64,000 nucleotides of DNA from Notolepis coatsorum (lineage: Eukaryota; Chordata; Actinopteri; Aulopiformes; Paralepididae), in contig OZ020601.1 in NCBI GenBank assembly GCA_963971535.1, positions 16,276,140 through 16,340,139 of the forward strand, given 5' to 3'. This document shows, piece by piece, positions 1 through 64,000 of the stretch; position 1 is the stretch's first letter; every line of letters begins with the position of its first letter. The notes beneath the pieces were generated by a model that had not been told where the DNA came from, searched no databases, and was given only the letters and a program-made list of their open reading frames with translations. A program made the translations under genes and the position numbers.

Positions 1-434
1 CTGGTCTTCTACAGAGACACAACCAGAGCATCCTGACTGGTCTTCTACAGAGACACAACCAGAGCATCCTGACTGGTCTTCTACAGAGACACAACCAGAG
101 TCTCCTGACTGGTCTTCTACAGAGACACAACCAGAGCATCCTGACTGGTCTTCTAATGAGACAACCAGAGCCTCCTGACTGGTCTTCTACAGAGACACAA
201 CCAGAGTCTCCTGACTGGTCTTCTACAGAGACACAACCAGAGCCTTCTGACTGGTCTTCTAATGAGACACAACCAGAGCATCCTGACTGGTCTTCTACAG
301 AGACACAACCAGAGCCTTCTGACTGGTCTTCTACAGAGACACAACCAGAGCCTCCTGGCTGGTCTTCTACAGAGACACAACCAGAGCCTTCTGACTGGTC
401 TTCTACAGAGACACAACCAGAGCCACCTGACTGG
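1..434. repeat. 36-bp minisatellite derived from LINE coding DNA
   Basis: About twelve head-to-tail copies of a 36-bp unit, with single-base variants such as agcatcc, agtctcc and agccttc. The array runs off the left edge. At its right end it passes without a break into LINE reverse-transcriptase C-terminal sequence. The unit aligns with the LINE codons for FYR...SILTG that should lie directly upstream of that sequence, so it looks like an expansion of part of the LINE. Open frames here are repeat translations and are not genes. Confidence 0.9.
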
Positions 435-770
435 ATGCATCACCGCCTGCTATGGGAACTGCTCTGCCCTCGACCACAAAGCGCTACAGAGGGCCGAGGG
501 AACAGTCCAGAAACATCGGTGGCTGTGAGCTTCCATCCAGGTGTGTCGGCAAAGCCAGCAGAATCATCAAAGACCCCGACCAAACCCAAAACGCAGACCG
601 TTTCAGCCGATGCCGTCTGGTAAACGTTTACCAGAGTCTCAGGACTCGACAAGACTCTGGGACAGCTTTCCCCTCGGCAGTAAGGCAAATAACCTAGCGG
701 CCTCCTGCCTGCTGCCTGTCTGTCTGCCCCCTCACTGCACTGAGTCACACCGCCACATGGACTCTAGCTA
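434..770 (+). pseudogene. LINE reverse-transcriptase C-terminus (family A), degenerate
   Basis: Frameshifted translations recall the end of a fish LINE ORF2: ITACYGNCSALDHKALQR, then RIIKDP, then PSGKRL. The order CITAWYGNC / KALQR / PSGRRYR is typical of L2/Rex-like fish LINEs, recalled from family knowledge. No frame is open throughout, so it is a dead 5'-truncated copy. Confidence 0.75.
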
Positions 771-1624
771 GTCTGGGACAGGGGTTCCCAAAGTTTTCAG
801 GCCGCGACCCCCGAAATAACGGTGTCAGAGAGCCGCGACACCCACTATTATAGGAGGTAAAAAAATATATACTTTTTTTTTTTATATATATATAAATGGA
901 AATGTATGGTTGAAACATGAAAACGTTCAAACGCACACACACTAATAAGCATTGGAGGCTTTTAACCAGGGCCGGACTGGGGAAATCATTCAGGCCAGGA
1001 AATATAGTGCGAAATATAGCCCCAGTCAGGCCACTTTTTAAGCGGGGGGTCTGGGGGTCCCCCACCAGGAAATGTGTTGTTACAGACTTAATTTCCTGCA
1101 TTCTGGTGCAGGAATTGTTTTATTTGTACCCTTTAAATGCCAGTGTTTGTGATGGCATCACAAATTATTGTTAAAAAACATGCTAGCATATGTATGATTA
1201 GCAACAACACTGATTTTGATGGATTTTCAGTTTTTTGTAATGTCAGATTGAAAAAAATACTCACTCTTACCATAAGGGACTAAATTATCCTCTTCAAAAA
1301 CGCCATACAAATATTACTATATGTTGAAATAATTGACCACTTTTTCTTTCATAAATCTTTTATTCAACTTCAGCCCTGATCATAACACCACATATATTAT
1401 ATTAATTTTATAATTCTAACCCTTTAAATGCCTGTGTGTGATGGCATATAGTAGATTTTTCTTGGGGGGGATCAGGGTACAAAATAGTTACACGGCCAGC
1501 GCCACTGGCTTGTAGATTTATTCTTTGGCGATTAGAATTTAAGGTCTGCCCGCCACCTGGCGGCTAACAAAATACACTGCATCTACCGCTTCTCCTCCGC
1601 TCCAATAGACTCCCTCCAGGCCGC

Positions 1625-1990
1625 TCACAGTGGTTTAACACTGATGTAATATACACATGTAGTACAATGCCAAAGCAACAGATGGCGATGTACAAACATG
1701 AAGGCCATTTTCAACCAATGAGAAGGGTGAACCTGTGATATCCTGTTCAGGCTTTGTCACTCACATCCTGTTTTGACGCCATTGTTGTTGTCGTTAGCTT
1801 ACATGCTAATGTTAATGGCAGCGACCATAGCATTGTGGCTAGGCTAGCTATCATCGCTTAATAGAGCTAGTGAATGGATAAACAACGTTATTTAACATTG
1901 CAGAATGGGTACAATTACAATGCGGCTCAATACAAACAATTGTTAAGGGGCCCAGGGGGTGTAGACTGTTGTAGTTTGAGCTAATTTACA
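1625..1990. repeat. Interspersed repeat, paralogue at 12008-12540
   Basis: Shares phrases with 12008-12540: atgtagtacaatgccaaagc, ggccattttcaaccaat, tagctacatgctaatg. In both copies a reverse-oriented LINE C tail (gcagaatgggtacaat) is followed by cagactgttgtagttt, so the two copies share a composite ancestor. Confidence 0.6.
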
Positions 1991-2284
1991 CCATGCTCCA
2001 AAAAAAAAGAAAAATCTGCCGAGCGATGTGACGCGGGGAGCGCTCGATTCAAGGTGAGCGGTGAGCGAGCGGAGAGCGACTTGGGGGCGGGGTCAACATG
2101 AGCGATTAGCGGAGCAATTCGTTTCCTTATATCGCTTCCTCCAGGGTTCCAACTTGTGTTGACAAAATGCAACCCTGTTCAGCTACGGGGAATCAGCGCT
2201 CTCTCTCTAGACTAGAAAGGTGCACTCAGTAGAGCACAGATGTCCGCCAGGGCGGCAGCCACACATAATAATAATAATAATAAT

Positions 2285-2500
2285 AGGGGAGCTCCCGTAG
2301 CTCACCGCATATCTCGGCGCTATTTCTGCGTCGGGGAAAACCGTGCTAGTCACGGATCTGGGGGACACGAGTTCGATTCCCGGACCCGCCGTCATTTCTC
2401 AGAATGTCTTCCCCTGCTCTACATCCCATTTTCAACCTGTTTCTGTCGGTCATGCTTGACCAGAAAAGCGATAAACGCTAAAAAATTAAGTTTAAAAAAA
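2285..2500 (+). mobile_element. tRNA-derived SINE-like element
   Basis: A Pol III B-box-like block (gagttcgattcccgg) lies near 2368, with an A-box-like tagctcaccgca upstream near 2298. It ends in A-rich DNA and (AAT)n. It cannot fold as an intact tRNA, so a SINE fits better than a tRNA gene. Confidence 0.5.
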
Positions 2501-3351
2501 TAAAAAATAATAATAATAATAGATTGGATTTGTAATGCACTTTTTGTTCACTGGGATCCCAAAGTGCTACACTACATGGTTAAAACAGTTAAAAAAATAG
2601 AAATAAAATGTGTGTCCCGACCCCACTTCTATGTTTCAATAAATTATTTGCATTTAAAACTATCAACACCGACTCCTGATTCCTTCAGTCCACTCAAAAT
2701 TATGCTAATATTCCTTATGTCGTTTATGATATTAATTGAAAATAGCATATGAGAGTATTATATGTAATAATAACACATGGCGATATACTAAAAAGCTATT
2801 TATAATTTTTGGCTAGTAAAAAATCTGCCCGGCTGGTACATTTAAAAATCTACCAGCCAAATGTCTGGTAAGTCAAAAAGTTAAGTTTGTTCCCTGGGGG
2901 GGATTATTACAGGCTAGCATGTGTCAATGATTAGCAACAACACTGATTTTGATGGATTTTTTGTTTTTTGTAAGGGTCCCGCCTCCACCAATCACATGCG
3001 GCTCCCTTTGTGCATGTGTGTGAGCAAGAGAGAGAGAGATAGTTCTCCAACTTGTGTGAGTTGCAGTGATCTCCTGGTTGTTCCCCACCTAGGTGATCTA
3101 ACTATTGCGCCGCTGCAACTAGAAACACTGGCCTGGCCTGCTTAGTTTAGTGGCCTGACTGTATATAAAAAAAAATTTAAATATTTTTTTTAAATGATCT
3201 GACGACCCCCCACGGCGGCTTGCGACCCCTCTATAAATATAATAATATCAAATATTATATGACCCAGAACTGAAAGCTTGTCTGTGTGAAATGGACTTAC
3301 TTCCTGCCTGCCGTCTGAGCCGAGACCTTCTTCCCAGCCGACGGTCCCTGT

Positions 3352-4872
3352 GGAGAGAGAGACGTATAACAGTCTGCAGTGACAAGAGAGAGACGTATAA
3401 CAGTCTGCAGTGACACAGAGAGAGAGAGACGTATAACAGTCTGCAGTGACACAGAGAGAGAGAGACGTATAACAGTCTGCAGTGACACAGAGAGAGAGAG
3501 ACGTATAACAGTCTGCAGTGACACAGAGAGAGAGAGACGTATAACAGTCTGCAGTGACACACAGAGAGAGAGACGTATAACAGTCTGCAGTGACACAGAG
3601 AGAGAGAGAGAGACGTATAACAGTCTGCAGTGACACAGAGAGAGAGAGACGTATAACAGTCTGCAGTGACACAGAGAGAGAGAGACGTATAACAGTCTGC
3701 AGTGACACAGAGAGAGAGACGTATAACAGTCTGCAGTGACACAGAGAGAGAGAGAGAGACGTATAACAGTCTGCAGTGACACAGAGAGAGAGACGTATAA
3801 CAGTCTGCAGTGACACAGAGAGAGAGAGACGTATAACAGTCTGCAGTGACACAGAGAGAGAGACGTATAACAGTCTGCAGTGACACAGAGAGAGAGAGAC
3901 GTATAACAGTCTGCAGTGACACAGAGAGAGAGAGACGTATAACAGTCTGCAGTGACAAGAGAGAGAGAGAGACGTATAACAGTCTGCAGTGACAAGAGAG
4001 AGAGAGAGACGTATAACAGTCTGCAGTGACACAGAGAGAGAGAGAGACGTATAACAGTCTGCAGTGACACAGAGAGAGAGACGTATAACAGTCTGCAGTG
4101 ACAGAGAGAGAGAGACGTATAACAGTCTGCAGTGACAAGAGAGAGACGTATAACAGTCTGCAGTGACAAGAGAGAGAGACGTATAACAGTCTGCAGTGAC
4201 ACAGAGAGAGAGAGACGTATAACAGTCTGCAGTGACACAGAGAGAGAGAGACGTATAACAGTCTGCAGTGACACAGAGAGAGAGACGTATAACAGTCTGC
4301 AGTGACACAGAGAGAGAGACGTATAACAGTCTGCAGTGACACAGAGAGAGAGACGTATAACAGTCTGCAGTGACACAGAGAGAGACGTATAACAGTCTGC
4401 AGTGACACAGAGAGAGAGACGTATAACAGTCTGCAGTGACACAGAGAGAGAGAGAGATATAACAGTCTGCAGTGACACAGAGAGAGAGAGACGTATAACA
4501 GTCTGCAGTGACACAGAGAGAGAGAGAGAGACGTATAACAGTCTGCAGTGACACAGAGAGAGAGAGACGTATAACAGTCTGCAGTGACACAGAGAGAGAG
4601 AGAGAGACGTATAACAGTCTGCAGTGACAAGAGAGAGACGTATAACAGTCTGCAGTGACACAGAGAGAGAGAGAGACGTATAACAGTCTGCAGTGACACA
4701 GAGAGAGAGAGAGACGTATAACAGTCTGCAGTGACACAGAGAGAGAGAGACGTATAACAGTCTGCAGTGACACAGAGAGAGAGAGAGACGTATAACAGTC
4801 TGCAGTGACACAGAGAGAGAGAGAGAGACGTATAACAGTCTGCAGTGACACAGAGAGAGAGAGACGTATAAC
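3352..4872. repeat. Compound GA-rich minisatellite, about 36-bp units
   Basis: About 40 copies of gacgtataacagtctgcagt plus gacaca and a GA run of variable length, giving units of roughly 32-40 bp. A minisatellite core is joined to a microsatellite that changes length from unit to unit. None of the three minus-strand frames contains a stop, which produces three overlapping frames of about 480-580 codons rich in Ser, Leu and Cys. These have no protein-like features. Confidence 0.95.
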
Positions 4873-4954
4873 TGTTGCTGCCAGCTGAGCAGCCAGCGTG
4901 TCACCTCTCCCGGCTCCGTGCCAAATGAAGATTTATTTTTGCTCATCCCGTGAA

Positions 4955-5032
4955 CCGAACAATACACACACCCCGAACCGGGGAGGTCGTGCCGAACGGT
5001 GTACGGTTCGAATACGTACCGTTCCACCCCTA
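4955..5032. mobile_element. Solo end of a hAT-like element
   Basis: Ends in gtaccgttccacccctaa, matching in reverse the end of the complete element at 46982-47381 (taggggtgtaacggtac). No partner end is visible nearby. Confidence 0.5.
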
Positions 5033-5035
5033 ATC

Positions 5036-5165
5036 TCTACTATGTCATGATGAAGATACTAGACCATCTCTACTATGTCATGATGAAGATTAGTCCATCT
5101 ATAACTACATCATGATGAAGATACTAGACCATCTCTACTATGTCATAATGAAGATACTAGACCAG
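5036..5165. repeat. Short tandem repeat, about 33 bp x 4
   Basis: Four imperfect copies of a unit containing actatgtcatgatgaagata. The array stops where a hAT-like end (CAGGGGTGGCCAACCAG, 5163) begins. Confidence 0.85.
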
Positions 5166-5960
5166 GGGTGGCCAACCAGTCAGAGACTAAGAGCCACAAA
5201 AATTACTGTGGTACCACAAAGCCACACCATATACCAGTGTTTCTCAACCTTTTTTTCAGTCACGGCACCCTTCATGTGTTTATAGGTCTCACCCTCTGGC
5301 CTCTGAAGTTGCTAATGTCTTTTTTATTTGGGCCTCACAGGGTTAAAAGTACCATGTGAGACCCACGGTTGCAAAATTACAAAATCACTTTTAGCCATTA
5401 AAAAAAAAAAAAAAAGTCTGTAAATGTTTATTTAAAGAATGTTAAGCACATGTATAGTCAATTGGTCCTGTTGTTCAGCCTCACAATGCTATTTGATAGT
5501 AAATGTGTTTATATGTCCCACCCTCTGGCCTTTGAAGTTGCTAAGGCCTAACAAAATTAATAGTTGGTTTCAGGTTGGTTGTCAGTTTGGCCATGGGTAG
5601 GTAGGGAATTTATTTTATTTTATTTTTTTATTTTATTCTTTCCCATGGCGACTATGGATAGGGAATTTCTTTATTTAATTAAAATGTTCACAACAACATG
5701 GATGCATGTACTCTGCCAGCATGTTTAATATCCATAATACTAAATGTTTGACTAAGATTTCTATGAAACTTTATTCTTAAAAAAAAAAAAAAAAAAAAAA
5801 AAATCTGATTTTTTTTTTCTTTTTATAATTTTTTTTTAAAACTCATAAAATATATTGGGTCGCACGTAAATCGGCAGGGTCGGTCGGCAACCTGAAACCA
5901 ACTATTATTTTTGTTAGGCCTAATGTCTTTAATTTGGGCCTCACAGGGTTAACCTCTTAA
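5163..5960. mobile_element. Cluster of hAT-like ends with a duplicated segment
   Basis: Two hAT-type 5' ends lie close together, CAGGGGTGGCCAACCAG at 5163 and CAGTGTTTCTCAACC at 5232. A segment at 5275-5350 (caccctctggcctctgaagt...gggcctcacagggtt) recurs at 5518-5950, where it is split by the small element at 5545-5920. Right-hand termini were not resolved. Confidence 0.5.
5545..5920. mobile_element. PIF/Harbinger-like MITE, 376 bp, TAA target duplication
   Basis: About 33-bp terminal inverted repeats starting GGCCTAACAAAA, with one mismatch, flanked by TAA on both sides (5542-5544 and 5921-5923). The uninterrupted paralogue at about 5302-5346 reads gaagttgctaatgtcttt, which is the expected empty site. 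A 3-bp TWA duplication is the hallmark of PIF/Harbinger; the superfamily call rests on that and on the terminus. It has no coding capacity. Confidence 0.8.
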
Positions 5961-6517
5961 GCCCGAGATATACAGTAAAAGTGTATATTTTCAGCATTAG
6001 GTTTGTTTACCAATGATTTTAACTGTTATTAGTGAAATCTCAGGGCATTGAGTCGGAAACCGGCGCATATTGACAGGAGGAAGTGGAGCAGCCAAAAGTG
6101 AGTGGTCTTTTAAAGGAAGAGACTCAGGGCTTTCGAATTTCGAAAAACTACCCTACCCAGCTCACGCCAGCCCGTCAATCATCTGACTTCTGGATTTACT
6201 TTTTTATTTCTCTTCTTTTTTGGGATTATCTCCCACAAACCTGAACGTTATTGCCATAAAACAGAACACAGTTAGTTTCTCTACCTTTCTGTGAACGTCT
6301 AGCAGGGACAGGGGAGAAAGTGCTTGTGTTACTACAACATTCTATTATTTAATATAGTGTGTTTTTCTGACAGCATGATAGCAGGGACAGAGGAGAAAGT
6401 GCTTGCTTCATTCATTTTTATTCAGAAAAAGCAACTCAAAATCGACATGCCGTCCTGCATTTGGATCATACAGATGTGATCAGATTAGGAACAGCAAGTT
6501 AGACATTACAGCAAGTT
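5961..6517. other. No recognised feature
   Basis: Single-copy-looking DNA. The phrase agcagggacaggggagaaagtgctt near 6302 recurs almost unchanged near 6382. No exon, RNA gene or element was found. Confidence 0.5.
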
Positions 6518-6735
6518 TATATGTAACGGAGCTGATCGTCACCTTTTTGCGTTGTGTTTAACTTCGATGCCCCGAGGGAGTTTAGAACCCGGGTCTGCCG
6601 CGACACGGGCGACAGCACAGACCGGTATACCAAGTGGTGAATTCACACTTAGTATCGTGTCTAGTGTCTTTTTAAGTTTAACTCGCAGTACCGCTACTCG
6701 CCAGTCACTTCACAACGCTTGAAGTGCATCGTGAC

Positions 6736-8091
6736 CAGTGTTGTGCTAGTTACTGAAAAATAGTAACTCAGTTACTTTACTAGTTACTTCATTTCAAAGT
6801 AACTTCGTTACTGTACTAGTTACTTACACCCAAAAGTAATGAGTTACTGTGAAAAGTAACTATTTAGTTATTTAAAAAAAAAATAAAAAATTGCTCAAGT
6901 CCCATGCCCCATATACTCAAAATCGGTTGATCAACTTGACAGTTTCCATTCACATCACCGAACTCTGCTAAGCAATGTGGTCTAGAGCGTTTCATTATAT
7001 ATTCCCTCCCCGCTGTATGTATATTTCTCTCCCACCCACCCACCCCCTCCTAATGTACAGTCCCCTCCCCATCATATGTATATACTCTGTCAGGATCTAG
7101 GGGTAACAGTACTGTATATTTGAATACCGCTTATGTCACAAATGTATCAGTACTAAATACCTATATGTCCCTATGCCATAAATGTCAAGTATGTTGTGTA
7201 TGTCATAAATGTCTATATGAATTGAAAATGGGGGACCCTGATGGAAACAAGACAAACGTCTTTCTCAGGTCTGCATCCCCTTAACAATTGTATGTATTGA
7301 GCCGTACTGTATTGTACCCATTCTGCAATCTGTTAAATAAAGTTTTCATTCATTCATTCATTCATCCATTCATTAATTCATTCATAACCATCTTGCAGCG
7401 TTGTTTAAGATATCAATCAAAGCATTGCAACGTTAGAATAGTTAGGATATCAATTGTGCATGAAAGGACTATATTTATATTGTTTGATTAGTATTATGAG
7501 ATTCCCTGGCAGATTTCGTACAGTCAAAATCCGTTGATCTTGAGTTTCAGTGAACACATTGCACTCACCGTCAACAGTCTGCGGTGGTCGAGATGTAACG
7601 TTAGTCCAGTTGACTCCAGCAGCCCTTCAAACATGTTCTTTATCTCGTTTCCATGTTGTATATTAATTATCTCTCCAAGTAGTTGCTAAATGGTTTGTTA
7701 GTTCGTTATTATTACTGCGTTCTTATTATGTAGATTCATAGCGAGCGTCCTCTTGTTGTTTACTGTAGAGAGCGTCTATTTCTTTCAGAACGTCAGTGGC
7801 CAATCAGAAGTGCGAAAACCAGAATGAGGCTACGGAAAGAAATAATAATAATAATAATACTTCGTTTTATATAGCGCCTTTCAGTCTACAGTAAACAAAA
7901 CAAACGCAGGCGAAATAAGGACGCTCGCTATGAATCTACATAAAAAGAACGCAGTAACGAACTAACAAACCATTCAGTAACGTAAGTAGCGTTACTGAAT
8001 TTCAAAAGTAATGCGTTAGAGTACTAGTTGCGGCAAAAAGTAACTTCGTTTCTGTAACGCGTTACTTTGTAACGCGTTAGTCCCAACACTG
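6736..8091. mobile_element. hAT-like non-autonomous element, TSD atcgtgac
   Basis: Starts CAGTGTTG and ends CAACACTG, flanked by the 8-bp duplication atcgtgac (6728-6735 and 8092-8099). Subterminal DNA is full of gttact/agtaac steps. A LINE C 3' end is nested inside (7018-7385). It has no transposase. Confidence 0.85.
7018..7385 (+). mobile_element. LINE C 3' untranslated tail
   Basis: Carries the tail shared by nine loci here: ctaggggtaacagtactgta ... aatgggggaccctgatg ... tctgcatccccttaacaatt ... acccattctgcaatctgtta, ending in (ATTC)n. It is strongly 5'-truncated and nested in a hAT element, itself nested in another DNA element. Confidence 0.85.
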
Positions 8092-8137
8092 ATCGTGACT
8101 GACAGTGCCTCGCACTACCATCCATCTGTTACATATA

Positions 8138-10370
8138 TACGTTAGGATTATTAGGATACACATTTATTTGTCTTTCCCAGTACTCCAGGGGATTCTCCAA
8201 CGCAAAGAAACTCGTAATGAATTCCTATGTGAAGGGATAGGAAATGTCCATTGTGTTAAATTGTGCACCAACCCCGAAGCCATTTCCTGAATCAGTGGCT
8301 GCGGAGCGAGGCTTCGGACGTCATCACATACGTCACCGATACACGCTCCACTTAAATATGCCTGGATTACTCGACACAAGCATCGATGCCTCGCTTCAAA
8401 CGTCACATCACTAGTCCTAACTGTTAAGTGGTCTGCACACGGCGGGCGACCGACGTCGCCTGGCGATGCGATTGTCTGTCGCTCAACGACAATCGCCTGG
8501 CCCCCCACACCAGAGCCGACCGACCGTTCACAGGTATAATAATAATGTGTCGCTCTGTTTAGCTGGGGGTGTGGTTATTACTTGTTTCCCCCCGGAGGGA
8601 GATATAGGAGGACAGACCGGATGTTAGGTTATCGTGAAGCAGGTAGCTGTGGTAGCTGTGTTGTGCTCTACGAGGGAATATTAACCTGTAAAACCCACAT
8701 TGAGCTGGAATTAAACCACCATATATACGAATACAACCTCTCCTCATTCTTCCTGACATTACTGCATGCCTGATCGCTACAATACGTTCACTACCACCGA
8801 TTGGACAAGTAATGTTATGCAGCTGAGAGAGAACGTTTTTTTCACGGAAGACTCTGTTCTGTTCTCAACCATGATTTTCTTTGGACAATAAACCGTATAA
8901 ACTACATCAGCCGCAGCCTGGACATTAAACTCTGTCAACATCCACAACTTATTTTGTTACCAGAGTATAAAAACACTAGTAGGTGCATCGTAGCGCATTG
9001 TTAATTTATTAGTTAATGACAAGCGGCCACTATAGCTTCTACAACTAACGTTATTTATTTAAATTGTTCCTGTTAATAATAATTAATAGGGATGCCCCGA
9101 TCACGTTTTTTGCCACCGATACCGATCACCGATCGTCGTGAGCCATATCGGCCGATACCGATCCGATACCGATCGTTTTTTATTAAAAGAAAATTAAAAA
9201 TTATTTTATATAATTTTTTTATTTTTTTTATAAAATATATATATTATATAATTATACTTGTACTTGTATTATCTGCGAGACATCGCCACCACGCAACAAG
9301 CTCCACTGTCTGTGTACTCGAGTATCCTCCAGCTACGGCCAGGATTCTACGGAGCTGCAGCTGGTCCCTATACTCGAGTAGCCTCGAGCTACGGCCAGGA
9401 TTCTCCTGCGCTGCAGCTGGACCCTATTGGTAACATTACTGTGCTTTGGTCATATCACATTCAACATGCCCTCAGCTCGAATACGCGTCGAATCAGTGTT
9501 ATAACACATTGATATCAGGAGCTATCTGTAGCTACTGCTAGCCGGATATATAACGTTAATATTTAGTATATTTTAGTTCAATGGGACATTTCGTTTTGAA
9601 CAGTGAACTAACTTGCGCTAACGTGAGCTAACAGGTATCATACACGTCTCTACTAGACTATTGCTGGAGCATTTGTTGATATCAGGAGCTATCAGTAGCT
9701 AGCCGGCTAGATACCGTTCGGTTAGACAATGCCTCATCATGTATTAAACTAAAAGTGAATAGTTGACTGGGTCATTTTGTAACGGTAGCTAACGTTAGCT
9801 CAGGGAGACGCCGTCCTCCCGTCCCACTAGACTAGACCCGTGTTTACATGCGTGCAGGAGGGGCTGGAGGGATGAGCAGACGCCGCACCACCCGGTGTCT
9901 GAGACAGAACTCAGCGAGTGAGATCGGTTTTGACGATCGGCGAAAATAAAGCATTATCACCGATCACCGATCGCATATTTATACTGATTATCGGCCGATA
10001 ACGATCGGTGGCCGATCGATCGGGGCATCCCTAATAATTAACATAAGTAGCATGGTAATAATACGTAGGTTATTGATCAATGAATGTATTGATACATTAA
10101 TGGTGTACAAATGATACACCAGTAGAAGTCATGTTATTTCCTCATTGTCCTTTCTGTGTCGCCTCAAAAAATAGGATCAAGGCGATTTTTAGCCAGGCGA
10201 CAGAAGTTGCTGCGCGATCGTAGCTTCAAAATCTCTTGCTGTGTGGGTTCTCTCATTCATAACAAAGGAGGCGATACAATTCTGTCGGTCGGCTCACAAA
10301 AAAAGTCGGTCGCTTGGCTAAAATCACCCTCCGTGTGCGGAGCGGGAGCCCTTTACACCGGTTCTTGACG
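8138..10370. other. Possible degenerate DNA element around a hAT insertion
   Basis: Near 8420 (ctgcacacggcgggcgac) and 10335 (ccctccgtgtgcggagc) are GC-rich, partly inverted blocks that could be the ends of an old element. The nested element at 9087-10033 is much clearer. No exon was recognised at 8138-9086 or 10042-10370. Confidence 0.3.
9087..10033. mobile_element. hAT-like element, 947 bp, TSD ataattaa
   Basis: Inverted termini TAGGGATGCCCCGATC are flanked by ataattaa (9079-9086 and 10034-10041). The subterminal regions are rich in ccgatac/gatcgg motifs. The interior holds a duplicated block (ctacggccaggattct at two places near 9330 and 9395). No transposase frame. Confidence 0.9.
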
Positions 10371-10633
10371 GTTAATGTTGTTATTAGCGGTTTAAGAGTA
10401 CATTTGTAAGTATATTAGCTATAATGTCATTGTAAACTGTCTTTGAGTTGCAGTTCATGCAGGACAAATTGTAAGAAAAAAAACTGCCAAAAAGGTGTAG
10501 TGAGAGCATCCATTTTTCAAACCCATGTCTTCCAATTCTAACTTCCCACCTCTGACCATAAACGAATGCAGCATGTCTGTCCAGACTTGACAAGACACGT
10601 GCGTAATCATAGCATGAAAGAAGACACACCCAC

Positions 10634-10736
10634 CTTTTCATTGATGGAAAGACAGTCATCGTCCAATAAAAACTCTTCTAGAAGAGCGTCGATATCTTCT
10701 GTATCACTTCCTCTGTGCTGTTCAGATCTGGTGGCA
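10634..10736 (-). CDS. cfap418: cfap418 exon 2
   Basis: On the minus strand an acceptor (ctcatttag) is followed by 103 bp open in the frame expected after exon 1 (phase 2 in, phase 0 out), then a good donor (AAG|gtgggt). The product contains EDIDALLEEFLLDDD, similar in placing and acidity to the segment after exon 1 in CFAP418 (human DDLDSLINEILEE, from memory). The link to exon 1 rests on phase match, strand and this acidic motif. Exon 1 is 6.1 kb away at 16978. Later exons, with the conserved Cys-rich C-terminal half, were not found and presumably lie off the left edge. Confidence 0.75.
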
Positions 10737-10756
10737 CTAAATGAGGACAGAATTAA

Positions 10757-11610
10757 TTGATTGATTGAAAACTTTAATTAACAGATTGCAGAATGGGTAC
10801 AATTAGGGCTGGGCGATATAACAATAACGATAAATATCGCGATATATTTTAATAATCGATATCGAATATCGAAATAAAAAAGAAATCGAAAAATCGTTTT
10901 TTTTTTTTTTTTTTACCTGCAACAGGGCAGTTTTAAAACCAGAGACAGTGGACAGACTTGTCTTTCTTGCCTGCAACTTAAAGTAATGGCTTTGCTTGTC
11001 CAAATGACAATACTGACCAAATTCAGATTTCTTTTTCTCTTGTCCATTTATTTTGTTTGCTTTCTAATTTAAAATACATTTTGAAACCGTCTGTACACAG
11101 TAGGCTATGTGTGCTAGCAGAACTAGACTCCAGTCACGACGAGTCACAGTGCACATGCACATGCACATGACTTTTTTGGTTTGTCCACCAAAAAAGCGCC
11201 AAAAGATCGAAAATAAACTAGAAGGGCCAGAACTGTTCAACTCCTCTGGAGCCACAGCCAGCAGAGAAGCCGGTTTACTTTAGCTTTTAAACCAGCTGCA
11301 GCCTGAGAACTGGAGTGTGAGGGGATGTAACACTAAAGATGGCGGCAATGACAAAGAATTGCTGCAAAATAATCTATTGTTAAAAAAAAAAAAAATTATA
11401 CTTATAACAATTCGATAATTATCGATATCGAGAAATAAAATAAAATTATCATATCGTTATCGCGATATGATTTTTTTCCATATCGCCCAGCCCTAGGTAC
11501 AATACAGTACAGCTCAATTAATACATACAATTGTTAAGGGGATGCAGACCAGAGAAAGACTTTTGTCTTGTTTACATCAGGGTCCCCCATTTTCAATTCA
11601 TATTGAATAT
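10757..11610 (-). mobile_element. LINE C 3' tail split by a hAT element
   Basis: Reverse-oriented tail: ttaacagattgcagaatggg at 10780, resuming after the insertion with acagtacagctcaatt and gttaaggggatgcagacc. Removing 10804-11495 plus one 8-bp repeat gives the continuous tail seen at other loci. Confidence 0.85.
10804..11495. mobile_element. hAT-like element, 692 bp, TSD ggtacaat
   Basis: Inverted termini TAGGGCTGGGCGATAT with duplication ggtacaat (10796-10803 and 11496-11503). The subterminal DNA is rich in atatcgcgat. Same family as 13907-14914. No transposase frame. Confidence 0.92.
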
Positions 11611-11615
11611 GAATA

Positions 11616-12990
11616 TGTGAATATATGAATATGGATAACGTTAACCCTTTTGCCTTGTTAACCTTAGTTAAAGGGGAACTTTATCAAAAAACAATGCTGA
11701 TTTATGTTGCACATAATCTCGCACACATCCAAAAACTAAACCGTTTTGCACACATTTATTTAGTTTGTGTTGTGTTAATTACAGCGCAAAGAATGATGGG
11801 TAGCAGTCCCATCATCAAGTATTAGCCTAAAGGTATTGCTATTCTTTAATAACGTTAGGCTACATCATTTCGTGGAGCTGCAATTAACACAACACAGTGA
11901 TTCAGGCTGCGGTTACATTAGGGCCAGTTTCGTTTTCAGTTTCAGTTTAGTTTTTCAGAACGCTACGTAATGGCAGGCAAGTTAGACATCGTTTTGCCTC
12001 CTGAGCACCAAGTGATGTATACATGTAGTACAATGCCAAAGCAGTAGGTGGCGATGTAGTTCAAACATGGCCATTTTCAACCAATCAGAAAGGTTGAACG
12101 TGCCACTACACTTCCTGCTAAAAAACAACAATCAACCATCTTTAAATACCTCGCATGAGCCATTTAGCCAACGTGAACGTAGCATTTATTTTTCAGCAAA
12201 GAAAGTGCAATAAAAGTGCAATAAACAAAACGGATACATTCACTGTGTTCTGCCTCTCATTTGTTGATGAAACAAAACCAACATCAACACAATTTACCAC
12301 CAAGAGCGGATAGTTTAGTCTCACAAAAAGATCTCCGATGTTGTTAGCTACATGCTAATGTGAATGGCATTCTCCATGTATATAGTTAGCATCGAGGCAA
12401 TTAACGTAGTAACGTTAACGCTAGTAGAAATGGATGAAAACTTTATTTAATAGATTGCAGAATGGGTACAATACAATACGGCTCAATACAAACAATTGTT
12501 AAGGGAATGCAGACTGTTGTAGTTTTGGACTGGGCTCCTTATAACAATAACTTGACAACACATGGTAGCACTAGCCGCAGCTACTTGGGACAGCTCTGCT
12601 GTGCACATGGGCATTGGGCAGAACGGCTCCGTATCCGGCTTGCGCAAATTACATGGCACCATTGTCGGCGAGTTTCCAAAACGAAAACACCCTTTGAGCG
12701 TTGCCACTACGCGTTTTCCTGCCAAAGCTTTTCTTTTTAACTTGGACATGCAAACGTAATCATTCGAAAATAGAACGTTGCTGTTTTACCCCAGTGTAAC
12801 CATGGCCTCAAACAATGTCCCCGACACCACTGGTGTCCATATTCAAACTCATTTACTCTCAATAACTGGCAAACAAAATGAATGTGTGCAAAACAGTTTA
12901 GAGCTTTTGGCATGGTGTACCTTTCTGTGCGTATTTATCCACAATCTATAGCTCAACATGAAAATATTCACAATTAAATCGTAACGGTAG
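11616..12990. repeat. Interspersed foldback-like repeat, paralogue in cd83 intron 4
   Basis: Phrases aacaatgctgatttatg, tgatgggtagcagtccc, catatt(c)aaactcatttact and tgtgcaaaacagtttagagc recur at 27640-28055, partly inverted. Part (12008-12540) is also shared with 1625-1990. It has no coding content that I recognise. Confidence 0.55.
12433..12520 (-). mobile_element. LINE C 3' tail fragment
   Basis: Reverse-oriented gcagaatgggtacaatacaa, ggctcaatacaaacaattg and ttaaggg, the last part of the shared LINE C tail. Confidence 0.75.
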
Positions 12991-13561
12991 CAAAATAACA
13001 ATGTTTATGTTTTTGTTTGCTGGGAAACTACACTACCATTTGGCGCTGCTGACTGACGTCACCACAGCGATGTCAGTCACAGACCTAGAGGATCAGATTT
13101 CCCTTACATTCCATAAGCTTAACAATTCGTACAATGGGAAAATAACTGACCCTGAATCTGTGGCTAGTATCTGTTTCACCCAACACTAGTGTTACAGGCT
13201 GGTCTACAGCTCATTGTACAGCTACACTTGCAAACAACTAGTGCTCCGTGATCATAGCCATTTATCTCTAAAGCGAACCACTATTTGTAAAAGCCACAAC
13301 CACATTTGTATTTATAATTTAAATCGTATAACGTTATTTCGCTGCATATTAAATCACTGTAAATACTAATGTAAATCATTGTTTCGTTGTACATATTGTG
13401 TATAGTTTATAACGTTATTTTTACATGGCGTTAGTAGCTAGCTAGCTTGCTAGCCCCGAAACTCTTTGTATACCTTTGTTGTTACAATAGCCAATAATTC
13501 ATTTTCCCAATGATAAACCACGTGAACGTTGGAAATTACTCAATAATCAACTAGGCTGCAG
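12991..13561. other. No recognised feature (cfap418 intron 1)
   Basis: The short open frames here (for example 13001-13189) have no splice sites or family resemblance that I can support. Confidence 0.5.
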
Positions 13562-13906
13562 TAAAAAACTTAACCAGATTCTCAAACATAAACATAAAGA
13601 CGGACAACACGCTCATCACAGACAAGCTGGATGTAGCCAATTACTTAAACATCTTCTTCACAAACATAGCCACAACACTGGTAAACAAACTACCCTCCTA
13701 CTCAGGGCATTATGGGGTAGAACACATAGTAGCATACTACAAAAACCTAGGGGTCCACAAAGACGACTTCAAACTTGAAATGGTAACAACCGATGAGGTA
13801 CTCAAAAGTTTGAGCGCCCTCCAACCTAACAAGGCCACTGGCCATGACAACATCCCCTCCAAATTCCTCAGAGACTCAGCAGCCGCCATCACCCCAGTCA
13901 TCACAC

Positions 13907-14914
13907 TAGGGCTGGGCGATATGGCCAAAAACGTTATCGCGATAAAATTATTAAATTCTTTTCATATAACTCGATATCGATAATTATCGTCGATATAATG
14001 TCTGTCAAGTTTAATTAACTTCTTATGCCCGGCGCCGATGGACGGGCTATTAATAGACTTGTTTTTCTGCTGCGAATGTCTCGAGTTGATGTCGTCATCA
14101 GTCCGCGCACGTTAGCAGTTAGCCAGAGCGAGCAGTGTATCCCATGACAATGTACTAAATATCCCTAAAATACTCTGTTCCGCCCCAATACATTGCAACG
14201 ACGTCCACCGTATACCACACACTACTATAACCGTGGCATCAGAATTCACGCCACACACATACTCGGCACGTAAATATATAAAATAGCGCCGTGCAAGCTA
14301 ATTATCCTAGCCAGCCATATTTCCAATGTATTAAATATCCCTAAAATACTCTGTTCCGCCCCAATACATTGCAACGACGTCCACCGTATACCACACACTA
14401 CTATAACCGTGGCATCAGAATTCACGCCACACATACTCGGCACGTAAATATATAAAATAGCGCCGTGCAAGCTAATTATCCTAGCCAGCCAAACTATACA
14501 ATTGCGCCGTGCAAGCTAATTATCCTAGCCAGCCATATTTCCAATGTACTAAATATCCCTAAAATACTCTGTTCCGCCCCAATACATTGCAACGACGTCC
14601 ACCGTATACCACACACTACTATAACCGTGGCATCAGAATTCACGCCAAACACATACTCGGCACGTAAATATATAAAATAGCGCCGTGCAAGCTAATTATC
14701 CTAGCCAGCCTTGAGTCCTACCTCTCTACCCAGAGGTGCAGCGCGGGTCTCCTTCGCTCTCGGCCATCTCCTTCACTGATTGGTTGTTAGTGCGTGTGCT
14801 CATATCCAAGCTTGGAAAATCGATATATCGAAACTTTGCGACCACGTTTCATGTTTATTTCGAGGAAATAATTTATCGCGATAGTTATCGTTATCGTTTT
14901 ATCGCCCAGCCCTA
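13907..14914. mobile_element. hAT-like element, 1008 bp, TSD catcacac, inside the LINE ORF
   Basis: Termini TAGGGCTGGGCGATA, inverted, with duplication catcacac (13899-13906 and 14915-14922). Excising the element and one duplicate restores the LINE frame across the junction (AAITPVIT then HIINLS), which fixes the boundaries to the base. Confidence 0.95.
14141..14712. repeat. Tandem triplication, about 176 bp, inside the hAT element
   Basis: Three copies of a block running from aatatccctaaaatactctg to ctaattatcctagccagcc, spaced 176 and 218 bp apart. The longer spacing comes from an extra 42-44 bp partial copy. The block is private to this element and absent from its relative at 10804. Confidence 0.9.
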
Positions 14915-16838
14915 CATCACACACATAATAAACCTCTCTATAAAACAGGGACACGTCCCCAAGGACTTCAAAATTGCGAGAGTGACCCCTCTGCACAAAA
15001 AGGGCAGCAAATTAGACCCAGGCAACTACCGCCCTGTTTCTATTCTTACCTCCATCTCGAAAGTCATGGAGAAAATAGTCTACGAACAGGTCGAAAAGTA
15101 CCTGGCGGAAAAAAATCGAATCTACGAATTCGAATCTGGCTTCAGAACGTCCCACGTGACTCCACTGACTGACACATGCCTCCTCTATTTGAACGACCAC
15201 ATCAAACAAGAGGTGGACGCGGGCAAATACTGCGGCATGGTCATGCTGGACCTACAAAAGGCCTTCGACACTGTCAATCACTCCATTCTGATTGACAAGC
15301 TAAAAGCAATTGGTTTTGATAGTTTATCAGTGAGCTGGATGCAATCCTACCTGGAGGGGAGAGAACAGATGGTAGAGGTAAACGGTACTCTATCCCCCCC
15401 CTCACAGTGAGCTGTGGTGTTCCACAAGGAAGCATACTAGGACCGCTACTGTTCCTAATTTATGCAAATGACATGTCGTCAGCCTGTGACTGCAACTTGT
15501 TCCTGTTTGCGGACGACTCAGCCCTGCTGGTCTCTGACAAGAACAAGTTGCAGGTTGAAAAAACCCTCAGCTCGGAACTAGGCAAAATCTGCATATGGCT
15601 CGCTGATAACAAACTATCATTACACATGGGCAAAACAGAGTCCATTCTCTTCGGTTCAAATAACAAACTCAGCAAGACCGACGGCTTCTCAGTTACAGTG
15701 GGTGACTATATTGTCACAAGGAAAGACGAAAATTACCTACCTGGGTTCCATCCTAGAGGCAAATCTTTCCTGTGAGAAAATGGCATCCAATGTAATAAAA
15801 AAAAGTCAACCAACAAACTAGATTCTTGTACCGGATCTACTCTCTGGTAAACAAGAGAATACCCTGAAGACTCTGGCAGGAGCACTCATTCAAGGGTACT
15901 ACGACTATGCTTGCACCTCATGGTACCAAAGCACCTCAAAGGCGCTAACAACAAGATTACAAACATCACAAAACAAACTGGTCAGACTACTACTTGACCT
16001 TACCCCCAGAACCCACCTCACCCCTGCCCACTTTGACAACCTAGGATAGCTTAGAGTAGACGCCAGAGTACAGCAACTTGCAATGGGCCTGGTCTACAAG
16101 ATACACTATACGACTAAGGTACCCATGTACATGTCGAAATACTTCCCAAAGGTCAGTGAATACCACGATCACAACACCAGAGGGAGCTCCACAAATCATG
16201 TTAAACCCAGATTCGGCTCAAACAAGGGACTAAACACGTTTCGCAATTATGCCACATCAATGTGGACCGCCCTACCCAAAGCTGTAAAGGAATGTGAATC
16301 CCTACCCACATTCAAAACCACTCTTAAAGAGCACCTACGGGAGGCTGCAATTCGAAACTGGCCACCGTAAATGCCCAAACCCCCCACCACCTCCTAATAG
16401 ACAGTCTCCTCCCCACCGCATACCCATATTCTAGGGGTAACAGTACTGTATATTTGAATACCGTTTATGTCACAAATGTATCAGTACTAAATACCTATAT
16501 GTCCCTATGCCATAAATGTCATGTATGTTGTGTATGTCATACATTTCTATATGAATTGAAAATGGGGGACCCTGGAAACAAGACAAACGTCTTCTCAGGT
16601 CTGCATCCCCTTAACAATTGTGTGTATTGAGCCGTACTGTATTGTACCCATTCTGCAATCTGTTAAATAAAGTTTTCATTCATTCATCATTCATTCATTC
16701 ATTCACACGTAGGTATCGTCACCATAGAGGGCTGGCGGAGTAATACATCGTATGGTAAACGAGGGTTTACGTTTAGGTAAATATCCAGGTGAACTTAACG
16801 TTAACCCACTTTCTAGTTAGCTAGCCAACCTAGCATAC

Positions 16839-16978
16839 CCGTGTTTTCTCTCTCCTTCGGTTTCCTTCACGGGTTTCCCAGACGTGCTCGAGTCCGTGTG
16901 AGTTGGTGGTCTGGTGGAAACGTTGCGACAAAACTTTGACTCAACTTCATCGAGAAATTCATCCAAGTCGTCCTCCAT
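16839..16978 (-). CDS. cfap418: cfap418 exon 1 (start codon and N-terminus)
   Basis: Encodes MEDDLDEFLDEVESKFC at the N-terminus, nearly the same as the CFAP418/C8orf37 start (human MAEDLDELLDEVESKFC, from memory), followed by a Thr/Ser-rich stretch. The 140-bp coding part ends at a donor (CACGG|gtatgc) in phase 2, the phase I recall for human exon 1. CFAP418 acts at the photoreceptor ciliary base, and human mutations cause cone-rod dystrophy and retinitis pigmentosa. An in-frame Met 28 codons upstream is open, but family alignment supports the start chosen. Intron 1 is 6.1 kb and contains most of LINE C with its nested hAT, a second hAT element in a LINE tail, and a foldback repeat. Confidence 0.9.
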
Positions 16979-17922
16979 ATTATCCCTGCAAGAAACAGGA
17001 GAATTGTGAGGCCCGTCAAGCGAGCAACAGAATTGTTTGCACTTCCTGTCAGAAGTTTTCAAAATAAAAATGTAATTCGAACTCCGATGGTATGCCTAAA
17101 TGTGGACTATGCAGCTTTGGGAGATAATTGAAACTATGAGAATTAAAAAAAAAAAGACAAAAAACGATATGGTATATTTTCACGAGTAAAATATGAACTG
17201 TCCTGAAAATTGGGTCCCTGGAACACTGTTTGAAGCTGCCTGAAAAGTTGCTGTTTCACTGAAGTTGTTTACAACAGTAGGGTCCACAGTTTTGTTAACA
17301 AACATTGAAAGAAGGCTTACATTTGGTTCAAAATGATTTGTTTTTATTTATGATGACATAAGATACAACACTTTTAAGGATTGCGTATTATTAATTTACA
17401 GAGCTTTGAATATGGCCCATTTTCTGTCTCCACAGGCAAGCCCTAGGCTACAGGCTTAATTAAGGATTGTACAGGACATGGTGCTTGTTTCCTTTTCCAT
17501 GTGGTGATTTTTTAATTGTATCTACAGTATATATTCAAGCTTACAGACAAGTGGACACAACAAGTGAGAGCTTCACTTGTCTTCTGAGAGGGAAAATTGT
17601 GAAAGTGTGGGTGATGCCTGTGCACCGCCGGCCAATGGGAGAGGGTCTGTATTGTCTCTGTATTGTCTCTTACCACAGCAAAACGGTAGGCAAGGCACCT
17701 TGGTTGAGAAATGCAGGCTTCAATCTATGTTGTTCAGTACTGTTTCAAGATGCACAATGAGATCTTCTGAGAGAATTGTTGAATAGATACACAAATGTTC
17801 TAGAATGTTTGATTACGATATCATACTGTAATGTACTATTATGACATCATACTGTGACATCACAAATGTTCTAGAATGTTCTATTATGACATCATAATAA
17901 ATACAAGGTTAGGAAGAACTTA
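16979..17922. other. 5' flank of cfap418; no other gene seen
   Basis: Contains the 5' leader and presumably the promoter of cfap418; I could not assign a specific box. A segment at 17583-17661 (gggaaaattgtgaaagtgtg ... ccgccggccaatgggagagg) is repeated at 18830-18899. Confidence 0.5.
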
Positions 17923-18480
17923 ATGGTACAATTCTACACAGCCATAATACAAAACATTATTTCATTATCCATCACTGTATGGTACGGCAACACACCAAAA
18001 CACACACTACACAGACTAGACAGGATCATAAAAAGGGCATCCAAAATCATCAACTGCAAACTCCCCACTCCATACACAAACATCACACCATCACACAAGC
18101 ACACAAAATCATTAGTGACCCCCTGCACCCAGCTCATCACCTCTTCCAACACCTCCCCTCTGGTAGGAGGTTCAGGTCACTAGGTAGTCGCAGGGTAAGG
18201 TTCAATAACAGTTTCTTCCCCAAGGCCATACAACTGCTTAACTCCAACTCCTCCTAAATTTACCCCCTGCTGTTATGTTTCTTCTGGTCTAGGTTACATA
18301 GAACTGACATCTATAGTTTTTCGTACTGTACTGTTTCTGTCATGTATTTGTTCTAGGTGGTGTTTTCTGTACTGTACTGTTCCATGTGTCTTTTTATGTT
18401 TTTGTGGTGTATTGTCGCAGCTACCATGCACCTTGCTTGAATTCCACTGGCCTGGCTGGGTGGCAATAAAAGGAACTTGA
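17923..18480 (+). pseudogene. LINE family A C-terminus and 3' end
   Basis: Frameshifted translations give SITVWYGN, RIIKRASKIINCKLPTP, then HPAHHLFQHLPSGRRFRSL and NSFFPKAIQLLNS, the usual C-terminal order of this family. It is followed by a UTR ending in ggcaataaaaggaacttgaa. Truncated and frameshifted, so inactive. Confidence 0.88.
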
Positions 18481-19771
18481 ACTTGATACTGTGACATCAC
18501 AACGGAACATGTTTTGAGTCCCATTTGAATAATATAAATAATATGTTTGGTAAGGCTGTCCCCGAAGCCTGTTGTGAATAAAGTGATTCAAACTTCGTCA
18601 GGGTTTTTCGAACGGATGTTCGAACCTTCGTTTTTAATTAAAAAATTAAAATTAAAAAAGAATAATTTTATAAAAAAAAAATTTATATCCTCAAACTAAA
18701 TCCTCAATTTGAATAAAGTGATTCAAACTTCGTCAGGGTTTTTCAAACGGACGTTCGAACCTTCGTTTTTAATTTTAAAATGTAAATAAAAAAATAGACA
18801 AATAGACAAAAAATAGACAATTCTGCGCTGGGAAATTGTGAAAGTGTGGGTGATGCCTGTGCACCGCCGGCCAATGGGAGAGGGTCTGTATTGTCTCTAT
18901 GACAAACGGTTCAAAAGATACAAAAAGGGGGCACAGCCTAATGATTGGGGGAGTGGTCAACCTCCTAGACCAATGAAAGAGGATATCCCTACTGAGTACA
19001 ATGGCACAACCCGCAAGTCTCTACGACAATAATGTGGTCAAGAGGCATGGTTTCTATCTTTAGCCTTTAACCGGCGTGGTTTATTCATTCACATGGTATG
19101 AGCAGCAGCACATGAGGTCTCCTCTCACTGAGAGGCTAGTGGAGAAAGAGGTAGAGGGGGAGGAGACATCTCTATTTATACTCGCCACCTGGTGGTATCT
19201 TGAGTGGCTCCGCCTAGAGTGCCCTCTAGTGGAAACAGTTATATATGCAGTTAGACAGTTACTAACAATCCTACATAGAACCTCTAACCTCAACACACTG
19301 GAATCTGATATTAGGCACATAACAAGAAAAATCAATAATAATCTCAACAGCCAAACAAAAACTAAAAAATCTGATCTGAGCAATAAATCAGAATTGAGCA
19401 CTAAAGGTAAAATAGTGTTCTGGTGTTCATCTGTTGTGTATTATAGTTAGATTACTGCTTTAAATCTTATTATAAAAACCAGATTACTGCTTTAAATGTT
19501 ATTATAAAAACCGACATTTCTCGAGCCTTTATTTTGAAGGCAAAACCAGGCAAAACCAGAAGTACTCATGTGGGCAATTGTTCCTGCCATGACAAAGATA
19601 AACAGGAGTGACTGACTCATAAGGCTAACTATGTGCTGTAGTTTACAATTGTTTTTCTAAATAAACCACGTACATTTTTAATATGCCGCTAACGTTGCTG
19701 ATTATGTTTGACTGACAATTATTTTGATAGGAGAATCAATGGAGAGCTTATTAGCCAGGGTGAGAAAATGA
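18481..19771. other. Direct repeats; no recognised gene
   Basis: A block around gattcaaacttcgtcagggt and ttcgaaccttcgtttttaat occurs at 18578 and at 18719. The 17583-17661 segment recurs at 18830-18899. A frame at 19076-19450 is open but has no domain that I recognise and may be part of an old mobile element. Confidence 0.5.
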
Positions 19772-19853
19772 CGTTGTCGGCAGGATTCGAACCTGCGCGG
19801 GGAGACCCCAATGGATTTCTAGTCCATCGCCTTAACCACTCGGCCACGACAAC
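19772..19853 (-). tRNA. tRNA-Ser(AGA)
   Basis: The 82-nt minus-strand sequence folds as a full cloverleaf: acceptor GTTGTCG/CGACAAC, D arm with A box (TGGCCGAGTGG), anticodon stem ATGGA/TCCAT with loop CTAGAAA, long variable arm GGGGTCTCCCC typical of tRNA-Ser, T arm GCAGG/CCTGC with B box GGTTCGAATCC, and G discriminator. The anticodon AGA is complementary to plus-strand 19818-19820 and reads UCU once A34 becomes inosine. No intron. A TTTT Pol III terminator follows within 10 nt (complement of 19765-19768). It is an intact single gene, distinct from the SINE heads elsewhere in the window. Confidence 0.97.
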
Positions 19854-19934
19854 TGAATCTATTTTTTGCTTTAGGGGCGGAATTTAAAGGCACACTTCTG
19901 TACATGTCGTTTTCTAGCTAACCGACTGAATTAA

Positions 19935-20090
19935 TCAATGAAAACTTTTTTTAACAGATTGCAGAATGGGTACAATACAGTACGGCTCAATACACACAAT
20001 TGGATGCAGACCAGAGAAAGACGTTTGTCTTTCATCAGGGTCCCCCATTTTCAATTCATATGGACATTTATGACATACATGACATTTTTT
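19935..20090 (-). mobile_element. LINE C 3' tail
   Basis: Reverse-oriented: ttaacagattgcagaatggg, tcagggtcccccattttcaa, ttcatatggacatttatgac. It lies about 80 bp from the tRNA gene. Confidence 0.85.
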
Positions 20091-20329
20091 TTTATATTTT
20101 TTTTTATTATTATTTTTTTAAACATAACATCAAATTAGACACACAAGCATTAACAGTAAACATCCAATGAAATCACCATTTGAATCATTATAAATGTAGT
20201 TTACGAGATACCTAATACTTGCTATCTAATACCCTACATACATGCTCTTGCTCGCTCACCCCCCCCCCCCCGGACCCCCACTTGGATAATCCATCCATTT
20301 TCATTCGTTTCTAACCAGGCACTACAATT

Positions 20330-20702
20330 CATATGCTAGCTTTTATCCTCTCCACCACGTCTAACCAGATTGCAATGTTGGTTTCACTGACACCTAAAAT
20401 TCTTGCTGTAGAAATTTCTAGATAAATCACATCGAGATAGGTAAGAACCCATACCTTCCGGCAATTTTTTTCCGGTTGAAACCATCGTGATGCTATCAGC
20501 TTTTAAGCAGCTGTGAGACCGGATAAAACTAGTCTCTTTAGCTGTATAGGGGCTGCAAACTGAAAAACATCATTCAACAGCAATACAGAGGGGTGTACAG
20601 GTATGTTCAGAAATAAGAATTCTGATAATTGCTGGGACACTTCTTTCCAGAATATCTTAACCGGTGGGCAATCCCAATACATGTGCATAAATGTACTACA
20701 GC
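20330..20702 (-). pseudogene. L1-type LINE ORF2 C-terminus
   Basis: Minus-strand translation gives HMYWDCPPVKIFWKEV, then SVLLLNDVFQF, LVLSGLTAA, a stop, then KLIASRWFQPEKN. The HMfW-CP...FW...GLTAAKKLI order is the C-terminal signature of L1-type ORF2. The in-frame stop near 20502 and truncation show it is dead. A minisatellite begins exactly where the L1 similarity ends. Confidence 0.8.
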
Positions 20703-21469
20703 AAGGGACAGAGCAGGACAACACAGAGACTCTACAGGAAGGGACAGAGCAGGACAACACAGAGACTCTACAGGAAGGGACAGAGCAGGACATCACAGAG
20801 GCTCTACAGGAAGGGACAGAGCAGGACAACCCAGAGGCTCTACAGGAAGGGACAGAGCAGGACATCACAGAGGCCTCCACAGGAAGGGACAGAGCAGGAC
20901 AACACAGAGGCCTCTACAGGATGGGACAGAGCAGGACAACACAGAGGCCCTCTATAGGAAGGGACAGAGCAGGACAACACAGAGGCCCTCTATAGGAAGG
21001 GACAGAGCAGGACAACACAGAGGCCCTCTATAGGAAGGGACAGAGCAGGACAACACAGTGGCTCTACAGGAAGGGACAGAGCAGGACAACACAGAGGCCT
21101 CCACAGGAAGGGACAGAGCAGGACAACCCAGAGGCTCTACAGGAAGGGACAGAGCAGGACAACCCAGAGGCTCTACAGGAAGGGACAGAGCAGGACAACA
21201 CAGTGGCTCTACAGGAAGGGACAGAGCAGGACAACCCAGAGGCTCTACAGGAAGGGACAGAGCAGGACAACCCAGAGGCTCTACAGGAAGGGACAGAGCA
21301 GGACAACCCAGAGGCTCTACAGGAAGGGACAGAGCAGGACAACACAGTGGCTCTACAGGAAGGGACAGAGCAGGACAACACAGTGGCTCTACAGGAAGGG
21401 ACAGAGCAGGACAACACAGAGGCCTCCACAGGAAGGGACAGAGCAGGACAACACAGAGGCCCTCTACAG

Positions 21470-22273
21470 CAGTGTTTCTCAACTGGTGGGTTGTGACCCA
21501 AAAGTGGGTCGCAGGGCCATTTTGACTGGGTCGTGGATGTGTGTGTAAAACAAATTTAAAAAATATTTTTTTCTTTTTTATAATATTTTTTTCACTACCT
21601 ATCTTTGTGAAAGGGGCTTCTCAGCTCTGGTCCAGCTGAAGACAAAGCAGAGGTACAGATTGGACATTTGAGACTTTGAGACTCTTGTCAGGAGCAAACA
21701 ACATCCCCAGTTATCCCATTAGTTCCCTGTCAAGTCAAGAGCTTGTTAATGTGTTAAGCTAAGAAGTCTGCTAAGAAGCATATTATTTATTATTATTATA
21801 ATTTTTATTTCATTGGGTTTTTAGCCCTAGTTGCACTTTTGTTGCATCCCCAGTTATCCCATTAGTTCCCCAAACTTAGGTCTGTTATGTTAAGCTAAGA
21901 AGTCTGCTAAGAAGCATAATATTATTTATTATTATTATTTTATTTCATTGGGTTTTTAGCCCTAGTTGCACTTTTGTTGCAACCCGTTGTCCCATTAGTT
22001 CCACAAACTTACTGTAGGTCTGGTATGTTAAGCTAAGAAATCTGCTAAGAAGCATATATTATTTATTATTATTTTATTTCATTGGGTTTTTAGCCCTAGT
22101 TGCACTTTTGTTGCACTTTTTTGTGTTTATTTCATGTTTTTAACAGTGCATGAAAGATTGTGTATTACTGCAAAAAACATTTAAATAAATCATAGTGGTT
22201 AAAAAATTTGGGTCGCGACTTAATGACTAAGGAAAATGTTGGGTCCCGAGGCTAGACCAGTTGAGAACCACTG
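21470..22273 (+). mobile_element. hAT element with transposase remnant, 804 bp, TSD ctctacag
   Basis: Termini CAGTGTTTCTCAACTGGT and its inverse with one mismatch. The 8-bp duplication ctctacag (21462-21469 and 22274-22281) is part of the minisatellite unit. At 21597-21665 one frame reads TYLCERGFSALVQLKTKQRY, matching the C-terminal dimerisation region of hAT (ZBED5/Charlie-like) transposases; the rest of the transposase is missing. The distal part contains three tandem copies of about 130 bp (ttgggtttttagccctagtt). Confidence 0.93.
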
Positions 22274-22620
22274 CTCTACAGGAAGGGACAGAGCAGGACA
22301 ACACAGAGGCTCTACAGGAAGGGACAGAGCAGGTCAACAGAGGCCCTCTATATAGGAAGGGGCAGAGCAGGACAACACAGAGGCTCTACAGGAAGGGCAG
22401 AGCAGGACATCACAGAGGCTCTACAGGAAGGGCAGAGCAGGACAACACAGAGGCTCTACAGGAAGGGCAGAGCAGGACATCACAGAGGCTCTACAGGAAG
22501 GGACAGAGTAGGACAACCCAGAGGCTCTACAGGAAGGGACAGAGTAGGACAACACAGAGGCTCTACAGGAAGGGCAGAGCAGGACAACACAGAGGCTCTA
22601 CAGGAAGGGCAGAGCAGGAC

Positions 22621-23061
22621 GCGTCTAGTTTTTTACCAACCCCATTTCCAGTTCCGCGTTCTGCGATCTGATTGGCCACTGACGTTTCTGGTCGTGTGAC
22701 ATATGCGGCCAATCATGTGACGCCTGTTTCTTTCACCGGTTAAGCTTAGGCACTCTTTCGAAGTTGGTTAAGGTTAGAGTTTGTCTTAGAGCAGGGCAAT
22801 AGAACACCAGCCCTGATTCCAAACTCTAACCTTAACCAACTTCGAAAGAGTCGCCTAAGCTTAACCAGTGATAAACTAGGCGTTAGGTAGTTTGCATGCT
22901 GTTCGAGGCGGAAATGGGCAAAGACACAGGCGTCACGCGATTGGGCGCACATGTCACATGACCAGAAACGTCAGTGGCCAATCAGATCGCACCAGAAACG
23001 TCAGTGGCCAATCAGATCGCAGAACGCGGAACTGGAAATGGGTTGGTAAAAAACTAGACGC
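22621..23061. mobile_element. Mutator-like foldback MITE, 441 bp, 9-bp TSD gagcaggac
   Basis: About 72-bp terminal inverted repeats (gcgtctagttttttacca...) with one 1-bp indel, plus a second internal inverted pair (ggttaagcttaggc / gcctaagcttaacc), so most of the element can fold back on itself. The 9-bp direct duplication gagcaggac (22612-22620 and 23062-23070) lies in the minisatellite. Long inverted repeats with a 9-bp duplication are characteristic of Mutator-like elements. A 30-bp segment is tandemly doubled in the right arm (22961-23020). No coding capacity. Confidence 0.88.
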
Positions 23062-23150
23062 GAGCAGGACATCACAGAGACTCTACAGGAAGGGACAGAG
23101 CAGGACAACACAGAGGCTCTACAGGAAGGGACAGAGCAGGACATCACAGA

Positions 23151-23290
23151 GGCCAACACAGAGGTCTTCCTGAGGAGACTCAGGTCCTTCAATGTGTGCA
23201 ACAGACTTCTCACACACCACTAACCGCCTCGGCCAGTCCTTCGTACCAGTGGCCATAAGGAATATCTTATCTTATATCTCATTTAATCTT
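23151..23290 (+). pseudogene. LINE family A fragment (LRRLRSFNVC motif)
   Basis: Translates as FLRRLRSFNVCNRLL, a motif that precedes the C-terminal region of family A LINEs, then degrades. It directly abuts the minisatellite. Confidence 0.65.
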
Positions 23291-23589
23291 ACAGCTCAAT
23301 TAAATGATAAGGTAGCAGTCCAGAAAGTTGTGTGTTGAGAGAAAAGGCAGAAAGAAAATACAGTGAATCTGAAAGAACCATAAGTTTGAGTAAAGTGACA
23401 GATGTTTTGTTGTTTTGGCTCAGTACTCCAGCATGCTGGATTTGAAAGGGAACAATGACTATTAAGCTTTACTTTGAGGGTGTTTACATTATTCATCAGA
23501 TGAACAGTGTAGGCCTTTTGTATCACTTTTACATATAATGCAGACCTATGAATAGGAATATGAAATTCTGTCAATAATAATTAACATAG

Positions 23590-23860
23590 TGTAGTGCCAT
23601 CCACTAGAGGGCGCCAGCCGCCAGGCCAAAAATAAGGATTTGATACCTGTATCATTGTACACATACACTATAACACTGTACATACTGTACATCTAATTAG
23701 CACTATTACTCAGTAGTACTCATTTATATATTTTATACCCAATTGAATCACCTGCACGTTGTACATTACTATTGCATGTTACTACATTTGCACTCTGGTT
23801 AGATGCCAAACTTCTTTTCGTGCTGTATAATGACAATACATTTGAATCTAATCTAATATA
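23590..23860 (+). mobile_element. LINE 3' UTR remnant
   Basis: Contains attagcactattactcagtagt, gttagatgccaaacttcttt and gtataatgacaatacatttg ending in tctaatctaat, like fish LINE 3' ends. A relative lies at 58195-58370. Confidence 0.6.
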
Positions 23861-24402
23861 TGTTTGTCCAGTCCCATGTAGTTTAGGGTCAGAACTACAT
23901 TTGGTATATCTGTAAGGCTGAGAGTCTAGTTTATTTGTTTGTTGATTATGCTGATTCACCAGTGAATTCAAACCGTGTTTATTGGGGAACTTTACCTGCT
24001 CAACCCTTGTGTGGTTGTTAGCATATACTGTATGGTTAATATTTGTTCATATTTAACCTCTGCTGGATCACATTTATCAATAAAAGTACTATTTGTTTTT
24101 TGTGACGAAATGTGAAATGTGGAAAAAAATATTTATTTGTTGTATTGATTCAGATTCAGATTCAGAGTTTTATTTGCCACATGGAATCATACACTCAGAG
24201 TTTCTTCATTACACAATCATAAATAACATTCCATGGACAAAAGGAGCAGGAAGAAGAATAAATCTTATAATTACCTGCCCCTTATTCCTAAACAAAAAAA
24301 AAGTATTTTCTTAATGGTCGGTGTACAACCTAATTTATACAAATAATAATTTATACCATTATACAGAAACTCACAATCCACAGTTAAACAAAGAAAAAAT
24401 GA
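23861..24402. other. No recognised gene
   Basis: AT-rich. The ttcagattcagattcagag stretch (near 24148) and gttttatttgccacatgg resemble reversed LINE 3' ends. No exon was supported. Confidence 0.45.
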
Positions 24403-24905
<503 letters not shown>

Positions 24906-25097
24906 AAATAATGTATTTGTGTGTTCTCGATAATTGTATTATGTTCTTCACAGAAAATGAGCCAAGGCCAATGAGTCTCATTGTATCATTTCTCTTTTAG
25001 TAAACAATGAAAACAGAAAACAGGTCCCACAGACCCGAACGCCACACGAGAGTTAAAGTCACGAAAACATAGAAAACACAAACCCGGAAAACACCAC

Positions 25098-26246
25098 CAG
25101 ACACTACATGTGTCCACAGTGAAACCACGTGTCTGGCCTGGAGGAGACACTACATGTGTCCACAGTGAAACCATGTGTCTGGCCTGGAGGAGACACTACA
25201 TGTGTCCACAGTGAAACCACGTGTCTGGCCTGGAGGAGACACTACATGGGTCCACAGTGAAACCACGTGTCTGGCCTGGAGGAGACACTACATGGGTCCA
25301 CAGTGAAACCACGTGTCTGGCCTGGAGGAGACACTACATGGGTCCACAGTGAAACCACGTGTCTGGCCTGGAGGAGACACTACATGTGTCCACAGTGAAA
25401 CCACGTGTCTGGCCTGGAGGAGACACTACATGGGTCCACAGTGAAACCACGTGTCTGGCCTGGAGGAGACACTACATGGGTCCACAGTGAAACCACGTGT
25501 CTGGCCTGGAGGAGACACTACATGGGTCCACAGTGAAACCACGTGTCTGGCCTGGAGGAGACACTACATGGGTCCACAGTGAAACCACGTGTCTGGCCTG
25601 GAGGAGACACTACATGTGTCCACAGTGAAACCACGTGTCTGGCCTGGAGGAGACACTACATGTGTCCACAGTGAAACCATGTGTCTGGCCTGGAGGAGAC
25701 ACTACATGTGTCCACAGTGAAACCACGTGTCTGGCCTGGAGGAGACACTACATGGGTCCACAGTGAAACCACGTGTCTGGCCTGGAGGAGACACTACATG
25801 GGTCCACAGTGAAACCACGTGTCTGGCCTGGAGGAGACACTACATGTGTCCACAGTGAAACCACGTGTCTGGCCTGGAGGAGACACTACATGGGTCCACA
25901 GTGAAACCATGTGTCTGGCCTGGAGGAGACACTACATGTGTCCACAGTGAAACCATGTGTCTGGCCTGGAGGAGACACTACATGGGTCCACAGTGAAACC
26001 ACGTGTCTGGCCTGGAGGAGACACTACATGGGTCCACAGTGAAACCACGTGTCTGGCCTGGAGGAGACACTACATGGGTCCACAGTGAAACCACGTGTCT
26101 GGCCTGGAGGAGACACTACATGGGTCCACAGTGAAACCACGTGTCTGGCCTGGAGGAGACACTACATGGGTCCACAGTGAAACCATGTGTCTGGCCTGGA
26201 GGAGACACTACATGGGTCCACAGTGAAACCATGTGTCTGGCCTGGA
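25098..26246. repeat. 46-bp minisatellite, about 25 copies
   Basis: Very regular 46-bp units (gagacactacatgtgtccac + agtgaaaccacgtgtctggc + ctggag). Two positions vary between units: catgtg/catggg and cacgtg/catgtg. High identity suggests recent expansion. Flanking open frames are translations of the unit. Confidence 0.97.
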
Positions 26247-26817
26247 AGGTGACAGCAGTCATAGTAGTCCTGTCTACTATGATCCCCCCTTGAACGGCCC
26301 TTCTAGGGTTTCTCTCCTCCACATTGCCCGTGGTGATTTTTTCCTATTGCTAGGTTTTTAGTGAGTTTTTCCTTTCCTTCGCTGGGGTATGTCTGGGAGT
26401 GTTGTTTTGGATTTCATGACAGGGTTTTTTTGTTCTTGATTTATTGTGATGTTTCTTCTTGACTTGTTTAAAGAAGACTTGTCCGGCCCATGATGGGGAC
26501 ATTAAGGGTTAACCCTTTGGTAGTGTGGTAGTGAAAGGGTTAACCTCGTAGCATACACCTATTGTGAAATCCCCCTGAGGGTTTGAGTGGCATCACCTAC
26601 GTGTTCTTTGAATATGGCCAGTTTGACTGGTCTCTTCAGACAAGCCCTACAGGTGTTTCTTTAAATACCACCAGCAGTCCATCTTTCGAGGATAGCCCTT
26701 CACCAGCAGTTTCCCTACATCTACATGTATCTACTCAGTTTGAGTGGCAGCTACACTGTTGAACTTGACCCCCCCCCCCCCTCCTGCTGGGTGACTCCTC
26801 CTTCGATTCAAGTTGGA
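26247..26817. other. Intergenic; short palindromic copy of a dispersed 30-bp repeat
   Basis: At 26503-26556 the text gggttaaccctttggtagtg / tggtagtgaaagggttaacc is a small member of the repeat family at 29073, 33017 and 57262. No exon was recognised. Confidence 0.55.
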
Positions 26818-27072
26818 TATACTGGTAAATGGTGCATTTATATAACAGCTTTACAATTTGTTCCTCACCTTTTACCCGTTCACTCACACACTCACACACC
26901 GACGGCGGAGGCGACCATGCAAGGTGCCGACCTGCTCATCGGGAGCAATTAGGGGTCAAGTGTGTTTCTCAAGGACACTTCAACACGCTGCCGGGTGGAA
27001 CGGGAATCGAACCGAAAACTTTCCGATTACCAGGCGACCGCTCTACCTCCTGAGCCACTGTCGCTCGGGAGG
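26818..27072 (-). mobile_element. tRNA-derived SINE (family 1), minus orientation
   Basis: Reads in reverse as the element at 50683-50945: tRNA-like head with gtggctcaggaggtagagcg and B-box ggttcgattcccg, body gtgtccttgag-aacaca, tail aaagc...ataaatgcaccatttacc. Confidence 0.88.
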
Positions 27073-27401
27073 TTTCGATTTTTTAATTGACTATTTATAT
27101 ACTGTATGTATTTATTTTTCTATTGCCTTGCTCTTGGTTTTTTTTTCATACAAAAAGGGTGGTTGTATGTTAAAGGTGACGCAGTGTATTGACATGATGT
27201 TAACTGGTACTGAGCGATGGGAGGAGGGCAGGTGGATTGGATTGGTTCCGGTGAGGGAGCGACAGTCTCTCTTCTACGGCACCAGATGAATCAGGGCCAA
27301 CCCGGGCCAGCACTGGATAAGTGAGCAGCACTAGTCCACTTTCCCAATCCATAATAGTCCCCAGGAGTCCAGGGATTGGAACTGGGACTTGTCTATTAAG
27401 T

Positions 27402-30585
<3,184 letters not shown>

Positions 30586-30654
30586 ATTGTCGATCCCTTG
30601 TAGATGATGGGGAGAATATCCTGCAGTGTAAGCGCTGGTCTCTCGGCGTAGACG

Positions 30655-30790
30655 TGAAGTGAAAGAGTCGAGGTTTACATCCTACTTCATACTCAGAATC
30701 GGGAAGTGAACGTGATTTGGTCACAATCAGATCTAGTAAACCACGGGGCTTTCCCCCAACGTAATCAAAAGTGAAAGTACATGACGTCAT
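30655..30790. promoter_or_regulatory. cd83: Putative cd83 upstream control cluster (kappaB, IRF, CRE-like)
   Basis: Upstream of the minus-strand ATG: IRF-like TGAAGTGAAAG (30655-30665), kappaB-like GGGGCTTTCC (30745-30754), IRF-like AAAAGTGAAAGT (30767-30778) and a perfect CRE/ATF palindrome TGACGTCA (30782-30789). Mammalian CD83 is controlled by NF-kappaB and IRF factors. The motifs are seen in the sequence; function is inferred. Confidence 0.55.
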
Positions 30791-30929
30791 CAACCATTTT
30801 ACAATATAATTGTTTTGATGATTTCCGGAATCTACCATAATGACTGTGCTTAACGGCGGGTTGAGATCTGGTGACTGGCCCACGAAGATGGGTTACACTG
30901 TTACACATACCGATATTTCGTTATTATGA

Positions 30930-31092
30930 CATAATACATGATGAATTGAAAATGGGGGACCCTGATGTAAACAAGACGAAAGTCTTTCTCTGGTCTGCAT
31001 CCCCTTAACAATTGTGTGTATTGAGCTGTACTGTATTTTACCCATTCTGCAATCTGTTAATTCAAGTTTTCAATCAATAAATCAATCAATAG
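30930..31092 (+). mobile_element. LINE C 3' tail
   Basis: atgaattgaaaatgggggac, tctgcatccccttaacaatt and cccattctgcaatctgttaa. It lies between the divergent cd83 and plus-strand exon candidates. Confidence 0.88.
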
Positions 31093-31248
31093 TACATCAA
31101 CATTAAACTGCTCATCAAGCCATTCAGGGACCCATGGATGGAGAATACAATTTAAATTCGGATAGGAATAATTCATTCATGACAGGATGAAGGTGGTCAC
31201 TAAGAATGACTTATGTTTGAACCCTTATCCTTTTGTTTTGTTTCACAG

Positions 31249-33872
31249 TCACATCTGCTGTGGTGGTGGAGATAAAACCGTACCACTGTTGCAAGGACCA
31301 GAACGTGTCCCTGTTGGCCCCCGAGACGAACCCCAGATGCGAGCAGAGCTGGGTCAAAGGTCATGGCCGTCCTCTCTTGTTCAATAGAAATAAGAATAAT
31401 ACAGAAAAAGAAAACACACAAAAATAATAAAACCGTGACACTTTCAGTCCACTGCGGGCTTCGTTGTAACTTCTCCAAAACGAAATCAATCACCTTTCTG
31501 GTGATTCAAGAACGCAACGAAAAATGTGGCTTACAATACAACAAATAAAACAAAACAAACTTCCGAAAGCAAAGAGACAAAGTACTAATAAAAAAATTCT
31601 AGAGCTCTCTAGTCTCTAATCAATAATCTAGAGCTCTCTAATAATTAATCTAGAGTTCTCTAATCATTAATCTAGAGCTCTCTAATCATTCATCTAGATC
31701 TCTCTAATCATTAATATAGAGCTCTCTAGCCATTAATCTAGAGTTTATCTTGACTGTCTATTTTGCTGCTGTCTATTTTATGCTTGTTTTATAATAATTG
31801 TATGTCTTAAAGTGTATCATTAAAGTGTATTTACCCCATTCACTACCTGACGCGTCTATATACATGTGGCTGTGTCACAAAATACTGTTTCCTGTCTCGC
31901 AGGCCATCGCCCACTTCAACGACAGTAAAGGGGAGTGCGCCGTCCCCTGCCTGGCCGTGTCCTCTGGAAACCTCAGCCTGGGCGGGTGGGTGTGATGCCA
32001 AGGCCAACGTCACGCTCGGCTCAAGAGTGTCTGTTCTCACGTGAGCCGCCTCTTCTTCTCCTTCGTCTTCACTCTTATCCTGTAGTAGGCCTATACTAGT
32101 TCAAGTTTGAGTTTTTATTTGTCACATATAAGGCACACGTATAGGGAAATGCTTGGTTCTGTATGACCTTCCTGAGAGTGTGCTTCATACATACAGTAAA
32201 AGGTTAAAGAGTAAAAGACCAAACACTATACAAAACATACAATATACAAAACTAAAATGTACAAAAAACCTAAATGCAAAGATGTGGTGTAATGTTTAAA
32301 AAGTGTCTAAAGTGAGTGAATGTTTAAGGAGAGTGTTTAAAGTGAGCGTGTGCAGCATTGTGGATGTTGTGTGCAGTGACTGAGTGTAGAATGGATGAGT
32401 TAATGTTACAGTGAGTCCACATTGAGCAGCCTGATGGCCTGGGGATAGAAGCTCTATATAGCTATAATAATGTGTGTACTCTCAGTTTAAGTTTAAGTTT
32501 AAGTTTCTTTAATAGTTGTCATACAGAAGTACAGAATACTTTTATACAAAATGCTTCTTACTGTTGCGCTCCAGAGACTGTGCAAGACAAGATAAGTATG
32601 AAATAAAATAACATAGTAAAATTAGAAGTAAAAAAATGAGGTCACAGTGTTCAGTCTAGACATATGTACAATGTTCGATGCAGAATAGACGTAGTTACCA
32701 TACAATATACAATACTGTGCAGTGTACTAATATACAATACTATATAGTGCAAGGCAGAAATGGAGAAATGGGACGAGGTGCAATTTAGGTACAATTCACA
32801 GTAGGTGTACGAGTTGTAGTGCAAATCCTTTATCAATAAATATAAAGTGTAAGTGTGTTTGTGTGATCTAAAGTGTGGAGAGTGGGTGCTGCAGTGTGTT
32901 GTTTGTTTGAGTGAGTGTGTGCGTGTGGGTGTGTGTGCTGTGTGCATTTGATGGTTGTTGCATAGTGATTATTGTTCGTTTAGCAGCCTGATGGCCTGGG
33001 GCTGGCCTCATGTGTCTTAACCCTTTCACTGCCACACTACAGAAGGTTAACCCTTTACTATCACACTACCGACGGTTACCGTCGGTAGTGTGATAGTAAA
33101 GGGTTAACCTTCTGTAGTGTGGCAGTGAAAGGGTTAACCTGCTGTTGTGTGGCAGTGAAAGGGTTAACCTTCTGTACTCTCATGTGTCTTAAAATCAGAA
33201 CGAGGCACTGATGGAGAAGTGGACCCACTTCTATCCCGAGGAATGTCCTGCCACCATTGACTCCGCGCTCGTCCCACCTGCAGAGAATCGCCACTCCCAC
33301 TACGGTACGAGCTAAGAAAACACATACACACGCATACAGCGCTGTGGGATGGGATTCACCCCGGTGAAAGTGATATAGCTGAAATGTTGGCGCATTAATT
33401 GGGGGAGCCAGTGGCTCAGGAGGTAGAGCGGTCGCCTGGTGATCGCCTGGTGATCGGAAGGCTCCAGGCTCGATTCCCGCTCCTCCCGGGCAGCGCGTCG
33501 GAGTGTCCTTGAGCAAGACACCTTACCAATAATTGCTCCCGACCTTGCATGGTAGCCTCCACCGTGGGTGAGTGAATGGGTGAATCTGAGGAACAATATT
33601 GTAAAGCACTTTGGATAAAAGCACTATAAAAATGAATTCCATTTACCATTTAATAAATTGTAGCTATTTGCATATTAATATTAAAAGCAATCACACACAC
33701 ACACACACACACACAGGTAACACACCTGTAATGTCTCTTGTGATCATAATTTCCACTTCTTTCATTTGCAGGAGCTGGGATTTCATTTTTGGTGTTCATT
33801 CTGGCCATTCTGACTTTCTCTTGGAAATGGCACCAGAAGAAGAAGAAGGCTGGATGTGGCCTCCCGCAGTAA
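31249..33872 (+). CDS. Unidentified single-pass membrane protein, candidate exons (possibly a pseudogene)
   Basis: Four candidate exons: 31249-31352, 31903-31989, 33199-33304 and 33772-33872. Features: CCKDQNVSLLAPETNPRCEQSW-type Cys-rich segment, ECAVPC in the second, an EKWTHFYPEECP segment, then a membrane span (ISFLVFILAILTF) and a Lys-rich tail before TAA. Exons 3 and 4 have good splice sites (TACG|gtacga, ttgcag) and matching phase. The first two donors (TGG|gtcaaa, TGG|gtgtga) are weak. In exon 2 a strong donor at 32041 would include a stop in this frame, while the shifted frame reads CDAKANVTLGSRVSVLT with an N-glycosylation site, which hints at a 1-bp insertion. I do not recognise the family, and no 5' exon was found. 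Confidence 0.4.
31598..31745. repeat. 22-bp tandem repeat
   Basis: Imperfect copies of tctagagctctctaatcatt+aa between candidate exons 1 and 2 of the plus-strand gene. Confidence 0.85.
32095..33000 (-). mobile_element. Two LINE 3' UTR remnants
   Basis: Reverse-oriented 3' ends: 32095-32450 (tttgagtttttatttgtcac ... gcagcctgatggcctgggga) and 32480-33000 (gtttctttaatagttgtcat ... gcagcctgatggcctggggc). The shared ending shows one family. No coding part. Confidence 0.6.
33017..33137. repeat. Perfect 121-bp palindrome of the 30-bp dispersed unit
   Basis: Two 60-bp arms around a single central T (33077), checked base by base with no mismatch. Each arm holds two units of the ttaaccctttcact...agaagg repeat. 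Further inverted-orientation units continue to about 33175. Confidence 0.95.
33396..33650 (+). mobile_element. tRNA-derived SINE (family 1)
   Basis: Head ccagtggctcaggaggtaga, with gatcgcctggt doubled, B-box ctcgattcccg, body gtgtccttgagcaagacacc, and tail gtaaagcactttggataaaa. It lies between candidate exons 3 and 4 of the plus-strand gene. Confidence 0.9.
33693..33716. repeat. (CA)n microsatellite
   Basis: Twelve CA steps just upstream of the exon 4 acceptor of the plus-strand gene. Confidence 0.9.
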
Positions 33873-34040
33873 TGAGGCTGGTCTTCCTGATGACCGCTGT
33901 CTTCCATGTCACCAGAAGAAGAAGGCTGAAGATGGCCACCCGCAGTAATGACGCTGGTCTTCCTGATGACCGCTGTCTTCCATGTCACCAGAAGAAGAAG
34001 GCTGAAGATGGCCACCCGCGGTAATGAGGCTGGTCTTCCA
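33832..34040. repeat. 76-bp tandem triplication across a stop codon
   Basis: Units start ccagaagaagaaggctg and contain ggtcttcctgatgaccgctg. The first holds the last codons and TAA of the candidate membrane-protein gene; the next two repeat the same codons and stop in its 3' UTR. Confidence 0.92.
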
Positions 34041-34099
34041 TTAGAAGACTAGCAATAAGCAACGACTAAACTAATTTTGTCATGCTTTTCTTTTCTTTT

Positions 34100-34690
34100 A
34101 TCGTTTTAACCTTTATTTAACCAGGTAAAATGGTTGAGATCAAGGATCTCTTTTTTACGAGCAAGACCTGACCAAAATGGCAGCAATAAAAATGATAAAC
34201 CAAGTTACAACATACAGGACAAAACACAGACAGACAAAAGGATAAAAGGGAGAAAGCACGTAGCATCAGCATTATGTATCAATGCATTTGCAAACTCTCA
34301 ATTCAGACGTTGCAAAGTCTGTGACATGAACAAGGTGACGGGGGCCTGTAGCTTCAGAACTCTTTTAGAAGTCTGTTCCAAGTAGAAGGAGCAGAGTACA
34401 TGAAAGCCCTCTTACCAAACTCAGTGTGAGTTCTGGGGACTGAGGCATAAAGATAATCCTGAGATTGCAAACTGTAATCTAGATTAGCAGAGATAGGGAG
34501 ATATGTACAGCGGTATAAAGGTAACGGACCAATAAGTGCTTTATAAATAAAGGTATACCAATGGAGAAGCCTACGAGCAGACAAGGACAGCCAGCCTACC
34601 TTGGCATATAAAGTACAATGATGCGTCGACAGCCAGTAATAAATCTTATGACACCATGATAAGTAGAGTCAAGCATATGCAATGAGGTAG
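34100..34690 (-). pseudogene. LINE C-terminus and 3' UTR (another family)
   Basis: Minus-strand translation: ARRLLHWYTFIYKALIG, YLYASVPRTHTEFGKRAF and SAPSTWNRL, the C-terminal pattern of L2/CR1-like LINEs. The UTR ends in cctggttaaataaaggttaa. Confidence 0.82.
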
Positions 34691-34889
34691 AACTTAACTT
34701 TAATATGTTTGTTTACTTTTGTAATGTTTGTAAAGCACTGGTGTGTAGCCAGTCTTACATACAGAACCTATATCTATCATAACCACTAAGAAATCTATTT
34801 TATTGGTTTTAATTACAGAAATCTATTAACATTTTTCTGGGAGGTTTTAATGTAAATGCTCTGCTCTTTTTACGCCTGTCTATAATTAT

Positions 34890-36420
<1,531 letters not shown>

Positions 36421-36700
36421 ACAACAAACCCGACCAATCTTTCGCTGTCGACTAAAAACACACTTCTTCAATCAATATTTGAAATGAAGGAAAAAAAACA
36501 CTAACCTTCTTACTGTCTTATACTATCATGCACTCTTCCTAATATACTAATATGCCTCTACTAATATGCACTCAACACTGCAGCACTCAAGTTTCAACAC
36601 TTTGATGAACATTGTTACTCAACTGAAAGAGTTGTACCTTCCTGATGACTTGTCATACAGAACTTGTAAGTCACTTTGGATTTTCCCTAAAATACAACCT
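36421..36700 (+). pseudogene. L2-like LINE C-terminus and tail
   Basis: CRLKTHFFNQYLK and a stop (36446-36487) match the L2 ORF2 end. The tail (tgcactcaacactgcagcac ... aagtcactttggat) has a relative at 39870-40060. Confidence 0.72.
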
Positions 36701-36924
36701 GGAAGAACCACTACTTCTTAAACTATTGCACTTTGTTGATATCAACTTTATAGTATAGTTTACTTTATCTTATCATATCATATAATAATAAATAATATAT
36801 TAATAATAATATGTGATATTATATCAGAAAGGAAGGGAAAACACATAAATAACTGGCTGCCATATTTTTGTATTCCATACAATTACTGTATTTATTTGAT
36901 TTATTTTACCAAATGTATGTATTT

Positions 36925-37137
36925 ACAAATGTATGTATTTACAAATGTATGTATGTATGTATGTATGTATGTATGTATGTATGTATGTATGTATGTATGT
37001 ATGTATGTATGTATGTATGTATGTATGTATGTATGTATGTATGTATGTATGTATGTATGTATGTATGTATGTATGTATGTGTATGTATGTATGTATGTAT
37101 GTATGTATGTATGTATGTATGTATGTATGTATGTATG
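36925..37137. repeat. (ATGT)n microsatellite
   Basis: About 190 bp of near-perfect ATGT, with one interruption near 37080. The repetitive Met-Tyr-Val-Cys frames are artefacts. Confidence 0.98.
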
Positions 37138-39427
37138 CATTAAGAACAACAACTAAATGTGTTAAATATGTTATTGCACTTCATCACACACTGTGCCTTC
37201 TTCTGTTCACTATGCTCTGTCAATGCACAAATAAAACCATTCCTTTGGAGTTTCTATAATGAAATTGTCATTTTTGAGTAATAAATAAACAGAATAGTCT
37301 AGCAAGTATGTTGAAACCTAGATGTATTTGCTTTTCGCTGTTGAAACAGTGAGTGCGTATACAGCCAAGATATGCGGGCGTGTCCCATGAGTTTTGAATC
37401 CACAGAAGAGGAATGTGTAGCGGAGGAGGTGGATGATTGACACTCTCCACTTCCTCAAACACTACCTGGTCCTTTGGCACTGAACACTGAACAGCTACTT
37501 CGACCGGGCAAACGGACTACTGACTGATACGACTCTGAATCGTCACACAAGCATATACACACAAAAGCACCTTAAGTGACTTACACACCACACAAGCACA
37601 CTTATTACATGCACACTGCTGCTAACATATACCTTGTATTGTATACGTTTGTATAGATAGAATATACGTTGTGTATTATGTTTAGTCTATAGTCTAGACT
37701 CTAGTTTATAGTTTTAGTTTATAGCTATTTATACAGTTGGCATAGCATAGTTTGTATAGATAGAATATACGTTGTGTATTATGTTTAGTTTATAGTGATA
37801 GTTTATAGCTATTTATACAGTTGGCATAGCATAGTTTGTATAGATAGAATATACGTTGTGTTTAGTTTTATAGTTTAGTTTATAGTTTTAGTTCATAGTT
37901 TATTTATAGCTTATCTAGTTAATATTTGTATGTATAGTTATAACTTATAGTTTGCATAGATAGAATATATGTTGTGTACTATGTTTACAAATCTACTACG
38001 GTTGAGGAGCCGGGAAAAACAAGCATCTCACGTTTTTCTGAATGTATGTACATTTAAAAAATCTGCGACAATAAAATAATCTGAATCCGAAAACAGCTGC
38101 TCAGGTGTGAATCACCAGAGGCCCCACGATACCATGTGATCACCATACTAGGGTCACCATATTGTCATATCACAATATTACGGTATATTGCGATATTTCA
38201 ATATATTGCGACGTATCACCTTTTTCCAACTGCAAATTATGTTCCCAACAGAAAACTTTATATATATATATATACATCATCTGTTTTATCTAACAAGTTA
38301 ACATTTTCAGTCTGTTCACCTTATTCCAATAATTTTTATTGCAGTAAAATGAAAAAAAAATGTATATCGATACTTGGCGTCACTGTATCGATATAATATA
38401 GGCACGCAAAATATCGCTGTATGGTTCACACCCACCCATCCATATGGGAGCTGCTCAGTGACCAGCAGGAGGAGATTGTGATTGTAGTTGTACACTGTCA
38501 CTGTGAGTGGTGTAGCAAGGTGTAGGTCGAGTCCCAGGTAAATAAAGATGAAGAAAAACCTGCAAACACATGCTTCATGATGACTGGTGTTAAAATGCGG
38601 ACCCTTTGCTCATTAAACCATCAATGACCATGCCTTTAAAACGGCCCAGTTTAAGCAAACACATTCGGAAGAAACCCCAGAGAATGTTATATGTCTAGAA
38701 TGATGAGGAACAGATGGATTATTTAGCAAATGATATAAAAAGACCTGTGATGACTAATAAATTGAGGACTCGGCTTAAAAAAATGGGACATTTATCTAAA
38801 ACAGATATTTCAGAACACAGTACACGTAGGTCCGATGCTTTACAAAAATATTTACATATTGTAGCATTTTTTTTTTATTTTCAATGTGTCCATAGTTGAC
38901 CATACTTGAAACAAAACAAAAACCTGACTGACAGGACATATCTAAAAGCATACCAATTAACCGTTCTCCTCTTTGTCAAATGTTACTCTTTGTTCTAAAT
39001 AATTTATTTTCAAGGTTTTGTCCCACCAAGGAAAACACAAGCACAGAAAATACAAAAGATGTTAAAGTTCACTTGGAGCCTTGTGTGGCTCAGATGGAAT
39101 GTCCTCTTGGTTGGTTTCATCTCTGTACAGAGTCCAGCTTCTCCCACCACACCTGTCCCAACGTCGGAGTGCCCCATGGAACTATACTTGGCCCCACTCC
39201 ATTTCAATACCAGTTGATTTGAAGAATTGAACCAGACATGGATCTGACCCAAACTAATGCCATAAACATAATAAGCATTATTCGCATTCAAACCAATAGT
39301 CAAGGTCAATTCCCCCAGTCAACGTGAACCTCTGTGAAATGAACTGCGATGTCGCCATGAGGTGGTTCTCCAAACCCCTAAGCGTAGGGCAGGTCGTGAC
39401 GGCCACCGCGATGCTTCACGGCTGGGC
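37138..39427. other. Intergenic and collagen 3' flank: repeats and relics
   Basis: 37650-37990 holds about three copies of an approximately 100-bp unit (gtatagatagaatatacgtt). 38000-38095 ends like a LINE 3' UTR. 38128-38430 looks like an old DNA element (atatcgata-rich ends). 39060-39225 contains GVPHGTILGPTPF, a weak reverse-transcriptase motif. A possible polyadenylation signal for the minus-strand collagen (aataaa, complement near 39002) lies about 420 bp past its stop. Confidence 0.45.
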
Positions 39428-39633
39428 TTACATCTTGGGACTGAGAGGTCCCTTCACCAGGCCCTGCTCTTTGCGCATCACAGGCGCGTGAATGCTGCAG
39501 TCTCGTGCCTCGCAAATTCCAGGTATTCCTGCGTTGCCGGCCATGCCAGGGATGCCCACTGGGCCGCGGTACCCACGTGGACCGCGAGGACCCTCCATGC
39601 CGTTTTTGGGATCCGCCGGGTGACCTGGTACAC
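39428..39633 (-). CDS. Collagen last exon (COL1 end, NC1, stop)
   Basis: Acceptor ttctcag, phase 1 in. Contains GVPGHPADPKNGMEGPRG, GIPGMAGNAGIPGICEARDC and a Lys-rich tail to TAA at 39430-39428. Confidence 0.92.
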
Positions 39634-42600
39634 CTGAGAAGGAAAATATATCATAGCACAATAATGCAGCATGGTGTGTGATAGAGAATATATCATAGCA
39701 CAACAATGCAGCATGGTGTGTGATAGCGAAGTACTCCTTTATACCTAGACCATGTCTGCTAAACATACACAGATAGGCTCTACTGTTTCTTTATAGATGT
39801 TGTCAAATGGGTGTTTGATTTGTAATTGCTGTGTAAATTAAATAACTAAATAATCCTCCTTGCCTATATTACTACCTACTATGCTAATATGTCTTTACTA
39901 CTATGCACTCAAGACTGTAGCACCCAAGTTTCAACACTGTTTGACGAACATTGTTACTCAGCTGAAAGAGTTATACACTTCCTGCTGACCTGTTGTACAG
40001 AACTTCTAAGTCACTTTGGATAAAATGACCAAATGTAAATGTAAATGTAAATTATGGCCTTTGTTCTATTGCTATACTTGTGTATTTGTTTGCTGCACTG
40101 TGTGTGGGGCTGTGTGTAATTACACCTGGCTGCTAAACAAATTCCCCTCAATTAAAAGAACTGTACAATAATGAAAATAAATCACCAGAATTCCCCAAGC
40201 CCTTTGAATTTACCACAGTAATTACTATGGTAATTTTGTTAGTGTAAATTGATCAGTTTTCAGGCATTGTATCAGGAAAGCATCAAACCTATGAGGCCTT
40301 GGTGTCCATCATGTCCTGGCAGGCCTTTACCGACATCACCCCTAGCTCCTTTGGGTCCTTTTTGACCTGTTGGGGAGAAGAAAAGCTGCACTCAAATCAT
40401 CCATGGTAAACACCTGACCATGTTTAATCATCCATATCAACCACCTTACCATGTTTAATCATCCATATCAACCACCTTACCATGTTTAATCATCCATATC
40501 AACCACCTTACCATGTTTAATCATCCATATCAACCACCATACCATGTTTGATCATCCATATAAACCACCTTACCATGTTTAATCATCCATGGCAAATACC
40601 TTACCATGTTTAATCATCCATGTCAAACACCTGACCATTTTTAATCATCCATATCAACCACCTTACCATGTTTAATCATCCATGTCAACCACCTGACCAT
40701 GTTTAATCATCCATGTCAACCACCTGACCATGTTTAATCATCCATGTCAACCACCTTACCATGTTTAATCATCCATGTCAAACACCTGACCATGTTTAAT
40801 CATCCATGTCAAACACCTTGCCCTGTAACCTGTATGGTCACAGGTTCGATCCCTGGAACAGCCAATGTGTCCATCCTGGTGGAAGTATCATTAAAGGAGA
40901 ACTACGCCCAATTTAAGAATTCATACATGTTATGTCTGAGATGGCCCAAAGATGTTGGTGAACACAAAAAACTCACATCTGTGATGTCATCAAGTATAGC
41001 GTCCGGAGCTGCTCCATAGGTAATTCATTGGGGAAGATGATAAAGGTGACACCGAGCACATCCAGGGGAAGGTTCTGAGTTCATATGTTTATAGGTACAT
41101 GTTGTGTTTCAGAACTGAGACACTACTATAGAATAAAGACGATTTGGATATAAAAAGAACAATAAAAAGAAAACAAACATTCTGTGGGTCCAGAAAATCT
41201 CCCATTCATTGTCAATGGAGCAGCTTTGGCTTTGGAAGAGAGAGTAGCTCATAGTAGCTTCACAAAACGTTCCTAGGCCATGGAAATAACATGTTGGAAT
41301 TCTTAATTTGGGTGGTGTTCCCCTTTAACTGAGACACTGAACTGCTGCCTGATTTCAGGGGTGCTAAAAATGGCTTAACTCTGTGTTCTGAGTGACCCCT
41401 GGTTTGCAAGGAAATATTCCAAATGACACGATGTACTGGGGATTGAGTGCTCTAATGTTCCTAAATGAACGATGTACTGGGGATTGAGTGCTCTAAAGTT
41501 CCTACACAGTCAATGTACGGACTAATGTCACGGACTAATTACTATAGAAATACTCAAATGAATCACTATAGAAACATAATTTTTCTATAGTAAAACCACA
41601 GGAATACTATAGTGAATCACTATAGAAACATAATTCTTCTAGTAAAACCACAGGAATACTATGGTTATTCACTATACATAATTGTTCTATAGTAAAACCA
41701 CAGGAATACTATGGTTATTCACTATATAAACATAGCTTTTCTATAGTAAAACCACAGGAATACTATGGTTATTCACTATATAGACATAGCTTTTCTATAG
41801 TAAAACCACAGGAATACTATGGTTATTCACTATATAAACATAGCTTTTCTATAGTAAAACCACAGGAATACTATGGTTATTCACTATAGTAAAAACAGAA
41901 GAATACAATAAATCACAACAGTATTTCTGTGGTAAATATCAATAATGCGTATGAAACAAAAAACAACAAAGGAATACTATACAAGGTTTTCCTATGGTTG
42001 AGTTTGGTTTGGATGGAGGTCCTGGACGTAACGTTACCTCTGTCACCCTCCGGTCCCTTCAGTCCTTCCAGACCCCTGTCTCCCTGGAGACCCCTGGCCC
42101 CCTTGGCTCCGGCCTTGCCTGCTTTGCCCTGAGAGACGGGGGCGTGTGGAGAAAGGAAAACGAAAGAGTAGAAGTGGAAAGCTTTATTGTCATTGCACAA
42201 TACAGTACAACGATACCTACATACACACACTACCACACAACACATCCATGATGTACCCATAGACACACTACCATACATACATTAGTGTACCCACACTACC
42301 CCCTGCTACACGTGCACTTATTCACAAGAACATTCAAAAGTATTTTAAAACATCACAGTAGAAAATAAATATTGCACATTGAAAATATGGCACCTTAGAG
42401 AATAACATTATTGCATTATTGCACATACAACAAGTATATATTATAGTGAGGTAGATGTAGATGTGGTGGCAATATGGGGGGGGGGGTGATTGTTCAGTTC
42501 AGAAGCTGTTCTGCAGCCTGGAGGTGGGGCTTTGAAGGCCCTGTATCGCCTCCCAGATGGCAACGGGGAGAAGAGGTGGTGAGAGGGGTGGGTTTCATGC

Positions 42601-45600
42601 TTCAGGATGCTGCTATAGCTCTGCGGAGGCAGCGCATCCTGAAGATGCCACCCAGTGTGGGCAGGGGGACACCGATGGTTTTTTTGGGAGGTGTTTATGA
42701 CTCTCTGGAGGGATTTCATTTCATATTCTGTGCAGTTTGCGTACCATGCTGTGATGGAGTATGTTAAGATGCTCTCAATAGAGCAGTGGTAGAAGGCCTT
42801 AACTGTGATGGAGTATGTTAAGATGCTCTCAGTAGAGCAGTGGTAGAAGGCCTTAACTGTGATGGAGGATGTTAAGATGCTCTCAATAGAGCAGTGGTAG
42901 AAGGCCTTAACTGTGATGGAGTATGTTAAGATGCTCTCAATAGAGCAGTGGTAGAAGGCCTTAACTGTGATGGAGTATGTTAAGATGCTCTCAATAGAGC
43001 AGTGGTAGAAGGCCTTAACTGTGATGGAGTATGTTAAGATGCTCTCAATAGAGCAGTGGTAGAAGGCCTTAACTGTGATGGAGTATGTTAAGATGCTCTC
43101 AATAGAGCAGTGGTAGAAGGCCTTAAGCAGCTCAGCAGACTTTTTTTTAAGTGTCCTTAAAAAATAAAGCCGCTGTTGGTTTTTTTTTTTTACCAGTGCA
43201 GTGGAGTTGGTCGTGATGTGGGTCCCTAGGAACTTAAAGCAGGGGTCTCTCTCCACTTCCTCACATGCGATGGCTGGGGGGGGGGGGGGGTCCACCCTGT
43301 GTCTCCTGAAGTCAATGATGATCTATTTTGTTTTTTTTACGTTTAATGTGAGATTGTTGTCCGGGCACCATCCAGTTAAATTGTGGACTTCATCTCTGTA
43401 GGCAGACTCATCATTGTTGGAGATTCGTCCTACCACTTTTGTGTCATCTGCAAACTTTACTATAGTGTTTGAGGGGTGTATGGAAATGCAGTCATAATCA
43501 TATAGTGAGTAGAGCAGCGGACTCAGCACGCAGCCTTGAGGTGCGCCAGTGCTGAGGGACAAACTGGAGGAGAGATGAGACGCGACTCTTTATGCTAGTA
43601 TAACTAAAATACCATTTTATCACATGAGGTGCATTTAGTTTCCTGAAGAGTTGCTCTTATTGGGGGCGACAGTGGCTCGGGAGTGACTTTAACATTCCAG
43701 CTAATTTTGTTCGAGCCCAGCGCTCCACATTGCTTTCAGTTTAGCTGGTCGTCCGTACTAATACACATTGGCAGTATTAGGGGGTGGGAAACTGATGGGT
43801 GGGGATCGGGCGTTGTGGACAGCGACTCCTACAGGTCGGTTGGTGCGCCTGCGCAGTAGAATCGGGAAGCGATGGCCCCCTCCAAAGTGCAGACCCCTGA
43901 CGCTGAAAGATCGCGCCGCGCAGGTGAAAAAATGCAACTGCTGTTACCTCGAGTATCGGAGGGGACTTGTGCTATGTATGACTTAGTCCACATTGCAGCC
44001 GGCTTGTGGGAGGCAAGAAACAGCATTCGAGACAGGGGAGGGTTGAATTGGATGATACGAAATTGGGATGGGAGAAAAATAGAAAATGGGAGAAAAAAGT
44101 GGATACAAAAAAAACATTCCAGCTAATTTAGCATAAAAAGCCTATCGAATGCATACCCAAAGTAAATTGAAAGGTATTCTTGAACCATTTGTAGCACATA
44201 CATAAGTCTGGTCTCTTTTGAAAGACTTTTTCGAAACTGACGCTCGTTGGCTGTTTGGTCTTATAACCCGACATTGGAAGCACGTAATAAGTCGAGCAGG
44301 GTGTCAATCAACCGGCGGCGATTTTAGCTTTCAAACGATGTGCTGCTTCAGATATACTAAAACAATGGGACGCCGACAGACAACGGTAAATGTACTGTTT
44401 AACGTGTCCATCACGGCCCATATGTTAACAGGTTAAAGTTTTTTATATCCCGATTCTCATCACACATGCATTCAACAAATGTAACAAACATCCAAAGTCA
44501 AGTCAGAAACTCACAGTTTTGCCTGCCCCTCCTGTCGGTCCCCTGCCCCCCGGAGGTCCTATGAGCGTCCGGTTGTTGACGGGGCAGCCCTGGGCACACT
44601 TGGCCCTGATGGAGGACGCATACTGGGAGATCTGCGCTGTGACCACACCTTTGCAAAGCTGCAGCACCTGCTCATCTGTAAGACCGGGGCCCTGGACGGG
44701 AGGAATCAGTCGGTCAGTTAATCAGTTGTCAGTCAGTTGATCCAACTCTCAACTTGCAACCAGAGTGGCGGGCCAACTGACGCTACATTACAACATTACG
44801 TTACATTACTTAGCCCTTCATTCAACCTAAATGTAAATTCTGAGATATGAAGACCTGAAACTGAAATATGCAATGTATTTAATCTCTGTGTACTGTCAGT
44901 TCTGGAGTTGGAAGTTGCATTTCTTCACTTTTTGACGTAGCTAGGCTAGCTCCCTACTGCTTTCCAGTACTTGTGCTAAGCTAGGCTAGCATGCACCTGG
45001 ACCGCTCTCTCTCTCTCTGGCTACTGGACACACTGTGATGAAACCGATCTTCTTCTCGTCTGACTCTGGGGGAAATGGCAAACAAGTGTGTTCCTTTAGG
45101 CAGTTGTATGTTTAGCCGCTAGCGTTCATTTTAAATCCTCATCTAATCTCAATACTGAAGCTTACCCAACGATGAAACAACATTGGTTGAAAAACCGACG
45201 CCATAAACATTCATTTCAGTCCCTGTTTGAGATGTTGATAAGATAAGATAAGGTATTCCTTTATTGATCCGCAGGCATCATCATAGCAGCATGGGGAGGG
45301 GGGAGGGGAGGTACAGGTATGGGCAGGGTAATAGTAGAATACATAAATACAGGCAATACAATTATAGTACAGTAGACAAGTTAAAATAGGGAGTATAAAA
45401 TTAACTCTGAATATACGCATATGAGCAAGTAGGCAGTGTGATCAAAGGTGCAGATGAGGTTCTGTATGCCCTATCAGTTATATTATACATTACAATAAAT
45501 ATGGTTACAATAAACACTAGAATCTAAATATATGTAACAGAGCTGATATCGTCACCTTTTTGCGTTGTGTTAAACTTCGATGCCCAGAGGGAGTTTTGAA

Positions 45601-48600
45601 ACACTTTGAGTGCCAACGACGATATTTCTCGTTAGTTCATGCCAACCGTTCAGTGCCAACGATGAGAGATATCGTTTTTATTTTTTTATTATTGATTTCC
45701 ATTAATTTTTCATCAATCTAGCCTCACATTACCAGTGGGGATCTGTCTGAACTCGAACAGGGAAAATACCGCCCCCTATCGTCTCTCCGGATGGTACTGC
45801 ACCCCTTTGGATTGGATTGAATGAAACGCATGGAGAAAAAAAATTCCTGCTTCCACATTTTACTTGTCAGACATGTAATCCGAGCCTACTGGAGTCATCG
45901 CCCACCATCAGAACAGCGGAAAATGTGTGTTTCCAGTACCCAGCGTTGGATCAATAAACGCGATCGATATTTGGAATGGCGATCAGGAATTTGAATAAGC
46001 TTTTTGGAGAACATCTGATCTGAGGTAAGGAATCTATTTTACCAGTCTTGGGGTAATCAGAGTTTTTTTCACATATATCTCAACGTGTCCCCTATATGTG
46101 TATGTGTGTGTGTGTGTCTGTGCTGATCAGGAAATAGATAATCGATTTTTCAGCCCGCTTCTATAGCGTGCATAAGTACACATACTATCGATAATCTAGC
46201 GTTTATTTGAAAACGATTCATAAATAGGCCGAAAAATGACAACGTGTATTCCAGAATATTCCAGTAAAGGGCGTTTATCACAGAATCTTCAGAAATGTTC
46301 TGGAACTTTCAAGAAACAAGCGTTTTTCAAAATGGTATAAAACGGAAATGAACCGATTAAAAAACTATCCGTTTCGACAATGTTGACTGCAAACAAGTCA
46401 TTGATAAGCGACGGCCATATTATACACATAGCCATAATTTAAGATATAGTTTATGCGTTCGCAAATATGAGAGCTCTATCATTGAAGTGGGTGGTGGCAC
46501 GCAACAGGGTTCCGGGGCACCAGACCCGTGGCACTCAAAGTGTTATGGGAGAGTGAGTTTAACTCGCAGTACCGCTACTCGCCACAGTCACTTCATAACA
46601 CTTGGAGTCCATCGTGACTGCACCTCGCGGTACCCAGGGGTGCAGTGCAGTCACGATGGACTCCAAGTGTTGTGAAGTGACTGTGGCGAGTAGCGGTACT
46701 GTGAGTTAAACTCACTCTCAAGGGGTGCAGTCGTAATATCAGAACTGCCTGGACGCCACGTGCACGCGCATACATGTTCCCTCGCGTGTGCACAGACCAG
46801 CTCAAGCAAACCCCCCACAGGGCTTGTATTTTGGTCTTGCACTTCTCTTGTTGTGAACGCATTTTTGTGTGCGCGCGTGCACATCCGTGCGCGCACTTCT
46901 GCTCAGCGAACTGCTAGGACGGCGTGGTACCGAGTGGTACCACCACTGCATCACTGGCGGTACCATCTGTTACATATATACTAGGGGTGTAACGGTACAA
47001 AAGAACCACGGTACGGTACGTACCTCGGTTTTGAAGTCGCGGTTCGGTACGCGTTTACGGTACAGTGGGGGAAAGTTTGGCTTTCCATGTTCCACTCAGG
47101 GGTGATGTAGTGTACAGTAACTAATTGTACTTGTAGGGCTGTCAACAAATATTCTTGTTAATTTCAATGAACACCTGGCCCTTTGCGCAAATTATATTTT
47201 GGGAAGCGGTGAACTTGGGAATTTTGAATTAAATTCTGCACGCAAAAAGAAGTTCTGCTTGTGTGTTCGTTAGTGTTTAGTGTTTAACGTACCCTTGTAT
47301 TCGTTCGGTACACAGCCGTACTGAACCTAAGGTCCAGTACTGAAACGGTTCGGTACGGATATGTGTACCTTTACACCCTTAATATATACTATGAGTAAGT
47401 AAAGTATACACTATACAGTATACACAGGTGCAGTATACTGTACATAAGGTACCCTGATGGACACACTGATGAGCTAGCTGGTGTTGAAGCGTTTGCTGTG
47501 CCACTTAGACACAATCTATATCGGTGGATTAAAAAACAACAAACAAAGAAACAGATCTGCAGACGGTGTTACTCACAGTGGCACCAGGTGCTCCTTTGGG
47601 TCCCGAGCGTCCCTTGACACCCAGGTCTCCGCCTGAGCCACCCTTCCCTCTGGTGCCCGGGATGCCGGGGGGTCCCACGTGGCCCGGGCCACCGGCGCGG
47701 CCGACAGTACCTCTCTCTGCTTGCTACCAGCGTGGAGAAGGAAGAATGAATGAATGAAGTTTATTTTTTGGTCTTGTTTACAGACAAATCAAAAACACAC
47801 CCGGGCCGTGTGGACTTATAAAAAGAAAAGAAAAAAGAAAAAAATCACAAATGTACATAATATTCAAGGCAAGCTCACACACAAAATCCAAAATCAACAA
47901 CCCAAAAAAAGGAATAGGCTGAAGCACATGCTTATTTTTCCCTATCCTTTACAATTCTTAAAAACTAAATATATTTTAATATAAGAAAAAATAAACTTAA
48001 AATATGCTGCAAGATATAATTTTTGAAAAAAACTAAACAATGTTTGATGTTTTACTCAAAACTGTACTCCTGAATTATTTGATGCTTTAAGGCTTTTTTA
48101 AATCAACCCTGAGAAGTACACAACTTCAACCCGTCACTAAGGCTATTCCATAATTTAACTCCCTAAATTAACATCTAGCTTTTACATTAGTTCTTACCTT
48201 TTTACATGTTTTAAGAATACATAACCCTCTTAAATTATACTGTACTTTCCTTCTCTTGGTTTAAAGAGACATTGTATACAAACTGGTAGGTTTTTACTCT
48301 TAGCACGAAAAATGATTTCCAAATCAAAAGGAGAAGTGGGGGGGGGGGGGGGGGGGGGCGAGGAAGGAGCAGAAAGTGTGGGATAGAGGAGACTAGCATG
48401 TGAGACATTTCCAAAACCAAAACCAAACCCATTTTTCATGCTTCATCATAATTACTTCTACCTCTCAGCGGCACGCTCTCAATCAGCGCGTTTACATACA
48501 CATTAAGATTGCAATATTATAACGGTCGTATGAGTTGGCGCATGTAAACGGCCTATCCCGCTTACAATAACGGGGATAAGTTCATATCTTGACATGAATG

Positions 48601-51600
48601 AGTAAAAATAAAAATGGAATATGATCTCTGGGAGGATGTTAGTGAAGATACTGAGGCATATATTGTAAACACATTATCACATTTACTGTCTGTGTGACTT
48701 CCAGTTTCATGGAAAATAATCAATGTACTCATGTATATGTATGTATGTATGTATATATATGTATGTATATGTGTAATCTGGATATAGAAATGTATATAAA
48801 CGCTTTATCTTGTCTATTCCCTGAAAGCGGATATTAGCTGGTATCCACAATATTAATGTGCATGTCAACGCACTTCACTTTTAAGACAGCATGTTTTTTG
48901 TATTTGTATTTTTTTGATCAAGGCTACCTGGTAAGTATCGACAGTGCCACAGCCTGAGCCTTTGACAGAGACAAGAGGCTCCTCGTCTATTATTAACGCT
49001 ATCATCTACCCTCGGGTTTGACTCGACACATAACAGGTATTTCTAGGAAACAATAGTGACATCATGTGAGTGGGTTGGTGTTTTCTTTGACGTCATGATG
49101 AATAGAAAAGGTCAATAAACACCTGTCCTTTGTCCCCACGGTCACCAAAACCTCCCTGTGAAGAAAAGGAACAGGAAGAATGAACTGATGAGGGGAAACA
49201 GTGGAAAGAGGAAGTGAAATGATACGCAGATGATAGTGTCACGTTTAGCGCTACGTTGCGAATGAGTTACCTTCGTTCCCTTCACACCCTTGATGCCCTG
49301 TCTTCCCACTGCGGCCTGTGGAGAGAGAAAAGCGCAGCGTGCCACAAATAAGGAAGTTGTCATGACTGTCTCAGGACCGGAACCCAAGAGTCACAAGGCA
49401 GACGCGGAACTAACACAACAATGACAACTGCTGACTGCAACGTTGTCTGATTCTCATCACCTCAAAGAGTCAATACAGCAGGGGTCAGCAACCTTAGGCA
49501 CGAGTGCCACCATTGGTACGCGGTATCTTAACAAATGGCACGCTAGCAAGTGTGTAAGAGAGGAACCTTTTTGTAAATGGTGAAGTGTCTTCTCATCCCT
49601 GTGCAGAGTTACCTCTTTCAGAGCCATTGGCAGTTGCACAGCCTGTTATTTATGGTAGATTGACTGATATATCAGGGATATTTCAGGGTCAGAGCCAATC
49701 AGAAGGGTCTGTTGTTGTTTGCCAAACATTGAGTGTTAAACCATTTTGAGACCAAACGTGAGAAAACTTTAAAGGATGAGGCAGACGAGGCTGGAATACT
49801 GGATGTGTCCAGGTATGGCAAGCAAGCATCTCATAAAGACGGCAGCATTCTTGTAACTGATTGATGTCTCTCTCCAGTCTTTTTGTGCTATCATGCTGTC
49901 TTCCCTGTTCCCCCCATGGTCTCATGTTCCTTTTGTTTTTGTTTCTTTGTTGTTTCTTTGTTTTTGTTTCTTTGCTTTTGTTTCTTTGTTTTTACTTTTG
50001 CTCCCGACTATTGTCAGCGACTTCGGGTTATTGAGAAGCGCTATATAAATTAAATGAATTATTATTATTATTATTATAGCGCTCTTATATAATTATGAGA
50101 GGAAAATGGTTCAATTAAAACTATTGCTATGCATGTTGCCTATATGGATGGAATATAATTGATGTGGTGTCATAATTCAACTTAATGTAAATTAATGTAA
50201 ACCATAATGTCGATATGGCACACTGGTTAACAAGACCAATTAAAAATGGCACTTTGTATCAAAAAGGTTGCTGACCCCTGCAATAAAGGATCATCCGTAT
50301 GGCTGTCATAAGTAATGACAATGGATTACTTAGCTTTTTAGGTTTCTCTTGCCCAGTAGTTTTGCTCCTATCTGACCCACTTCCAGAGGAAGTATTTTGT
50401 GAAATTCTACTGTAATTCTCATTTATTCATAAAATAACTCTTCTCTGTGAGTCACATAGAAATACGTTCATGATATCTTCCATAAATTAAATTATATCTT
50501 CCATGAGTTAAATATCTTCCATAAGTTAAATGATATCTTCTGTGAGTTAAATGATATCTTCCATGAGTTAAATGATATCTTCCATAAATTAAATGATATC
50601 TTCTGTGAGTTAAATGATATCTTCCATGAGTTAAACGATATCTTCCATAAGTTCAATGATATCTTCCATACGTTAAATTATATCGACAGTGGCTCAGGAG
50701 GTAGAGCAGTCGTCTGGTAATCTGGAGGTTCCCGGTTCGATTCCCGCTCCTCTCAGGCAGCGTGTCGAAGTGTCCTTGAGCAAGACACTTGACCCCTATA
50801 ATTGCTCCCGATGTGCAGGTTGGCACCTTGCATGGTTGCCTCTGCCATCAGTGTGTGAATGTGTGAGGGAATGGGTCAAAATGTGAGGAACAAATTGTAA
50901 AGCGCTTTGGATAAAAGTGCTATATAAATGCAGCCATTTACCATCTTCCATGAGTTAAATGATATCTTCCATGAGTTAAATGATATCTTCCATAACTTAA
51001 ATGATATCTTCCATAACTTAAATTATATCTTTCACAAGTTAAATAAATGTATCTTCCATGTGTAAAATGATATCTTCCACGAGTTAAATGATATATTCTA
51101 TGAGTTAAATGATATCTTCTATGAGTAAAATTATAGCATCCATAAGATAAATGATATCTTCCATGAGTTAAATGATATCTTCCACGAGTTAAATGACATC
51201 TTCCATGAGTTCAATGATATCTTCCATAAGTTAAATGATATCTTCAATGAGTTCAATGATATCTTCAATGAGTTCAATGATATCTTCCACAAGTTAAATG
51301 ATATCTTCCACGAGTTAAATGATATCTTCCATAAGTTAAATGATATCTTCCATAAGTTAAATTATATCTTTCACAAGTTAAATAAATGTATCTTCCATGT
51401 GTAAAATTATATCTTCCACGAGTTAAATAATATCTTCAATGAGTTGAATTATATCTTCCATAAGTTAAATGATATCTTCCAAGAGTTAGATTAGTTCTTC
51501 CATAAGTTAAATGGTATATTCTATGAGTTAAATTATATATTCTATGAGTAAAATTATATCATCCATAAGATAAATGATATCTTCCATGAGTTAAATTATA

Positions 51601-54600
51601 TCTTCCATGAGTTAAATGATATCTTCCATGAGTTCAATGATATCTTCCATAAGTTAAATGATATCTTCAATGAGTTCAAGTTCAATGATATCTTCAATGA
51701 GTTCAATGATATCTTCCATGAGTTAAATGATATCTTCCATAAGTTAAATGATATCTTCCATGAGTTAAATGATATCTTCCATGAGTTAAATGATATCTCC
51801 CACAAGTTAAATGATATCTTCCATAAGTTAAATTATATCTTCCATGAGTTGAATTATATCTTCCCTATGTTAAATTATATCTTCCATGAGTTGAATGATA
51901 TCTTCCATGAGTTAAAGTATGGTCAGCACTAAAAAAATAAATGTAATTATCTTTTTCCTCCTTCCATCCCAATGTTAGTCGTTATGCCAATTCCCAATCC
52001 CCTTCCTGGTCGTTGCGCACTCTACCCCCTACCGTCGGTCCGGGAGGGTGGAGACTATCACATGCTTCCTCCGACACATGTGTACCCAACCCACCGCTTC
52101 TTTTCACCTGGCAGTGTGGACTCTCACTGGGAGAGTGTAACGTGTGGAAGGTCACACTACCTCTCCCAGATCCTTCCCTTGCTGTGCAGGCGCCCCGACC
52201 GAACTGTAGGAGTCGCTGTTTACAACGACCAGGACCCACTTGTACCGGATCTCCTCACTGGTAAACAAGAATACCCTGAAGACTCTAGCAGGAGCACTCA
52301 TTCAAGGGTACTACGACTATGCTTGCACCTCATGGTACCAAAGCACCTCAAAGGCGCTAAAAACAAAATTACAAACATCTCAAAACAAACTGGTCAGACT
52401 ACTGCTTGACCTTACTCCTAGAACCCACCTCACCCCTGCCCACTTTGACAACCTAGGATGGCTTAGAGTAGACGACAGAGTACAGCAACTTGCAATGGGC
52501 CTGGTCTACAAGATACACTACACGACCAAGGTACCCATGTACATGACTAAATACTTCCCAAAGGTCAGTGAATACCACGATCACAACACCAGAGGGAGCT
52601 CCACAAATCATGTTAAACCCAGATTCGGCTCAAACAAGGGACTAAACACGTTTCGCAATTATGCCACATCAATGTGGAACGCCCTACCCAAAGCTGTAAA
52701 GGAATGTGAATCACTACCCACTTTCAAAAACACTCTCAAAAAACACCTAAGGGAGACTGCAACTCGAAACTGGCCCCTGTAAATGTCCGAACACAACCCC
52801 CGCCAATGTACAGTAAATTACCAAGTATGGTCTTGTCAATAATCCAATGTACAGTGTTGTTTGTACAGTTGTACAGTGTCCCCCACCCACCCCTCCTACC
52901 CACCCCCCCCCACCCAACCACCTCCAATGTACAGTCCAATGTACAGTCCCATAATCCAATGTACAGTGTTGTTTGTACAGTTATACAGTGTCCCCCACCC
53001 ACCCCTCCTACCCAACCCCCCCCCCCCCCCCCACTCCTACCCAACACACCCCCCCCCCCCCCACTCCTACCCCCCCCCCCCCCAACCACCTCCAATGTAC
53101 AGTCCCACCCCCACCTACCCAATCCAATGTACAGTTTCTACGCCTAATGTATATACTCTTTTCTTTCTGGACTCTTTTTGTATCACAAATACAGTACTGT
53201 AATTGCAAATCTGGTATGTCATAAATGTATAGATGTAGCAGTACTGTCTATCTGTATGTCATGTATGTCATATATGTTACGATGAATTGGAAATGGGGGA
53301 CCCTGGTGTAAACAAGACAAAAGTCTTTCTCTGGTCTGCATCCCCTTAACAATTGTATGTATTGAGCTGTACTGCACTGTACCCATTCTACAATCTGTTA
53401 ATAAAGTTTTCATTCATTCATTCATTCATTCATTCATTCACCCTCGCTGGGTTTCCCACCCTCGCTGGGTTTCCCCCCCTCTAACATTGCCAATTGTGTT
53501 AGTATGGAAGGTCGGCCAACCCGGAAGCACCACAGCCGGATTCGATCCCACTGTCTCTGTGGTGGTAGACAGACGCTTAGTCCGCTGCACTACCCAGCCG
53601 CCTGCGACTGAAGTGTTATTGATATAGTTTTATAGGCAGATGAGAAATTTAATAAGATAAGACTGAATTCAAATATCAGACCCTCCATGCAAATCTGTGG
53701 ACAGAATTCCTTCATACTGAGTGATTTTAGCCTTTGCCTTTGTGTTTTTCCCACACTCCAACCGTCTCTGTTTGTTTGCACCATGACTGTGTCATAGTCG
53801 TAAAGAGTCACAGCTCAATACAACAACACTTAAAAACACTGTGTTTTAGTTTTCATGAGAAGTGTCAACGAGTCACATACCTTCTCACCATCAGGTCCTG
53901 TCTCACCTTTGGAGCCCTGGAAAAAAAGACGTTATTCCATCAACTGTCAACTAAACACGTAACCTACCATACAGTTGTTTTTAATGCATCTTCATACTCT
54001 AATAGTTAAAGGCCCAATCAGTCATCTTCATACTCTAATAGTTAAAGGCCCAATCAGTCATCTTCATACTCTAATAGTTAAAGGCCCAATCAGTCATCTT
54101 CATACTCTAATAGTTAAAGGCCCAATCAGTTATCTTCATACTCCAATAGTTAAAGGCCCAATCAGTTATCTTCATACTCCAATAGTTAAAGGCCCAATCA
54201 GTTATCTGCATACTCTAATAGTTAAAGGCCCAATCAGTTATCTGCATACTCTAATAGTTAACTCACCCTTGATTGACTCACCTCTCAATGAACACTATGG
54301 TAAATATTAGTTTTTAATTGTATTTTCTGTGTTTTGTGTCTGCAAAATATTTATTTACATTGGAAAATGTTGTAAACATAGGAGTAAACTAGTTTAAAAT
54401 AGTAAATTCTATTATGCTTTGTGACGAGTTAATAAAGATTTGTGTAGTTGGGCTTTATAATGTGTTGTTGATGGATGAGTGTTGATGGATGAGTGTAGTT
54501 GGGCTTTATAATGTGTTGTTGATGGATGAGTGTAGTGGGCTTTATAATGTGTTGTTGATGGATGAGTGTATTTGGGCTTTATAATGTGTTGTTGATGGAT

Positions 54601-57600
54601 GAGTGCTGAGGGTTGAGTGTTGATGGATGAGTGTTGATGGATGAGTATTGATGGATGAGTATAGTGGGCTTTATAATGTGTTGTTGATGGATGAGTATAG
54701 TGGGCTTTATAATGTGTTGTTGATGGATGAGTGTATTTGGGCTTTATAATGTGTTGTTGATGGATGAGTGCTGAGGGTTGAGTGTTGATGGATGAGTGTT
54801 GATGGATGAGTGTTGATGGATGAGTGCAGTGGGCTTGATAATGTGTTGTTGATGGATGAGTGTAGTGGGCTTTATAATGTGTTGTTGACGGATGAGTGTA
54901 GTGGGCTTTATAATGTGTTGTTGACGGATGAGTGTAGTGGGCTTTATAATGTGTTGTTGATGGATGAGTGTAGTGGGCTTTATAATGTGTTGTTGATGGA
55001 TGAGTATAGTGGGCTTTATAATATGTTGTTGACGGATGAGTTTGATGGATGAGTGTAGTGGGCTTTATAATGTGTTGTTGATGGATGAGTTTGATGGATG
55101 AGTGTAGTGGGCTTTATAATGTGTTGTTGATGGATGAGTTTGATGGATGAGTGTAGTGGGCTTTATAATGTGTTGTTGATGGATGAGTTTGATGGATGAG
55201 TATAGTGGGCTTTATAATGTGTTGTTGATGGTTGAGTGTTGATGGTTGAGTGTTGATGGATGAGTGTAGTGGGCTTTATAATGTGTTGTTGATAGTGAGC
55301 GTTGATGGTTGAGTGTTGATGGATGAGTATAGTGGGCTTTATAATGTGTTGTTGATGGATGAGTGTTGATGGATGAGTGTAGTGGGCTTTATAATGTGTT
55401 GTTGATGGATGAGTGTAGTGGGCTTTATAATGTGTTGTTGATGGATGAGTGTAGTGGGCTTTATAATGTGTTGTTGATGGATGAGTGTAGTGGGCTTTAT
55501 AATGTGTCGTTGATGGTTGAGTGTTGATGGATGAGTGTTGATGGATGAGAGTTGATGGATGAGTATAGTGGGCTTGATAATGCATTGTTGATGGATGATG
55601 ATGGTTGAGGGTTGATGGTTGAGTGTAGTTGGGATTTATAATGTGTTGTTGATGGATGAGTGTAGTGGGCTTTATAATGTGTTGTTGATGGATGAGTGTA
55701 GTGGGCTTTATAATGTGTTGTTGATGGATGAGTGTTGATGGATGAGAGTTGATGGATGAGTGTAGATGGATGAGTGTTGATGGATGAGAGTTGATGGATG
55801 AGTATAGTGGGCTTGATAATGCATTGTTGATGGATGATGATGGTTGAGGGTTGATGGGTGAGTGTAGTTGGGATTTATAATGTGTTGTTGATGGATGAGT
55901 GTAGTGGGCTTTATAATGTGTTGTTGATGGATGAGTGTAGTGGGCTTTATAATGTGTTGTTGATGGATGAGTGTAGTGGGCTTTATAATGTGTTGTTGAT
56001 GGATGAGTGTAGTGGGCTTTATAATGTGTTGTTGATGGATGAGCGTTGATGGATGAGTGTTTGATGGATGAGTGCAGTGAGCTTTATAATGTGTTGTTGA
56101 TGGATGAGTGTAGTGGGCTTTATAATGTGTTGTTGATGGATGAGTGCAGTGGGTTTTATAATGTGTTGTTGATGGATGAGTGTTGATGGATGAGCGTTGA
56201 TGGATGAGTGTTTGATGGATGAGTGCAGTGGGCTTTATAATGTATTGTTGATGGATGAGTGTTGATGGATGAGCGTTGATGGATGAGTGTTGTTTATACA
56301 CACAGGCTGCGCCTTTAGGCCCTTGGGTCCCATTTTGCCTGGCACTCCGGCGTCTCCTGGTTCTCCTTGGCCCCCCTGTTGGGCAGGATGAGCAGGGGTA
56401 AATAAAGTGACATCACAGGTAAAACACGGACAACACCGCTGAAACATAACACTGTAGAACCTGTATGGAACCTATAACGCTGAAACATAACACTGTAGAA
56501 CCTGTATGGAACCTATAACACTGAAACATAACGCTGTAGAACCTGTATGGAACCTATAACGCTGAAACATAACACTGTAGAACCTGTATGGAACCTATAA
56601 CGCTGAAACATAACGCTATAGAACCTGTATGGAACCTATAACGCTGAAACATAACGCTATAGAACCTGTATGGAACCTATAACGCTGAAACATAACGCTG
56701 TAGAACCTGTATGGAACCTATAACGCTGAAACATAACGCTGTAGAACCTGTATGGAACCTATAACACTGAAACATAACGCTATAGAACCTGTATGGAACC
56801 TATAACGCTGAAACATAACACTGTAGAACCTGTATGGAACCTATAACGCTGAAACATAACGCTGTAGAACCTGTATGGAACCTATAACGCTGAAACATAA
56901 CGCTATAGAACCTGTATGGAACCTATAACACTGAAACATAACGCTGTAGAACCTGTATGGAACCTATAACGCTGAAATATAATGCTGTAGAATCTGTATG
57001 AAACCTATAACGCTGAAATATAACGCTGTAGAACATGTATGGAACCCACAGTCTACAGGATTTGAAAGCAGCAGACAGGAATATGACACTAAATGTCCTG
57101 GCAGCCGCGTGCCACATACGACCTCTGATGACTTTACTCTTCTTGCTTTCGCCTTTGTTTTTAATGTCATTTGTGCTCTTCCGTCCTCATGAAACTGACA
57201 GTTACATGAACCCAACTCCCCACACACTGAGGGAAACCTCTGAAGCCATAGGGAGAGTCCTTTAACCCTTTCACTACCACACTACAGAAGGTTAACCTTT
57301 CACTACCACACTACAGACGGTTAACCGTCTGTAGTGTGGTAGTGAAAGGCTTAACCTTCTGTAGTGTGGTTGTGAAAGGGTTAACCCTTTGTCGTGTGGC
57401 AGTGAAAGGGTTAACCTTCTGTATTGTCGCAGTGAAAGGGTTAACCCTTTGTCGTGTGGCAGTGAAAGGGTTAATTTACAATAGAAGTGTGTGGTGAGTA
57501 CAATGTGTTCTGTATGATAGTATGTACAAACACTGTATATACCATACAGTGTTGTAGTACTCGAGTCCGGGTCCTGGACTGATTTTCAGGACTTGGGACT

Positions 57601-59972
57601 CGACTTGGATTTGAGCACTGATGACTCGGACTTGGACTCGAGCATTGACTGCATTCGGACTCGGAAGGTGCAGACTCGGACTCGGACTTGTTAATTGATA
57701 AATATAGTTGTATATATATATTTATATATTTATTTGTAATAGGCCCTAATCATTTGACATACGATATTGATGGCTAGTGCATTTGTTTGGCTATTGTGTC
57801 ACAAAGTAAATAAACTCCCTTTGAAATGGTGACCGCTGTGTCATTTATGTTTTAATGTAGATCTTTTTTATGAATGTCAGCTCTTTGACTGCCAGAGTGG
57901 AGTGGACTCAACCTTGATGACTTGGACTCGACTCGGACTCGACTCAGGCTCTTCTTTGGTGACTCAGACTTGGACTCGGACTCGAACACTGGGGACTCGA
58001 GACTCAACTCGGACTCAAGATTTAGTGACTCGACTACAACACTGATACCATATATATATATTTATTCTCACCGCATATATATCTGTCTGTATTTACCTGC
58101 GCATAGTCCTTTTACATATCTGTAGATACTATATATATATATCTGTACGTATCCTACTCTTACTAGTTAGGCGGCTGGCCAGTATGACTTACTACCATAG
58201 TGTCTTCATACCTGTATCACTGTACATATTATACTAGAACTCTGTACATACATCTGATTAGCACTACTCAGTAGTACTAATTTGTGGTACATTTTATATT
58301 GCTGTTGCACTTTACTGTTACATTTGCCAACATTTTAATCTAATCTAATCTAATCTAATTATGTACCTTTGTTCCTGTGGTCGATTAGAACTTTATTTAC
58401 ATATTTTAAGTGAGTTTCTTCTTGTATGTATTGTCATTTCCCTTTTGTCTTGGAGTGTTTGTTTGTTCCTTGTCTTCTACTGGTCATTCTTTATACTGTT
58501 TTGTTTTGCTTAAATAAAATAAAAAATCAGATCATAAAAAAAGTGTGTGTGAGCTGTCAGACCTATGAATCTGACAGCTCTAAACAACTAAAATACTGCT
58601 GTGCTGAAGCACTTTTTTCTTTTATTTATTTTATGTGTATCTGCCAATTTCATGATTGTTTCATGATCTATTTTATGTGTATCAGTGATAATCAAACTGC
58701 AAACAAAGAGGCCTTTTTTATGTCTGCACGTTACGCATTGCTCTTGATCTGCCAATTTTGTGCTGATTTTATGTCTGTGTCTTTTCTACTGCTGTGAAGC
58801 ACTTTGAGCTGCAATTATTGTATGAAAGGTGGTATACAAATAACATTTATTATTATCATAAAAGGGGGCGTGGGAATGGGAGTGGCCTATCACAGAAAGG
58901 TGGCAGCTATTGTGACGTCATGCTCGTGAGTCGTTGACTTACCCCAGCGCCCACTCTCCCTCTGCGTCCCGTCACGCCTCGGTCCCCTTTGCTGCCCTGA
59001 GAGACAAGACAGCGTCACTACTAACCACACATCAAAACAAGGACACTATAAAAGAAGGAAGGGTCGTCACGTCAGAATACCAACGTTCTATGCTCTGCTT
59101 GGTACCAGTTCTATTGAAGCCTGTATTAAAATTCTAAATATACCAGAGGAAATACAAATCAACCAATATAATATATCAAAAGTTAGTTAGTTAACAATGC
59201 AACACATTGCTGATGATTCTGAATAACCTGTTTAAATGAAAGGTCAGACGAAAACGGAAAGTTTCCACACTTGGCACCAATGTACGTTCACGTGCTACGC
59301 AGTGAAGCAATGACCCTTCCTTCTTTTATAGTTTCCTTGGATCAAAACAGGAAGTAAATGACACTATTGAAAATACAGTAGCATCTTTTTGTTCACTGTG
59401 TTCATTCGTTACGGTATTTCATGCTCTATGGCTACGCAATGGCAATGAACAAATGATTGATTGAATGAATGAACGAACGAACAAACAAACGAATGAATGA
59501 ATGAATGAATGAATTAATTAATGAATGAATGAATGGATGAATGAATGAATGAATGAATGTCGTTAACCCTGTGTACATTTCTTACGTTACATGTTCTCTC
59601 AGAATGCTATGACCAGTGGCCCTGGTGACGTCATTGTTGGAATGTTCAGTTAAAGGGTCATTCATGTTATTAATGAGCATGTTGTGACGATAAGACCTTT
59701 ACCTTCAAACCAAATTCTCCAGGGTTCCCTTCAAACCCAGGAACTCCAATAGAACCCTGAGAGGGGGGGGGGGGGGGGGAGAGAGAGAGAGAGAGAGAGA
59801 GAGGGAGAAATAGATGGCTTGTAAGAGGGCAATATGGATGAGTGGATATTGTCTGTACCATATTGCTCTTACGATATCAATGACAGACATATTAAATGTT
59901 CATCATCAAACTACCCACATCTTCTCCTGGCTCCCCGTCGCTGCCTGGCAGGCCGTCATGGCCGCTACCGCC
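39428..59972 (-). CDS. Type IX-like (FACIT) collagen alpha chain, 3' part of gene (12 exons)
   Basis: Twelve minus-strand exons join in phase to 345 codons plus stop: (Gly-X-Y)n of COL2, an NC2 segment with LCKGVV and KCAQGC, about 111 residues of COL1, and NC1 starting CEARDC and ending near KGPLSPKM. Five exons are 54, 45 or 36 bp, as in collagen genes. COL1 has two imperfections (DVGKGLPG and HPADPKNGMEG) at the places where type IX chains are interrupted, and NC1 has the CE...C...KGP pattern. Type IX binds collagen II fibrils in cartilage and vitreous. The NC2 Cys resembles alpha1/alpha3 more than alpha2, but the paralogue is unresolved. The 5' exons (N-terminal domains, COL3 and most of COL2) lie beyond the right edge. 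Confidence 0.85.
39870..40060 (+). mobile_element. LINE tail remnant
   Basis: Contains tatgcactcaagactgtagc ... aagtcactttggataaaatg and aaatgtaaatgtaaatgtaa; relative of 36505-36700. Confidence 0.65.
40289..40366 (-). CDS. Collagen exon, 78 bp (COL1)
   Basis: GQKGPKGARGDVGKGLPGHD then GHQGLI, phase 1-1. Donor G|gtttga is weak; acceptor cccaacag. The missing Y residue after GK is one of the type IX-like imperfections. Confidence 0.9.
   Translation of the reverse strand, partial: VKKDPKELGVMSVKACQDMMDTKAS
40396..40820. repeat. 31-bp minisatellite (collagen intron)
   Basis: About 13 units of catgtttaatcatccatatc + aaccacctta + c, with caaccac/caaacac and ttacc/tgacc variants. Confidence 0.95.
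40895..41324. mobile_element. piggyBac-like MITE, TTAA target
   Basis: Imperfect inverted ends (AGGAGAACTACGCCC / AGGGGAACACCACCC, then AATTTAAGAATTC / AAATTAAGAATTC) flanked by TTAA on both sides (40891-40894, 41325-41328). TTAA duplication is the piggyBac hallmark; the family is inferred from that only. Confidence 0.65.
41535..41893. repeat. About 54-bp minisatellite (collagen intron)
   Basis: Six or so units of ttctatagtaaaaccacagg + aatactatggttattcacta + tataaacatagctt. Confidence 0.93.
42038..42128 (-). CDS. Collagen exon, 91 bp (COL1)
   Basis: GKAGKAGAKGARGLQGDRGL then EGLKGPEGDR, phase 0 to 1. Acceptor gtctctcag, donor AGAG|gtaacg. Confidence 0.92.
42170..43562 (-). pseudogene. LINE family A with an internal 54-bp coding expansion
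   Basis: The minus strand encodes STGAPQGCVLSPLLYSLY and FADD (43454-43443), then NLTLNVKKTK. A nearby frame encodes CFKFLGTHI, RLYFLRTLKKK, seven copies of KAFYHCSIESILTYSITV, then WYANCTEYEMKSLQR and SPLPSGRRYRAFKAPP. The UTR runs to about 42170. Between the two frames there is a frameshift. The 18-residue unit is present once in normal family members. Confidence 0.9.
42748..43125. repeat. 54-bp in-frame tandem array inside a LINE
   Basis: Seven 54-bp units (gtgatggagtatgttaagat...) keep the LINE frame open. Confidence 0.96.
43707..44111 (+). mobile_element. SINE family 2, 16-bp TSD
   Basis: Flanked by direct repeats acattccagctaattt (43691-43706 and 44112-44127) and ending in an A-rich tail. 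Body phrase acagcgactcctacaggtcg recurs inverted at about 52215. The long duplication shows target-primed insertion. A 22-bp stub of SINE family 1 lies just upstream (43664). Confidence 0.82.
44130..45230. other. Collagen intron sequence outside exon 44515-44691; no other feature
   Basis: No repeat family or gene recognised apart from the NC2 exon. Confidence 0.5.
44515..44691 (-). CDS. Collagen exon, 177 bp (NC2 and start of COL1)
   Basis: GPGLTDEQVLQLCKGVV... with three Cys (LCKG, AKCAQGC), then IGPPGGRGPTGGAGKT. Acceptor cgtccag, donor ACT|gtgagt. Confidence 0.92.
45235..45520 (-). mobile_element. LINE 3' UTR remnant
   Basis: Reverse 3' end: gataagataagataaggtat + tcctttattgatccgcagg, typical of fish LINE 3' ends inserted antisense. 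Confidence 0.6.
45528..46980. mobile_element. Second copy of the TATATGTAAC element, with internal insertions
   Basis: Starts atatgtaacagagctgata and ends ccatctgttacatatata, sharing tttttgcgttgtgtt and aactcgcagtaccgctactc with 6518-8137. An inner segment bounded by acactttgagtgcca (45601) and tggcactcaaagtgt (near 46530) may be another element. A partial relative of the 62311 element lies at 46722-46920. Confidence 0.6.
46549..46719. repeat. Long hairpin: about 74-bp arms, about 23-bp loop
   Basis: gagagtgagtttaactcgca ... ccatcgtgactgca is followed by its reverse complement with only two mismatches. The left arm corresponds to single-copy sequence in the 6518-8137 relative, so the inverted copy is secondary. 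Confidence 0.92.
46982..47381. mobile_element. hAT-like element, 400 bp, TSD atatatac
   Basis: Termini TAGGGGTGTAACGGTACA and inverse with two mismatches; atatatac at 46974-46981 and 47382-47389. It landed in the terminus of the 45528 element. No coding capacity. Confidence 0.9.
47577..47714 (-). CDS. Collagen exon, 138 bp (COL2 end)
   Basis: RGTVGRAGGPGHVGPPGIPG ... GPKGAPGAT. The acceptor gcagag was chosen because it restores Gly-X-Y register with the previous exon (GQ|RGTV); the AG two bases earlier breaks frame. Donor ACT|gtgagt. Confidence 0.9.
47745..48270 (-). mobile_element. LINE 3' UTR remnant with (GAAT)n end
   Basis: gaatgaatgaatgaagttta + ttttttggtcttgtttacag, then A-rich UTR-like DNA. 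A run of about 21 G follows at 48338-48358. Confidence 0.55.
48360..49120. other. Collagen intron, no recognised feature
   Basis: Contains only a short atgtatgtatgt stretch near 48740. Confidence 0.5.
49123..49155 (-). CDS. Collagen exon, 33 bp
   Basis: GGFGDRGDKGQ, acceptor cttcacag, donor CAG|gtgttt. It ends after X of a triplet; the next exon supplies Y. Confidence 0.88.
49271..49315 (-). CDS. Collagen exon, 45 bp
   Basis: AAVGRQGIKGVKGTK, acceptor ctccacag, donor AAG|gtaact. The first triplet has Ala where Gly is expected. Confidence 0.82.
49479..50280. mobile_element. hAT-like element, 802 bp
   Basis: Termini CAGGGGTCAGCAACCTT and perfect inverse. Flanks caatacag (49471-49478) and caataaag (50281-50288) differ at one base, an aged 8-bp duplication. 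Inside is a short LINE/SINE-type tail (gagaagcgctatataaatta) with (ATT)n. Confidence 0.87.
50460..51925. repeat. 21-bp minisatellite, interrupted by a SINE
   Basis: Dozens of 21-bp units (atgatatcttccatgagttaa) with gag/aag/cat variants and 5-bp changes. Repeated WKISFNS-type frames are translations of it. Confidence 0.95.
50683..50945 (+). mobile_element. tRNA-derived SINE (family 1), inserted in the minisatellite
   Basis: Best copy of the family: head cgacagtggctcaggaggta, B box ggttcgattcccg, body gtgtccttgagcaagacact, tail gtaaagcgctttggataaaa + gtgctatataaatgcagcca. Confidence 0.93.
52236..53436 (+). pseudogene. LINE C C-terminal ORF (about 180 codons) and 3' tail
   Basis: Open from about 52240 to 52782: TLAGALIQGYYDYACTSWYQ, LLLDLTPRTHLTPAHFDN, YFPKVSEYHDHNTRGSSTNH and SMWNALPKAVKECESLP. 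The frame is cleaner than in the 13.5-16.7 kb copy. The 3' UTR has doubled tgtacagt / C-rich blocks and ends in (ATTC)n. Confidence 0.93.
53018..53092. repeat. C-rich tracts
   Basis: Three runs of 14-16 C separated by cactcctaccc in the LINE C 3' UTR. Strand-asymmetric and likely assembly-sensitive. Confidence 0.9.
53881..53916 (-). CDS. Collagen exon, 36 bp
   Basis: GSKGETGPDGEK, acceptor tttccag, donor AAG|gtatgt. Confidence 0.9.
53975..54262. repeat. 36-bp minisatellite (collagen intron)
   Basis: Eight units of catcttcatactctaatagt + taaaggcccaatcagt. Confidence 0.95.
54440..56290. repeat. Higher-order 36-bp + 14-bp minisatellite
   Basis: Main unit gtgtagtgggctttataatg + tgttgttgatggatga (36 bp), mixed with runs of the 14-bp sub-unit gtgttgatggatga. 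About 1.85 kb. The longer blocks (for example 55560-55660 and 55800-55890) are themselves repeated, a two-level structure. Confidence 0.95.
56304..56375 (-). CDS. Collagen exon, 72 bp, donor beside a minisatellite
   Basis: GGQGEPGDAGVPGKMGPKGL then KAQP. Acceptor gcccaacag is good; donor CCT|gtgtgt is weak and sits about 14 bp from a 1.85-kb tandem array. The last triplet lacks Gly. A one-base shift would read GPKGAA, so a small indel is possible. Confidence 0.75.
56425..57030. repeat. 41-bp minisatellite (collagen intron)
   Basis: About 14 units of ataacgctgaaacataacgc + tgtagaacctgtatggaacc + t, with g/a alternation in cgctg/cactg. Confidence 0.95.
57262..57475. repeat. Inverted array of the 30-bp dispersed unit
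   Basis: Units in one orientation to 57322, then in the opposite orientation, meeting at gacggttaaccgtc. The inner 54 bp (57296-57349) is a perfect palindrome; further out it is imperfect. Confidence 0.93.
57547..58044. mobile_element. hAT-like element, 498 bp, TSD ataccata
   Basis: CAGTGTTGTAGT and perfect inverse; ataccata at 57539-57546 and 58045-58052. The subterminal DNA is built of ggactcg/cgagtcc steps. No coding capacity. Confidence 0.93.
58195..58860 (+). mobile_element. LINE 3' UTR remnants
   Basis: 58195-58370 (attagcactactcagtagta ... tctaatctaatc) is a relative of 23590-23860. 58500-58860 ends gaagcactttgagctgcaat ... ggtggtatacaaataaca with (ATT)n, a relative of 34890. Confidence 0.65.
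58943..58996 (-). CDS. Collagen exon, 54 bp
   Basis: GSKGDRGVTGRRGRVGAG, acceptor gtctctcag, donor GGG|gtaagt. Confidence 0.92.
59036..59341. mobile_element. Small MITE with about 28-bp inverted ends
   Basis: ctataaaagaaggaagggtc (59046-59065) and its exact reverse complement (59312-59331); similarity extends a few bases outward (caagga.ac). A target duplication was not resolved. Confidence 0.7.
59462..59559. repeat. (GAAT)n microsatellite
   Basis: Mostly GAAT with early CGAA/CAAA variants. Confidence 0.95.
59703..59756 (-). CDS. Collagen exon, 54 bp
   Basis: GSIGVPGFEGNPGEFGLK, acceptor cctctcag, donor AAG|gtaaag. Directly upstream are (GA)n and a G run (59763-59803). Confidence 0.92.
59763..59803. 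repeat. G run and (GA)n beside a collagen exon
   Basis: About 17 G then about 12 GA, in the polypyrimidine tract (minus-strand reading) of the 59703-59756 exon acceptor. Confidence 0.95.
59919..59972 (-). CDS. Collagen exon, 54 bp (most 5' in window)
   Basis: GGSGHDGLPGSDGEPGED, acceptor ctcttacag, donor GAT|gtgggt. No further exon was found to its right. Confidence 0.92.
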
Positions 59973-59984
59973 CTGTAAGAGAGA

Positions 59985-60542
59985 GAGGGAGAGGGTGAGG
60001 TGTGGGGCGATGATGGAGAGGGGTGAGGGGTGAGGTGTGGGGCGATGAGGGAGAGGGAGAGGGGAGAGGTGTGGGGCGATGAGGGAGAGGGAGAGGGGTG
60101 AGGTGTGGGGCGATGAGGGAGAGGGAGAGGGGTGAGGTGTGGGGCGATGAGGGAGAGGGGTGAGGTGTGGGGCGATGAGGGAGAGGGGTGAGGTGTGGGG
60201 CGATGAGGGAGAGGGAGAGGGGTGAGGTGTGGGGCGATGAGGGAGAGGGGTGAGGTGTGGGGCGATGAGGGAGAGGGAGAGGGGTGGGGCGATGAGGGAG
60301 AGGGGTGAGGTGTGGGGCGATGAGGGAGAGGGGTGAGGTGTGGGGCGATGAGGGAGAGGGTGAGGTGTGGGGCGATGAGGGAGAGGGGTGAGGTGTGGGG
60401 CGATGAGGGAGAGGGGTGAGGTGTGGGGCGATGAGGGAGAGGGAGAGGGGTGGGGCGATGAGGGAGAGGGGTGAGGTGTGGGGCGATGAGGGAGAGGGGT
60501 GAGGTGTGGGGCAATGAGGGAGAGGGAGAGGGGTGAGGTGTA
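59985..60542. repeat. 28/34-bp minisatellite (collagen intron)
   Basis: About 17 units of ggtgaggtgtggggcgatga + gggagag, with or without an extra ggagag. Strong purine asymmetry. The Pro/His/Ser-rich minus-strand frames are artefacts. Confidence 0.95.
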
Positions 60543-60579
60543 GTCTATAGTGTGGTAGTGAAAGGTTAACCTTCTTATT

Positions 60580-62040
60580 GACAGTGATGGGATAGATGAT
60601 TATAGTGAAAAAGACAATTGATTGTATAATCAAACCTCTCTGTTATATTTGTAATCTTTCTTTTCAGACAGGTATTTTTCCAGACAGGATGAAGGTAGCA
60701 AAAGTTATCCCACTTTTCAAAGTAGGATATAAGCACAGCTTCACTAACTATAGACCAGTGTCATTGCTCTCACAGTTCTCGAAAGTGTATTTTCGCATAA
60801 GTTCGATGTTTTTGTGGAAAATAACAAACTGCTGAGCGAAAGCCAGTATGGCTTTAGGCAAAACAGGTCAACAGCGACTGCCTTAATGAATATTATTGAA
60901 GAAATAACAACAGCAACAGATCAAAAGAAATTAACAATAGGGGTGTTTATTGATTTAAAAAAGTAATTTGATACCTTTAGATTATAATATTTGTATTTCT
61001 AAATTATGTTCATATGGTATGAGAGGAATGGTTCTTGAATGGTTGAGTAGTTATCTCCACAATAGGCAACAATATGTACAGTTGGCAGATGTCAAATCTG
61101 AGCTCATGAAAATTGAATGTGGGGTACCGCAAGGTTCGGTTTTGGGGCCTAAACTCTTTCTTTTATATATTAATGATATTTGTGATGTTTCAAAACTATT
61201 ACAGTTTGTCTTGTTTGCTGACGATACCAATTTTTTTGCTCTGGAAATAATTTAAAGAAACTAGCTGAATATATTGTGTATGAAATGACAAAGCTAAAAA
61301 AAAAATTGATGTAAATAAGCTATCACTGAATCTGAAAAAAACAAAATTTATGATTTTTGGCAATCGAAAACTAGATGAAAATATAGTATTGTCCATAGAT
61401 GGAGTTGATATTGAGAGAGTTACTGAATTTTGTTTTCTTGGTGTAATTATGGATGATAAACTAACATGGAAATCTCACATAGCACATGTTAAAAAAAAGA
61501 TGTCCAAGAGTATTTTTGTTATGAATAAAGTAAAGGATGTGTTAGAGTATGAGGCAATGAGAACACTCTACTGTTCACTCATCTCACCTTATCTTAGTTA
61601 TTATGTTGAAGTATGGGGGAATACTTATGGGACTAATATAAAACCATTATATATACTACAGAAGAGGGCTGTAAGAATCACACATAAAATGAATTATCGA
61701 GAACACACAAACATATTATTTATTACTCTGGGACCTCCTTGAAAACGAGATGGTTGATCTCAAGGGGTTATTCCTAATAAAGAATATCAATATATTAAAT
61801 CTAGAATAATTAAACTTGAAGACATGGTTAAGTTTCAAACAGTGTTAATTATGTTTAGAGCAAGAAATAAGATACTGCCAGAAAAGTTACAAAATCTTTT
61901 TCATTTAGAAAGTGAGTTTAGTAGGAGGAAATTAAATTTTAAACATCAGTTTGCACGTACCACACTTAAACAGATGTATCCTTCAGTTATTGGTATAAAG
62001 TTGTGGAATTCTTTCCATAGCGAGCTTAAAAACCTCTTAA
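60580..62040 (+). pseudogene. LINE family B, reverse transcriptase with frameshifts
   Basis: Order: NLSFQTGIFPDRMKVAKVIP, FTNYRPVSLLSQFSKV, SQYGFRQNRSTATALMNI, GVFIDLKK, CGVPQGSVLGPKLFLLYIND, FADD (61214-61225), KLSLNLKKTKFMIFG, FCFLGVIMDDKLTWKSHI, VKFQTVLIMFRARN and IGIKLWNSFHSELK. At least three frame breaks and no endonuclease. The C-terminus is nearly the same as the 24546-24905 fragment. Confidence 0.92.
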
Positions 62041-62310
62041 CATGCAACGGCCCACATGTGGGCCCTCTTGAGGATGATTTTCCCACCGGCACTTTGGCGA
62101 CCCTAGCGGCTCGGGTGTGCATATTTTTTAATACAATATATATATACATATCTATTTGTTGCCTGTCGATAGCCATTTCAGGTGACAAAATCCGTTCAGC
62201 GGTTCTGGAGTTACATGCCGATATGTGAGGTGTACACCACTCCCGACTCTCGAGCCTCTACCTCCGTCAATCATTTGGAGATCTCGAAATTGATTGGACA
62301 GGGTTGTAAC

Positions 62311-63285
62311 CAGGGGTGCAGTCGTGCACACACGCGGTTACACGCCGTGTTATTAGATCACTGAGGCAGAACTAAGTACGCGCGATCGCGCACGGATGTG
62401 TACGCGCGTGTACGCGCAGTCGCGCACACAAAAATGCGCTGTATCCATTCGTTGTGACTAAGTACCCGGCCGGCGGCCACCGTTTTACATAACAAAAAGC
62501 GCAGGTAGACTAAGTGTCTGGGTGTTGGCTATCTGAATGCATCTCCCCCTTCATTCTGTGTGACACAGGCAGTGGAGGTGAATACTAATGTGGCTCGGAA
62601 TTCATGATGGGGTCTACCTGCTTATGATTGAATCAAGCGTCTGCCGTGCTGCGCGCCAGCTTTCCAATTGCTCTCGCGCGCGCACATTCACACAAATAGA
62701 GAGCAAGAAGAGCGTGTATGATAGAAAGATTGCACTTGCGTATATGCGCTTGTGTGTGTGTGTGTGTGTGTGTGTGCGTGCGTGTGTGTGTGTGTGTGTA
62801 TAACTGCGCGCGCGAGTGGGTGTGAGCGCACCACAAGGTTCATCACCAAACCTCCCTTGCTGTGCACTAGGAGTCATGCACACACAAACTTCAAGTAAAC
62901 ACAAGTTGTCTGATTATTTTAAGTTTGCTTTTGTGTTTGTGTGTAAAACAATTTCTTTAATTGAATTAACTTAAACTAAAAGTAAATACAAACTAAATTA
63001 ACAATGTAACTTACATTATTAATTTAGTTTGTATTTACTTTTCTAGTTTAAGTTGATTCAATTAAAGAAATTGTATACTATTACATTTAAAACATTGTTT
63101 GTTTTTCAACCATATCTGTTGACAATATAATTTCTTTATATATTGAAGGCTACATCCTGCTACCTTTTTCAGCTTCTCTATTTAAAAAAAAAAGAAAAAA
63201 AAAAATCTGTTCTGTGCGCATGCACGTACCCGCGAGCGCGTGCACGTGGCATGTTACCAGTTCCCATATTACGACTGCACCACTG
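62311..63285. mobile_element. hAT-like element, 975 bp, TSD gttgtaac
   Basis: CAGGGGTGCAGTCGT and inverse with one mismatch; gttgtaac at 62303-62310 and 63286-63293. The interior is rich in gcgcac steps, with (TG)n at 62750-62799 and a hairpin at 62950-63072. A partial relative lies at 46722-46920. No coding capacity. Confidence 0.93.
62950..63072. repeat. Hairpin inside the hAT element
   Basis: About 51-bp arms (aatttctttaattgaattaa ... acaaactaaatta) with few mismatches and a loop of about 19 bp. Confidence 0.9.
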
Positions 63286-64000
63286 GTTGTAACCAACGAG
63301 TACGGCTTTCCAATGGTACCCCACGTGGGAATGAGCGCATCAAGGATCTAGGCGAAAGGTCACGAGCCAAAACAGGAAGAGAATTCTCCGTCGAATACAT
63401 TGAAGTCTATGAGAAAATCGTTTTCTGAGCCCTCTCACCTTTTACCAAAACCGCTTCTAATCACTCATTTCTGAATGGATTTTTATGAAATCCGGACATG
63501 TACTACAAAATACTTCAGGCTATGGACCCAGGGTGTCTCTTCAGTCATACCAATGTTTTTGGAAATACTACTTCTGGACTACTCTTACCTTGCGGGGGCC
63601 CACATGTGGGCCCTTTTTAGGACGATTTTCCCACAGGCACTTTGGCAACCCCTAGTGGCTCGGGTGTGCATATTTTGTAATACAATATATATATCGAATT
63701 AAAGGCTTATTTGTTGCCTGTCGATAGCGACAAAATCCGTTCAGCTGTTCTCGAGTTACATGTCGGTATTTGAGGCTTGTGCAAAGTACACGGTATTGCG
63801 CAAAATACCACTCCCGACTCTTGGGACTCTAGTTCCGTCACTCTAGATCCGATCTCGAAAATGATTGTGGAGGGTTGTAGCCAATGAGTGTGGCTTTCCA
63901 ATGATAACCCACCTGGGGATGTATGAATCAGGGATCTGGTGAAAAACTAACAAGTGAAAACAGGAAGAGAAAAACAGCAGAATGAATTGAAGTCTATGAG

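Follow-up and report, generated by a model that had tools for sequence, protein, structure and literature searches.

Minisatellites derived from transposable elements (TEs) are well documented. Ahmed and Liang (2012; PMC3389668) counted no fewer than 7,276 tandem repeats of TE origin in the human genome, and 2,663 of these are Alu-associated, as cited in a later review (PMC9659126). In the human survey 300 of the 7,276 arrays carry flanking repeats of 5-20 bp and 159 have a truncated end unit; the other 6,817 show neither feature and are not accounted for by either of the two established models that the survey considered. Regional hotspots are claimed there for AluS and LTR12 and are described as not found for AluJ or AluY (PMC3389668). 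The review names satellites drawn from ORF2 of chicken CR1 and of LINE-1 in rodents and seals, and sees no conclusive evidence for preferred TE portions (PMC9659126). Among teleosts, the Atlantic cod assembly is described as having a tandem-repeat density about three times that of other vertebrate assemblies (PMC5241972).

Here we describe two arrays in a 64,000-nucleotide window (the whole stretch of Notolepis coatsorum DNA that was analysed), one of 54-bp units and one of 36-bp units, lying on homologous parts of two related LINE copies. As described for human arrays in that survey, they appear to have been initiated inside individual TE copies and to have grown by local duplication. The 54-bp array resembles the human majority in having no flanking direct repeats, and the report of some TE regions as hotspots is a further point of likeness; many of the human arrays are Alu-associated, whereas the sequence involved here is a LINE C-terminal coding segment, with two cases only (PMC3389668). 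The chicken HinfI (SCR1) satellite, derived from CR1, likewise takes its unit from part of a LINE ORF2, but as presented in the review it is satellite DNA built from the CR1 3' UTR and part of ORF2 (PMC9659126), while each of ours is one array, with 7 short units in one case and about 12 in the other. The cod genome, like our window, is exceptionally rich in tandem repeats, although the units in cod are mostly short (PMC5241972). Among the matches listed for tandem repeats in TEs, LINEs and fish, as represented by titles and abstract openings, there was no comparable case.

A 54-bp array within a truncated LINE copy

The array and the element that hosts it are placed as follows:

42749-43126, minus strand: tandem array of 54-bp units, 7.0 copies (TRF; 98% matches, score 742)
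~42180..43565, minus strand: 5'-truncated LINE fragment hosting the array (both limits approximate, set by eye)

The earlier note had reported seven 54-bp units at 42748..43125 inside LINE coding sequence. The repeat is real, with a true span one base off from that placement, and its flanks do read as a LINE ORF. Read on the minus strand, the unit translates as KAFYHCSIESILTYSITV, with two variants: five of the seven units are identical, and the other two carry one substitution each (Y>S in one, I>T in the other), both of which alter the encoded amino acid. A 293-aa frame on the same strand (42441-43322) stays open across the entire array; all seven units are open because they are near-identical copies of one open unit. 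Head-to-tail units of 54 bp repeated 7.0 times lie within the 10-100 bp range of TE-derived minisatellites, and the LINE frame continues across one unit from the 5' to the 3' flank, reading SAELLKAFYHCSIESILTYSITAWYANCTEYEMKSLQRV when the array is collapsed to a single unit. The array is a TE-derived minisatellite, a known kind of repeat. A Pfam match to LRR_5 on the array was judged a by-product of the repetition. About 860 bp away there is a second array with a 54-bp period (41563-41889, 6.2 copies) and a different sequence.

The host fragment comprises the end of the reverse transcriptase (RT) domain and the C-terminal region, with a probable 3' end near 42180. Its upstream part reads in frame as RT-like GAPQGCVLSPLLY...FADDT, with one stop before IIIDFRRHR, and this RT remnant matches another LINE RT within the window (E 4e-7). 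Residues 37-76 of the 293-aa frame match Pfam ALKBH8_N (E 1.1e-10), a family that we take to be the LINE C-terminal region under a misleading alkB name; we therefore dropped an alkB identity for this frame. The element, which presumably belongs to the CR1/L2 group, is a truncated, dead LINE copy. No target-site duplication was found between 42101-42300 and 43501-43760, where the longest exact shared word is 7 bp. Collagen-like Gly-X-Y stretches occur in minus-strand frames at 41913-42281, 39428-39790 and 59892-60599, and to judge by these frames the LINE could lie within an intron of a collagen gene.

The left-edge array and related LINE copies

Three further features bear on the comparison:

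1..434, plus strand: left-edge array of 36-bp units, 12.1 copies by TRF, cut by the window edge
435..630, plus strand: right flank of the left-edge array, decayed C-terminal sequence from a distinct, though related, LINE (tblastn)
17905-18188, plus strand: third related LINE copy with the same segment and no array (tblastn, E 5e-10)

The right flank of the left-edge array reads LTGCITACYGNCSALDHKALQR, matching LTYSITAWYANCTEYEMKSLQR, so that the claim of a 36-bp expansion on the same LINE segment holds in the sense of a homologous place. In tblastn, the protein of the 54-bp locus aligns with the 435..630 region at E 7.6e-7 and 33% identity over 112 columns, a match that lies partly inside the left-edge array. 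Over the best 33-residue stretch the two loci are 48% identical in protein and 55/99 bp in DNA. A blastn search of the window with the element hosting the 54-bp array (E 1e-3) returned no match besides itself. Two copies of one LINE family would show high nucleotide identity; at 55/99 bp and with no blastn match, the description of the 54-bp locus as "another family A copy" does not hold.

The LINE-frame translation of the 36-bp unit is TGLLQRHNQSIL and variants of it, and three-frame translation places FYRDT and SILTG in different frames within the units. A single unit out of the 12 measures 34 bp, 2 bp short. The earlier description of an in-frame expansion of the same residues is thus right for the 54-bp array and wrong for the left-edge one. 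Because the units share the frame break, it most likely predates the expansion, and the left-edge array most likely expanded after its host copy had died.

On the homologous LINE segment the 36-bp and 54-bp units are nested in position, with the centres of the two arrays mapping within about 4 bp of each other. We rejected common ancestry of the arrays on their differing units and junctions. Each of the two related LINE copies underwent an expansion of its own, and the positions of the two are homologous and overlap.

The third copy (17905-18188) gives tblastx matches of 36% over 42 aa and 58% over 24 aa, and is identical to the 54-bp locus at 76/123 bp. It has the segment without an array or duplication; the repeats found in 17600-18400 all lie outside the segment. 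The window has three recognised related copies, and in two of them the segment carries an array. The other 19 arrays all fall outside the window's LINE protein matches, so the LINE-borne arrays recognised by protein match are both on one segment. Two more arrays may also lie in LINE sequence: 20696-21469, which adjoins an L1-like frame, and 52992-53090, which lies about 210 bp beyond the end of a LINE ORF. Outside the window, collections described as viral, bacterial and archaeal DNA yielded no relative: of 8 pattern matches in viral contigs and 46 in genome contigs none was related, a DNA pattern had 0 matches in either set, and tblastn against phages gave none. Given their content, these negatives have no bearing on a hotspot.

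Other LINE pieces are present as well. The 3' ORF pieces at 15855-16361 and 52210-52779 are 93% identical in protein and perhaps represent a younger family than the one hosting the array. At 14148-14710 a 169-nt repeat occurs three times (spacing 176 and 218) between two ORF pieces of another LINE; we read it as probably a nested inserted element and not as an internal LINE expansion.

Minisatellite density and the chance of overlap

The window holds 21 minisatellites covering 16.8% of its bases; these were kept from 96 TRF rows after dropping those with a period below 20 or fewer than three copies and those overlapping other rows. In thirteen of them the period is a multiple of 3 (binomial test against 1/3, P 0.009). 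Given this excess and the broken frame of the left-edge array, being "in-frame" carries no weight.

Several arrays share a period or a unit. The period is exactly 36 bp in five of the 21 (1-434, 3353-4872, 20696-21469, 53987-54261 and 54480-56262). One 30-bp unit, GTTAACCCTTTCACTACCACACTACAGAAG, makes up three dispersed arrays (29071-29345, 33017-33176 and 57262-57474), the second and third of which show a head-to-head inversion; the pattern looks like that of a unit travelling with a dispersed element. One unit of 35-36 bp forms three nearby arrays (20696-21469, 22273-22620 and 23062-23153). The first of these adjoins a minus-strand frame with the motif HMYWDCPPVKIFW, presumably an L1-like C-terminal motif, and is possibly inside that element.

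To account for the look-elsewhere effect we drew random positions for 21 seeds on the collapsed window and scored any pair that fell on homologous sites. Without masking, the simulated P was 0.14, 0.23 and 0.36 at tolerances of 15, 27 and 45 bp, with 3 of the 21 observed seeds having a homologous partner. With tandem repeats masked, P was 0.03, 0.06, 0.09-0.10, 0.16-0.17 and 0.26 at 4, 9, 15, 27 and 45 bp; of the 21 observed seeds, two had a partner at 4 bp, three at 9 bp, and four at 15 bp and above. These counts include other array pairs beside the LINE pair, for example those of the dispersed 30-bp unit. A homologue of the left-edge locus near a 46-bp array, which appeared in the masked run, was not reproduced and was left unused.

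A simple binomial that ignores look-elsewhere yields lower values: P 0.0006-0.003 for two of three related copies, and P 0.003-0.016 for two of six, where the count of six takes in LINE copies of greater divergence near 15855, 52210 and 61600, matched to the segment by eye only. Given two arrays within a LINE stretch of 400-1400 bp, nesting has a probability of 0.014-0.05 and any overlap one of 0.065-0.24. Since the tolerance was picked after the data were seen, the positional overlap is suggestive at best.

Origin of the two arrays

The account that we consider probable is that two TE-derived minisatellites arose independently in a genome rich in repeats, the 54-bp array being young and housed in a dead, 5'-truncated LINE, with the shared position most simply a coincidence. 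The young minisatellite would have arisen by tandem duplication within this LINE, near the collagen-like frames on the same strand. There are exactly 7.0 units, and the next base mismatches at either edge; the founding junction is therefore blunt, with no microhomology. A single 54-bp stretch would thus have duplicated, leaving no repeated bases at the junction, and would have grown to seven units through ordinary slippage or unequal exchange. The left-edge array would have arisen separately, in another LINE that is related to the first. CTGG stands at the start of its unit and again at the start of its right flank (the left flank lies outside the window), the pattern expected if this short 4-bp repeat seeded the array, as it perhaps did. 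That both arrays fall on the same segment would then reflect coincidence in a minisatellite-rich genome, made likelier because LINE copies survive with a 3' bias. The direct repeats flanking the arrays, 0 bp for the 54-bp array and 4 bp at the right edge of the other, are shorter than those looked for under the slippage model of Haber and Louis (5-20 bp in the human survey; PMC3389668).

Alternatively, a local hairpin, or short repeats close to its ends, could make the DNA of the RT C-terminal segment intrinsically prone to duplication within this LINE clade; this would fit with the regional hotspots that the human survey reports for other TEs (PMC3389668). We think this unlikely. The nested units, the expansion of two of three related copies and the simulated chance of 0.03 for centres this close do point in its direction; the third copy is unexpanded, and the look-elsewhere chance is not small across tolerances (0.03-0.26 masked, 0.14-0.36 unmasked). 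A hairpin with a 6-bp stem in the 54-bp unit (strand z values -2.3 and -2.0, a modest signal) has no such counterpart in the consensus 36-bp unit (z +0.3 and +0.8). Short repeats noted by eye near the leucine codons at the segment ends, CTTAA twice about 35 bp apart at the 54-bp locus and CTGG twice 36 bp apart at the left edge, would suit it too, but the junction of the 54-bp array bypasses the CTTAA pair. No seed repeat or hairpin common to the two loci was found. The earlier note had read two separate expansions with different unit lengths at one ORF position as a sign that the segment is prone to duplication: the expansions and their homologous position stand, whereas the proneness does not follow, given the chance values, the third copy without an array and the missing shared seed.

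The remaining alternatives fare worse. Assembly readily collapses or expands near-identical tandem units, and the copy number of the 54-bp array could in principle be such an artefact. This is improbable; private substitutions in two units, together with continuous LINE sequence on either side, show that an array exists, whatever its exact length. It is harder still to believe that a master element with a duplicated segment spread by retrotransposition, giving the arrays a shared ancestry. Such spread was suggested for LTR12 by the authors of the human survey (PMC3389668), and would place arrays at homologous positions, but units of 54 and 36 bp, differing junctions, host elements with so little DNA identity and a third copy with no duplication of the segment all argue against it. 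Least credible is a functional coding repeat held open by selection over seven units, for although the 293-aa frame spans the array, the host fragment is 5'-truncated with a stop upstream, near-identity alone opens every unit, both substitutions between units change an amino acid, and periods divisible by 3 are common in the window while the left-edge array is out of frame.

The initiation of minisatellites is still poorly explained. It is doubtful that DNA coding for FY..(T/S)IESILT recurrently seeds minisatellites across LINE subfamilies with less than 60% nucleotide identity, the conserved segment acting as a hotspot in dead copies; two cases in one repeat-rich window are insufficient to establish it. 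If it were true, a LINE segment that seeds arrays repeatedly would amount to a natural replicate experiment.
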